From Apium graveolens (Eukaryota > Streptophyta > Magnoliopsida > Apiales > Apiaceae), in the NCBI RefSeq assembly GCF_009905375.1, contig NW_027417566.1:24494-88493 (forward strand): a stretch of DNA of 64,000 bases, written 5' to 3'. Below are positions 1 to 64,000 of this stretch, piece by piece. Position 1 is the first letter of the stretch. The number at the start of each line of letters is the position of its first letter. The position numbers were made by a program, and so were the translations under genes. Below the pieces are notes generated by a model. That model made no database searches. It had not been told where the DNA came from and saw only the letters and a list, made by a program, of their open reading frames with translations.

Positions 1-254
1 AAGTTGAACTCGAGTGCAATTTGAGGCTAGTAATTAGCTTAAGAAGGATAGTGTTGGAGGTTTTTAGAAAGGATTTGATATTTTGAGGCTTGAATGGATG
101 AATGACTACTAGTAATCTTGATTTTTGAGTTTTAGTGCGAGAGTTTTGAGGTTTTTAGGAGCATATACGCTATACTGATCAGGACATTATGGATAGAATA
201 AGGTCTCATGTGATTTTTAACTTAGAAGCTTTGTTCTGAGAGTTTTTGAGGCAT

Positions 255-285
<31 letters not shown>

Positions 286-535
286 TACGAAGCAGAGATG
301 CTGTGTTGAGATTGGGGAGGATGAATAAGTTAACAGGATGAGAGCGATTTTCTAAGGTTATTGATGAACTTAATTAAGGACTGTCTTGGAGGTGTTCTGG
401 AAGCATATGTCATATCAGACGTGAAAGCGATGGATAAGTTAAACTCGTGTGCTTTTTGAGGCTAGTACAGATGGGCTTAGTGAGAATTAGGTTAGCAGAT
501 GTGTCTGACAGAACGGAGAAGCGCTCAACTAATTT
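1..535. repeat. GA-rich tandem repeat family, partial array
   Basis: This stretch carries landmarks that recur at 10440-12100 and 55430-56165: GAACTTAATTAAGGA, CTATACTGATCAGGACATTA, TTCTGAGAGTTTTTGAGGC and a (GA)n run at about 253-278. Unit length in the other arrays is roughly 370-460 bp. I found no long reading frame and do not recognise its origin. Confidence 0.75.
253..279. repeat. (GA)n microsatellite
   Basis: An uninterrupted GA run sits inside the repeat unit. It is two bases shorter in the right copy near 55915. Longer interrupted GA runs lie at the same place in other units, near 10905 and 11735-11795. Confidence 0.9.
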
Positions 536-1864
536 ATATAAAAACTTTTTGTCAGTGTTGAAGATGTGAGAAGCATTGTTTAGTACTTTCTACTTGTGTT
601 GCTCTGCAATTTTTTGAAAGTGCAAAAAGTGGTTCCCTGGATTCTTCAGACCCTATATAATACACAATCATGTTCAAATGAAAAACATAATAGCTTGGGA
701 ATCCATGAAAATCATTGTTAAACACTTTTTGTTTGTATTGCTCTGCAATTTTTTGAAAGTGCAAGAACAATGATTTTTTAGGGTTCTCCATGCGCGACTA
801 TAAAATTTAAAATATCTGATAAATAAAATTCGGTAATATATGCTGATATTTTTTAAATGAAAATTTCAGTTATACTGTATAATTTGTTTTTTTTTTGTTC
901 TGTAAATGCTTCTACATGTTTGTGTTATAAAGAATTGCTTATTATATACGAGGTTTTATGACACCGGTGCCTTAAATATGTTAAGTTTAAATTGACTTTA
1001 TCCTAAAAAAACAGGTATACATCTACTTTGGTGAATCTAAGCATGCAATTCTGCACCAGTTGATGTCTTTGGATGCCTGATGTAAGATCATCCTTTAGTT
1101 TCCGAAGGCTTTGATACCTATGCAGATTGGGATTGCAGCATGTGTGATGTCTCTGGGGTAGCATCATACAATGCTTAGCGAGATTGACTATAAGGTAAGC
1201 ATTGCTGGTTCATCTCGACTGGGTAAAACTTGATCAGTGCAAAAAAGAAACAAAAATAAATAAGTGAATTGCACAATAAACTGTATAAAATAAGTGCAAA
1301 AGCACAATAAAAAATCGAGAATACTTTGACTTGCACCTTAGAAAGTATAACCACTAAGGAGACCCATGATGGCTAACCCCTTCGAAGCTTCCTCGTCTGA
1401 CAATGTAAACAAATCCGGCGTTTGGTAACAAGCCCTAGTGTTGTTAACTGAAGCTTTCCGCGTCTCATAAGTTTAAAACATTACTGTGCAGAAAAACCAG
1501 GTTTTGGTTACCAAGCATATGTATCCTGCTGATTAGCATAACTGTTAACAATAACCACATGTATAAGGTAGGCAGTAACCTACTTGTGTTTTTAGAATCT
1601 TATATGTAATCTGCATTTTCTTTATCCCAACTTACATGTACAAGTATTGATATCAGGACATAAAAATCAAGTTAATTTTCAGCATAACTGTTGTTAATCT
1701 GTTTTTTTTGGGGGGGAGGTGGGGGACTAGGGTAACTCCGCCTATGTCACTACCTGACACAGCGGGTCCCAAGCCCGGATAAAGGAGGAGGGCAGAGGGT
1801 TCTTTATTTCTTATTGCATTAGCTATATTTTACGGACTATTCACTTGGTGTCCCAGACATTAAA
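536..1864. other. Non-coding stretch with dispersed repeats
   Basis: I see no gene here. The motif GCTCTGCAATTTTTTGAAAG occurs at 599 and 739 and again near 7853 and, with one change, near 12256. The stretch 1690-1800, containing CCCAAGCCCGGATAAAGGAG, recurs near 13335-13430, 27540-27665 and 57345-57450. The whole stretch has a diverged copy at 12130-13440, so it was duplicated before the retroelement arrived. Confidence 0.6.
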
Positions 1865-2605
1865 ATGTCTGATCTTCCTTTTGACAGTGTGCTTAACAAT
1901 TTCATAGTTGGAACTTGGAAGAGCTTCATAATAGGACTACCAATGTTTTCGGTAGCTTACCAAAAATTGAGAAGTTGTATATTGCATTAAAATTTATTCG
2001 GGTAATTTTCAGATCTCTTTACATTGTCCTTTTTAACTTGGCACAATACATCAATGTCTAATTGTCCGTGCTCTTTGTGTGCAACATGTTTCAAACTGCA
2101 GGACGTTTTCTGGAAACTCTTTCTGAACCGTTGCCTTCCCTAAAGACTCTAAATATCTCTGACATACGTTTTGATAAGTTGTCTGAGGTTTCTAGTTTGC
2201 TGTGCTTAATTCGGAGTGTTCCCAACTTGTGCAAACTAAATATTGTGGTGAGTCATGCACCATCACTTCATCTTATTCTGTGTCACTACAACTTAGCTAC
2301 TGTTTGTCATTTTTATAACATTTTCTCTATATTAGGCTGTGTGTTTAGTTGAAGGTGATCTCAAGAAATATCGGATAAAAGATTCTGGAGACTGTACCCT
2401 GGATCATCTTGAAATTGTCACCTTTAGTAACTTTAGAGGTCTTAGAGCCGATTTAGAGCTAGTCAAGTTTCTGCTTGCCCGCTCTCCATTGCTGAAAAAA
2501 ATGCTCATTCACTACAGTGTATTCATTAAAATAAACAATGAAATTCCTCATGATAATAGGAAGGAGAGAATATTGGACCCCAGAGATTATGAAGCAATAC
2601 ACTGA
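1865..2605 (+). pseudogene. F-box/FBD-LRR protein relic
   Basis: This is a decayed gene of the plant F-box/FBD family, whose intact members recruit substrates to SCF ubiquitin ligases. The ATG at 1865 opens an F-box-like start (MSDLPFDSVLNNF). A frame change follows at once, leading to LRR-like NLEELHNRT and LPKIEKLYIAL (about 1911-2003). An LRR exon at 2102-2247 follows a CAG acceptor and ends at a GTGAGT donor. It splices in frame to an exon from 2336 after ATTAG. That exon holds the FBD signature LDHLEIVTFSNFRGLRADL, then LELVKFLLARSPLLKKMLI. Most of the F-box and the intervening LRRs are missing. The last codons before the stop at 2603-2605 derive from sequence antisense to the CBP60-like relic. 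A near-identical copy lies at 57518-58256. Confidence 0.75.
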
Positions 2606-3905
2606 TAATAAACAATGAAAGTTTAGGCCTTAATTCTGGGCTGACGAGCCTTTCAGTTTGATAGTTGAAGATCATATAATGCTGAAATTCCTCATCATAA
2701 TAGGAAGGAGAGAATATTGGACCCCAGAGATTTAGTTCAAGTGAATCTAATTGACTTGCTTGCTCCCACATATCGAACAATGGAGAATCCCAAGTGATAA
2801 ATTGACTAGGATTTTCTGTCATCATGTATGCCTATGTTTTCCCACTGATGTAAACATGGACCTCGTCGTTGATTATACTTGTGTTTGCATGGTCTATTAT
2901 TTCCTCCCATTTCTTGGGGCCAACTTTAGTATCTGCAGTCTGCACATGAATTTTGCGATCATAGCAAACATCACATAATTATGTTATCTGTTGTGATCGG
3001 TTTTTTTAATGGAGTACTCCTTAGTGGATTACTAATTGTAGTACATGTCCTGTTCTGTAATATTCTAAAAAGGAACATATTAGGGAAGATATTGTACTTC
3101 CACTAAAACTTCATTTAAGGCACTTCAAAGAACTTTTGCCTAAATAAAAGATGACAAATATATACAAGGGAAATTCTCAATGGTACCCTTATTCATGTAT
3201 AATGAGAGTAAATAAATCTAAACTAATTAAATTATAAAATTTGAAAAAGCTTTAAAATATACACTGAGAAGGAGCTGAAATAAAATAGGAGACGATGTCA
3301 TGCCCTGGAAGATCCCCCACAGTTTTCATGCCTAGAACCTTCTGATGTTTTCTTTTCTCTCTGCCAATATGTTTAAGCTGCGACAAGATCAAGTATAAAA
3401 ATATATATCAAAAAGTGTAGACCTGACAAACACATCAACTGTCTCAACTCTAAACTGAACCTTATGTTAAACTTGTGCTTATTGCTGTCAAAGAAATGTG
3501 GTATCACTTGTAACCAGCTGCTGGAATTTAATTTGGTGGACTGACCGCCATTATTCAATATTGAGTCAGAAGTTTAATTGAAGTGATTATGAACTTATGA
3601 GGTGCTGACATGTTACGCGATGATCTTTAAGGTCAAAGGATTCTGTCTCTGCTGGTTCAATTGTAGTTCGTGGAAAACTATCCACAGTTCTTGCCTCAAG
3701 GAATAACTTCGAAATTCTCGTCCAACCTGAATTTTGTGTGAAAGAAAGATTATCAATGTTGCAGATGCCTTCTTTTAGCTTCAGTGTACTAGTACCTTGA
3801 AGTACGGAAGAAGTCTTCTGAATTCCCGTTGATTGCTTCATAACCAGCACAATCACGCTTAAGGACCAGTATCTCAACCTCTATGGCAGCTTCAGGTCCA
3901 TTTTT
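2606..3905 (-). pseudogene. CBP60-like relic A (calmodulin-binding protein 60)
   Basis: Two separated pieces match the better preserved relic at 28046-29112. The upstream piece (about 3610-3905) holds LKLKEG, LSFTQNSGWTRISKL and TESFDLKDHR, which is the CBP60 central-domain pattern. The downstream piece (2606-2835) encodes ITWDSPLFDMWEQ and YYDEEFQHYM, the C-terminal exon seen in relic C. The exons that normally follow KDHR are absent. Intact CBP60 proteins are nuclear calmodulin-binding DNA-binding regulators of plant defence; this copy cannot make one. A 40 bp piece of the 3' exon is duplicated (2544 and 2689), and one copy is fused into the neighbouring FBD exon. Confidence 0.7.
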
Positions 3906-6900
3906 TACAACCTCTCCAGTTAGGCTATCAAGTATCAAGTAAAGCTAACTTGATAGAGTTACCTCTTTCTCCTTTAATTTACAGATAGTGAGGATTGGGG
4001 AACTGACCTTTTGCAAGAACTTGGACGCAAGAATCGTGGTTCCTAAGCATTCCTTTGTCTACGTGAAATGCCGGATGAAAGTGATAAAATATTTAGTACG
4101 ATTGCATAGGCGCGCGAGTATTTAAATTTTTTAAATTAACCTTTATTAAAAAAGTAGGATACTAATCGACAGCAGGTATGTGATGCAGGGGATTCGCTTT
4201 CTCCAGCTTTCTTGGATTCAAATACATCATGAATGGGATTATTAGGCTGCTAAAGTGATTTTCATAATATGTAAAATAATTTATATGAAATACTTGGGTT
4301 TCAATATCAATATTAAGTTGTAGATAATGTATCATCAGGGATGGCAAAGTAATTCAATCCGACGAATTGCCAATCCGAAACTCGAAATTTCACATTTGTA
4401 GAATCGATTTTTTGAATTTGTATATAGGTTTAATTTTTAAATCTGATTTTTTTGAATTTGAATTTTAGGTATATGTTTTATCCGAAACCTGCTTCGAAGC
4501 CCAAAATCCTGTCTAAACCCGAAATTCGAAAAAAATTAACTAATAACAAGAGTCAATGAAATATAATTATTGTATAATTTTAAGGTGTGCTAAGGTGATT
4601 TTTTTAGTGTTAAATCTAGTGCTAACAAGCTTCAAGTAACAAACATAAATCGTTATAAATGCAGTACATATAAATTATGAAAGACATATTACCTAAATAT
4701 ATTTTGACGCGATATATACATACCCTATTATTTTTTGTAATTGCACTAATTATATGTTGTTTTCCTAGCAAAAGAATGCGCAATCCAAAATATAACTAAA
4801 ATAATTCTTTAATCTTCGATAAAAAAAAGTAATGACGCAGCACGAAAACCTAATAAAAGCAAGCGATAATTCTCATCATAACTCTTAGATAAAAAATTCT
4901 TTACTACCTTTAATCCACAAGACAAACCTTAAATCTACGAAGATTTCTTGAATACACAAAACTCTTAAAGATTTAATTTCAATAAAAGATATCATTCATT
5001 ATATTATGTTGTTTACATCATATAGATTGATAACTCTAAAATAAAATAAATCTTAATTAAAAATAAAATATTAATTGTAATGCACAATCTCTACATCATT
5101 CGAAAAAATGTTTCGGATACAAAATCTCAATTTGGCATGATCATGCATCCTCAATAGCGTGATCATACAGTACTCAGCTCAGCTGCTTTTAATCTTCTCG
5201 CGTTCCATGATACTCTCGATATCAATATGTACGGAAATACTCTTACATCAAGTAAAGGAATTTATAGGAAAATATAAATACCAAGAATGTGTAAACATTT
5301 CTCGTGTTTGTCTACTTGTCGAACACACAAAATTCTTAAGATATCATTCTTCCGCTTATTACTAAAAGACACCTCATATTTATTGAAGTTGATTTTTTGT
5401 CATATGGTCATTTTAATACGCTGATAATTTTAGCAATTTTGGAGCATTTATATCGAAAAGGGAGTGTTGTCACCCGAAAAAAGCTGTTGAAAAACTCTAG
5501 CGGATCCTTACTTGTCTGTTTGGTCATTTTTTTTTCATTTTTTCGTACCATGAATGTATTTTTTAGTTGTTTCCAGCAATAGTAAAGATGAAAAAGCTTC
5601 TGCACATAACAAGAGTAGTTATGATTAAATTGGTAGATATGATTAAATTGGATGCCGTTGGCGAAGATCTCGAGATGGAATAACACAACCTCCAACTCCA
5701 CCCTTTTATTGGAAAACATATGATACACTGCCCAAACAACCCATAATTCCCTCACTCAATTGCAATCAAAACCCATTTTTTACTCGCTCTACGAATACCC
5801 ATTCTCTAATTATATACTTTGTTCATATCAAATTTTAACGCCATTGTATCCGTCCGCCCTTATCCCTTCCTTTTCATTGCGTGAAATACTTCAAAGACGA
5901 CAAGAGCATTGTATGTAATTAATCTTTCAAGGACAAAAACACTTTGACGAAGAGAAATAAGATCAGGTAAAAGCATTTTTAAGGCGATTCACCATCGCTT
6001 TAGGAGTCAACTTATAAACCACAAGCGTACGAACTTGAAGTCACTCATTTCCTTTGGTTCATTGCATTGGAAATTAAGACAATATAAGTCTTATTAATAT
6101 CTTTCAATTCGACATGGCCACGCCACCAATTTTGGATAATATGCCAAAAACTCCCGAAATTTTGGTTGGATGCATCTTATTCAACATTTAAGAACCTCAT
6201 ACATGGTATCTAACTCATCAAGAACTTTAATTGTTTCAATAGAAATTGTACATGAAATGCCTTCAAGAGCGTTATCAAAGTCAGATAACGTTTGTTGCAA
6301 GTAAGAGATCCTTAAAATAATCGTTAATGATTTTTCAAAATCTCTCTCATTATTCTTCCATCTACCATTCTTCCATCTACCATTAATATCCATCAGACAC
6401 GTAATAGGATTTCTCTCATTCTGAAATTTGGTTTATGATGAAAGTATGATATTGTGTTTTGTCTGCATTCCTTATGCACGAGCTCGTGCAATGTCAGTTA
6501 AAATTTTTTATATATTGGTACAGTCTACTTATGCTACGAGGATTTTTACACTTTTTTTCATCAAAACTGCATTCGGGTTTTTAGTGTTACCATACCTGAA
6601 GTTCTCTCTCAGCCTCTACCAAAGTGTCTGATACTAGGACTAATGAAATCGAAACCGAATTTGAACAAAAAATTATCGAAACTGAATTTGAAACCTTTAA
6701 AAACCGTCTACATTCAAATCGTCTAAACCCGATCTAAAACTGAGATTAAAATCGATTTTTCAGTTCTGATTATAGGTTGGAACCGAATTGTGAAAAACCG
6801 TATCGATCCATTAATTAATGCAAATAATTAATAAATACATATATTTTATATCAATTTTTAAAATAAAAAATACATAAATATACATAGAGTAAATACTGAT

Positions 6901-7513
6901 ACAATTTCTTCAACTTTGCTACTTAATATTAATTTTAGCAGTCTCTCGAACTATCAATCCACGGGAAATAGAACGGACGAACAAAAACTGTAAAATGTTT
7001 AACCTATTTCTTTTTAAAATTCCCATAAATTGTTTAACTTAATTTCTATAGCAACATTATCTTATTCACAATTTTAATATTTTTGGTACCAAAAAATTCT
7101 GATGTCGATGTCAATTTCAATGTCAATTTCAACGTTATATTAGACTTTACTAATCTACTTTTAATTATATACTTACATCAGATGGACAAACTATAAATAC
7201 AACTTCAAGACACGTCATTATACAAAGTTGTAAATAAAACCCCCACAAGTCTTCCTATAAATTATATTTTTGATGAATTTATGTTGACATGTATTATTTT
7301 TTTATCACTTAAAATATAACTACTAGTAATACATGTGAAATTTAAAATGATTTAAACTCCATTAAAAAGTCTAAGAATCAAAATGATGATTTTTTTGGAA
7401 GGGAACAATAAATTAATAAAAAACCACACGACACCTTATCAAATTGAACAAAAATGTAATAAAAGAAATTAAATTATTTTTTTCTTTGTTCAAACTTCAT
7501 CCGGGGGTATAGT
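3906..7513. other. AT-rich region without recognisable genes
   Basis: Only short frames are present, none recognised. Those at 5159-5365(+), 6181-6393(-) and 6428-6631(+) have no motif I know. CAGGGATGGCAAAG near 4336, followed by repeated CCGAAA/CCCGAAA phrases to about 4530, resembles the end of a short DNA transposon, but I could not find its partner end. A similar phrase set lies near 6640-6790. Confidence 0.5.
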
Positions 7514-7696
7514 TTCAGTCTAGGGGGGAGTATAGCTCTCGTACCGTGCAGACATCTTTTCCACACAGATTGCATTCGTGCTGCCTTTGCACGTGATCAT
7601 CGATGTCCTTTATGCACACATCTCCACCGCCTAGGTACCATTCTTTTTGCCTTTTTCGTACTCATTACCATCATCCTCGCCTATGTTTTGAGGTAG
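7514..7696 (+). pseudogene. RING-H2 membrane protein, 5'-truncated fragment
   Basis: Sixty codons read through without interruption to TAG at 7694-7696. They hold the second half of a RING-H2 finger (VPCRHLFHTDCIRAAF, then DHRCPLCTHLH) and a hydrophobic C-terminal segment (LGTILFAFFVLITIILAYV), as in small tail-anchored E3 ubiquitin ligases. The first half, with its start codon and CxxC pair, is missing; homology to the fuller copy at 10060-10337 begins at 7514. Here the bases at the histidine-phenylalanine junction are intact, unlike that copy. Confidence 0.7.
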
Positions 7697-8277
7697 TTTC
7701 TAGTCCTATGGTTTCCATTATTACTAGTATTATTACTAATTTCAAATATTTATTAGTTTACATATTAATTAAAGGTAAGATCTTCTAATCTTATGCTGAT
7801 AACAAGTATAGTGTCTTGATGAACTTAAATAAGATCTTCTATTGTTTGTATGGCTCTGCAATTTTTTGAAAGTGTAGGAACAATGATTTTCAGGGTTCTC
7901 CATGCGTGCAGGGAGATAATTTTCAAATGTTCACGGAGCTATACTCCCTCGCACAAAAATTATTTTTCAGGGAGTTATACTCCCTCGCAGAAAAAATATT
8001 TTTTTTCCCGTTTGTCAAATGTTCAATTTGTAGCACATTACACACTAACATTGCTTTTTTAGGGAGATAATTAAACAATTTGTAGTCGTGAATAATAAAT
8101 GCGCATGACTTATCAACAAATTTTCAAACAATCGACAATAATTTAAATCACATGTAATTCAAATCAGTAAATAAATAAATTATGCAAAGTTACAATTATC
8201 GATACGGAACCAAAAACAAAACTTCCCGATACTGAACCAAACATGAAATCGCTCTTACATGAGAGATTACATGAGAG
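7697..8277. other. Non-coding spacer with inverted short repeats
   Basis: This stretch contains another copy of the GCTCTGCAATTTTTTGAAAG motif at about 7853. GAGCTATACTCCCTCGCA at about 7937 and GTTATACTCCCTCGCA at about 7973 are related to each other and are inverted relative to GGGAGTATAGCTC near 7532. No gene seen. Confidence 0.5.
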
Positions 8278-9267
8278 CAGGCCTGTCAACGGATCAGATT
8301 CAGATCGGATTCATCTAAATTCATATTCAAATTCATTTAGATTTATCATATTCGGATCGGATCGGGTCACAACCCGGATATTTTACATGTCAATCCATAT
8401 CCACTCCATTTAATTTAATGGATAACGGATCAGATTTCGGATATCTATGAATTTATTAATATTTATTAATAATTTTTCACATATCACCACTCATCGTTAT
8501 TTAACATGAACAAAGGACACTCACTTCACTTTGTAAAACTATATCTTTAGTTTTATATAAATACATATACACAACTGGAAAAAACATGTTCGAGCATTAA
8601 CTTTCCTATGTTGCAAATAAATAAATTCAGATCAGAATGATTATACTATAGGCTAAATTAATACCGATTCTAGGCATTAAACAAATGTATGTATGCAGCA
8701 ACAACAAGCAATAAGGCATTCTCATCTTAACTGGCTTGAGAACTAGTAAGTTAAGTTTTGGTACACTATTTGAAGTTCATAAAATGTGATAGATGCGTCC
8801 AAAACAAAAATAATCATCAAAACTACATTCTAGCCATGGATTTCCCTCCTGGGACAAGTCTAGTGAGAAATCCCAACTTAACTTGCTTATACTGATCAAA
8901 ATTCAATTCCTGCACAAGAAATTAATCAATTGTAATAATCCTAAAAGAAATCTCGGTGAAAATAGTACATGTTCCTTCAAAAGAGGTGCTTCAGGTGCGT
9001 TTGAGTATATTATATACTATTTATTATAAATATATTAAATTATGTTATACTATATTATATATTTTTATATAATATTATATATATAACTAAACGGATCGGG
9101 TCATGGATAACCGGATTTGATTGACTTAAATCCATATTTAGTCCATTTATTATTCGGATCTCCCTTATCGGATCGGGTTGCGGATCGGAAAATTTTCAGG
9201 TCAGTCTATATACAGTAAACGAGACCCGGATTGGATCGGATCGGATCCCGATCCATTGGCACGTCTA
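8278..9267. mobile_element. Non-autonomous hAT-like element, 990 bp
   Basis: The left end CAGGCCTGTCAACGGATC and the reverse complement of the right end, TAGACGTGCCAATGGATC, match at 13 of 18 positions without gaps. Flanking octamers CATGAGAG (8270-8277) and CATGACAG (9268-9275) agree at 7 of 8, as expected of an old hAT target duplication. Subterminal regions are rich in GGATCGG-type repeats on both sides. No transposase frame is present. The right copy of the direct repeat ends inside this element. Confidence 0.65.
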
Positions 9268-10059
9268 CATGACAGAGAACAAAACCTGAAATTTAAATAG
9301 ATAATAAGCTCTCATAAATATCTTTATCATCCCGACTTATCACGAACAGTTATTATTCAAAAATAATTGATTATATACTTGACATCAGTGGGTGCTTAAG
9401 CAAAGTAATTAATACGAGGTAAAAGTACGTATTTTACCTAAATACTCTTGACTTTAGTTAAAAGACTTTTTCCAATCATTGTTGAATACCTTAAGATTTT
9501 AAAGAATTATTTAAAATCTAAATTGAATACTCCATGATTTCTAAAATCCTTCAAAATCTCAATTGAATACACCCTGTAATTATCTATTACATTTTTTAAC
9601 AATTAATATTTTTCATATATAATTCGTGTACTTTAGTATACTAAAATGGGTAAACACGAATATATTAGTTCCGGGTTAGTGTTACCAAATTGGTAAACGA
9701 ATGCAAATTTGAGCCAAATTCGCGTATAAGGTTTACGCGGAAAAATAAATTTCAAAACATGCATTTAGAAAAACAGATTGTTTTAATCGATCTTTGAAGC
9801 GAACCTTCCTCGTTATTTAACAGCTTCTTCCTCTGTTGCAAAGGGCGTGCAATCCGGATAACATATGTATCTTGTACTAATAACGCAGCGATAGACAACA
9901 ATTATGATATAGCTTTAGCCCCAAGCAATTTGCTAATAAACCAGCTTTAACCGTACGCTAATGAGATTATACCCCCTCTATATATCTTGATTATTCAACC
10001 CTAACCAGAAAAAAGCAGAGAGAAACAAACATATTTCACAGAGAGAAAGATATTTGACA
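9268..10059. other. AT-rich spacer, possible MITE end
   Basis: No gene seen. TTGAATACACCCTG near 9563, with nearby AATTGAATAC repeats, resembles the end of a common plant MITE, but no matching opposite end was found. The last 60 bases could be the 5' leader of the RING-H2 gene. Confidence 0.4.
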
Positions 10060-10337
10060 ATGTCTTCGCGAGCGTTTTCGAAAGCCATAGTTACGAGTGT
10101 CGTCATTCTAGAAGACACACAACAACTTTGTTGTTGTAGTATCTGTCTAGATACTTTCAGTCTAGGGGGGAGTATAGCTCTCCTACCATGCAGACATTTT
10201 TCCACACAGATTGCATTCGTGCTGCCTTTGCATGTGATCATCGATGTCCTTTATGCACACATCTCCACCAACTAGGTACCATTCTTTTCGCCTTTTTCGT
10301 ACTCATTACCATCATCCTCGCCTATGTTTTGAGGTAG
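10060..10337 (+). pseudogene. RING-H2 tail-anchored protein gene, frameshifted
   Basis: The ATG at 10060 opens MSSRAFSKAIVTSVVILED. The first RING cysteines follow (CSICLDTF), then LPCRH at codons 42-46. One base is then missing at about 10198-10201: CATTTTTCCAC here against CATCTTTTCCAC in the fragment at 7514. In the shifted frame the finger resumes (FHTDCIRAAF, DHRCPLC), followed by a C-terminal membrane segment and TAG at 10335-10337. The undisturbed product would be about 92 residues, a size seen for small RING-H2 E3 ligases with a C-terminal anchor. As written, the frame leaves the RING and runs on to about 10275. A sequencing error in the T run is possible, so the call rests on one base. 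Confidence 0.7.
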
Positions 10338-10439
10338 TTTCTAGTCCTATTGTTTCCATTATTACTAATTTCAAATATTTATTAGTTTACAATTAAAGGT
10401 AAGATCTTCTAATCTTAATAACTATTAATATGCCATAGT

Positions 10440-11742
10440 GTTGGAGTCTTGGAGGTGTCGACTAACTAGAACGAAATTTGATTTTTGACTTTTGAGTCCA
10501 AGGTTTTTGAGGTGCTTAGGAGAGGGCGTGTTTCTGAGTTTTTTAGGCGTTTAGGAAGAGGGATGCTGTGTTGAGAGTGGGGACGATGAATGACGTAACG
10601 GGCTGAGCTATTTTCTGAGGTTATTGATGAACTTAATTAAGGAGTGTCTTGGAGGTGGTCTGAAGCACATGCTATATCAGACATAGAGGGAATACGTAGG
10701 TTGAACTCGAGATTTTTGAGGCTAGTACCGATGAACTTAAGAAGGATAATCTTGGATGTGTTTATAAAGGAGATGATACATTGAGGCTTTAATAGATATA
10801 CGCTATACTGATTAGGACATTATGGATAGAATAAGTTCTCATGTGATTTCGGACTTAGAAGCTTTGTTCTGAGAGTTTTTGAGGCTTTAGGGAGTGGGGG
10901 GGAGAGAGAGAGTGAGAGAGAGAGAGGCAGAGATGCTGTTGAGAGTGGGGAGTATGGATAAGTTAACGGGCTGAGAGCGATTTTCTGAGGTTATTTATGA
11001 ACTTATTTAAGGAGTGTCTTGGAGGTGTTCTGGAAGCATATGCTATGTCAGATGTATGTCAGATGTAGAGGAGATGAGTAAGTTAAACTCGAGTGATTTT
11101 TGAGGCTAGTACCGATGAACTTAAGAAGGATAGTCTTGGATGTGTTTAGAAAGGAGATGATACGTTGAGGCTTTAATGGATATACACTATACTGATCAGG
11201 ACATTATGGATAGAATAAGTTCTCATGTGATTTTTTAGAAGCTTTGTTCTAAGATTTTGAGGCATCAGAGAGAGAGAAAGAGAGAGAGAAGCAGAGATGC
11301 TTAGGAGAGGGTGTATTTGTGAGTTTTTTAGGCGTTTAGGAAGAGAGATGCTGTGTTGAGAGTGGGGACGATCAATAACTTAACGGGCTGAGCGATTTTC
11401 TGAGGTTATTGATGAACTTAATTAAGGAGTGTCTTGGAGGTGTTCTGGAAGCACATGCTATGTCAGACGTAGAGGAGATGAGTAAATTAAACTCAAGTGA
11501 TTTTTGAGGCTAGTACCGATGAACTTAAGAAGGATAGTCTTGGATGTGTTCAGAAAGGAGATGATACATTGAGGCTTTAATGGATGAATAACTTCGAGTA
11601 CATCTTGATTTTTGACTTCTAGTGTGAGAGTTTTGAGGTTTTTAGAAGCATATACACTATACTGATCAGGACATTATGGATAGAATAAGGTGGTATGTGA
11701 TTTTTGACTTAGAATCTTTGTTCTGAGAGTTTTGGAGGCATT

Positions 11743-11781
<39 letters not shown>

Positions 11782-12100
11782 CAGAGAGAGAGAGAGTGGG
11801 AAGCAGAAATGCTCTGTTGAGAGTGGGGAGGATGAATAAGTTAACGGGCTGACAGATTTTTTGAGGTTATTGATGAATAAATTAAGGATACATAAGCATA
11901 TGCTATATGAGACGTAGAAGGGATGAATAGGTTAAACTCGGGTGATTTTGAGGCGAGTAGTGATGGACTTAAGAAGGATAGTCTAGGAGGTGTTTAGAAA
12001 GGAAATGATATGTTGAGGCTTTGATGGATGAATAACTTCGGGTGCATTCTGACTTGAGAAGAAGAAGCTATGTAGAGGGTAATTTGAGAGAAATTTTACT
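10440..12100. repeat. GA-rich degenerate tandem array
   Basis: The anchor TTATTGATGAACTTAATTAA or close variants occurs near 10621, 10992, 11405 and 11866, giving units of about 370-460 bp. Each unit repeats the order GGCTGAG..., GTCTTGGAGGTG, GAACTTAAGAAGGATAGTCT, CAGGACATTATGGATAGAAT and (GA)n. Unit length varies mainly through the GA tract and internal deletions. No coding sense was found. Confidence 0.8.
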
Positions 12101-12129
12101 TAAAATCTCAACGCTGAATTAGAGAGTTT

Positions 12130-13440
12130 CTGAGCTGTTTAGGTAATCAGATGTTTCTCACAGACCCTATATAATATATAGAATCACGTTCAAATGAAAA
12201 TCATATTAGCTTAAGAATCCATGAAAATCATTGTTATGCACTTTTTGTTTGTATTGCTCTGCAATTTTTTAAAAGTGTAGGAACAATGATTTTTCAGGGT
12301 TCTCCATGCGTGACTCTATATAATTTAAAAAATCTGATACATAAAATTCAGAAATATATGTTGATATCTTTTAAATGAAAATTTCAGTTATGCTGTTTAT
12401 TTTGGTTTTTTGTTCAGTAAATGCTTCTACATATTTGTGGGATAAAGAATTGTCTATTATATATGAGGTTTTATGACACCAATATGGTTCTCTGCCTAAA
12501 ATATGCTAAGTTTGAATTAACATTATTCTTATGAAAGCAGTTACATCTACTTCGGTGAATCTAAGCATGCAATTCTGCACTAGTTGATGTCTTTAGATGC
12601 CTGATGTAAGATCATCCTTTAGTTTCCGAAGGCTTTCATACCTATGCAGATCGGTTGTTGCAGCATGTGTGATGTCTCGGGGGTAGCATCATACAATCCT
12701 TACTGAGATTGACTATAATAAGGTTGTTGCAGCATGTGTGATGTCTCGGGGGTAGCATCATACAATCCTTACTGAGATTGACTATAATAAGGTAAGCATT
12801 GCTGGTTCATCTCGAGTGGGCAAAACTTGATCGGTGCAAAAAAGGCACAAAAAGGGGCTAAAAATAGACCAGTGCAAAAAAAAAGCACAAAAACAAATAA
12901 GTGTGCATTGCACTATAAACTGTATACAATAAGTGCAAAAGCACAATAAAAAATCGAGAATACTTTGTCATGCACCTTAAAAAGTACAACCACTAAGGAG
13001 ACCTATGATAGCTAAACCCCTTTGAAGCTTCCTCGTCTGACAATGTAAACAAATCCGGCGCTTGGTTACAAGTCCTGGTTTAAACTGAAGCTTTCTGTGT
13101 CTCATAAGTCTAAAACACGTGCAGAAAAACCAGGTTTTGGTTACCAAGTACATGTACCCTGCTGATTAGCATAACTGTTAACAATAACCACATGTATAAG
13201 GCAGCCAGTAACCTACTTGTGTTTTTAGAATCTTATATGTAATCTGCATTTTCTTTATCCCAGCTTACATGTACAAGTATTGATATCAGGACATAAAAAT
13301 CAAGTTGATTTTCAGCATAACTGTTGTTAATCTATTTTTTTTTTTGGGGGGGGCTAGGGTAACTCCGCCTATGTCACTACACTGACACAGCCGGTCCCAA
13401 GCCCGGATAAAGGAGGAGGGTAACCTGGTGGCTTCTTAAT
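12130..13440. repeat. Diverged duplicate of 610-1800
   Basis: This stretch is colinear with 610-1800, with many substitutions and small indels, so this duplication is much older than the 8.4 kb repeat. Inside it a 69 bp segment is repeated perfectly in tandem (12653-12721 and 12722-12790). It ends in the CCCAAGCCCGGATAAAGGAG dispersed repeat. Confidence 0.8.
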
Positions 13441-13874
13441 TTAATGGCACAACTGCACAAGGTTCATGGGGTCTCAGATGATCTCGTGCATTCAACTTAT
13501 AAGTCGAATTGTCATTTTGATATTCGAATGTTAGTTCTTTTTATTATAAGGGATTGATAAATTGAACAAAATAATTGCAGTTTATATTCTTTGAATGCAT
13601 GAGGCAGTGGCTCCTTTATTTGGTTAAGATAGATACTAAATACACTTTACTCTTACAAAAATTAGTTCAAGCTTCAAATGTATACTTAAAAAAACAAGCC
13701 TTGCAAAACACTTTATTCTTTCTCATTAAATTCATACAAGGGGTTCTCCACATTTCACTTTTTAGTTTTACTAGCTATCTGACATATCAGGCATCGAGCA
13801 GAGCTAAAATTATATATGTTTCTTGCTAAACTTCTGGATATGTCATGAGATTTTCTGTCTTTAGTTAAAATCAT
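13441..13874. other. Spacer without recognisable content
   Basis: Only a short frame is present (13575-13829), with no recognised motif. No gene, RNA or element was seen. Confidence 0.4.
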
Positions 13875-13938
13875 GTATGTTCCTTATCATGAACCACCTT
13901 GAAATACAAATAATAAACCATGACAGTTTAGGCTTTAG
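13875..13938 (-). pseudogene. CBP60-like relic B, part 1 (split by Sirevirus)
   Basis: About 60 bases match the 3' end of relic C (near 28075-28135), including AATAAACCATGA and TTTAGGCTTTA. The match stops exactly at the retroelement boundary and resumes after it at 27101. Nothing translatable remains. Confidence 0.6.
13934..13938. repeat. Target site duplication TTTAG (left)
   Basis: TTTAG directly precedes the TG of the left LTR and is repeated at 27101-27105 directly after the CA of the right LTR. Five bases is the usual length for copia elements. Confidence 0.95.
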
Positions 13939-15002
13939 TGTTATTCCTAGAAGACTAACAATGAGATTTACAGAAGGGGGGTTGAATGTAAATCTCAAAA
14001 CTTTTTCAAGTTTTGAGCAGTTTATAAAGTTGTGTGTTCAAGAAGAACAAGTGTGTGAATTGCTTTAAGCTAATACAGACAGATATATATTCAAGCACAA
14101 ATGTAAAGAACACAACAGACCTTAAAAACTTTTCTGGTGGATTTGTTGTTCCACCAGAGATGGTGTATTAGAAAATCTGTGTTCAACAATGTTGATCACA
14201 GCTGCATCCTAGTACAAACTAGATGAATTTTCTCTCAAGATATTTCTTAACAGCTCTGGAAAAATCTCTCTAATTACTAGCTTCTTCTTGGTTCATATAT
14301 ATTACCAAGTGTACAAGTGAAAAACAATATAAAATTACAATAGTAAAATAAGTTCTTCACTTGCTTCTTTTCCTGTTCACTCAAGTACTTTGTTGACTAT
14401 TGCAACTTTGTACAAAAGAAGAACGGCTGCTTTTTCTGTTGATCCTGAAATTCGGCTACCACATCTCAGTTTTCTCTGTCAACCCACGTGCCTCTGCTTG
14501 TAGGTACAACTACCACTTATCAACGGCTGATTAGCAGAACATCCGTTGAAGCTTTCATCCGTTGATGACTTCATCCGTTGAAGGATGTTATCCGTTGAAG
14601 CTTTCATCCGTTGATGCTCTCATCCGTTGAAGGATGTTATCCGTTGAAGCTTTAGAGACATCCGTTGAAGCTTAGCTTCTCATCCGTTGAAGGTCTTTTA
14701 AGTCATCCGTTGATACCACTTCATTTATACAAAATTACAAGGCATGAAATATTTACAATTGGCCTTCCTATCTGCATATCATCTAGTAGTCAACATGACT
14801 CATAGTTTCTCTCAACTTCTAAGAATTACAATTTTAAATACAGAGACTGAAATATGCTACAATACTAGACTTATTTCTAAGTAAAGCTACACCATCAACG
14901 GATAGCCAAAGTGGTCTTATCCGTTGAGGCTACAGACACTAAATTTCTACTTAAGTGTTTTGTTAAACATATCATCAAACTAATGCACATATATTCCTAA
15001 CA
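13939..15002 (-). repeat. 3' LTR of Sirevirus
   Basis: Bounded by TGTTA...TAACA, 1064 bp, matching the LTR at 26037-27100. In element sense it ends in a G-rich stretch near the TGTTA edge at 13939. It contains twelve ATCCGTTGA/TCAACGGAT copies, ten of them between 14541 and 14713 and two at 14895 and 14919. Confidence 0.95.
14541..14713. promoter_or_regulatory. ATCCGTTGA repeat cluster in 3' LTR
   Basis: Ten exact ATCCGTTGA copies start at 14541, 14557, 14573, 14590, 14606, 14622, 14639, 14660, 14682 and 14705. The first seven are spaced 16-17 bp apart. In the element's sense the cluster lies upstream of the LTR TATA box, a likely enhancer position. The function is inferred from position and regular spacing only. 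Confidence 0.7.
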
Positions 15003-15016
15003 ATCTCCCCCTATTT
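15003..15016 (-). promoter_or_regulatory. Polypurine tract (PPT)
   Basis: AAATAGGGGGAGAT on the minus strand abuts the 3' LTR. It primes plus-strand DNA synthesis in this family. The old Sirevirus relic has the closely similar AAATGGGGGAGAT at 35895-35907. Confidence 0.9.
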
Positions 15017-15194
15017 ATGTCTATAAGAACTGTAGGCATAAATTCAGGGTTAACTTGATGATAACAAAACACTTAACAAATATTTGAATTGAAACTAAGT
15101 AGAAATATAAAAAGTGCTGCAAAAGTGTATGTACTAGGAGGTAATTGAAGATTTACAGTATTTCCAGGGGTGCTCCTCTAGCCTGAGCAAATCA

Positions 15195-18100
15195 TCATTT
15201 TCTTCTTTGTTCCCTGGTTTTCTTTCCTAGCCCTTTGTCATTTCCCTCAATTTGGAGTTGGAGTTTTCTGAAGAATTCAGCTTCATCTTCATCACTGATA
15301 TCCAACTTAGATTGCATTTCTTTGAGAGTTTCATTGCTGGCAATCTTGAGTTGGTCTTCAAGTCTGAAAAATCTTCTGACTCCTTTGTCATCTCTAAATT
15401 CCATCAACCAATGAGGTGATTTGTGAATTTTAGTTCCCCTTTCTTGTATGAGTAAGGTTCTGGGCAAAGCATTTGGTTCCCTCCAAGTCTTCCTTATGTT
15501 GGCAATCTTGTTGAGAATTTCAGTCTTGGCTGTTCTGGTAAAGCCAGAATCCTTTTTGATGGCTGAAAAGACTCTGATCAAGGTAGAGTAGCCTTCATTT
15601 AGAATCCTGTGGAGAGGCCATGTTCTTTCCCCAGCTCCTTTATATCTGAACACTAATCTTTCTGGTAACTGTCTGTAGGCAGCTATTCCCCTTACATCCT
15701 CCAGCTCATCCAGATAGAGTTCAATGTCTGAAATTTCTTTTATGTCACAAATGTGAACATAATCATCTTTAGAAATGGGTGACTTAGGCTTAGGTTTTTG
15801 TTTTTGAGTGAATTTCTTAGAGGTTGTGGGAGGTGTAGATTTTGGTTTTCTTTTCTGTTTCTTTGGTGGTGGAAGAGTGGTTAGAAAGGTAGGCAATGTG
15901 ATGTTGTCCCAATCAATAGGTTCCTCTTTTGGAATGATTGGTTCACCATGGATATTTATAGAGGGATCAGTAACAAAAGGTTCAGGTATGGAAGGTAGTG
16001 GTTTAGATATAGATTTGGTATCTTCAGGGTTATCTTCACTCCTTCTGTGTGCCTTGGCCTTTCTTCTGTTTCCCTTCTGCCATTCCTCTCTTTCCTCCAT
16101 ATTTTCACCAAATATGCTCCCAAGAACCTCATCTAAGTTAGCAATCTTTTCTTCACCCCTGACTTCAATTCCTTTCATTTCTTTAACTTGGCTTGACTTT
16201 AGCTGTTTTTCAAGCTTTGCTTGTGCTCTTTTGTCAGCCTTTAATTGCTTGGCTTCTTCTTTCTTAGCTATTGAGAATTTGGGATGTCCTTGCATCACAC
16301 ATATGCTCTTTCCCTCTCTAATGATAATAGCTCTATTTCTCCTTACAGCCTCATCCATGGACTTTTTGAGATAGGCAATACTCCTGCCTAAGATCTTGTT
16401 CTCATCATCTTTTGAAGGAGGAAAGTCCACTTCTTTTAAAGGATTCTTTGTTGAGTCCTTATTGGATCTTTCATTGGGCTTGAGGATTATAGCTTGTAGC
16501 TCTTTGGAAGAAGCTTCTCCATCCTTAAGACTCCCTACTGGCATGAGCTCCATGTTGATTGGTTCAATCTTTGTGCTAAATTTCACAGATGTTGATTTAT
16601 TTTGTGTAGAACCAAACACCAATTGCAACCTTTCATCAATTCTCCTCCATTGTTCTTTCATTTGTATTTCAGCTGCTGCTAGCTGAATCAAATCAATTCC
16701 ATCAGATTTTCCCTTGATTTGAATGATTGGAGAGGTAGTGATGGCAGGAACTAGCACTTTAGATATCTGAATCTTTGTAGAGGGCTCTCCTTCCCCTTCC
16801 CTTTTATTCTCCCCCTTTTTGTTATCATCAAGGAGAGGGGTCAAGCCTTGTGCTTTTGCCAGCTGCATTAGGAGATTGGTTTGAGATTGTTGGTTGAGAA
16901 GAAGGGTGGCCACAGAATCTTCAATTCCTTGAACTCTGTCTTCCAACTTGGCCAGCCTTTGTTCAGTAACTGATTCCTTTTTCAATCTCGAAACCAAGTC
17001 CTGCAAAGTACCATAGGGCATGACTGAATCCAATTTTTCTGAAGTGAAGGATTTCAAGTCAGCAATATCTTTCCTGAGATCATTTAGACTCATATCTTGC
17101 TTTACTTTCTGCAACTTCATGAGATGCAGTGAGTCCAGGTGAGCTTGGAGGATAGCCTTGATATTTGCATTTGAAGTGTTCTGAATGGCCTGTTGAATAG
17201 TGATGATTTGTTTGACCAGGTGGACATTGAATTCACCTGTTCTATGCTCCTTAGTCAGGGCCCATTCAGGTAGATTAGGAATGGAACTAGGGTCTTCATC
17301 TCCCCCTATGTTCATGCTTCCATCAGAAGAAATAGAGTCATCATCATCAGAATTTACTCCAAATTCCTCAGATGGCTCACCAGCTGTAGAAGGCATCCTG
17401 TTAATAGCAGCTTTATCCCTTTGAAGAGATTCTGTTGAGTGCACTAGATGTAGTGTCCTCTCTGCCTCCTCATTGCCCTGAGCAGCCAACAGTTGATAGG
17501 CTGTCACAGGATGAGTAAAAGTGTCAGCATCCAAGGAAATGTTATCAATTACAGCTTTGTAATGTTGCTGAAATTGTCTTTCCTTTTCAGCATCATCCAC
17601 AATCATTGACTCATGAGCAATGGCTGGTTCCACCCTTGTATCAACTGTACCTGCTTTTCTCTCTTTTTCTCTATGTTCTTGCATCAGGGGCTCCCCCTGG
17701 CTCACACATCTCACTCCCTCACCTTCACCTTCTAAGGTGGTACTCCACTCACTGACTTTTGCCATGCTGGAAGAAATAGCATGCATTTTTGTGCTCTCAA
17801 TCTCTCCTTTTGCCTGGGAGCAACCCAGCCTCTCACTCAAATTTTCACTCCCTGCCCTCAATCCTAAAAGTGATTGCACAGTATTCATGTCTTCTACACT
17901 TGGAATCATTTCAGTTATTTGTGTAGAGACTATCAACGGATGTGGAATATCCGTTGAAGTTGAAACTGTTGTTATCAACGGATAACTGCTGTTAAGCTTA
18001 TCCGTTGAAGAGCAACCACTTGTCAACGGATGAGTGATATCCATTGAAGAAGGAAAAGAAGATGAAATTGAAAGTGATATAACTGTTGAATCTGTATAGA

Positions 18101-19799
18101 TTGATTTGATATGTGTTGATACAGATCCTTCAATTATATCTGAAAGAATTTGCGGGTGATCCAACAAATCATCTAAAAGATGATGATCACCTGTATTTGA
18201 GTGGGGCTCCTCCCTGAGTTGTAAAGAGGGAGAATCAGGAATTGATGGGAATAGCATATCCACATCCAGAGATGGTGAAGAAGTATTTGGTGATTGATGT
18301 GTAGTTATTGTGAGAGAATGGGGCTGTGACTCCACATTTATTGGAGTCACATCAAACTGAGTTTGAGAAGGCACAGAGACAGATGGATGTATCTGTGCAG
18401 TGTGTGCACCCTGTGTAGAAGATTGGGTTCTAGCCTTCTTTCTTCTAATAAAGGCTTTTGTAGGTGAGTGTTTGGCTTTAGTGTCCCTCCCTCTTTTGTT
18501 CTGTGTTCCTGGATGGGAACTCTTTTCAATAGTAACATCCTTTTGGGAGGATGCTACTAGGGATGTGCTAGAGACCTTTTCAACCACCACAGCTTTTTGA
18601 GAAACTGGGGCTTGGCTAGCTTGGGAAGCACTCAACTTTCCTTCCTTATCCTGGGGGTTTCTTTGATGTTCACCCCTCCCCTCACCACTCACACCCTGAT
18701 CACTTCCCTCAGGGTTAATGGTTGTTGTTACAACTGTTGTCTTTTGAGAAACAACAGAGGTGGTTTTCTTTGTCTTGGATTTTGAAAGTTTGGATTTGGT
18801 GACCTTGGTAGAAATCTGTTGGGGCATTGACACAGATTTCATGGCCACACTAGAAGATAAAGAAATAGAGGGGTTGGAAGAAGTAGGAGTTGTAGAAGCA
18901 ATTACCTCACCTACCTGGGGTGCATTCATGATTGGTAAATATACCAATTGCACACTGCTGTTAAGATCCATTCTCTTCAAGTCTGCAAGAACTCTTTTCT
19001 CTTGTGTCCAGCACTTGAGTTTATTATTCTCATTGATTATGACTAAACCTTCAGCAACATGGTTAGCCAATAACATAAAGAATCTAGCATAATAGATGTT
19101 ATTAGGTCTATTAGCTTTGTTACCTAATCTAGTACCTAATTCTAGCATCACATAGTTGCTAAAGTTAAAGTACCTATCAGAAACAAGCATATAGAACATG
19201 TTAACAAGAGATGAAGTTATGGCATCAAAATTACTAATTTTCCCAGAGAAAACCTTTATGAAGGCATCCCCAAGAAAACTCCATTCTTTCCTAAGGCCTT
19301 TTCGTCTAATACCCCCTAAATTAGCAGAGTTAAGAGAGTAACCTATGGAATCTAACATGCTGGATACATCACTATCAGTGTGTGGTGTCATGGCATTGTT
19401 CTCAGGTAATTTAAAACATGCTTGTAAGTCATCACAGTTAATACAGTGATTTTTACCTTTGAGAGTGAAGGAGATAGTCATATCCATGGAGTTGAACTCA
19501 GCAGTTGTCCAAATCTCTTCAACTACTTCACAGAAAATCGTTGGGGCTTCCAGCATTGCATAGCTAAGTTTACAGTTTTTGATGAAGTCCATCATTTTGT
19601 GATAATCTGAGTGGGCTTCATTCTTCTCTACCAGAGCTATGAAATTATTCTTCTCGTAGATGAACCCAGATTGAGACATAATCTTCACGACTGGTGCCAT
19701 TGTTGTGAGTAGAAATTGCAGAGAATAACTTGAGGGTTTTGCAGAGAGAAAATGGTAAATGCTTGAAATTCTAAGAAAGCGTAAAGTAATAATGAACAA
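15195..19799 (-). CDS. Sirevirus third ORF, 1534 residues, function unknown
   Basis: This is a long open frame downstream of pol, in the position where some Sireviruses carry a so-called env-like ORF. Residues 1-33 are hydrophobic, but the true start may be Met34 (MAPVVKIMSQSGF, base 19700), because a globular N-terminal region (about 35-280) begins there. A Ser/Thr/Pro/Lys-rich stretch follows, with basic clusters near 435-465 (KRGRDTKAKH, IRRKKARTQ) that look like nuclear-localisation signals. A predicted coiled-coil segment lies at about 860-990, then Lys/Glu-rich sequence. A second compact domain at about 1345-1510 includes VHICDIKEI, ERLVFRYKG, RTWPLHRILNEGY and LMEFRDDKG. I see no membrane anchor or glycoprotein signature, so an envelope role is not supported. 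Five TCAACGGAT/ATCCGTTGA motifs fall in linker codons at about 590-623. The frame could also be a captured host gene. Confidence 0.85.
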   Translation of the reverse strand: MFIITLRFLRISSIYHFLSAKPSSYSLQFLLTTMAPVVKIMSQSGFIYEKNNFIALVEKNEAHSDYHKMMDFIKNCKLSYAMLEAPTIFCEVVEEIWTTAEFNSMDMTISFTLKGKNHCINCDDLQACFKLPENNAMTPHTDSDVSSMLDSIGYSLNSANLGGIRRKGLRKEWSFLGDAFIKVFSGKISNFDAITSSLVNMFYMLVSDRYFNFSNYVMLELGTRLGNKANRPNNIYYARFFMLLANHVAEGLVIINENNKLKCWTQEKRVLADLKRMDLNSSVQLVYLPIMNAPQVGEVIASTTPTSSNPSISLSSSVAMKSVSMPQQISTKVTKSKLSKSKTKKTTSVVSQKTTVVTTTINPEGSDQGVSGEGRGEHQRNPQDKEGKLSASQASQAPVSQKAVVVEKVSSTSLVASSQKDVTIEKSSHPGTQNKRGRDTKAKHSPTKAFIRRKKARTQSSTQGAHTAQIHPSVSVPSQTQFDVTPINVESQPHSLTITTHQSPNTSSPSLDVDMLFPSIPDSPSLQLREEPHSNTGDHHLLDDLLDHPQILSDIIEGSVSTHIKSIYTDSTVISLSISSSFPSSMDITHPLTSGCSSTDKLNSSYPLITTVSTSTDIPHPLIVSTQITEMIPSVEDMNTVQSLLGLRAGSENLSERLGCSQAKGEIESTKMHAISSSMAKVSEWSTTLEGEGEGVRCVSQGEPLMQEHREKERKAGTVDTRVEPAIAHESMIVDDAEKERQFQQHYKAVIDNISLDADTFTHPVTAYQLLAAQGNEEAERTLHLVHSTESLQRDKAAINRMPSTAGEPSEEFGVNSDDDDSISSDGSMNIGGDEDPSSIPNLPEWALTKEHRTGEFNVHLVKQIITIQQAIQNTSNANIKAILQAHLDSLHLMKLQKVKQDMSLNDLRKDIADLKSFTSEKLDSVMPYGTLQDLVSRLKKESVTEQRLAKLEDRVQGIEDSVATLLLNQQSQTNLLMQLAKAQGLTPLLDDNKKGENKREGEGEPSTKIQISKVLVPAITTSPIIQIKGKSDGIDLIQLAAAEIQMKEQWRRIDERLQLVFGSTQNKSTSVKFSTKIEPINMELMPVGSLKDGEASSKELQAIILKPNERSNKDSTKNPLKEVDFPPSKDDENKILGRSIAYLKKSMDEAVRRNRAIIIREGKSICVMQGHPKFSIAKKEEAKQLKADKRAQAKLEKQLKSSQVKEMKGIEVRGEEKIANLDEVLGSIFGENMEEREEWQKGNRRKAKAHRRSEDNPEDTKSISKPLPSIPEPFVTDPSINIHGEPIIPKEEPIDWDNITLPTFLTTLPPPKKQKRKPKSTPPTTSKKFTQKQKPKPKSPISKDDYVHICDIKEISDIELYLDELEDVRGIAAYRQLPERLVFRYKGAGERTWPLHRILNEGYSTLIRVFSAIKKDSGFTRTAKTEILNKIANIRKTWREPNALPRTLLIQERGTKIHKSPHWLMEFRDDKGVRRFFRLEDQLKIASNETLKEMQSKLDISDEDEAEFFRKLQLQIEGNDKGLGKKTREQRRK

Positions 19800-20250
19800 T
19801 CAGAAGGGCTTATATGCTTTCAAAGAAAAAAAAATAAATAAAGGATTAATCAATAAATAGGTGTTAGTGAATTTCAGCCGTTTAAGAATAAACTGTAAGT
19901 ATTCTAGTAACTACCTTTAAAACCAATACATACAGATGTATGTATGGTATCAACGGTTAAGAAAATAGAATCAACGGCTGTGAAACACCTCAAACGTCTG
20001 ATGTGACATTTCAATGGATAATGTAAATTGTCATCCGTTGAAAGGTACTTCAGCTTTATCCGTTGACGGATAAAAGTTCCAGAGATATACTTGTCTTTCA
20101 ACGGATAATGAATATCCGTTGATAGAGCAATTTTGACTTTCAACGGATAGGGAACATCCGTTGATGGAATAAACTTTGTTAAAAGTCAAATTTGTTCTAG
20201 CAACTAATATATTTCAGGCTCCACATCAAATTGCAAAGAAGACATGAATT
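19800..20250. promoter_or_regulatory. pol-ORF3 spacer with motif cluster
   Basis: The 450 bp non-coding gap holds six exact copies of the 9-mer in both orientations, at 20033, 20058, 20098, 20114, 20140 and 20156. Diverged relatives (TCAACGGTT, TCAACGGCT, TCAATGGAT) lie at 19949-20019. Several opposed pairs could form short hairpins, for example 20098/20114 and 20140/20156. Its place just upstream of ORF3 suggests an internal promoter, splice control or RNA element for ORF3, but nothing here proves it. Confidence 0.6.
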
Positions 20251-23200
20251 TTAAGAGTAATTAAGCATACCTAGCTCACTTACCAATCTTGTGAATGTTG
20301 ATTCATCAAGTGGCTTGGTAAATATGTCAGCAATTTGTTGTTCACTTGGAACAAAATGTAGTTCCACTGTACCATTCATGACATGCTCCCTGATGAAGTG
20401 GTACTTTATATCAATGTGCTTGGTCCTTGAGTGCTGCACAGGATTCTCTGTTATGGCTATGGCACTTGTGTTGTCACAAAAGATAGGTATTCTATCAACA
20501 TGAAGTCCATAATCAAGGAGTTGATTCCTCATCCATAACATTTGAGAACAGCAACTTCCAGCAGCAATGTATTCAGCCTCAGCTGTTGAAGTAGAGACTG
20601 AATTTTGCTTTTTGCTAAACCATGATACAAGCTTGTTTCCCAGGAATTGACAGGAGCCTGTTGTACTTTTCCTGTCTATTTTGCAACCTGCATAGTCTGC
20701 ATCTGAATAACCAATTAGATCAAAGCCAGATTCTCTAGGATACCAAATTCCTAAATTTGGTGTACCCTTGAGATATCTGAAAATTCTCTTGATAGCAATT
20801 AAGTGAGACTCCCTAGGATCAGCTTGAAATCTCGCACACAGACATGTAGCAAACATTATATCTGGTCTGCTAGCAGTTAAATATAAAAGTGAACCAACCA
20901 TGCCTCTATAACTTGTAATGTCCATAGACCTTTCAGTCTTATTTAATTCAAGTTTGGTGGCAGTGGCCATGGGAGTTTTTGCAGATGAACATTCCATTAA
21001 GTCAAACTTCTTTAAAAGATCATGAATATATTTAGTTTGACTAATGAAAATTCCATTACTAACTTGTTTAATTTGTAAACCAAGAAAATAGGTTAGTTCT
21101 CCCATTAGGCTCATTTCATAATTACTTTGCATTAGCTTAGCAAACTTCTTACAAAGATTATTATCTTTAGAACCAAATATTATGTCATCTACATAAATTT
21201 GAACAAGTATACTAGAGCCATTAACATTTCTAAAGAAGAGAGTTTTGTCAACAGTACCTCTAGTGAAGTGATTCTCCAAAAGAAATTTTGATAATGTTTC
21301 ATACCAGGCTCTAGGTGCTTGCTTCAGTCCATAGAGTGCTTTCAACAGATAATACACATAGTCTGGAAAATTTGGATCTTCAAATCCTGGAGGTTGACTT
21401 ACATAGACTTCTTCCTCTAATTTCCCATTTAGAAATGCACTCTTGACATCCATTTGATAGACTTTGAAATTGGCATGGGCTGCATAGGCTAGAAAGATTC
21501 TGATAGCTTCAAGTCTTGCAACAGGAGCATATGTCTCATCAAAATCTATTCCCTCTTGCTGAGAATAGCCTTTAGCAACCAATCTGGCTTTATTCCTTAT
21601 GATAATGCCATTTTCATCCATCTTATTTCTGAATACCCATTTTGTATCAATAGGACTCTTGTTCTTTGGTTTGGGTACCAGCTTCCAAACTTGGTTTCTC
21701 TCAAATTGGTTTAGCTCTTCCTGCATAGCTAGTATCCAATCTGGATCCAATAAGGCTTCTTCCACTTTCTTAGGTTCCTCCTGAGATAGAAAACTACTAT
21801 ACAGACATTCATCTTGAGTAGCTCTTCTTGTTTGCACTTTAGATGATGCATCACCAATGATCAGTTCAAAGGGATGATTCTTGGTCCATTTCCTTTGAGG
21901 TGGAAGATGAGCTCTAGATGAGGTGATCTCAGTATTGTCATGATGTGAGATAGAGTTTTGATTAGTTGAAACTCCCCCTGAGTTGTTGGTCCTTTGCAGG
22001 GAACTTGGAGTTCCATCAATTAATGATGTAAATTGATTATCAGTTGATGAGCTATGATCAACGGATGCTTCATTAAGTACTTCAACGGATGATGCACAAT
22101 GTCTTTCAACGGATGCTGAATTTTGTGCATTATCCAGGAGCAAATTTTGTATTCCTTTTGAAGTGTCGTCTCCATCAATCTCTTCTTCACTATCATCACA
22201 ATATATTTCAATATTGTCAAATTTGAGTCTCTCATAATGTTCCTCATCTGTTAGTCCATCAATCTTTTTATCATCAAACACAACATGCACAGATTCCATA
22301 ACAATGTTGGTTCTTAGATTGTAGACCCTATAAGATTTTCCAGCTGAATAACCAACAAATATTCCTTCATCAGCCTTTGCATCAAACTTCCCTTTATGGT
22401 CAGATTGATTCCTTAGTATAAAACATTTACATCCAAAGACATGAAGAAAGTTTAGAGTTGGTTTTCTTTTCTTGAACAACTGATAAGGAGTCATGCCTTT
22501 AGCTTGATTGATCAGAGAAATATTTTGAGTGAAACAGGCACAATTAACAGCTTCAGCCCAAAAATATGTTGGTAACTTTGATTCTTCAAGCATTGTTCTG
22601 GCAGCCTCAATTAAAGATCTGTTCTTTCTTTCAACTACCCCATTTTGCTGAGGTGTTCTTGGAGCTGAGAACTCATGCATGATTCCATTTTCTTCACAGA
22701 ACAGCCTTAATGTCAAATTCTTGAACTCAGTTCCATTGTCACTCCTGATGTTTCTTACTTTCAAGTCAGGATGATTATTGACTTGCCTGATGTGATTGAT
22801 AATGATTTCACTTGCCTCATCCTTTGATCCAAGAAAATAGACCCATGAGAACTTTGAGAAATCATCTACAATCACTAGGCAATATCTTTTTCTTGCTATT
22901 GACAATACATTGACTGGTCCAAACAAATCCATATGTAGCAGCTGTAATGGTTCATCAATTGTTGTTTCAAGCTTCTTCTGAAATGATGCTTTCCTTTGTT
23001 TGCCTTTCTGACAAGCATCACACAGACCATCCCTTGAGAATTCAACAAGAGGAATTCCTCTTACTAAGTCCTTTTTGACTAGTTCATTCATTGTCTTGAA
23101 ATTCAAATGGGATAGCTTCTTGTGCCATAGCCAACTCTCAACTGAACTTGCTTTGCTGAAAAGACAAGTAATAGATTCTGCATCTGTAGAGTTGAAGTCA

Positions 23201-23556
23201 GCTAAGTACACATTTCCTTTTCTAACTCCAGTTAGAACCACTTTGTTGTCTTTCTTACTAGTGACAACACAGGCTTCAGAATTGAAGGAAACTGTATTCC
23301 CTCTATCACATAGTTGACTGATACTCAGTAAGTTGTGCTTGAGACCATCAACTAATGCAACTTCTTCAATGATGACATTCCTTGTTGAAATCAAGCCATA
23401 TCCCATAGTAAACCCTTTGCTGTCATCTCCAAAGGTTATGCTGGGGCCAGCTCTCTCTTTAAACTCTGTGAGCAGGGAGAAATCTCCAGTCATGTGTCTT
23501 GAACAGCCACTGTCCAAGTACCATAGATTTCTTCTATTTTCCTGCACACCACAAAA
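20251..23556 (-). CDS. Sirevirus pol polyprotein
   Basis: Numbered from the GTG codon at 23547, the 1098 residues carry, in order: aspartic protease (DSG at 12-14, in [13 protein letters not shown]); the GAG-pre-integrase zinc module (H142, H147, C176, C179); integrase core with D207, D270 and E306 (a DD35E triad); a variable linker (about 430-600); reverse transcriptase with D700 and YVDD at 785-788; and RNase H with D949, E990 and D1025, ending near [14 protein letters not shown]. All catalytic residues are present and the frame is unbroken. No ATG precedes the protease, and the frame is first open at 23556. It lies +1 to gag and does not overlap gag's stop, so expression needs recoding, splicing or re-initiation. 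Three TCAACGGAT copies sit in the linker (22058, 22082, 22106). Confidence 0.97.
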
Positions 23557-23560
23557 TCAA

Positions 23561-25975
23561 TCAATTTGATTTTGGTACCCAAGTTTCCTTGGGTCCATTC
23601 TTGTTAGCCTTTCTCCTAGACTTCATTCCTCCTGCATCTTTAGACTTAGGTGAGTTTGAGTCAACCTTGGTCTTAGATGTGGTTGGTTGAGGTGTAGGGT
23701 TAGTCACAACATTATCCAGCACATTTATAGTATTATTAGGCATGGATTGTGCATACATGTTATTCCACATTGGCATATTGTATGGCAATTGAGGCATACT
23801 GAATGCAGCAAGATAAGAATTGTTAAAATATGGCATGTTTGCAAAATGTGCATAAGGATTTTGTTGAGACATAACAGGCAGAGCATGTAGAGGTGATACA
23901 GACATGTTAGGCATGGAAGAGGGTACAGTTATGGGAGTTTTCTTAATAGATTTACAGTTAGCAGATAGATGATTAACACTACTACAATGCACACAGCTTT
24001 TTCTAGGAGCATACTTGTCAGGTGTGTAATTGTTATGTTTGTTAACTCCTACCTTCCCATTTCTGTTGGATTTCCTTTTGGATTCCTTTTTATCCTCAAC
24101 CATCTTGAGCCTATTGTTTAACTGTTCTAAGGTCATGTGCCCTACATTCACCTTTCTGACATCTTTGGATGTGCTTGCTCCTTCTTTGACAAAGTTCTTT
24201 GAAGTTGAACCAAACTTTTTGTTGAGTTTCTTTAGATTTTCTCTTTTAGAAACATCTGCCTGTTTTAATTGAGGAACCTTCAACGGATGTTCCTTTTCTT
24301 CCTTCAACGGATAACTTTCATCATCCGTTGATTCCACATCCGTTGACAGTCCATCAATTAATTCCAGTTTCTTTTTATTTTTATCCCAGGCAGTTTCACA
24401 GAATGATTCAATTCCTTGGACTTTGGCAATTTGAGCACTTACATCCCTAGATGTTTTCCAGGCTTTAATCACCTCTTGCTCTTTCTCTAATTGATTGGAA
24501 AGTATTTCTACTTTCTTAATAGATTCAGCTAGTTCATTTTCAACAGATACACAATGCAGCTTAGTCTTTTCTAGGTCAATTAACTTATCTTCTAACACAG
24601 CATTTCTATTACTTAAAAACAGATTGTTCTCTTTAATCCTACTATTTTCTTTAGCAAGAGATTTAAGAGATACACGCAAATGATACAGTTCAGTAGACAT
24701 GTCATTAAAAGCATCATTGCACTCTTCTTTAGTAAGCTGTGTTATATCAGTAGTAATTACCTGGTTGCTTGATGAACTAACTTCATTCTCCTCAGAATCA
24801 GCCATGAGAGCCAAGTTAACATATTCCATGTCTTCATCCTCTTCTTCTCCATCAGCTGCCCAGTCTCTTTCTTGAGTAATGAAAGCCCTTTCCTTCTGTT
24901 TGAGCAGATCAAAATATTTCTTTTTGTAATCTACTTGATCAAACTTCTTCTTTTCAGAGGTTGGCTTTCTGCACTCACTTGCAAAGTGTCCACTCATACC
25001 ACAATTAAAACACTTGAACTTGGATTTGTCCACCATGTTCTTATGGGGTTTAGTGGCTCTAGTGTTTTTCCTGAACTTCATCTTTGCAAATCTCCTGGAC
25101 AGAAATGCAAGATGCTCATCAATACCATCAGAGTCATCTTGACTGGAGTTGTCTTCATTTTCAGCAACTTGCCCTTTACCCTTGTCTGATTCTGGATTTC
25201 TTACACCATCTTTGGAGCTTGATGTAGATCTCACAGTTTCTTTTCTGCATTCTTTCTCATTTTCAGCTACCAATGCAACTGAACCTCCTTTCTTTCTCCC
25301 CCTCTCCAATACCTCATCCTGTTCCAACTCTAGTTCATAAGTCTTCAAGATTCCATATAATCTTTCAAGAGTAAAGTCCTTATAATCTTGAGAGTTTCTT
25401 AAGGAAACAGTCATGGGTTTCCATTCCTTTGGTAAGGATCTCAAAAATTTAAGATTTGAATCCTTCACCTGGTACACTCTACCATACAGCTTCAGTCCAT
25501 TCAACAGTTTTTGGAATCTATTGAATGTGTCATTTAAAGATTCATTTTCTTCAAAATGAAAGTGCTCATACTGTTGAATGAGAAGCTGCATTTTGTTCTC
25601 TCTTACTTGTTCTGTACCTTCACACAGCAGCTGAACTGTGTCCCAAACCTCTTTGGCAGTTGAACAATTTATCACATTATCAAACATATCCTTGTCAAGA
25701 CCATTAAACAAAATGTTCATAGCCTTCTTATCCTTGTGGACTTCTTCTGTGTCTTCCATTGTCCATTCTGCTCTAGGTTTTGGAATGGATTGACCAACAG
25801 CAATTGTGGCCGTAGCAACTGTGGCTACTTTGTGGGGAATGTGAGGACCATTCTCAATGCAGTTTACATAACCTTCATCTTGGGAGAGTAGATGAAGGTG
25901 CATTTTCACCTTCCAGTGGTGATAACTGTCTTTGTCAAGAACTGGGATCTTTACTCCAATATCCTTCTTACTCAT
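23561..25975 (-). CDS. Sirevirus gag (capsid/nucleocapsid) polyprotein
   Basis: The 804-residue frame starts MSKKDIGVKIPVLDK and ends at TGA 23563-23561. The N-terminal half has the copia gag pattern (WDTVQLLCEGTEQVRENK near 111-128; FNRFQKLLNGLKLYG near 151-165). A first CCHC zinc knuckle, CFNCGMSGHFASEC, lies at 322-335 and a second, CVHCSSVNHLSANC, at 661-674, with a long heptad-rich segment between (about 420-515). Two knuckles and this length are large for copia gag but in keeping with Sireviruses. Four copies of the 9-mer (24280-24346) encode the repeated PLK and STD residues at about 545-567. The protein should form the virus-like particle and bind the genomic RNA. Confidence 0.95.
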   Translation of the reverse strand: MSKKDIGVKIPVLDKDSYHHWKVKMHLHLLSQDEGYVNCIENGPHIPHKVATVATATIAVGQSIPKPRAEWTMEDTEEVHKDKKAMNILFNGLDKDMFDNVINCSTAKEVWDTVQLLCEGTEQVRENKMQLLIQQYEHFHFEENESLNDTFNRFQKLLNGLKLYGRVYQVKDSNLKFLRSLPKEWKPMTVSLRNSQDYKDFTLERLYGILKTYELELEQDEVLERGRKKGGSVALVAENEKECRKETVRSTSSSKDGVRNPESDKGKGQVAENEDNSSQDDSDGIDEHLAFLSRRFAKMKFRKNTRATKPHKNMVDKSKFKCFNCGMSGHFASECRKPTSEKKKFDQVDYKKKYFDLLKQKERAFITQERDWAADGEEEDEDMEYVNLALMADSEENEVSSSSNQVITTDITQLTKEECNDAFNDMSTELYHLRVSLKSLAKENSRIKENNLFLSNRNAVLEDKLIDLEKTKLHCVSVENELAESIKKVEILSNQLEKEQEVIKAWKTSRDVSAQIAKVQGIESFCETAWDKNKKKLELIDGLSTDVESTDDESYPLKEEKEHPLKVPQLKQADVSKRENLKKLNKKFGSTSKNFVKEGASTSKDVRKVNVGHMTLEQLNNRLKMVEDKKESKRKSNRNGKVGVNKHNNYTPDKYAPRKSCVHCSSVNHLSANCKSIKKTPITVPSSMPNMSVSPLHALPVMSQQNPYAHFANMPYFNNSYLAAFSMPQLPYNMPMWNNMYAQSMPNNTINVLDNVVTNPTPQPTTSKTKVDSNSPKSKDAGGMKSRRKANKNGPKETWVPKSN

Positions 25976-26022
25976 CTTTGTTAGATTCCAAGATCTTTAA
26001 ACTCTTTGTGTGTCAAGAGCCT

Positions 26023-26034
26023 GCTCTGATACCA
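26023..26034 (-). promoter_or_regulatory. Primer binding site (tRNA-iMet)
   Basis: TGGTATCAGAGC on the minus strand is complementary to the 3' end of plant initiator-methionine tRNA, two bases inside the 5' LTR edge. It marks the right-hand LTR as the 5' LTR and fixes element polarity. Confidence 0.95.
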
Positions 26035-26392
26035 ATTGTTATTCCTAGAAGACTAACAATGAGATTTACAGAAGGGGGGTTGAATGTAAATCTCAAAACT
26101 TTTTCAAGTTTTGAGCAGTTTATAAAGTTGTGTGTTCAAGAAGAACAAGTGTGTGAATTGCTTTAAGCTAATACAGACAGATATATATTCAAGCACAAAT
26201 GTAAAGAACACAACAGACCTTAAAAACTTTTCTGGTGGATTTGTTGTTCCACCAGAGATGGTGTATTAGAAAATCTGTGTTCAACAATGTTGATCACAGC
26301 TGCATCCTAGTACAAACTAGATGAATTTTCTCTCAAGATATTTCTTAACAGCTCTGGAAAAATCTCTCTAATTACTAGCTTCTTCTTGGTTC

Positions 26393-26402
26393 ATATATAT
26401 TA
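26393..26402 (-). promoter_or_regulatory. Probable LTR TATA box
   Basis: The minus strand reads GGTAATATATATGAACC here, the best TATA-like sequence in the LTR. It lies about 240 bp downstream of the ATCCGTTGA cluster. The transcription start is not determined. The same sequence exists in the other LTR near 14295-14304. Confidence 0.5.
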
Positions 26403-26638
26403 CCAAGTGTACAAGTGAAAAACAATATAAAATTACAATAGTAAAATAAGTTCTTCACTTGCTTCTTTTCCTGTTCACTCAAGTACTTTGTTGACTATTG
26501 CAACTTTGTACAAAAGAAGAACGGCTGCTTTTTCTGTTGATCCTGAAATTCGGCTACCACATCTCAGTTTTCTCTGTCAACCCACGTGCCTCTGCTTGTA
26601 GGTACAACTACCACTTATCAACGGCTGATTAGCAGAAC

Positions 26639-26811
26639 ATCCGTTGAAGCTTTCATCCGTTGATGACTTCATCCGTTGAAGGATGTTATCCGTTGAAGCT
26701 TTCATCCGTTGATGCTCTCATCCGTTGAAGGATGTTATCCGTTGAAGCTTTAGAGACATCCGTTGAAGCTTAGCTTCTCATCCGTTGAAGGTCTTTTAAG
26801 TCATCCGTTGA
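26639..26811. promoter_or_regulatory. ATCCGTTGA repeat cluster in 5' LTR
   Basis: The ten exact copies match those at 14541-14713, shifted by 12098 bases. In the 5' LTR this is the copy placed to control transcription of the element. Regular 16-17 bp spacing over the first seven copies suggests a protein array or a tandem duplication history. Confidence 0.7.
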
Positions 26812-27100
26812 TACCACTTCATTTATACAAAATTACAAGGCATGAAATATTTACAATTGGCCTTCCTATCTGCATATCATCTAGTAGTCAACATGACTCA
26901 TAGTTTCTCTCAACTTCTAAGAATTACAATTTTAAATACAGAGACTGAAATATGCTACAATACTAGACTTATTTCTAAGTAAAGCTACACCATCAACGGA
27001 TAGCCAAAGTGGTCTTATCCGTTGAGGCTACAGACACTAAATTTCTACTTAAGTGTTTTGTTAAACATATCATCAAACTAATGCACATATATTCCTAACA

Positions 27101-27360
27101 TTTAGTTCTGGGCTCAGCCTTTCAGGTCGACTGTCGGAGTTCAAAAAAATCAGAATTTCCTCATCAAAATGGAGAGGAGAGTATATTGGACCGCAGAGAC
27201 CTTGTTTAAAAGAACCTAATTGACTTGATCCCCAATGCAATTGATAGACATAAGACTATCATATAATGGGATACCTGCTTGCTCACATGTATCTAACAAC
27301 AGAAAATCCCAGCTGTTAATTGACTAAGATTTTCTGATAATCTAAGATTGTTGACCCATA
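27101..27360 (-). pseudogene. CBP60-like relic B, part 2
   Basis: The sequence resumes after the retroelement with the target duplication TTTAG and TTCTGGGCTCAGCCTTTCAG. It aligns with relic A near 2630-2820 and relic C near 28137-28290. Relics of WEQ/ITWDS-type codons are visible on the minus strand, but the frame is broken repeatedly. Confidence 0.6.
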
Positions 27361-27419
27361 TGTTTGAAGAAAGCATTCCATGAGAGAGTTCAGATCATTA
27401 TAACTTATATGTGCTCAAA

Positions 27420-27665
27420 TTTTCCCTCTGATCAAGCTCAGTAACCTACTTGTGTTTAAAGAAACTTATATGTAATCTGCATTTTCTTTATCCCAACTTA
27501 CTTATACAAGTATTGATATCAGGACATGAAATTAAGTTAATTTTCAGCATAACTGGTGTTTATCTTTTTATTTGGGGAGGGAGGGGGAGTAGGGTAACTC
27601 TGCCTATGTCACTGCACTGACACAGCCGGTCCCAAGCCCGGATAAAGGAGGAGGGTGGAGGGTTC
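27420..27665. repeat. Dispersed repeat with CCCGGATAAAGGAG core
   Basis: Related to 1570-1800, 13205-13430 and 57225-57450. It includes a poly-G stretch, CCTATGTCACTG and CCCAAGCCCGGATAAAGGAG. It always lies upstream (+) of FBD or CBP60-like relics, so it travelled with that gene block. I do not know the family. Confidence 0.6.
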
Positions 27666-28045
27666 TTAATTTAATTTAAATGTGTAAATATTGGAAGTGA
27701 TTTATCTGTTGAAGTGTAAGTACACTTACTACACTATACTCTTATATCAATTATTAGTTAAATCTACAAATGAACATGGAGAAAAGCAAGCCTTGTACAA
27801 ACAACTCAAATTCAAAGTTAAAGAGCTACACACTACAGTATATTTATACTAATATACAAAATATATGAAAAAAAGGAATTCTTTTTATGATCTTCAGATC
27901 TGTACTGTTGCTGCATGAAAACCCAACATTCTGCTCCCCTGAACCTGCACGTATCTTCATCAGCTGCAGTACCAATGAGACGGGTATTAATTGTCAACTA
28001 TGAGTTGAGAGTTTCTGCGCCTGTTATAAGATCTTCTGTTTTTTG

Positions 28046-29112
28046 TTAACACGATTCTTTTTCAAGGATCCAACCCTTCTCCTTATCACGAGCCATCTTG
28101 AAACACCAGATAATAAACCATGAACATTTAGGCTTTAATACTGGGCTGATGAGCCTTTCAAGTTGATCACTGAAGGTCATAAAATGCAGAAATTTCTCAT
28201 CATAATCCTGGAGGTTTAGTTCAGAAGAACTTGATTGACATGCTTGCTCCCATGTATCGAACAACGGAGAATCCCAGGTGATATTTTGATTAGAATTTTG
28301 AGATTCCTTAAGTGATCCCTTTAATTGTCCTATAGCATCAGATACAACTCCACACATTTGTTTTGAATCGGGACTGATGTAAACGTGAACCTTGTCGTTG
28401 ATTATGCATGTTTTGCATGGTCTGTTATTTCCTCCCATTTCTTGGGGCCAACTTTAAGTATCTGCACACAAATTTTTATGGTTATAGCAAGCATCACACA
28501 ATTATGTTATCTGTTGTGATCATAATCAGAAGGGGAAGAACAACCAGACATTAATCACAAAAATAATAAACTGTCTTAATGACAATATGCATGATGTCCC
28601 TACTAATAAACTACTTTATTGTTAAATCATAGTCTAAGAGCTCATAGATAAATAAAATTGATATTTCTTTGCCGGGTACTCCTAATTGGAGTACTAAGTA
28701 CAATGATACATGTCCTGTAATATATATTCTGCAATACATGTTTTGTCTAAAGTAAAAGTGATTATGAACTTTTGAGGTACTCACATGTTACTCGATGATC
28801 TTTAAGGTCGAAGGATTCTGTCTTCCCTGGCTCTATTGTAGTTCCTGGAAAACTATTCACAGCTCTTGCTCCAAGGCACAACCTCGAAATTTTCGTCCAG
28901 CCTGAATTCTGCGTGAAAGAAAGATTAACAAAGTTATTGATGCCTTCTTTTAGCTTCAGTGTAGTAGTACCTTGAAGCACAGATGTCTTTCCTTCCATTT
29001 TGCCAACAATCCTATTGTCGAAGTCTTCTGGATTTCCGTTGAATGATTCATGACCAGCACAATCACCCTTAAGAACCAGTATCTCAACCTCTGTTGAATG
29101 CTTCAGGTCCAT
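28046..29112 (-). pseudogene. CBP60-like relic C, best preserved
   Basis: The first block (29112-28792) is an uninterrupted frame of the CBP60 central domain: VEILVLKGDC, FDNRIVGKMEGK, LKLKEGINNFVNLSFTQNS and TESFDLKDHR. It stops at a GTAACA donor right after KDHR, a known exon edge in this family. The second block (28438-28046, 130 residues) matches the CBP60 stretch further on (CKTCIINDKVHVYISP, CGVVSDAIGQL), then ITWDSPLFDTWEQ. The exons between them are gone, with only about 350 bp separating the blocks. CBP60/SARD1 proteins bind calmodulin and regulate salicylic-acid defence genes; this copy lacks the continuous DNA-binding region and is taken as a relic. It could still be transcribed as a short variant. 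Confidence 0.75.
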
Positions 29113-31228
29113 TTTTTACAACCTCCAGTAAGGTTGTCAACTAAAACTAACTGGATAGAGTTACCTCCTTCTCCTTTAATTTTACAGCTGGTGAGGAATG
29201 GGGAACTGACCTTTTGCAAGAACATGAGAGCAGGCGACGTGGATCATAAGCATTCATTTGTCTACAAATGCTGGATGAAAGTGATAAAATATTTAGTATA
29301 AACATGCCTCAGTGGAAGCATGTGTGCGTGAGTCTTTAAATTTCTCAAATTAACCTTTACCTAAAATGTAACTTAAAAAAAGGACACTAGTCCGTACCAT
29401 GGTGTGTAATGAAGGGGATTTACTTTCTCCAATTCATGTATCTTGTTTTTCTGGATACAAACACATCATGAATGGGATTATTAGGCTGCCATAGTGATAT
29501 TCATAAGATGCAAAACAATTTATATGAAATACAAGGGTTTCATAAAGCAATTTAAAGTTGTAGACAGATACTGTATGATTCTCGAATAAACATGTGTTCA
29601 TAAAAGTATTTGACATAGGGTAGAACTTGATAGAATTGCCTGAAAATGGACCACTCAGTTCTAGGAAGATCAGAGGTAGGAAAGAGTAGATAAAGTCAAC
29701 GAAATTTTGAACATTAAAATCCTCAATAGGTAAGGAAAGAGCTAAATTAATTCAACTAAAAGAAATAGTTATTAATATTTAATACCCTAAACATGTGAAG
29801 AATGGAGCTTGAGCTTCATATTTCTTAATACATCAGACGATTTATGTTTTAATATAAACTATGAAGAAAATAAATTAAATATGGAAGAGGACCTTACAAA
29901 AATCATGGTCCTGGGGGCCTCGTAATTTTTTAACATTCAATTTTGCACCTTCTCAAAAAATTTGCAAAAGTTTCAATATCTTAAAAACCTTTCATACTAT
30001 TTCAAAAGTCATAATCTTTATGATAATATCTATAATATCTGCATATATCAATAAATATATTCACAAAGTGTCATTTTTCTCTGTCTACTTTATTTTGTAG
30101 TTTATGTATTCAAAAATATTATAAAAATCGATAATCGAGATAATTTGCAAGTCCTTTATATTTTTAGATATTATTATTTATTTTTAAATATTTTATTTAA
30201 ATTTCACTTCGTTTAACGTGCTACTCCTTTATATTTTTAGATATTATTATTTATTTTTAAATATTTTATTTTTATTTTAAAATGTTCACAATATGTATTT
30301 GTATTGAATTTATAAAATTTAAATATCCTTCCTTTTATATTAACTAGCATAAAAGTCTGTGCGAGACACACGCCTATATATATAAGAAGCGGTTTTCCCG
30401 GTTTAGGTCGGTCAGATCGGTTTGACTTCAATTAAGAGTCATTTCTAAATTTTATACCAGTCAAATTAAAATATAAAATGCTTACAAATAAAGGATTTAA
30501 ACTCCAATCTTTTAACCGAGTTTAAACCCTTCTAGATTTACAAATTAAATTGTACATCAATTATACTTTAAGGGTTAAATTATAATTAAGTTTTCAGAGA
30601 CGTACTAGTAACTATTATAATCTCAAACTATATTGTTTATTGAAATTTCAAAATACCACTAGAAAGTGTATATGGTTAGATCGTCGATCAATATTTTTTT
30701 AAAAAAACTGAATACTAATTTTTTTGAAATAATAAAATATATAAATTTTAACATCTATTCAGTTGGATTATCAAGATTGTTTTAATAAAACTGAAATGAC
30801 AATCGGCGAAAATACGTTATTTTGAAGTCACAATCATATCACTAGTTAACTGTTAAAATCACAAATCAAATAATGTTTATTCTTTATGAAATATTTGAAA
30901 TATCCAAATATGTTGAAATATCCAAATATGTAGACCTTGACATATATATAATTAGATCGTTGAGAATTGTTTTTGGAAAATGAGAAATTATTATTTAGTA
31001 CCATATCAACCACCGAAGAAAAATCCGATGATCTCGACTATATTGGTCAAAAAAATAATTCAATTAATTTAAAATCTCAACACCATCATGTTTTTCTCTT
31101 TTAAAAGAAAAATATGAGATAAATACCATTCAGTCCACATCATTTGTAGAAGAAGTAAATTGTCCGATCCAACAAGTCGTATACAGTTTTAGGTTGTAAA
31201 CAATACATAAAAATCTCTGATGGCTCTC
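29113..31228. other. AT-rich intergenic sequence
   Basis: The first 150 bases continue the 5' side of relic C. After that I see no gene. A direct repeat of about 48 bp (30153-30200 and 30225-30272) is built on TATTTTTAGATATTATTATT. The rest is low-complexity AT-rich sequence. Confidence 0.5.
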
Positions 31229-32534
31229 TGTTAGGAAATGAATAACACACAGAGGGGGTGAATATGTTTTACTGTTTTTGGGCTTTTCTTGAATGTTTAT
31301 GGCTGATCAAAATAAATTAAATCGTGTAGTGAAATGTGTTCATTCAGAAATTAAATTTGCAAAAAATAGAGAACACAGATCTTCAAAAGTCACTTAATTT
31401 TCTATTAAAATTAAGACTGTTTTGCAACAAAATTTCTAGGTTCTTTGTTAATAAAGAGCTTAGCTTCTCCTTGAGAGTGTTACAAGAAATTTGATCTAAA
31501 TTATTACCTCTGACTTAAGGACCAGTGTTAACTTTATAATTCAGTTAACTGCCGGTTTACACAGTGTACAATAAGACATGCTATTAGCTTTTCTAAACTG
31601 TCACTTGTCATTTCTATTTATAGAATAGTAGATCTTTCATTTCTGGCTTAGCATATCTTTAGCATCCTGTGATAATTTTAATCTCCCTCTGTCAGTTAAT
31701 CTTCACCATTGATCTTGCACATTATTCAAACTGCTTTTTGTAGACTTGTCAATCCAGCTGTTTGGATTGTTTGTTGATTGTTAATCTTGAATATTGAACT
31801 GGTTTGTGATTTTGTACTTTGAGAGTTTTACTCGAGATCTCCAATTAGGCACATAGAGATCTTGACATCTCGATAAGTATAATGACTTATCGAGATCTCT
31901 AATGCTCTAGTGAATTTGACTTATAGAGCTCTCTGAGTTCTCGAATAAAACTTTAGCTTGTCGAGATCTCTCAGCATCATGTCTTTACTTTGTCTTGTTG
32001 ACAACTTAGGGTTCTCTAGTGAATTTTGACTTATCGATATCTCTGAGTTCTCTAGTAGACTTAGACTCATCGATAACTCAGAGTTCTCTAATGAATGTAG
32101 ACTTGTCGATAACTCTGAGTTCTCTAGTGAAGAAATGACTTGTCGATATCTCCAACCTTCATGTCTTCTTGACTTGTCGATATCTCACTGAGTTCTCTAG
32201 TAGCTTTCCTGGCTTCTCGATAAGTCATTTGGAGTTCTCGAATGATATAACACTAAATCTGTGACTTGTAGAGATCCTGACTTAGAGTATTTTTATCCAA
32301 ACAGTTTTATTCAACTCCAAGCTTTTTCAAAATTCTTCTGAGGCATGATCTTCTTCCGGATAGAATCCTTAGGCTTGATATTGTTTCAGGAAAAAGACTC
32401 CAGTCTGCTCCTTTGCATTTTTACAGACTTTTAAGTGTTACAAGTACAAATACAAACTAGGATAACAATACAACTTACTTAGGGTTGACAAAATATCTTA
32501 GTCTTGTTAAAGTACAGGCATGTCTTTTACAACA
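31229..32534 (-). mobile_element. Solo Sirevirus LTR, 1306 bp
   Basis: Ends TGTTAGG...ACAACA with perfect 5 bp target duplications CTCTC at 31224-31228 and 32535-32539, so it is a solo LTR left by LTR-LTR recombination. In reverse complement its start (TGTTGTAAAAGACATGCC) matches the LTR at 35908 (TGTTGTGCAAGACATGCC). A G-rich stretch near the TGTTAGG end is typical of this lineage. Its middle (31850-32280) repeats phrases such as GACTTATCGAGATCTCT and GAGTTCTCTAGTG many times. Confidence 0.8.
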
Positions 32535-32539
32535 CTCTC

Positions 32540-35150
32540 CGAATGGACCTAGAAAGCGATAAATAGGTCAAGGAAAAGGCATGTGGGTGTTCGAGTGTGG
32601 ACTTAGGGGGAGTCAGAAAGCCATGAGGGATTCCAGTATGGTTCAAGGGGGAGCCATACCATATAATCAAGTGGCATTTGATCGGTGTTATCGTTTCAGT
32701 AACAAAACGTTTCAGTAACGAAACATATATTCAGTGTTATCGTTTCTAAGTCAAGTTTATATAATGTTACCATTCATATATGCAACACGAGACAGTTAAA
32801 ATTTCAAAAACAAACAAATTTATATTTTTCAAATTTTGGAAACATATTAAATATATGCATATTGACATCCATATCGTTGAATCTTGAATAAAATTCTTTA
32901 AAATATCAAAATACTAATTCAGGATGAAACACTAGTTTGAAGTATTAGTCAAAATAACTAGTTGAATGTTAAAATGCAGAACTGAATAAAATTAATTTGG
33001 AATATTTTGGGACATTATTAACATATACAGATCTTGAATTCGAAACATTTAAATTCCCGAAAAATATATTAAGAAAATCGAAACATAAAAAAGGACGAAA
33101 CATTAAGTAGAAACAGTAACTAATCAATAAAACGTATTTAAACTTACACGGGTGATTACAAAAAATAACTATGGGAGGTTCCACTAAAATATGAGGTCCA
33201 TTTTAGACCCGCGAACCGTGTCATATCGTGTTTTGGGTTTTTTCAAGATATATTAAAGACTAGTAAGTAACTTTTGCCTCAATCTAGCTATGAGTAGTTT
33301 AGATATTTAACGAAATATTTCAAACTATGGGAGAGAGGAGTTTAGACATGAAAACAAAAAAAATCTTTCAAATTATATTCAAATGTTCTCAATTATTAAT
33401 CTTAAACTCTGGTGATTGTTATTTACAATATCAAATCGACAAACCAAACAAATATACCCTATTTTACATCCAATAGTACAAATACAGTTGATAAGAATTT
33501 ATTAAAAATATTATATATATTTATGTTTTATAAAAAAATCAAATTTTATCCAAGTTTATTAAAAATCTGGCTTTTAACCGAGTTTTTTTAGAACCGAACT
33601 TTTCAAAATGCAGGTTTTTATTCGAATTTTTAGGCTAGACTGGATTTCACTAAAAAAGAAGGCTCGTTTAAGGCCCGCGTGTCATGCCTAAGCCGCATTT
33701 TTTTCCGATAGACCTTTTCAAGCTTTTTCCTGATCGTATTTTGAGTTTCATAATTTTTGAACATAATTTTAAATGTAAGTGGATTGTCAAGTAAGCAATG
33801 TCTTTGTGACCAAATTTTAGTACCCAATTTGGTACCTCTATCACTATTTATTATATACTTCTTGAAATCTCACATTACTACTATTGTATATTCGATCTAA
33901 ATTTTAAATATTTTTAAAATTTAAAAATATTTTATTTTATTTTTGAAAAAAAAAATTATGATATTCAAAAAGGTTTATAAAAAGTGTTTTAAAATCTGAT
34001 TGTATTCAATTAAGATTCCAATAACTACGACAAAATATGGTGGTATTTAGTTTAAATTTTAACAAATCCATCAAAATTTATTTTTCTGACAAATTTAAAG
34101 ATAATTTCATTAATTTAGAAGAACTCACCTAGAGATGTTCAAAAAATCCGAAACCGAAAGTCGATCTGGAAAAAAGCCTCAAAATATTGCTGGCCAAAAA
34201 TGGGCCTTCTTTTTCTTGACAATTTGACCCGGGCTGGAACCCGAAAAATCCGGATAAAAGTCTACTTCGGCCAGATAAAAGCACGGACTTTTCATAAAAA
34301 CCAGGATAAAAATTCAATTTTTTTATTAAAATGAATATATATATATGTGTGATATTTGTAATAAATTTTTATAAATTATATTATACTATTAGATGTAAAA
34401 CAATGTATATTTGGTTGATTTGTTGATTTTATACCGTAAATAACAGTCAATAGAGCTTAGGTTAATAAATGAGAGCAATTGGATGAAATATAAAAAAAGA
34501 ACTTTTATTTTGATATCTAAAGTACCCTCTCTCATAATTAAAAATATAATTTCATTAGGTGCTAAACTAATCATAGATCGAGACACAAAAAAAATGAATA
34601 GTGGTTACCATATAAATAAATAAAACCCAAATAAAAGTCCAGTTCAGACCGGCACGCGGGCCTAAAACAGACCTCATATTTAATAGGAAGTCCAGCCAGA
34701 CCCGATTTTTAGAAACGCCTGACTCGGTCCTTTTTCCTAGAAAATTGAGTTTTTTAAGGACTAGATAAAACTCGACCTTATGAGATTTTTATGCATTTTT
34801 TAATGCATGGCCGAAAACAAATCTCTGAACGAATTGCAATAAGGTTCAAAACTGATAAATAAGCTAAACAATTAGTCGTCTTGTTTTCGAATAGCTTAAC
34901 ATATTGAAGACGGATATTCTTGAAATTAAAAATAAACTCAATTGTCTTCCAAGCAAATCACCTACACCAACTTTCGATGTATTTTTGAAAAGAGTAGCAT
35001 CACAATTGACCTTAATATAATTAAATCTTCATTTAGTATGGTGTTCATATATTACAGTTGTACAAAATGCAATTAGAGATAAAGATGCCTTCATAGTATG
35101 AACGAACTTCTATTGTAAAAAGTGAGCTCTTACGATTTCCACATTATAAT
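32540..35150. other. AT-rich sequence, no gene
   Basis: GGGGGAGTCAG at 32607 and GGGGGAGCCAT at 32648 resemble Sirevirus polypurine motifs in plus orientation without an adjoining LTR. Repeated CCGAAA/CCCGA/GGCCCG phrases near 33590-33680, 34135-34290 and 34610-34770 resemble eroded short DNA transposons, without clear ends. Short frames here have no recognised motif. Confidence 0.4.
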
Positions 35151-35907
35151 TGTGCAAGACATATCTTAATATAACAAGACTAAGTTATATTGATAGAAAA
35201 ATTCTCAGATAATGACTACAATAATCAACAAAATGAACTCATATGTAAAGTCTCTGTGGAAACTCTGGGAGAGGTAAGAATCTATTTCAAGAATGGCTTA
35301 GTCAACATATTCAAGAAAGAAATAATGGAGAACTTCTCAACAGTGGAGTTTGAAAGGGTGATAAGTTAATGATTGAGAATGATAAATTCACAAGGATGAG
35401 GAAGGTTTAGCTAACTGAAATGTTGGTAAATATAAATGAAAGAAGGACAAGGGAGAAGGTTGAGATGAAAGAGGGAGCTATCAGAAAGGCTGAGGAGTTG
35501 GACAGATTGGAAAGAAGATCAAATGAGCTCAAGGCTAGAGGATTAAGTAGGGTTTCTGAAAATGATGTGTTCCTGAATATAGAACTCACTGACTATCAAG
35601 GTACAGACTTGAGCATCTTGGCAGTTACTCACTAGAAGAATGGCTGAAACTTGTGAAAGCACTAAGACGACCTGAGATTATGAAGAACTGGAATGTCTTG
35701 TTAGACTAAAGAACTTGATTAGATCTCAGTCAGGGTATAAAACTTCAGTTAGTTCTGTAACTCATTTTTTTCTTTGTAACAGCTAGATGACATTTATGTA
35801 TAAAAGAATGTCCTTTGTATATCTGTGTTGTTTTTTATTTTAGTTTGGGATTAGTCTTGATCAAGCATGAATATGTTACAAGTGATCTTCTCACAAATGG
35901 GGGAGAT
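35151..35907 (+). mobile_element. Sirevirus relic: LTR stub and 3' internal region
   Basis: 35151-35195 repeats the first 45 bases of the LTR at 35908 with a few changes, marking a truncated upstream LTR. What follows is about 700 bp of internal sequence. Its only long frame (35420-35635) is a charged, coiled-coil-like Lys/Glu/Arg stretch, perhaps the tail of the element's last ORF. The segment ends in the polypurine tract AAATGGGGGAGAT (35895-35907). Confidence 0.6.
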
Positions 35908-37253
35908 TGTTGTGCAAGACATGCCTTAATATAACAAGACTTAGTCATATTGATAATTCTAGATTTAGTTGAATTGTAACTCTTATGTAATTTGTAATGA
36001 TATTTTTTAATATGTAAGAATGTTGAAAAAGACTATACTAGAGTATTTCTCAGTAAACCGCCAACAAGCTAGGAATAAGTTTCTGGAAGAAGATCAAGCC
36101 TGATCATGTCTCAGAATAAAGATCAATAGCTTGGTGAAGAATAATGATGTAGATTGAAAAATGTTCTAAGTCGAATATCGAGAAGTTACAGATAAAGGGA
36201 TGTCAAGAAGTATATCGAAAACTACTCAAGCTTATCGTGAAGTCAATTTGACTTGTAGAGATGTCATATCTCTTGTAAAGAAGTCATATCTCTTGTAGAG
36301 AAGTCACTTTCCCTATAGAGAAGTCAACTTGATATGTAGAGATATGGAGATGTCGACAAGTCAAAACGCAAATAGAGATATGAAGATATCGACAAGTCAT
36401 TTACACATGTAGAGAACTGGAGATGTCGATAATTCAAAATGCATGTAGAGATATGGAGATATCGACAAGTCATTTACACATATAGAGAAATGGAGATATC
36501 GACAAGTCATTTATACATATAGAGAAGTGAAGATGTCGACAAGTCATTTTATATATATAGAGAAGTGCAGATATCGACAAGTCATTCAACATCACGATAC
36601 ATACATCTCTATATATTTTGGAGATCTCAATAAACGCTTCAATTACATAATACAGTTTTCATAAAGAATCAAAGTTATCAGTCAACAAACCATTTTATCA
36701 TTAAAATAAAAGTCTACAAATACAGCTTTAAGAGTGCAAGATCAAGGGCCAAGATGATGAACTGGACAAAGGAGAGTAGCAGACCTGAAGATTGTATGCA
36801 ATTATGCAGCATTTGAAACTGAAATAGACAAAATAGCTTTAAAAATTATGTTAGTATATTTTAATGCAATCTATGTAAATTGTGCATGTTAGTCTACAAA
36901 GCATGTCACGGGTCATTTGTTTAGTTGTAACAAACAGACTAGTTTTTCTTGTACTCTCTCAAAAAGTAGCTAAGTTCTTCAACATCAAGAACTTAGATTT
37001 GTAGCACAACATATATAATTTTTTAATAAAAGATCAAGTAAGTTTTAATAATTTGCTTTCTATGTATTTTTACAGTTTGTTGATTATCACTACAAATTAC
37101 TTAGCCTGTTGAGTTCCAGTAAGCCAAACTATTTGAAACTTGATTTTATTGAAAACATATCACAAAGTTCTTAAGTAAACAGTTAGAAACACACATTCAG
37201 CCCCCCCCCCCCCCCCCCGCCCCCCCCCCCCCGTGTGCATTTCATACCTAACA
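35908..37253 (+). repeat. Old Sirevirus LTR between PPT and PBS
   Basis: 1346 bp from TGTTGTGCAAG to CATACCTAACA. A repeat-rich zone at 36240-36600 holds many copies of ATCGACAAGTCATTT and TAGAGA-type units. A poly-C tract (37201-37232, one G) lies near the 3' end. The LTR has a PPT on its left and a PBS on its right, so it serves as 3' LTR of one element and 5' LTR of another. Confidence 0.75.
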
Positions 37254-37255
37254 AG

Positions 37256-37267
37256 TGGTATCAGAGC
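37256..37267 (+). promoter_or_regulatory. Primer binding site of old Sirevirus
   Basis: TGGTATCAGAGC lies two bases beyond the LTR end, identical to the PBS of the young element on the other strand. It sets this relic in plus orientation, consistent with the gag relic from 46227. Confidence 0.85.
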
Positions 37268-38344
37268 AAAATCTAAAGCAAACAGATTAGACGTCAAACT
37301 CCAATGCTATCAAACTTGAATCTTAGACGAAACCTGAAAATTGTAAAGATGAGCTGCGAAGCCCAGCAAGTAATTACCGTCCAAAGGCTCAAAAAAATAT
37401 TTTTAACTTTAAAAAAAAACACAACTTTGACATTAATCATATACATAAATCACATAGAATCGCACATATATTCGATAACAAATACAACAAGTTGCACATA
37501 ATACACTCTATAACGATTATCAATGAGATGCACACTACTATTCTATAATTCACATATTAAAATCTTAATCAATCAATAAGTCTTAATATCAAATTCTCAT
37601 CTTAATCCCACAGTCCTAAATCACATCTTATGCCACATTTTACCAGTGACTGGCATCTTACTTTTTATGCCACACTTCCCAAGTGAGCGGGTTCTTATTC
37701 TTATTAGTTGGAGGGATAGTTAATGTCCCTCATCAAGTGAAACCAAAGATTGACAAGGTATCGATGTATTACGGAATGTGCGCAAACTAGTTCTAAGTTC
37801 TATGTATCACACTACCCAGTGATCGGGTTCTAATTCTATACATGACTAAGACTGGGGATTTCCGAATTTATTATCTTATTAATCACATATCAATATCACA
37901 CTAATAACAACTAAACAAATATTGGAGAATATATAATCACACATAATATGGAACTTTACACAATATACGAAGCAACGAATATTCACTTAAAGAACACGCA
38001 TACAAACAAATAATACAAAGCGACGGAAAGTTACACACAAAACACATAAGCAAACAAGTAATACAGGCACGAATAGTTTACTTACCAAACATTTAAGAAC
38101 ATGTAAGCAAACAATATATATACGTTACACAATAATACAGAGCAACGAAAAGTTACTTGCCTCAATCACGTAAATAGGTAATTCAAATTAGAATACATAT
38201 TCGATCAATGGTAACTCATCAATAATTGCACATCTCAAATCTCGAATATCTCTATGATTCCAATTTTGATCAGATCCTCATTTTTCCTTTTTGACCCTCT
38301 AAACAACGTTTTCTTGAAAAATACAAAATATCACTACAAGAAAT

Positions 38345-39235
38345 TTGTAATCAGACAACACTTGACAAACAACGGTTAAAAAAAAAACGTCGTCCTAAAA
38401 ATCATACAACGGTGAATTGATTTTACAGAAAAAACAGTTGTGTGAGCTCCAGAACAAACAACGGATATTCATCTTTTTTAAACTGTTGTACAAGTTGTAT
38501 CCTCTCATCGAGTCAGACAACAGTTTTTTAAATATAGTGTTGTTGTAGATCTTTAACATAACGATTACAAACCGTTGTTACTATGTTAACGTATAGGGAT
38601 ATAAGACAACGGTTTTGACATTACATTGTGTAATTGAGACAACGGTTTTTTAGAAAGGTTGTCCTCTAAACCATCAAACAACAGAATGAAACCGTTGTCT
38701 GAGGAATTTCAATGGGTACCACGTATTGAGGTGGCAGCACGTGATAGGTGGTAAATCATTCACAAGGATTGCTGACGTGGCGAAATGAGAGCCCTTCATT
38801 GATATGAGATTTGATATTGGCCGTTAGATCGAAAAATAGCCGAATTCTTATACAACGGTTTTATGTTAAAACAAAAGTGTTGTCTTAGTTGGTCTCATAC
38901 AAGCTTTTAGATATTACGTTGTGTAATTCACACAACAGTTTTTACAAGGGTTGTCTTAGAAAACTTCATACAACGGAACAAAACAGTTGTCTGAAATAGT
39001 TATTTTATAATTTCAATGGGCACCACCTGATGAGGTGGCACCCCATGATTGGTTGTAAACATTTTACTCGGATTGCTGAAGTGTCTGAATGATAGCCCTT
39101 GATTGAAATGAGATTAGATATTAGCCGTTAGATTGAAAAAAGCTGATATGCTCACACAACGGTTTTATAATAAAAAAAGCGTTGTTATTTTATCTTTACA
39201 CAATGGTGTTTCAAGGAAACCATTGTAAAAGTATT
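38345..39235. repeat. CACTA left subterminal repeats
   Basis: Many ACAACGGTTTT-type copies occur in both orientations, some mutated (ACAACAG). A block of about 160 bp starting TTTCAATGGG (38708) is repeated at 39007, including GTTAGAT-GAAAAA and ATACAACGGTTTTAT-like ends. Such repeats are usually the transposase-binding sites. Confidence 0.75.
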
Positions 39236-39239
39236 ACTC

Positions 39240-42200
39240 TATAAATGAGATTTTCGGTTTACAAGATTAATTTCTAAAATGATTTTTTCGACGATCCAAC
39301 CGTACGGATGTTAAGAGATATCAATTTTAGTCATATGAAAAAATTATTAAAAAATATGAACTTCATCTTGCATGTCAGGATTGGAAAAATCCGGTAAAAG
39401 TACCACTCCCGACAACGAAACTCGTTCCCGATTTACAAGATTAATTTTTAAAATGATTTTTTCGACGATCGAAACGTACGGATGTTAAGATATATCAATT
39501 TTAGTCATATGAAAAAATTATTAAAAAATATGAACTTCATCTTGCATGTCAGGATTAGAAAAATCCGGTAAAAGTACCCCTCCAGACAACGAGACTCGTT
39601 CCCGATTTACAAGATTAATTTTTAAAATGATTTTTTCGACGATCCGACCGTACGAATGTTAAGATATATCAATTTTAGTCATATGAAAAAATTATTAAAA
39701 AATATGAACTTCATCTTGCATGTCAGGATTAGAAAAATCCGGTAAAAGTACACCTCCCGACAACGAGACTCGTTCCCGATTTACAAGATTAATTTTTAAA
39801 AATGATTTTTTCGATGATCCAACCGTACAGATGTTAAGATATATCAATTTTAGTCATATGAAAAAATTATTAAAAAATATGAACTTCATCTTGCATGTCA
39901 GGATTAGAAAAATCCGGTAAAAGTACCCCTCCCGACAACGAGACTCGTTCCCGATTTACAAGATTAATTTTTAAAATGATTTTTTCGACGATCCAACCGT
40001 ACGGATGTTAAGATATATCAATTTTACTCATATAAAAAAATTATTAAAAAATATGAACTTCATCTTGCATGTCAGGATTAGAAAAATCCGGTAAAAGTAC
40101 CCCTCCGGACAACGAGACTCGTTCCCGATTTACAAGATTAATTTTTAAAATGGTTTTTTCGACGATCCAACCGTACGGATGTTAAGATATATCAATTTTA
40201 GTCATATAAAAAAATTATTAAAAAATATGAACTTCATCTTGCATGTCAGGATTAGAAAAATCCGGTAAAAGTACCCCTCCCGACAACGAGACTCGTTCCC
40301 GATTTACAAGATTAATTTTTAAAATGATTTTTTGGACGATCCAACCGTACGGATGTTAAGATATATCAATTTTAGTCATATGAAAAAATTATTAAAAAAT
40401 TTGAAATTCATCTTGCATGTCAGGATTAGAAAAATCCGGTAAAAGTACCCCTCCCGATAACGAGACTCGTTCCCGATTTACAAGATTAATTTTTAAAATG
40501 ATTTTTTCGACGATCCAACCGTACGGATGTTAAGATATATCAATTTTAGTCATATGAAAAATTAATAAAAAATTTAAAATTCATCTTGCATGTCAGGATT
40601 AGAAAAATCCAGTAAAAGTATCCCTCCCGACAACGAGACTCGTTCCCTATTTACAAGATTAATTTTTAAAATGATTTTTTGGACGATCCAACCGTACGAA
40701 TGTTAAGATATATCAATTTTAGGCATATGAAAAAAATAATAAAAAAATTTAAAATTTAGCTTGTTTGTGTTTTTAAGGAAAATGAGGTAAAAGTAGTACT
40801 CCCTAAAACAAGATTCGATGCCGATTAACGAAATTAATTTTTTGAATGATTTTTTGGATGATCCAACCGTACAGATGTTAAAATATATTGATTTTAGCCA
40901 TGTAAAAAATAATAAAAAATTTCAAAATTTATCTTCCTTGAGTTTTAAAGGAAAATGAGGTAAAAGTACAACTCCCTAAAACAAGATTCGTTGCCGATTA
41001 ACGAAATGATTTTTTGAAATGATTTTTTCGACGATCAAACCGTACGGATGTTAACATATATTGATTTTAGCCATGTAAAAAAATAATAAAAAAATTTAAA
41101 ATTTATCTTGTTTGTGTTTTTAAGGAAAATGAGGTAAAAGTACTACTCCCTAAAACAAGATTCGATGCCGATTAACGAAAATTAATTTTTTGAATGATTT
41201 TTTGGACGATCCAACCGTACGGATGTTAAAATATATTGATTTTAGCCATGTAAAAAAATAATAAAAATTTCAAAATTTATCTTCCTTGAGTTTTAAAGGA
41301 AAATGAGGTAAAAGTACAACTCCCTAAAACAAGATTCGTTGCCGATTAACGAAATGATTTTTTGAAATGATTTTTTCGACGATCAAACCGTAGATGTTAA
41401 CATATATTGATTTTAGCCATGCAAAAAAATAATAAAAAAATTTAAAATTTATCTTGTTTGCGTTTTTGAGGAAAAAGAGGTAAACAACTCCTTAAAACAA
41501 GATTTGATGCCGATTAACGAAATAAATTTTTCAAATGATTTTTTTGGACGATCCAACCGTACGGATGTTAAAATATATTGATTTTAGCCATGTAAAAATA
41601 TAATAAAAAATTTCAAAATTTATTTTCCTTGATTTATAAAGGAAAATGAGGTAAAAGTACAACTCCCTAAAACAAGATTCGTTGCTGATTAACGAAATGA
41701 TTTTTTGAAATGATTTTTTGGACGATTCAACCGTATGGATGTTAAAATATATTGATTTTAGCCATGTAAAAAAATAATAAAAATTTTCAAAATTTATCTT
41801 GCTTGACTTTATAAGGAAAATGAGGTAAAGGTACAACTCCGTGAAATAAGATTCATTGCTGATTAACAACATATTTTTTTCAAATGATTTTTTGGACGAT
41901 TCAACCGTACGGATGTTAAAATATATTGATTTTATCCATGTAAAAAAAAATTCAAAATTTATCTTCCTTGTGTTTTAAAGGAAAATGAGGTAAAAGTACA
42001 ACTCCCTAAAATAAGATTCGTTGTTGATTAACGAAATAATTTTTTGATATGATTTTTTGGACGATCCAACCGTACGGATGTTAAAATATATTGATTTTAG
42101 CCATGTAAAGAAATAATAAAAAATTTCAAAATTTATCTTGCTTGACTTTATAAGGAAAATGAGGTAAAATTACAACTCCCTAAAACAAGATTCGTTGCCA

Positions 42201-42370
42201 ATTAACCAAATAATTTTTAAAATGATTTTTTTGACGATCCAACCGTACAGATGTTAAGTTATATCAATTTTAGTCATATGAAAAAATTATTAAAAATTTT
42301 GAAATTCATCTTGCACGCCAGGATTAGAAAAATCTAGTAAAAATATCACTCCAAACAACGAGATTAGTTC
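39240..42370. repeat. 174 bp tandem repeat array within CACTA
   Basis: About 18 copies. In the first half, CTCGTTCCCGAT recurs at 39421, 39595, 39769, 39944, 40118, 40292, 40466 and (as CTCGTTCCCTAT) 40639, a 173-175 bp period. A second subfamily, with ACAAGATTCG in place of that phrase, runs from about 40800 to 42190 at about the same period. The final unit near 42200-42360 returns to the first type. The shared core is GACGATCCAACCGTACGGAT. Frames within it are by-products of the repeat. Confidence 0.9.
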
Positions 42371-42833
42371 CTGATTTACAATGTAATTGTATAATATTAA
42401 AAACATTCATGTACAAAAATTATTATTTTTAAATAAGAAAATTTTAATTAATTCTTTTACACTAATATGTAATACGATAAATATAATTAAATAATAATCT
42501 TTTTAAATTAAAGAATTTATTAACCTATTTACACATTTTAACCCAATTTTCTCATTCCCTCTCATTAAATTTCATTTCCCCCTTTCACCAAATTTCATTT
42601 CCCCCCATATCTCCCCCTTATCTCCACTGATTTCTGTCTTATCTTATCTCTGACTTTCTCTTCTCCCTCATTGTTCTTGTGCCGTTCTTTCATCTCCGAT
42701 TTCTTCCCTCTCCAGTTTCTTACCTATTTTTTTTTAAAATCACATCGATGCAGTGATTTTCATCATCGCCTCATTTGTTGATAGTAATCTAGATAGGGAA
42801 TGGGTATTGAATAGAATTGAATATCAGTCTGGG

Positions 42834-43000
42834 ATGGGGAAGAAGAAGATTGCAGCAGATAGAGAGTTTGATGATAAGAAGATATTGGAACAACATCCGA
42901 AAGCTAAACACTTTAAATGTCATCTTTGTTAGAAGAAGCTTTCTAATGTTGGTAGCATGTCTATTCATTTTTTTCAGGTTCATAAAGAGACTCTTTCCAA
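42834..43000 (+). pseudogene. Captured SUF4/BuGZ-type C2H2 zinc-finger exon
   Basis: Starting at ATG 42834 the frame reads MGKKK, then DREFDDKKILEQH, KAKHFKCHLC, a TAG in place of the next residue, and KKLSN...IHFFQVHKETLSK, to a GTATAT donor at 43001. This is the first exon pattern of the plant SUF4 family (BuGZ/ZNF207 type), nuclear zinc-finger proteins linked to FLC control or to kinetochore function. The first CxxC of the first finger is deleted and the second finger is cut by the stop, so no functional finger remains. It lies between the 174 bp array and the DEL exons. A CT-rich stretch upstream (42540-42730) could be its former 5' leader. Confidence 0.7.
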
Positions 43001-43801
43001 GTATATACATCTCTCGCTCAGCTCTCTCTCTAATCTCTCTCTCCCTCTCCCTCACTCCCCTCTCCCTCTGTATTTGTATATGATTTGGATTTTGTTTGGA
43101 TCGTAGGTTTGTGATTTGGTTGTTTTTATAATTTGTTTACTTTGGTTGATATGTTGAAATGCCGAATAGTTTTTGTAATTTTGTTGAACGACAGCTGTTG
43201 AATTGAATAACACTTTTGGCACTTGAAAAAAAAATATGATAAGAGTTTGATGGTGGGGGAATTTGCCGCCTTGTAATGCTGACTATGGTATTAGTAAGGA
43301 CTTAAATGCCTATATACAAATTTTCAATTCTTCAGTGTATCCAAGAAATTAAGTATTGTATCATTATTGGTGCGCTTAATGTAATTTGTATATGTGTGTA
43401 CTTTCAGTTATCTAGAGTATCTGCAATCTCTTGAAGAGAAAATTGATCTTGACTGGAATTAAATCTCATCATCCTTGGGGAGATCAGTAAATGTCTATTT
43501 TCAAAGGAAGACTGCCTGATAAATCTTACTGCTGATGGAGAGAACTTGACAAAGTTAGAGAAGTATGTTGCCAAGTTTCTTGAATCTCTTCCAGCAAGAG
43601 AAGTCTATTTCATGTACTAAAACTGGTAAAATTACTTTTGTATTGTGAAATAAGTATGTTTATGATTGTGGGTTGGAATATGTTGATACTTGTTGCTCAA
43701 ATACATCCCTTAATTAAAGGAAATGGTATTGTCATGTTGATTAAGGGCTACCCTTAAATGAGATTTATTCTAATTACATTAGTTTCTGGCATTTTTTCTA
43801 G
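43001..43801. other. CACTA interior between captured exons
   Basis: A frame near 43530-43615 encodes LTKLEKYVAKFLESLP; I cannot assign it to a family. It may be a third captured fragment. Otherwise the stretch is intron-like and AT-rich. Confidence 0.35.
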
Positions 43802-44616
43802 AAAACCGCAAGGAAAAATCTCTGGTACTGCTTGCTCAGAATTTTGTCAAGCTATTCCTTCGTTCTGGTGTAAGTTATGCTAATCTTTTACATTCCCTTT
43901 TCAAGGTCTAGTTGTTATTTCAATTATATGTTCTAAACTTTCTTGTCCCTTTAGGCGGATATTATCTCCCTAGACAGTGCTGCAACAGCATTGCCCGGTG
44001 ATGTGCATGATTCAACAGCTATGCGAAGTAAATGACCTTGCCACTGTTCACTATACAATCTAAATTGTAGATGATCTACTGTACATTTATTTTCCTCATG
44101 TAATTAAATTCTACAGCTAAAGCGAGGCGCCTCTATGATATTGCCAATGTCTTTGCATCTATGAATCTTATTGAAAAGGTTAGGTATATTCAGGATTTAC
44201 TGATGTGAGAAAAGGCCTAAGATAGTTGTAAAATGAATCTAATTTTTCCTAAATACGATATTGTGAATTTGTAGGTCCGTCATCCAGAAAGTGGGAAACC
44301 AGCATTTAGGTGGTTGGGGATGAAACAGAAATCTAGTAATGCACATGAGCATGGTTCTGGTTCAAATGACACCAGGATGAGGGTGTTTGGAACTGAGATA
44401 GCAAATACTGCCTCAAAGAGATTCACAGATTCTATATCCAACTGCAGGTCTAGTGAGAAGGTACATGTGCCAATATATGCCAAGCAAATTAATGTGGAAA
44501 CTGAAGATGATGAGAACTCATCAAAGCAGCACCAGGGGAATCTGCCTAAGGATCCAGAACGTAGGGAACCAGTATTAAGGCGGTTGGTGAAAACAGAATT
44601 CCAGTATTGGTTCTGA
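43802..44616 (+). pseudogene. Captured DEL-type atypical E2F, 3' exons
   Basis: Four exons with consistent splice sites and phases: 43802-43869 (NRKEKSLVLLAQNFVKLFL; donor GTAAGT), 43955-44027 (ADIISLDSAATALPGD; donor GTAAAT), 44117-44178 (KARRLYDIANVFASMNLIE; donor GTTAGG) and 44275-44616 (GKPAFRWLGMKQ, later MRVFGTEIAN). Together they give the complete second winged-helix DNA-binding domain of DEL/E2F7-8-like repressors, including the RRLYDIANV motif, with open frames throughout. The first DNA-binding domain and the start codon are missing. Intact DEL proteins repress endocycle and cell-cycle genes without a DP partner. The fragment is unlikely to act alone, but it could be spliced into CACTA transcripts. 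Confidence 0.82.
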
Positions 44617-44990
44617 TTCATATGACACCAGGAGGAGGGTGTTTGGAAGTGAAATTATGAATACTGCTTCAAAGAGGTTCAAGGACAATTCTTTATCCAA
44701 GTGCAGGTCCAGTGAGAACGTAATTATGCCAACATATGCCAAGCAACATAATGTGAAAAAAGAAAATGATGAGAACTCAATGAAGCAGCAGTAGAGGCAT
44801 CTGTCTAAGAGTTTTGTGTTTGGTCCTTTTACTCCTGCAAGTGTACGCAACCTAGATGCTCCTGAAAACAAAAGGTTAAGCGAGTTCAGGACTGGGAGCA
44901 ACCGGCTTCAACTTGTGTTTGTAACTAATTCTTGGATTCAAGTTTCTTGCCGTACGTATGTGGATTGCATATGGGCATATAGATTGCAGG
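44590..44990 (+). pseudogene. Tandem duplicate of last DEL exon, broken
   Basis: 44584-44800 repeats much of 44295-44560 (GACACCAG...GAGGGTGTTTGGAA, TGCTTCAAAGAG, ATATGCCAAGCAA) with substitutions, frame changes and a TAG. After it the sequence continues into the normal downstream part of the family (FVFGPFTPASVRN, APENKRL), so the duplication is internal to the exon. Confidence 0.6.
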
Positions 44991-45369
44991 TTTCACTCTT
45001 TATTTTCTATTTTCTTCTCTGCCTCCATTTTAACTATTCTCGAAGTTCTATATATTCTTCTCATATGCGTGTAATTCTTGATGCAGCAAACCTACATGTA
45101 TGACACTTGGAACAAGAACATGATGGGCAAGAACAAGAACTAGGACTAGGCATGCCAATTGAGTGAACATTCTCTTGGTTCTTGGGCAAAAACAACGGAA
45201 TATGTATGCAAATTAATTAGTTATTGTGTACCTTAATGAGAATGTTTAGAAATAGATTTGAAGTTATAGTTGTAATTCTTGTAGAGAACCTTTTATTATA
45301 AGTTTAATTTTAATTTTGAAGTAACAATTGAATTAATGTAATATCATTTTATTTTAAAATTGATTTATT

Positions 45370-45885
45370 TTAAATAATGAGATTAACTTTGTAAACAGTT
45401 GTGTGAAACCCAATTAAAAAATGATGAAAACCGTTGTATGTCTCACTACACATATTTTTTTAAAAAAACTGTTGTCTTTTGATATTCTTTGCAATGGTTC
45501 AAATCTTTTACAACATTGTCTTTTAAACGAAAAAGATTCATGACAACGGTTTTAACTAGTTAAAAGAAGTTTGTAAACTGTTGTTTATGAAAACATCGAA
45601 TAAGTTAACAACAATGGTTTTTCTACAAAACCATTGTTGTTAAGTTAGGTAGACAATAGTTGAATAAAAAAACTGTTGTTTAAAGAATTTCCTAACAATG
45701 GTTAATAGAGAGTAACCGTTGTGAATTCTTAATTGTAACCAGTATTAAAAAACGTTGTTGAATCTCGCTTATTACAAGTGTATAAACAACCGTTGTCCCA
45801 CTTTCGATCACACGAGTGTTGGATAGACAACGGAAACTCTACCTCTCACACAACGGCAAAAAACAGTTGTATGATTGCAAATATG
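45370..45885. repeat. CACTA right subterminal repeats
   Basis: CCGTTGT and ACAACGG units in both orientations, many one base off, lead up to the TTGTAGTG terminus. They mirror the left subterminal region and support both ends belonging to one element. Confidence 0.75.
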
Positions 45886-46226
45886 TTGTAGTGTATGAAA
45901 GTTGAAGAGAACAAAAAGACCTTTCCAAAAAGTCCATAATCAACGAATTCTGATTTACGGTGAATTTACTAATAAATTTTACAAGATTGATGATTTTTGT
46001 GTATTAAAGCCCTAAGAAATTTAATACAAAAGGCGAGGAAGACGGATATTGTGTATTTATAACAATACACAAAACCCTATTTCTTAATCTACAAGTTATC
46101 CGTATTAAAATTCGATCCAAATTTTAGGCTCATTAGTCTATTTCAATTTTTAAATCTTAATCCTTATAAAATTTTAATCATTTAATTCTATTATTAATCT
46201 AATTCTAAAAATTACGGGATATTACA

Positions 46227-47290
46227 CCGTTGTACCTTAAGATTCTCGAGCATGGACATTTCATTCCTATGGTGAGGGTACCTGAAACAACTCAAGATGT
46301 TGTTGTTATTCCAGCTCATTATGCTCCATAAGATCCATCAACATACACTGAACAAGAGAAAGAGAAGGCCTCACTTGACAGTGTCTTGCAACTCATTTTG
46401 ATTGAGTCTCTTGATAATATTATGTATAACAACATTATGAACTTTGAGTCATCCAAGCAAATCTGGGAGAAGATAGATATCTTATGTGAAGGTACTGAAG
46501 AAGTAAGATCAAACCAAAGTATAATCTTGATAAAACAATATGAGGGTTTTATGGTCAAACCAAAAGAAGGCATTATTGCAGTGTTTGAAAGATTCAACAA
46601 GCTGATAAATGACTTGCAGAGTTACATGACAAGTTCTATGATGCTGAGGAGGTCAACTTGAAGTTCTTACTCACTCTTCCTGACCACTTAGAACAGAAAA
46701 TTTCTGCAATAAGGGAAGGAAGACATCTAGGCAGAATAACCCTGAAAGTTTTATATGGAGTTCTAAAAACCTATAAATTTGAGATGTTGCAGAGAAAGTC
46801 ATTGAAGCTAAATCAAGGACATGCGATTGATGTGTCAAGTACATTGATAACAAGTGACCAAAAGGAGATTAAAAAGGAAACAAAATCTCAAATTCAAGTT
46901 ATGCAACCTAATACAAGGAACCTAAAAAAAAGTCATTCTGGAAGTAGATTAGGAAGAATTCTACACTCTTGATAAGTTAGATGAAAGGGATCAATCCATG
47001 GCCTACCTGGCAAGAAAGTTTTCAAAGATAAGATTCAAAAAGCCCGGGTACTTTAAGGGTAAAGGTCAATCTTTCTACAATAATGACTGTAATGAAAATA
47101 TCAGATGAGGTTCTCAAACATAACTGGAAAGAGTGTCTACAAATCAGGATCTATGGACAGATCTAAAATTAGATGCTATAATTGTGATGAATTTGGTCAC
47201 GTTGCCACAGAATGCAGAAAGCCAAAGTAGGTGGAGAAAGATAAGGCATACTTGGACCTTGAAGCTAAGTACGAGGCTTCTGGAAAAATA
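46227..47290 (+). pseudogene. Broken Sirevirus gag relic
   Basis: Continuation of the old plus-strand Sirevirus after the nested insertions. It encodes LKILEHGHFIPMV, a stop at about 46330, then SKQIWEKIDILCEGTEEVRS, FERFNKLINDLQ, a frame change near 46655 to KFLLTLPDHLEQKISAIREG, and a CCHC knuckle CYNCDEFGHVATEC at 47174-47215. The first part of gag is missing at the insertion site. Similarity stops near 47290; no protease, integrase or RT follows. Confidence 0.8.
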
Positions 47291-48114
47291 ACAAGGAAAA
47301 GTTTATATTGTTATACGAATACGAAATTAAACTGATAAAATTATTGTTGAGTAAAAAACATTACCCAAGAAAAATATATTAGCCACATGTCGCTGTGAAG
47401 TACCACTGTCTGCATCATGGTGTTTGCCAATGCATCAGCTGAACTGTCAGTTTGAAGGTCTGCATAACTTATTCCTTAAAAAATAACATTTCAATTACAG
47501 ATTTAGGAGTTATATTTACATGGTCTGACAAGAAAAGGCTTTAAATAAAGTGCTCATTCAAAATTTGTAACTGTATTAAGGCAGCAGCTACAGAAATCGT
47601 TAAAACGATCTCGTGTAGTTGAACCAAGTTGATATCCATGTACATTTTAAGCCTGTCAATATTCTGTCTCCAGGGAAGTTACCTGGACAACAGGCGACTC
47701 ATCTTTGACTTCAAAGTGAAAACCACCAGGGGGTTCATTAGATTGAAAACATAACTTGCTGTGTAACAATTACAGCAAATTTAAATGGTTCCACATTCCA
47801 CTAACCTCGGAAGACAGAACAGAGGTTCTTCTTTTGTAACCGTTACCAAACCGTTCCATCAGTTTGGTTCGGTAATGATTGTTTCCGGTTTTTGTTATTT
47901 GTTTTTTCGATTTTTCGGGTCGGTTTCGGTTTTTTTTCTCACCCTTAGGTATGGTCATAATATATACACACAGAAGAAATCAGATAGTGCCAAAATCACA
48001 CATATGTACGTAAATTGTTATATTTATAATGATCATAATACTTAAACAACATAGCACCAGTCCAGAACCAAAGATGCTATGTAAATTCCAAATGAAATTC
48101 AAGATCACAGAGGA
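47291..48114. other. Spacer, possible minus-strand exon
   Basis: On the minus strand 47735-47679 reads EPPGGFHFEVKDESPVVQ and ends at a GTAACT donor. It looks exon-like, but I cannot assign it. CCGAAACCGACCCGAAAAA (minus, about 47905-47935), with GGGTGAG beside it, resembles the end of a short hAT-type element. Nothing else seen. Confidence 0.35.
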
Positions 48115-48452
48115 ACCTTTTAAGATAAGAAAACTTGACATTTTTAGAAAGAATAAATAGGCTAAAGGTTCTTTCTCGATCGTGGGATTTCAACCCGGTT
48201 AACGGAATGAGAATCTAATTCATTTTTTAATAAATTTCATTCACATTCCCTTTAACCAGGTTGAAATCCTATGATCCAAAAGTTCCCTAATATGCACACA
48301 ATCAACAGTCCATGCCACTATTGATCTATCATATTTCACACATGTAAACGCATATAAAACATTTAAAGTTGAACATGATATTTCCAGGATTCTAAGTCTC
48401 ATTCCATATCAAGTTCAATAGATAGAGTATCATCTTGGTTACACGTCACTGT
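48115..48452. repeat. 340 bp segment shared with 55095-55425
   Basis: Colinear with 55095-55425 at roughly 85% by eye. Shared landmarks are TTTCAACCCGGTTAAC, CACATTCCCTTTAA, AATATGCACACAATCAA, GAACATGATATTTCCAGG and TTACACGTCACTGTCC. The match ends at the same CTGTCC on both sides. It is non-coding as far as I can see. Confidence 0.75.
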
Positions 48453-49599
48453 CCCTAAGAGCCTATTACAACATTTATGCTCTTAGTGAGTTGAAGATCC
48501 CCTAAGAGACTCTTGCAACATTTTTTTGCACCCTCTAATTTTAAAATAAGAGCAAAGATAGGATCTCTTGGAGATTATCTAACCAACATAACCTATACAA
48601 CAAGTAAAATGTAAATCACTTCATTCAGCCTTCACTTCATAACAAACAACATCAGGGCCTTCACTTTCCCCTTCACGATCCCACGATCCTGCACATCATT
48701 GATAATCAAACTTACATTAATGCAAGAGATGAACTAGAAAACCAAGAAGATATTTGATTCTACAAATGCATTTACTCCAATGCTGCCTCGGTGTGGGTAA
48801 AAGAGAGTGAATTTATTTGGAATATAATGATAATTGAATTTATAATGTTAAATAAACCAGGTTCTTCAGTAGAACATAGAGTAGATTTATAATGTTCATA
48901 ATCGCTTTTCCAATACCTGCTCCAAGCATTCAAGTTCTAACTCCGAGAATTTCTCAACCGCGGTATGGGAGAAGAGAAAATAGTATCAACTAACAAAAGT
49001 GATAAATTACAGCATCTATCATTCAAATTTATATTACCTATTGTTAATCCGGCGGATAACTATACTTATAAGAAAAATATAACTTGACCTAGTTTGCGAC
49101 CACGCCAACTAAATATCGCCTAGACCTAAAATTTTCCTATAATTTGAAATTTATCAAAAGTTATTGATCGTTATTTGGCTTCCTAAATTCCAGCAGTTTT
49201 TCTTTTGTTACCACAAGTAAAATCTTCTTCTACTTCATAACAAATACAATAAAGTACTTTATAATTTAACTAAACTGTCTTTCTTGATTTTTGCTTGCCT
49301 TCCTGGGCAATAACTTTATCTACCGATTCAGACCGCCCATGTTGAGAGTTGTGGGAGGATACACAGTTAAATTTCACCATCTGGCAGTTAATTTGCAAAA
49401 GGAAACACAATTACCACAAAAGTAATACTTGAAAAGGTCGTAACTTGCATCACTTTATAGAAATAAAAGGAAAGAAAAAAAATCGAAGACCACGATAATT
49501 TAATATCTACATTACATACTAATTGCTCGAAGTAGAGAAACACAGTTTAATCTTGTATAGAAATGTGAAGGTAGAAGGATAGACACAAACCACACACAT
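48453..49599 (-). other. Possible 3' exons of the PDS5-like gene
   Basis: The minus strand at about 49370-49290 reads VSSHNSQHGRSESVDKVIAQ, and at about 48690-48635 reads SWDREGESEGPDVVCYEVK with a stop. Both are flanked by plausible AG acceptors and could be low-complexity C-terminal exons of the gene starting at 52015, but no conserved domain supports this. Confidence 0.3.
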
Positions 49600-52015
49600 G
49601 TTTGTTTTCAGCGGCGCACTGGCATATGTGAGCTACTATTGAGGAATAATCGTCAACATTCAGGTTCCCGGATCTAACAAATCTTGGGAGATAGTGGCGG
49701 AGTTTGACACTGCAGTTTATGAGAACAAACTCCCCCAATAACCTCTGACTGCATGAAATATGCTAAACAAAATGTGTATAACACAAACTGATTCAGTATA
49801 TGAAATTAATAAGCTACAAACAACTGCAAACACAAGAAGTACATAAAACCAGATACCTCAATTTTTCTGTTAACGCTGGTAAGGAGGATGCTCAGAAACT
49901 CATTTGAAATCTCTTCACTTTCTTCTAAAGCACGGGTCATGATAGACTCCATTTGTCTAAACGCAACAACGGAGTGGGGGTACCTTGTTATTAAGCAAAA
50001 CAAAGCTAAATTCTTAATTTCTGATGAAAAGTAATTTTGCATACAGTATCAAACACCCTTTAGCATATTCAAGCAATAGTACAGTGGCAAATATTCTCAA
50101 ATTAGTGCTAGCATGAGATAAAGAGATCCTAGAGATACATGGGAATAAAACATAAACTGATTGTGGACATAATGCTGCTACTATGGCAACTAATCACCCA
50201 AACATAATTACCAAAATCTAAACTCAATCTCCTTTTTCTCTATATTAACAACGTAAATATTAATTATATAAGAAAAAGTTAAAACATGTCATAAAAATAA
50301 TTCAGATGTTACGCGTCTCCTCTAAGGGAATTTCACTATATAAATTTACTAATATCTGCAAAACAACAAAAGTTCATTTGCATAAAGTTTATGCTAACTG
50401 AAAGTCAGCTTAAACTTCTACAATTACTGAAGCTTGATCTGCAAACTTCAAAGCTTTAAATTCTTAACTTAATATTGTACGAATACTTGCTTATAGCACT
50501 AGTTGTGATTACCTAATGGAATTCAGGAACACCCTGAACATTTTGGGAATCAAATTGTCCACCACCAGCACTACTGCTCTCACATTTGTCATATTGCTAA
50601 GAATACGAAGGCCCTTGTCATACCTGCGGGCATCTTCGCTAGACAACAGGCCAAGTACCAATACTATGAGATTGAAAACGTCCTGCACATCATTCAGATG
50701 GAAAAGCAAACAATCGTATAAGATTTGTTAAGGCGTCAACTTTTTATCTGAATTGCGAAGCTAATTCTTTACATTTAGGCAACCTTCATTTGAACAGTAT
50801 CATTATAAGGTGTGTCAGGGGCAGTAATTCTTATAAACTCACTCATACAAGATGCAACTGCCACTCTCACATAAAAATCAGAATGCTTTAACAACTGATC
50901 AGAAACTAATGCTTTCATTGTGGGTTCAAGTGCGTCTTTCATCCACCTGGAAGGTGCCTACCCAACCTCAGATAAAAGTCTTTCTACTCGCTGGAAGACA
51001 TGAATAAATAGAACTGTATTATAAAAATGAAACATAGAGATCATAAATTAAAAAAAGATAAAGAGAAAGAACTGATAATTAATAGAAGGATTACTTGTTA
51101 AGAGCGAAAATGTATATGCAGGTCAAAATCGAGTAAAAAAGGATAACAAGTTTTCCTCAGTCGACAAAGAGCATCCATCAAGCATAACATCATAAAAATT
51201 TCATGATTCTAAAAGATTCCCACTCGATTATTCATAACCAAATGGCTCCAACAAGACTACGTCAAATGAACCACCTTGCGACTAACTAGTGATTCCAAAT
51301 AGCGCTTAGAAACAGTAACTACGTCTACCATAAGTTATGCATGTGATGCATCAACTTAATGGAATAAATGACATCACTAATTAATACCATAAACTTTAAC
51401 CAATGAAAAAATCGAAACACAAGTAACTCACAATTTCTGTAAATCAAAATCATTCAAGAATTATAGAGATAAAAAGTAATGACCACATCCATATAATATT
51501 TAAAACTCTATCAACAAAGTATAAACGAGAAACAAGACCAAAAAACCCCAAATTCAATATTGATTGAAAAGAATAAAAAGCACATACCAAATCAGTCCTT
51601 GATCACTGTGTCCGTGTGTGACAAAAATAAAATACAAATTGGAACGACTAGCTAGTTCACACATAAAATAACAAAATTAATTCACAATTCATGTCACCTA
51701 AATCCTTAAACATTTACAGAGATTAAAGGGCAATGACCAAATCTATAATACATACTCAGATTTTTATGAACAAATCACAATCCAATATATAAAAAAAATC
51801 AAATTCAACAGTTTAATTCATCAGAAACACATACAAAATCATTTTATAACCAATTCAATAACTTTGTGTTTTGCGGGAAAAGTGTATAATCATACATCTA
51901 AAAACCTGAGGAGCTCTATAGGTGTAGTACTAGCAACTGACGAGAAGCCTAACAGGTTTTTTCCAGCAGCTTCGAGCTGGATTTGAAGATTTACCTCCTT
52001 CAAAGTTGTTGCCAT
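49600..52015 (-). pseudogene. PDS5-like cohesin cofactor gene, nonsense in exon 2
   Basis: Five exons join in phase. Exon 1, 52015-51896 (MATTLKEVNLQIQLEAAGK...LLRFLD, donor GTATGA). Exon 2, 50990-50784 (RVERLLSEVG, then DALEPTMKALVSDQLLKHS, IRITAPDTPYND). Exon 3, 50682-50513 (DVFNLIVLVLGLLSSED, VDNLIPKMFRVFLNSIR). Exon 4, 49983-49857 (PHSVVAFRQMESIMTRALEE). Exon 5, from 49744 to about 49600 (RLLGEFVLINCSVKLRHYLP, NLNVDDYSSIVAHICQ). This is the conserved N-terminal HEAT-like region of plant PDS5 proteins, which bind cohesin and regulate sister-chromatid cohesion and repair. Codon 11 of exon 2 is TAG (50960-50958) where a Gln codon is expected (CAG to TAG). Otherwise frames and splice sites are intact, so this is either a recent pseudogene, an allelic nonsense change or a base-call error. 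Similar short PDS5 paralogues exist in plants. The C-terminal part was not found with confidence. Confidence 0.75.
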
Positions 52016-52773
52016 TTTTTCTCATAAATTGAAACTTCTTTTTTCTAGTGAAATCCAATAATTCAAAACCCTAAATGAGAAACGAGAGAAATGTGAATAT
52101 ATGTACAAAGTAGTGAATTGGGGATTCTTTTTTGTTTTTATTCTTTATTTTTTTTTCGATTTCGGGCAAAACAGACGTTAGCTTCATGTATACGTGGATG
52201 TATATGGGGAAAGGGAATTTGGATTATCAGTAAGCACACAAACATGTCTTGTGTCATATGTGTGCATGTTGTGTGCTGTGTTTGTGTTGTTCTTAATCTT
52301 TGTTATGGTTTCCTGTGTTCTTATGTTCCCGCTTTGAACATTACTAGATAGACTGAGACTCCAGAACAAATCTTTCTAAAATATAGTCTTACACATGTAA
52401 ATAGTTTTCTAATACAAATTATCTATGAGAATCTATAATCAGAATACAAAATTTTTCTGACATTAATGTGACAAAATTTTGCAACACCAAAAATCCTATA
52501 AAAAATATTACGAATTTTGGTAGAGTATTTTTGTGCTAAACTCGTGAAAAACACGAACTTCACATGACCGCAATTCTCACAAAGTCTCTTGATTGCTGCT
52601 GGGAAGCTTAAGCTTTAAAAGCAAGACCAAATTTCGCATAAAGCAATTGGAAATTTTGGTTGATTCTCTAAATTACTGGCAGCGGCATTAAAAGATTCTA
52701 ATTTTACCATTAATCCAGGATTGCAATTAAATCTTGAATTATAAAATGCTTAAAAAATTGGCCTCCAGCTCCC
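52016..52773. other. Upstream region of the PDS5-like gene
   Basis: AT-rich with T-runs; presumably holds the promoter for the minus-strand gene. I could not single out a TATA box or any other gene. Confidence 0.35.
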
Positions 52774-54200
52774 TCAAGGGATATTAGGAACACTTAATCT
52801 TGAAGGGAATGCTAACTTATTGAAAGATGACGCTATAGATCCGTAAAGGTTATCCTGCTCAAATCCAAGACATGAAGCCAGTTTCCCAGTATCGGGCAAT
52901 ATGGATCCGTTTTTTTTTCCTCTTATTGGATAATATTTTGGATAGGGAAACTTGAAGCCTGCTTGTACTGCAACAATGTGCACTCTAATTTCTCTTAACA
53001 TACCGAGGGATGCAAATTAATTGATCACATAATATGCTGTTGTTTGTAGAAATGAGGCCCTTCAGCTCTGCCAAACTCTCTTGATTTTCTCGGTGAGAGT
53101 ATCGTTCAGAAAGTCCAAACAAGGCTATCCGTATGACCAATCCAATGGTAGATACTTCCAAGATTAAATCAAGGATTTGTAATTTGTTGCAATTGAGTAA
53201 CCAAGCTAGTACTTACCATGTAAGAGCATAATTTCCAGAGCAAAAAACTCCAAGTTTTTAAAACCACTAGTATTACTTGGCTATGTTACTTGGATTCGGC
53301 TAGAAGTGTCCGACATGGATAGAGTTTAAGTATCGGACTCGGCAACATTTTCAAAAATATTCATGTTTTTTGCCTAAAATAAGTGTCCAAGTCCGAGTGT
53401 GCGACACGGTTACTCGAAGATAAAATGAATAGTCCGAGTAACATAGTTATTTGGTAGTTCTTCTTCTTCACCACCAAAGTTTTTTGCCATTGAAGGAATA
53501 GATGGAGATGAAAGGTTCACATAATTCTGAGGGATCTAGCTCTGTTAGATTTTCAGACCTGTCTGGTGGGGGGCGTGAAAATGAATTGTTGTTAAAAATT
53601 AAGGTCTTGAGGTGGAAAAAACTTACATTTCTCAAAGATAAATTGTTTTCAGAGACTGAAAATTGCCCAAAGAAGATGTTAAGTACAATGATTCAGGAAG
53701 GGATCCTGGAAATGAGTTAAAATTGTAATTCATATTCAATTGCTCTAGAGAGCTGCCACATAGTTTGAAGCCTACATGCACTCCAGTAAAATGGTTCGTT
53801 GAAAGATCAAGAAAATGAATCTCTTTGGAGGAAATGCAGACTTGATAATTGAAACCACCAGAGAAGAAATTATTGCTTAGTGCAAAAAGATTACTAAAAA
53901 ATTTAAAAAGTCAAAACGGCATTGCTCTAATCAAGAAACTCTAGTTAGTTCAACTTGGAAAAGGCAGCAGGCAACTCGCCTTTGCCAGATACATTTAACA
54001 AAATTACTAGTAGACCATGTTTCGATAATGGAGCCATTTGTGCAGTTTCCTGCAAATTTCCTAAGTTCCAGAAGATCGACCACAATGACAGGTTGACTTG
54101 GGGATCCAAGACAAATGAGCAAACTTTACAAACCAAAAACACCCAATGTACTGAAGACAGGGAAAAGAACCCCTTCACTTGGATTGCTGAAACCAATAAT
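52774..54200 (-). pseudogene. Possible LRR receptor-kinase relic
   Basis: Minus-strand frames at 53001-52774 (KLASCLGFEQDNLYGSIASS, then FNKLAFPSRLSVPNIP) and 54196-53945 (LGNLQETAQ, KGELPAAFSKLN) resemble plant LRR ectodomain phrases such as GxLPxxFxKL, with many broken codons. There is no kinase domain. The match rests on short, degenerate phrases. Confidence 0.35.
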
Positions 54201-55094
54201 GAAAAAGCCTAAAAAAATAGTACAGAACATCACCATAAACATAGTTATTTCAAAGATGATTGAACTTGAATATCTGCTTCCAAGAAAAATAAAATGCAAT
54301 TAAAGAACTTTGGTCTGGAAAAGAGGGCCTAAAAACAAGCAGATAAAAATCACTGCTTTTAAAAAGAGGGGAATGGATAAAGAAACATGATGCACAAATG
54401 CAAATACCATACTTAAGTATGGTATGGAAAAGCTTTCGCCAGGAAATATGTAAGCTAAAGAGCTGAGGCACGACCGCAGGGACATAGGCTAGCAAAGAAT
54501 GCTATCCAAACCACACTCCATCAGTTCCACTTTCAGTTGGCTAAAAATAAAGTTGACGTAGTTTCTGCTAGATGGAGAAAATTTCAACATCACTTCCCGC
54601 CTTAAATTTCAATGCGACTGAGTTCAGTAGAGGGAAACCCTAGATAATCTTCCCGAAGGGGCAATTAATTTTTTTTACAAAACCCTGTTAATCTTTGATG
54701 CACCAACACAGAACCAAGCCACTGCAGTCATCAAATTGCAATCGATATTCAAAGATATCTTAATTTCTACATTTGATTTGAATATCGCAGAGGATGCTCC
54801 AAATCAATTTTTTACTATATATGAAGAAAGACCTGAAATCTGCTCTGTTCGTTGAGCTCAACAGCATAAATCCTCAAAAGATATCCAAAACAATGAAGCA
54901 CAAATAAACTCCATCTCCAGGTTCCAAATAAACAAGAAATCAAGAAAATGTAACTTTGGTCCCCTTAAACGCTGAAAACTTATAAGTATTGTTTGATTGT
55001 TTATAAAATTTATGTTACCTAATCCAAATTCATAGTAATTATAAGTGAAAAATTGCATTTTTTATAGAGTACTTTCAAAGTAAGAAAGGACACC
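54201..55094. other. Spacer without recognised gene
   Basis: Only overlapping short frames on both strands, none with a motif I recognise. It may continue the decayed gene to its left. Confidence 0.3.
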
Positions 55095-55425
55095 TTTTTT
55101 AGAGAAGACAAACTTACCATTTTTATTAAGAATGAATAGGCTTATGGTGCCGTTTTGATCGTGATATTTCAACCCGGTTAACAACACTGAGAATCTGATT
55201 CATCTTCGTATTCACATTCCCTTTAATCAGGTTGATATCCCATGATTCAGATGGTCCCTAATATGCACACAATCAAACGCTCATGCTACTATCGATCTAT
55301 CATATTTCACAGATGCAAACGCAAATAAAACATTTTAAGTTGAACATGATATTTCCAGGGTTCCAAGTCTCATTCCAAATCAAGTTCAATATATAGATTA
55401 TCATTTTAGTTACACGTCACTGTCC
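55095..55425. repeat. Second copy of the 48115-48452 segment
   Basis: Ends at TTACACGTCACTGTCC (55425). The long direct repeat begins within the next 10 bases, so this segment marks the breakpoint of the 8.4 kb duplication. Confidence 0.75.
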
Positions 55426-57517
55426 TTTATAGAATAAGGTCTCCATGTGATTTTTAACTTAGAAGCTTTGTTCTGAGAGTTTTTGAGGCATGAGAGAGAG
55501 AGAGAGAGTAGGAAGCGTAGATGCTGTGTTGAGAGTGGGGAGGATGAATAAGTTAACAGGCTGAGAGCGATTTTCTGAGGTTATTGATGAACTTAATTAA
55601 GGAGTGTCTTGGAGGTTTTCAGGAAGCAGATGCTATATCAAAGGTAGAAGGGATGAGTAGAAGTTGAACTCGAGTGCAATTTGAGGCTAGTAATTAGCTT
55701 AAGAAGGATAGTGTTGGAGGTTTTTAGAAAGGATTTGATATTTTGAGGCTTGAATGGATGAATGACTACTAGTAATCTTGATTTTTGAGTTTTAGTGCGA
55801 GAGTTTTGAGGTTTTTAGGAGCATATACGCTATACTGATCAGGACATTATGGATAGAATAAGGTCTCATGTGATTTTTAACTTAGAAGCTTTGTTCTGAG
55901 AGTTTTTGAGGCATGAGAGAGAGAGAGAGAGAGAGACAGAGAGTACGAAGCAGAGATGCTGTGTTGAGATTGGGGAGGATGAATAAGTTAACAGGATGAG
56001 AGCGATTTTCTAAGGTTATTGATGAACTTAATTAAGGACTGTCTTGGAGGTGTTCTGGAAGCATATGTCATATCAGACGTGAAAGCGATGGATAAGTTAA
56101 ACTCGTGTGCTTTTTGAGGCTAGTACAGATGGGCTTAGTGAGAATTAGGTTAGCAGATGTGTCTGACAGAACGGAGAAGCGCTCAACTAATTTATATAAA
56201 AACTTTTTGTCAGTGTTGAAGATGTGAGAAGCATTGTTTAGTACTTTCTACTTGTGTTGCTCTGCAATTTTTTGAAAGTGCAAAAAGTGGTTCCCTGGAT
56301 TCTTCAGACCCTATATAATACACAATCATGTTCAAATGAAAAACATAATAGCTTGGGAATCCATGAAAATCATTGTTAAACACTTTTTGTTTGTATTGCT
56401 CTGCAATTTTTTGAAAGTGCAAGAACAATGATTTTTTAGGGTTCTCCATGCGCGACTATAAAATTTAAAATATCTGATAAATAAAATTCGGTAATATATG
56501 CTGATATTTTTTAAATGAAAATTTCAGTTATACTGTATAATTTGTTTTTTTTTTGTTCTGTAAATGCTTCTACATGTTTGTGTTATAAAGAATTGCTTAT
56601 TATATACGAGGTTTTATGACACCGGTGCCTTAAATATGTTAAGTTTAAATTGACTTTATCCTAAAAAAACAGGTATACATCTACTTTGGTGAATCTAAGC
56701 ATGCAATTCTGCACCAGTTGATGTCTTTGGATGCCTGATGTAAGATCATCCTTTAGTTTCCGAAGGCTTTGATACCTATGCAGATTGGGATTGCAGCATG
56801 TGTGATGTCTCTGGGGTAGCATCATACAATGCTTAGCGAGATTGACTATAAGGTAAGCATTGCTGGTTCATCTCGACTGGGTAAAACTTGATCAGTGCAA
56901 AAAAGAAACAAAATAAATAAGTGAATTGCACAATAAACTGTATAAAATAAGTGCAAAAGCACAATAAAAAATCGAGAATACTTTGACTTGCACCTTAGAA
57001 AGTATAACCACTAAGGAGACCCATGATGGCTAACCCCTTCGAAGCTTCCTCGTCTGACAATGTAAACAAATCCGGCGTTTGGTAACAAGCCCTAGTGTTG
57101 TTAACTGAAGCTTTCCGCGTCTCATAAGTTTAAAACATTACTGTGAAAAACCAGGTTTTGGTTACCAAGCATATGTATCCTGCTGATTAGCATAACTGTT
57201 AACAATAACCACATGTATAAGGTAGGCAGTAACCTACTTGTGTTTTTAGAATCTTATATGTAATCTGCATTTTCTTTATCCCAACTTACATGTACAAGTA
57301 TTGATATCAGGACATAAAAATCAAGTTAATTTTCAGCATAACTGTTGTTAATCTGTTTTTTTTGGGGGGAGGTGGGGGACTAGGGTAACTCCGCCTATGT
57401 CACTACCTGACACAGCGGGTCCCAAGCCCGGATAAAGGAGGAGGGCAGAGGGTTCTTTATTTCTTATTGCATTAGCTATATTTTACGGACTATTCACTTG
57501 GTGTCCCAGACATTAAA

Positions 57518-58256
57518 ATGTCTGATCTTCCTTTTGACAGTGTGCTTAACAATTTCATAGTTGGAACTTGGAAGAGCTTCATAATAGGACTACCAATGTT
57601 TTCGGTAGCTTACCAAAAATTGAGAAGTTGTATATTGCATTAAAATTTATTCGGGTAATTTTCAGATCTCTTTACATTGTCCTTTTTAACTTGGCACAAT
57701 ACATCAATGTCTAATTGTCCGTGCTCTTTGTGTGCAACATGTTTCAAACTGCAGGACGTTTTCTGGAAACTCTTTCTGAACCGTTGCCTTCCCTAAAGAC
57801 TCTAAATATCTCTGACATACGTTTTGATAAGTTGTCTGAGGTTTCTAGTTTGCTGTGCTTAATTCGGAGTGTTCCCAACTTGTGCAAACTAAATATTGTG
57901 GTGAGTCATGCACCATCACTTCATCTTATTCTGTGTCACTACAACTTAGCTACTGTTTGTTTTTTATAACATTTTCTCTATATTAGGCTGTGTGTTTAGT
58001 TGAAGGTGATCTCAAGAAATATCGGATAAAAGATTCTGGAGACTGTACCCTGGATCATCTTGAAATTGTCACCTTTAGTAACTTTAGAGGTCTTAGAGCC
58101 GATTTAGAGCTAGTCAAGTTTCTGCTTGCCCGCTCTCCATTGCTGAAAAAAATGCTCATTCACTACAGTGTATTCATTAAAATAAACAATGAAATTCCTC
58201 ATGATAATAGGAAGGAGAGAATATTGGACCCCAGAGATTATGAAGCAATACACTGA
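57518..58256 (+). pseudogene. F-box/FBD relic, right copy
   Basis: Same structure as 1865-2605: ATG at 57518, LRR exon 57755-57900 with GTGAGT donor, FBD exon 57987-58256. Two bases are lost in the intron (GTTTGTTTTTTATAAC against GTTTGTCATTTTTATAAC). Coding positions match the left copy as far as I compared them. Confidence 0.75.
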
Positions 58257-59560
58257 TAATAAACAATGAAAGTTTAGGCCTTAATTCTGGGCTGACGAGC
58301 CTTTCAGTTTGATAGTTGAAGATCATATAATGCTGAAATTCCTCATCATAATAGGAAGGAGAGAATATTGGACCCCAGAGATTTAGTTCAAGTGAATCTA
58401 ATTGACTTGCTTGCTCCCACATATCGAACAATGGAGAATCCCAAGTGATAAATTGACTAGGATTTTCTGTCATCATGTATGCCTATGTTTTCCCACTGAT
58501 GTAAACATGGACCTCGTCGTTGATTATACTTGTGTTTGCATGGTCTATTATTTCCTCCCATTTCTTGGGGCCAACTTTAGTATCTGCAGTCTGCACATGA
58601 ATTTTGCGATCATAGCAAACATCACATAATTATGTTATCTGTTGTGATCGGTTTTTTTAATGGAGTACTCCTTAGTGGATTACTAATTGTAGTACATGTC
58701 CTGTTCTGTAATATTCTAAAAAGGAACATATTAGGGAAGATATTGTACTTCCACTAAAACTTCATTTAAGGCACTTCAAAGAACTTTTGCCTAAATAAAA
58801 GATGACAAATATATACAAGGGAAATTCTCAATGGTACCCTTATTCATGTATAATGAGAGTAAATAAATCTAAACTAATTAAATTATAAAATTTGAAAAAG
58901 CTTTAAAATATACACTGAGAAGGAGCTGAAATAAAATAGGAGACGATGTCATGCCCTGGAAGATCCCCCACAGTTTTCATGCCTAGAACCTTCTGATGTT
59001 TTCTTTTCTCTCTGCCAATATGTTTAAGCTGCGACAAGATCAAGTATAAAAATATATATCAAAAAGTGTAGACCTGACAAACACATCAACTGTCTCAACT
59101 CTAAACTGAACCTTATGTTAAACTTGTGCTTATTGCTGTCAAAGAAATGTGGTATCACTTGTAACCAGCTGCTGGAATTTAATTTGGTGGACTGACCGCC
59201 ATTATTCAATATTGAGTCAGAAGTTTAATTGAAGTGATTATGAACTTATGAGGTGCTGACATGTTACGCGATGATCTTTAAGGTCAAAGGATTCTGTCTC
59301 TGCTGGTTCAATTGTAGTTCGTGGAAAACTATCCACAGTTCTTGCCTCAAGGAATAACTTCGAAATTCTCGTCCAACCTGAATTTTGTGTGAAAGAAAGA
59401 TTATCAATGTTGCAGATGCCTTCTTTTAGCTTCAGTGTACTAGTACCTTGAAGTACGGAAGAAGTCTTCTGAATTCCCGTTGATTGCTTCATAACCAGCA
59501 CAATCACGCTTAAGGACCAGTATCTCAACCTCTATGGCAGCTTCAGGTCCATTTTTTACA
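58257..59560 (-). pseudogene. CBP60-like relic D, right copy
   Basis: Copy of 2606-3905 with the same missing exons and the same KDHR-ended central block (about 59260-59555). It has no independent changes that I could see. Confidence 0.7.
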
Positions 59561-62500
59561 ACCTCTCCAGTTAGGCTATCAAGTATCAAGTAAAGCTAAC
59601 TTGATAGAGTTACCTCTTTCTCCTTTAATTTACAGATAGTGAGGATTGGGGAACTGACCTTTTGCAAGAACTTGGACGCAAGAATCGTGGTTCCTAAGCA
59701 TTCCTTTGTCTACGTGAAATGCCGGATGAAAGTGATAAAATATTTAGTACGATTGCATAGGCGCGCGAGTATTTAAATTTTTTAAATTAACCTTTATTAA
59801 AAAAGTAGGATACTAATCGACAGCAGGTATGTGATGCAGGGGATTCGCTTTCTCCAGCTTTCTTGGATTCAAATACATCATGAATGGGATTATTAGGCTG
59901 CTAAAGTGATTTTCATAATATGTAAATAATTTATATGAAATACTTGGGTTTCAATATCAATATTAAGTTGTAGATAATGTATCATCAGGGATGGCAAAGT
60001 AATTCAATCCGACGAATTGCCAATCCGAAACTCGAAATTTCACATTTGTAGAATCGATTTTTTGAATTTGTATATAGGTTTAATTTTTAAATCTGATTTT
60101 TTTGAATTTGAATTTTAGGTATATGTTTTATCCGAAACCTGCTTCGAAGCCCAAAATCCTGTCTAAACCCGAAATTCGAAAAAAATTAACTAATAACAAG
60201 AGTCAATGAAATATAATTATTGTATAATTTTAAGGTGTGCTAAGGTGATTTTTTTAGTGTTAAATCTAGTGCTAACAAGCTTCAAGTAACAAACATAAAT
60301 CGTTATAAATGCAGTACATATAAATTATGAAAGACATATTACCTAAATATATTTTGACGCGATATATACATACCCTATTATTTTTTGTAATTGCACTAAT
60401 TATATGTTGTTTTCCTAGCAAAAGAATGCGCAATCCAAAATATAACTAAAATAATTCTTTAATCTTCGATAAAAAAAGTAATGACGCAGCACGAAAACCT
60501 AATAAAAGCAAGCGATAATTCTCATCATAACTCTTAGATAAAAAATTCTTTACTACCTTTAATCCACAAGACAAACCTTAAATCTACGAAGATTTCTTGA
60601 ATACACAAAACTCTTAAAGATTTAATTTCAATAAAAGATATCATTCATTATATTATGTTGTTTACATCATATAGATTGATAACTCTAAAATAAAATAAAT
60701 CTTAATTAAAAATAAAATATTAATTGTAATGCACAATCTCTACATCATTCGAAAAAATGTTTCGGATACAAAATCTCAATTTGGCATGATCATGCATCCT
60801 CAATAGCGTGATCATACAGTACTCAGCTCAGCTGCTTTTAATCTTCTCGCGTTCCATGATACTCTCGATATCAATATGTACGGAAATACTCTTACATCAA
60901 GTAAAGGAATTTATAGGAAAATATAAATACCAAGAATGTGTAAACATTTCTCGTGTTTGTCTACTTGTCGAACACACAAAATTCTTAAGATATCATTCTT
61001 CCGCTTATTACTAAAAGACACCTCATATTTATTGAAGTTGATTTTTTGTCATATGGTCATTTTAATACGCTGATAATTTTAGCAATTTTGGAGCATTTAT
61101 ATCGAAAAGGGAGTGTTGTCACCCGAAAAAAGCTGTTGAAAAACTCTAGCGGATCCTTACTTGTCTGTTTGGTCATTTTTTTTCATTTTTTCGTACCATG
61201 AATGTATTTTTTAGTTGTTTCCAGCAATAGTAAAGATGAAAAAGCTTCTGCACATAACAAGAGTAGTTATGATTAAATTGGTAGATATGATTAAATTGGA
61301 TGCCGTTGGCGAAGATCTCGAGATGGAATAACACAACCTCCAACTCCACCCTTTTATTGGAAAACATATGATACACTGCCCAAACAACCCATAATTCCCT
61401 CACTCAATTGCAATCAAAACCCATTTTTTACTCGCTCTACGAATACCCATTCTCTAATTATATACTTTGTTCATATCAAATTTTAACGCCATTGTATCCG
61501 TCCGCCCTTATCCCTTCCTTTTCATTGCGTGAAATACTTCAAAGACGACAAGAGCATTGTATGTAATTAATCTTTCAAGGACAAAAACACTTTGACGAAG
61601 AGAAATAAGATCAGGTAAAAGCATTTTTAAGGCGATTCACCATCGCTTTAGGAGTCAACTTATAAACCACAAGCGTACGAACTTGAAGTCATTTCCTTTG
61701 GTTCATTGCATTGGAAATTAAGACAATATAAGTCTTATTAATATCTTTCAATTCGACATGGCCACGCCACCAATTTTGGATAATATGCCAAAAACTCCCG
61801 AAATTTTGGTTGGATGCATCTTATTCAACATTTAAGAACCTCATACATGGTATCTAACTCATCAAGAACTTTAATTGTTTCAATAGAAATTGTACATGAA
61901 ATGCCTTCAAGAGCGTTATCAAAGTCAGATAACGTTTGTTGCAAGTAAGAGATCCTTAAAATAATCGTTAATGATTTTTCAAAATCTCTCTCATTATTCT
62001 TCCATCTACCATTCTTCCATCTACCATTAATATCCATCAGACACGTAATAGGATTTCTCTCATTCTGAAATTTGGTTTATGATGAAAGTATGATATTGTG
62101 TTTTGTCTGCATTCCTTATGCACGAGCTCGTGCAATGTCAGTTAAAATTTTTTATATATTGGTACAGTCTACTTATGCTACGAGGATTTTTACACTTTTT
62201 TTCATCAAAACTGCATTCGGGTTTTTAGTGTTACCATACCTGAAGTTCTCTCTCAGCCTCTACCAAAGTGTCTGATACTAGGACTAATGAAATCGAAACC
62301 GAATTTGAACAAAAATTATCGAAACTGAATTTGAAACCTTTAAAAACCGTCTACATTCAAATCGTCTAAACCCGATCTAAAACTGAGATTAAAATCGATT
62401 TTTCAGTTCTGATTATAGGTTGGAACCGAATTGTGAAAAACCGTATCGATCCATTAATTAATGCAAATAATTAATAAATACATATATTTATATCAATTTT

Positions 62501-63149
62501 TAAAATAAAAAATACATAAATATACATAGAGTAAATACTGATACAATTTCTTCAACTTTGCTACTTAATATTAATTTAGCAGTCTCTCGAACTATCAATC
62601 CACGGGAAATAGAACGGACGAACAAAAACTGTAAAATGTTTAACCTATTCTTTTTAAAATTCCATAAATTGTTTAACTTAATTTCTATAGCAACATTATC
62701 TTATTCACAATTTTAATATTTTTGGTACCAAAAAATTCTGATGTCGATGTCAATTTCAATGTCAATTTCAACGTTATTAGACTTTACTAATCTACTTTTA
62801 ATTATATACTTACATCAGATGGACAAACTATAAATACACTTCAAGACACGTCATTATACAAAGTTGTAAATAAAACCCCCACAAGTCTTCCTATAAATTA
62901 TATTTTTGATGAATTTATGTTGACATGTATTATTTTTTTATCACTTAAAATATAACTACTAGTAATACATGTGAAATTTAAAATGATTTAAACTCCATTA
63001 AAAAGTCTAAGAATCAAAATGATGATTTTTTTGGAAGGGAACAATAAATTAATAAAAAACCACACGACACCTTATCAAATTGAACAAAAATGTAATAAAA
63101 GAAATTAAATTATTTTTTTCTTTGTTCAAACTTCATCCGGGGGTATAGT

Positions 63150-63330
63150 TTCAGTCTAGGGGGGAGTATAGCTCTCGTACCGTGCAGACATCTTTTCCAC
63201 ACAGATTGCATTCGTGCTGCCTTTGCACGTGATCATCGATGTCCTTTATGCACACATCTCCACCGCCTAGGTACCATTCTTTTTGCCTTTTTCGTACTCT
63301 ACCATCATCCTCGCCTATGTTTTGAGGTAG
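63150..63330 (+). pseudogene. RING-H2 fragment, right copy, frameshifted
   Basis: Copy of 7514-7696, shorter by two bases (CGTACTCTACCATC against CGTACTCATTACCATC). The frame is lost within the membrane segment, while the RING half is unchanged. Confidence 0.7.
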
Positions 63331-63905
63331 TTTCTAGTCCTATGGTTTCCATTATTACTAGTATTATTACTAATTTCAAATATTATTAGTTTACATATTA
63401 ATTAAAGGTAAGATCTTCTAATCTTATGCTGATAACAAGTATAGTGTCTTGATGAACTTAAATAAGATCTTCTATTGTTTGTATGGCTCTGCAATTTTTT
63501 GAAAGTGTAGGAACAATGATTTTCAGGGTTCTCCATGCGTGCAGGGAGAATTTTCAAATGTTCACGGAGCTATACTCCCTCGCACAAAAATTATTTTTCA
63601 GGGAGTTATACTCCCTCGCAGAAAAAATATTTTTTTTCCCGTTTGTCAAATGTTCAATTTGTACACATTACACACTAACATTGCTTTTTTAGGGAGATAA
63701 TTAAACAATTTGTAGTCGGAATAATAAATGCGCATGACTTATCAACAAATTTTCAAACAATCGACAATAATTTAAATCACATGTAATTCAAATCAGTAAA
63801 TAAATAAATTATGCAAAGTTACAATTATCGATACGGAACCAAAAACAAAACTTCCCGAACTGAACCAAACATGAAATCGCTCTTACATGAGAGATTACAT
63901 GAGAG

Positions 63906-64000
63906 CAGGCCTGTCAACGGATCAGATTCAGATCGGATTCATCTAAATTCATATTCAAATTCATTTAGATTTATCATATCGGATCGGACGGGTCACAACC
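63906..64000. mobile_element. hAT-like element, left end only
   Basis: Starts CAGGCCTGTCAACGGATC like 8278 and is cut by the window edge. Two small deletions near the end (CATATCGG, GGACGGG) distinguish it from the left copy. Confidence 0.6.

Follow-up and report, generated by a model that had tools for sequence, protein, structure and literature searches.

A short DNA word dispersed through the LTRs, spacer and genes of an Apium graveolens Sirevirus, with a tail that changes in concert among related families

The DNA analysed here, a 64-kb stretch of Apium graveolens referred to as the window, contains an LTR retrotransposon with the organization of a Sirevirus (Ty1/copia). It has the copia gene order with integrase ahead of reverse transcriptase (RT), a gag with a CCHC knuckle and a third long gene, ORF3, between pol and the 3′ LTR. 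A C-rich integrase signal, AACCCCCCTTCTG, was located by eye some 50 bases short of the LTR end. The polypurine tract and its AT/TG junction are of the Sirevirus form, of which the genome holds 36,983 instances, and the junction of this tract with the 3′ LTR was the probe used for sampling relatives. The features of the element, including the clusters of a repeated motif, are as follows.

13934..13938: target-site duplication TTTAG, with the second copy at 27101-27105
13939..15002, minus strand: 3′ LTR, 1064 bp, 12 exact motif copies (direct array at 14541-14713, inverted pair at 14895/14919)
15003..15015, minus strand: polypurine tract abutting the 3′ LTR (GGGGGAGAT followed directly by TGTTAG), a Sirevirus-type junction
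15195..19799, minus strand: ORF3, in an env-like position; stop-to-stop frame of 1534 codons with the first Met at residue 34
17933..18047: ORF3 cluster, five exact copies and one with one mismatch, alternating in orientation and coding STD, HPL or YPL
19800..20250: pol-ORF3 spacer, six exact copies (20033-20164) including two tight inverted pairs; one-mismatch forms at 19950, 19971 and 20011
20251..23556, minus strand: pol open frame with pre-integrase, integrase, SH3 and RVT_2 domains
22058..22114, minus strand: pol cluster, three copies at 24-nt spacing coding SVE, SVE and SVD, between the integrase SH3 and RT
23561..25996, minus strand: gag open frame with Retrotran_gag_2 and a CCHC zinc knuckle
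24280..24346: gag cluster, four copies coding STD, STD, YPL and HPL
26037..27100, minus strand: 5′ LTR, 1064 bp, identical to the 3′ LTR, 12 exact motif copies

A first-pass annotation had reported about 42 copies of a 9-mer in this element. An exact search returned 42 within 13939-27100, at the positions it had given: 12 in each LTR, 4 in gag, 3 in pol, 6 in the spacer and 5 in ORF3. The whole window holds 44 exact matches against a mean of 0.34 in 100 whole-window shuffles, and with one mismatch allowed, a check the annotation had called for, 65 against 11.5 expected. Its remark that the flanking DNA has no copies needs a small correction, as single copies lie at 8286 and 63914 and share one repeat context. 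When the identical LTRs are counted once, 30 unique sites are left, 12 of them in codons. The full site is the 10-mer YATCCGTTGA, the base before the 9-mer being C (18) or T (12) at all 30; it is present in both orientations (10 versus 8 among the internal sites) and in three codon phases. The 3.3-Gb genome contains 405,245 copies of the 9-mer (202,456 + 202,789) and 31,150 of its reversed string (15,643 + 15,507), an excess of about 13-fold; these counts cover those two strings, with ATCCGTCGR, ATCAGTTGA and YATCAGAACTTR outside them. Elsewhere in the window, enriched octamers also come from short arrays, subterminal repeats and a satellite, so octamer enrichment as such is not special to Sireviruses. 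What is special to the Sirevirus case is the spread of the word through several genes.

The coding copies lie in linkers, as had been claimed, according to domain searches of gag and pol and in ORF3 as well. The motif residues of gag (551-573) are outside Retrotran_gag_2 (80-219) and the zinc knuckle (328-344), those of pol (481-500) are between SH3 (363-431) and RVT_2 (621-864), and those of ORF3 (590-623) are in a protein with no Pfam match at E 0.01. Motif clusters occupy both LTRs and recur every 2-3.4 kb between them. Their spacing is even (CV 0.20, P = 0.004 versus uniform placement), which may simply reflect the positions of the linkers.

The window element was compared with a diverged copy, L022. 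Internal motif columns differ at 5 of 153 positions, versus 92 of 372 within 30 nt of them and 835 of 5530 at all other positions; the conservation of motif columns also holds when pol and ORF3 are taken by themselves (p = 8e-6). The genes are nearly free of CpG, with observed/expected ratios of 0.07 for gag, 0.04 for pol and 0.06 for ORF3 versus 0.68 for the flanks, and 30 of the 50 CpGs in the 3′ LTR and internal region lie inside the 9-mer. Sites were both gained and lost between copies: L022 retains 8 of the 12 LTR sites of the window intact, 13 of its 17 internal sites are intact in the window, and another copy, L015, has no spacer cluster. On the evidence of these sequence comparisons, selection at the motif sites works on the DNA level. 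The flank comparison and CpG retention, together with the concerted change of tail at orthologous sites described below, support the earlier suggestion that selection has spread a cis-acting signal.

In a related element, L044, whose pol DNA is 82-84% identical to that of the window, the core ATCCG is kept while TCGA or TCGG replaces the tail TTGA. The switched tail is seen in the LTR, gag, pol, spacer and ORF3. As judged by eye, 9 of the 12 coding sites of the window are intact and switched in L044, 1 is unswitched and 2 have decayed. The two classes hardly mix, with 91 TTGA versus 0 TCGR in TTGA-type elements and 40 TCGR versus 4 TTGA in TCGR-type elements. In a more distant Sirevirus group, YATCAGAACTTR, with the unrelated tail AACTT, occupies the equivalent compartments, and most of its internal sites share one orientation. 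The core is therefore nearly constant, ATC[C/A]G, and the tail varies by family. As the word of the distant group has no CpG, CpG retention is not essential in general.

Other Apiaceae gag homologues change tail class at the same gag linker. Sixty were aligned, 11 were given no class, and a length filter excluded 9 of 50 classed rows from the tree. TTGA-like rows occur widely across this tree and the TCGR-like ones fall into a single group, which suggests that the change there was probably from TTGA to TCGR, that is, a gain of CpGs. The exact pair ATCCGTCGG-N7-ATCCGTCGG occurs just 5 + 4 times in the genome, indicating that the TCGG class is without a tandem array of the TTGA type. The first-pass annotation had held that relatives lacking the motif at equivalent sites would speak against it. 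Such relatives exist to the letter, in that they carry another word there; as a refutation they fail, because their internal word matches their own LTR word, and this strengthens the functional reading. Diverged copies could not be sampled with a 341-bp gag query, since all 40 scored among its 1,538 candidates were 100% identical, and tblastn found no relatives in viral contigs. L043, with 4 ATCCGTTGA beside a junction, was left out because the pol of an element like that of the window covers this stretch, as were the ATCCGTCG copies of L018, where there is a reversed LTR-like piece; L013, which carries 22 CTGATCGA, is outside the comparison. The TTGA/TCGR pattern is also compatible with pairing of inverted copies.

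Concerted switching in coding and non-coding compartments alike is difficult to account for unless the word has a reader whose specificity changes. We tentatively propose, as a reading with a reasonable chance of being correct, that YATCCGTTGA is the putative recognition site of a co-evolving, sequence-specific protein that acts on double-stranded DNA in a VANC-like role. The motif is conserved, dispersed and switched in concert, and from this we infer that a protein would read the word, that this reader may be encoded by the element or adapted to it, and that the outcome would be anti-silencing or activation. The putative factor would bind the core ATC[C/A]G together with the family-specific tail, at clusters placed where the proteins of the element tolerate the motif. 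In some lineages its specificity would have changed and the sites of the element would have followed. Once bound, it would most likely keep the chromatin of the element open or transcribable and so counter silencing, as VANC does in Arabidopsis.

ORF3 would be the first candidate for the reader. It has no recognised DNA-binding domain, as its Pfam matches were sub-threshold (none at E 0.01, some up to E 1); no relative of solved structure was found for it, and its two ends, when modelled, gave a mean pLDDT of 50. Homologues were scanned separately, with 7 of 10 included and 3 outside. A Myb_DNA-bind_4 match in 1 of 11 ORF3 rows (E = 0.019) is absent from those 7 and was taken as chance. Transposase_32 matched weakly in 3 of the 7 (E 0.013-0.018), short of the cut-off. 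In the available text of Bousios et al. 2010 (PMC2829016), 4 of 13 elements are without ENV and yet have LTR motifs, so ORF3 cannot be a requirement for every LTR motif. A more specific version of our proposal is Sirevirus self-recognition, in which an element-encoded protein, most likely ORF3, would bind the family word throughout LTRs and codons and shield that family alone from silencing, with tight co-evolution switching the tail at most sites and altering the element's own Gag, Pol and ORF3; we regard this version as unlikely.

A host transcription factor offers another explanation. Classical MYB cores include CAACGG and CAACTG, and the G2/M MSA element, which is read by MYB3R, has the core AACGG. 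The word includes CAACGG, 35 of the 50 CpGs fall in CCGTT/AACGG cores, and the carrot word TCAACTGAT, inferred from peptides, would still suit a MYB core. The LTR array would then be a MYB-type enhancer, the internal copies extra enhancers, and families would switch host factor. Like the motifs that Bousios et al. place upstream of the TATA box (PMC2829016), the array occupies the first LTR half. However, the TCGR word (CGACGG) and YATCAGAACTTR occupy the same compartments without a MYB core, and an LTR promoter has no need of coding sites in gag, pol and ORF3, so we consider this explanation possible but somewhat doubtful. An element acting in genomic RNA, as hairpins of inverted copies or as a packaging or structure signal, is quite improbable. 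Although, of the 13 pairs that internal neighbours form within 30 nt, 8 are inverted, many of them in the spacer and ORF3, the LTR array is nearly all direct (18 of 20 neighbour pairs in the same orientation), as is the pol cluster, and the distant group has its internal sites mostly in one orientation. The 10 to 8 division of the internal sites in the window argues in addition against a signal on a single RNA strand. The orientations thus make the RNA structure option of the first-pass annotation unlikely as a general role.

It is very improbable that the word lacks function and consists of slippage or template-switching copies, with the TTGA/TCGR difference due to CpG decay. The LTR array does contain tandem units of 16 and 49 bp and looks tandemly duplicated, and to that extent the copying mechanism suggested earlier stands; for the internal sites it is disfavoured, as is copying of longer units, because their flanks are not shared. 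Base counts around the sites, by inspection, revealed sharing beyond the 10-mer just where neighbouring copies stand a fixed distance apart. A C-to-T change at CpG does turn TCGA into TTGA, but decay would strike the other CpG of the word equally and would also yield TCAA. There are few one-mismatch forms next to 30 TTGA in the window, where the core CpG is intact by definition, the gag tree suggests that the change probably created CpGs, and motif columns are better conserved than their flanks. Neutral CpG decay is accordingly disfavoured. Selection on the peptides (STD, PL, SVE/SVD, and SSD in the distant group), for instance as linker phosphorylation sites, is hardly credible. The coding sites of the distant group that were translated, from four loci, all read SSD. 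The word of the window, on the other hand, codes three unrelated peptides and fills the non-coding LTR and spacer too, and all nine STD/HPL/YPL of gag and ORF3 are encoded by exactly this word, which disfavours peptide-level selection in this family. In pol, two STD are encoded by other words.

Should the proposed reader be encoded by the element, an abundant group of plant retrotransposons would have a counterpart to VANC anti-silencing, and the genes of a mobile element would be an instance where a DNA-binding code prevails over the choice of amino acids. The concerted switch makes a long-known oddity accessible to testing, as a word paired with a putative reader.

Among known systems, the MSA element/MYB3R site resembles the present word in that TCAACGGAT includes AACGG. 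It differs in that sister families drop this core and keep the arrangement: AACGG is lost at most TCGR-class sites and absent from YATCAGAACTTR.

Repeated motifs (RM boxes) in Sirevirus LTRs and before env were already known (Bousios et al. 2010, PMC2829016), and the present case extends them by a new variant. As far as the available text of that paper goes, the two share many near-identical short copies in the first LTR half and upstream of ENV, a CGG/CCG core, a word of each element's own and clusters that form CpG islands. With 12 copies per LTR and 6 in the spacer, our element exceeds the eight that define RM in the LTR and upstream of ENV, and two RM elements with extra copies at the ENV start can be likened to it. 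The RM unit is a palindrome; in our element the LTR array and the pol cluster consist of direct half-sites, and pairing is partial elsewhere, with inverted pairs yielding CGG-CCG in the spacer, ORF3 and gag. Copies within the codons of gag and pol and far inside ORF3, and a concerted tail switch between related families, distinguish our case and were not found in the available part of that paper. Nor did the accessible literature on these motifs provide a demonstrated function; Bousios et al. propose stress-related factors and call for reporter tests.

The VANC system offers a functional precedent in the accessible parts of its literature. In related elements VANC21 and VANC6 bind different motifs, that of VANC21 being nine bases long, and the action of VANC is hypomethylation across whole elements (Hosaka et al. 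2017, PMC5735166). The VANC/VANDAL motifs (PMC5735166; Sasaki et al. 2023, PMC10398659) are, like ours, short, family-specific, tandem and repeated many times, and they differ between related families, as ours do. The VANDAL21 coding probes tested had no VANC21 motifs (PMC5735166), while 12 of our 30 unique sites are in codons. VANC thus represents a DNA transposon with a known reader and a mainly non-coding motif, whereas the present case is an LTR retrotransposon with a candidate reader and a motif found in codons as well.

The word ATCCGTTGA fills a single retrotransposon of the window:
13939-27100, minus strand: Sirevirus-type copia element, intact-looking, with identical 1064-bp LTRs and a TTTAG target-site duplication

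Its genes are gag, pol (in which integrase precedes RT) and ORF3, an open frame of 1534 codons. Among 29 ORF3 homologue hits, all named ones were from Apium, Heracleum or Daucus and the other two were ENA records, which places the host in the Apiaceae. The family is young, since all 40 scored genomic copies of a 341-bp gag piece (of 1,538 candidates) were identical to the window.

Exact-match counting confirmed the 42 copies of the 9-mer in this element, at the coordinates reported in the first-pass annotation. The accompanying remark that no copies were noticed in the flanks does not quite hold, as the 9-mer was found twice outside the element. These single copies, at 8286 and at 63914, lie in the same repeat context, and one repeat family may therefore recur at both window ends. 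Arrays with CCTCAAAA lie at 10327-11953 and 55481-56119. The genome-wide count that the annotation had called for, made over 3.33 Gb, showed a 13-fold excess of the 9-mer over its reversed string; the pair ATCCGTTGA-N7-ATCCGTTGA occurred 20,953 + 21,199 times and its control 0 times. With all sites set in one orientation, the base preceding the word was C or T in 30 of 30 unique sites, so the site is YATCCGTTGA. Base counts at the internal sites, by inspection, showed no further shared flanking bases save neighbouring copies at 16-nt spacing.

The coding sites fall outside Pfam domains, in agreement with the earlier placement in linkers. They occupy three codon phases and both orientations, giving the peptides STD, (H/Y)PL and SV(E/D), and the non-coding LTR and spacer are also filled with the word. 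Phases, orientations and non-coding copies argue, in the window, against the peptide as what is selected.

A diverged copy, L022 (identity 79% in the LTR and 75-87% in internal pieces), was compared with the window element through piecewise alignments, in which the sites of either copy counted as motif columns. Internally, 5 of 153 motif columns differed versus 92 of 372 positions within 30 nt (p = 2e-10), and 835 of 5,530 among all other positions. The comparison with flanks gave p = 8e-6 for pol and ORF3 alone; in the LTR, 3 of 105 motif columns differed versus 44 of 217. Intact sites numbered 12 of 14 tested (window sites in L022) and 13 of 17 (L022 sites in the window) internally, and 8 of 12 and 8 of 10, respectively, in the LTR. 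Because few columns differ yet site sharing is incomplete, motif bases are held, yet whole sites are gained and lost. The spacer cluster was absent from L015, a relative with 94-95% identity.

Relatives were drawn from contig C1 by way of polypurine-tract/3'LTR junctions. Out of about 100 such junctions listed, and a genome total of 36,983, the sample took the first 20 in order (10-kb stretches) and the seven listed with the TTGG form (2.1-kb stretches). L037 (LTR side) and L044 (internal part) are one element, 82-84% identical to the window in pol DNA and 68-70% in gag and ORF3 stretches. Its word is ATCCGTCG[A/G], with the tail TCGA or TCGG (TCGR) in place of TTGA; copies number six on the LTR side, four each in the gag and pol linkers, and three each in spacer and ORF3. 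The pol-linker copies keep the 24-nt spacing of the window. There, ATCCGTTGA itself has a single copy on the LTR side and another inside. Another element of this kind (L038/L045) carries 13 TCGR and 2 TTGA, and L017 has 7 and 0, whereas four TTGA-type elements together have 91 TTGA (window 30, L015 23, L022 27, and 11 in L020, counted in its LTR alone) and no TCGR; sites of one element are not independent observations. In a site-by-site alignment read by eye, the window's 12 coding sites correspond in L044 to nine intact switched words (two adjoining alignment gaps), one unswitched and two decayed. For the ORF3 pair at 18000 and 17975, both cores are unaltered, as are the 16 bases that separate them, and both outer tails are changed. 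At L039, one more Sirevirus-type junction, the LTR side shows enrichment for AAATCGACT/CTAGTCGA; this candidate for yet another family word was not found in the internal piece, L046.

Among gag homologues, 60 of 74 were alignable over the linker, with motif-like peptides (STD with PL, PS, QL or other forms). Word class was assigned by eye for 49 of these 60 plus the window. When 41 of the 50 classed rows were placed on a tree, with linker columns left out, the class changed at least six times; the TTGA-like class was widespread, TCGR-like rows formed one group, the QL class took two changes, and eight rows were mixed. The same ORF3 linker reads STD/HQL in carrot (P0008) and PTD/HPS/YPS in an Apium homologue (P0001), and the pattern is lost in the Heracleum rows P0002-P0006. 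For other Apiaceae we infer the underlying gag and ORF3 DNA words from protein alone. One plant-type gag homologue, P0058, carries the label Rhizophagus irregularis (41 members, on a contig of 7.3 kb) and is probably carrot-root DNA within a fungal assembly.

Of the 20 sampled junctions, our grouping places 14 in a more distant Sirevirus group, with pol pieces 43-75% identical in protein. In 14 of 14 loci, two of which (L024 and L025) are overlapping stretches of genome, the top enriched 8-mer was part of YATCAGAACTTR, whose tail is AACTT, with 9-18 copies per locus where 0.5-1.1 would be expected; L023 and L027 showed the weakest enrichment. Its sites lie near the gag end and in the same pol linker, the pol-ORF3 interval, ORF3 and the LTR. 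The flanks look random (136 unique contexts), and the start YATC[C/A]G is common to this word and the window's. L013 and L018 have similar junctions and different top words; L018 also has 9-10 copies of the distant group's word. Upstream of the Sirevirus-type junction L013, CTGATCGA occurs in 22 copies.

The window element's genes (15195-25996) are CpG-poor, with observed/expected counts of 6/85 in gag, 5/113 in pol and 12/186 in ORF3 (ratios 0.04-0.07, versus 0.68 in flanking DNA). Across the 3'LTR and internal region, the exact 9-mer holds 30 of 50 CpGs and CCGTT cores hold 35. Internal parts of the 14 distant loci are also CpG-poor (0.09-0.50) and their word lacks CpG; CpG is therefore not essential to the arrangement. 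Beside this young element's genes, most other sampled Sirevirus internal stretches were CpG-poor. A satellite array of ~174-bp units (39299-42080), most containing ACCGTACGGT, has a ratio of 1.88 across 39200-42200, far higher than the rest of the window. At 31743-36580, a repeated word around ACTTGTCGACAAGT forms two opposed blocks, in a layout that resembles the subterminal repeats of DNA transposons.

The word stands in both orientations and is conserved whether or not the DNA is coding; its core is conserved, and its tail changes at nearly all sites in concert. This is the pattern expected of a binding site in double-stranded DNA whose reader co-evolves with it, and we predict such a site from these sequence patterns. 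A putative reader would bind the fixed word, and the family-specific tail would change as the reader co-evolves. The main rival is a host MYB-type factor, which the TTGA word fits; the TCGR and AACTT words do not. An RNA-level element appears improbable, and a word with no function slightly more so. The putative reader may act along the whole element from tiled clusters, in the way that VANC acts in VANDAL transposons; those transposons lose methylation over their entire length (PMC5735166). Gaps between the window element's clusters are 2.4, 2.2, 2.0, 2.1 and 3.4 kb (CV 0.20; P = 0.004 versus uniform placement, a null that ignores linker positions), and such even tiling would suit a factor of this kind.

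A 2016 study reportedly concerned palindromes of maize Sirevirus elements. Bousios 2010 (PMC2829016) described repeated motifs of Sirevirus elements that are located in the LTRs and also upstream of ENV, have a CGG-CCG core and come with CpG islands, and the window's word appears to be of the same class, as far as the part of that paper compared here extends. Titles and abstract beginnings in a literature search contained no report of gag or pol copies or of a concerted tail switch. Both were found here and are absent from what that part of Bousios 2010 (PMC2829016) describes, and within the reach of this comparison we claim them as new.
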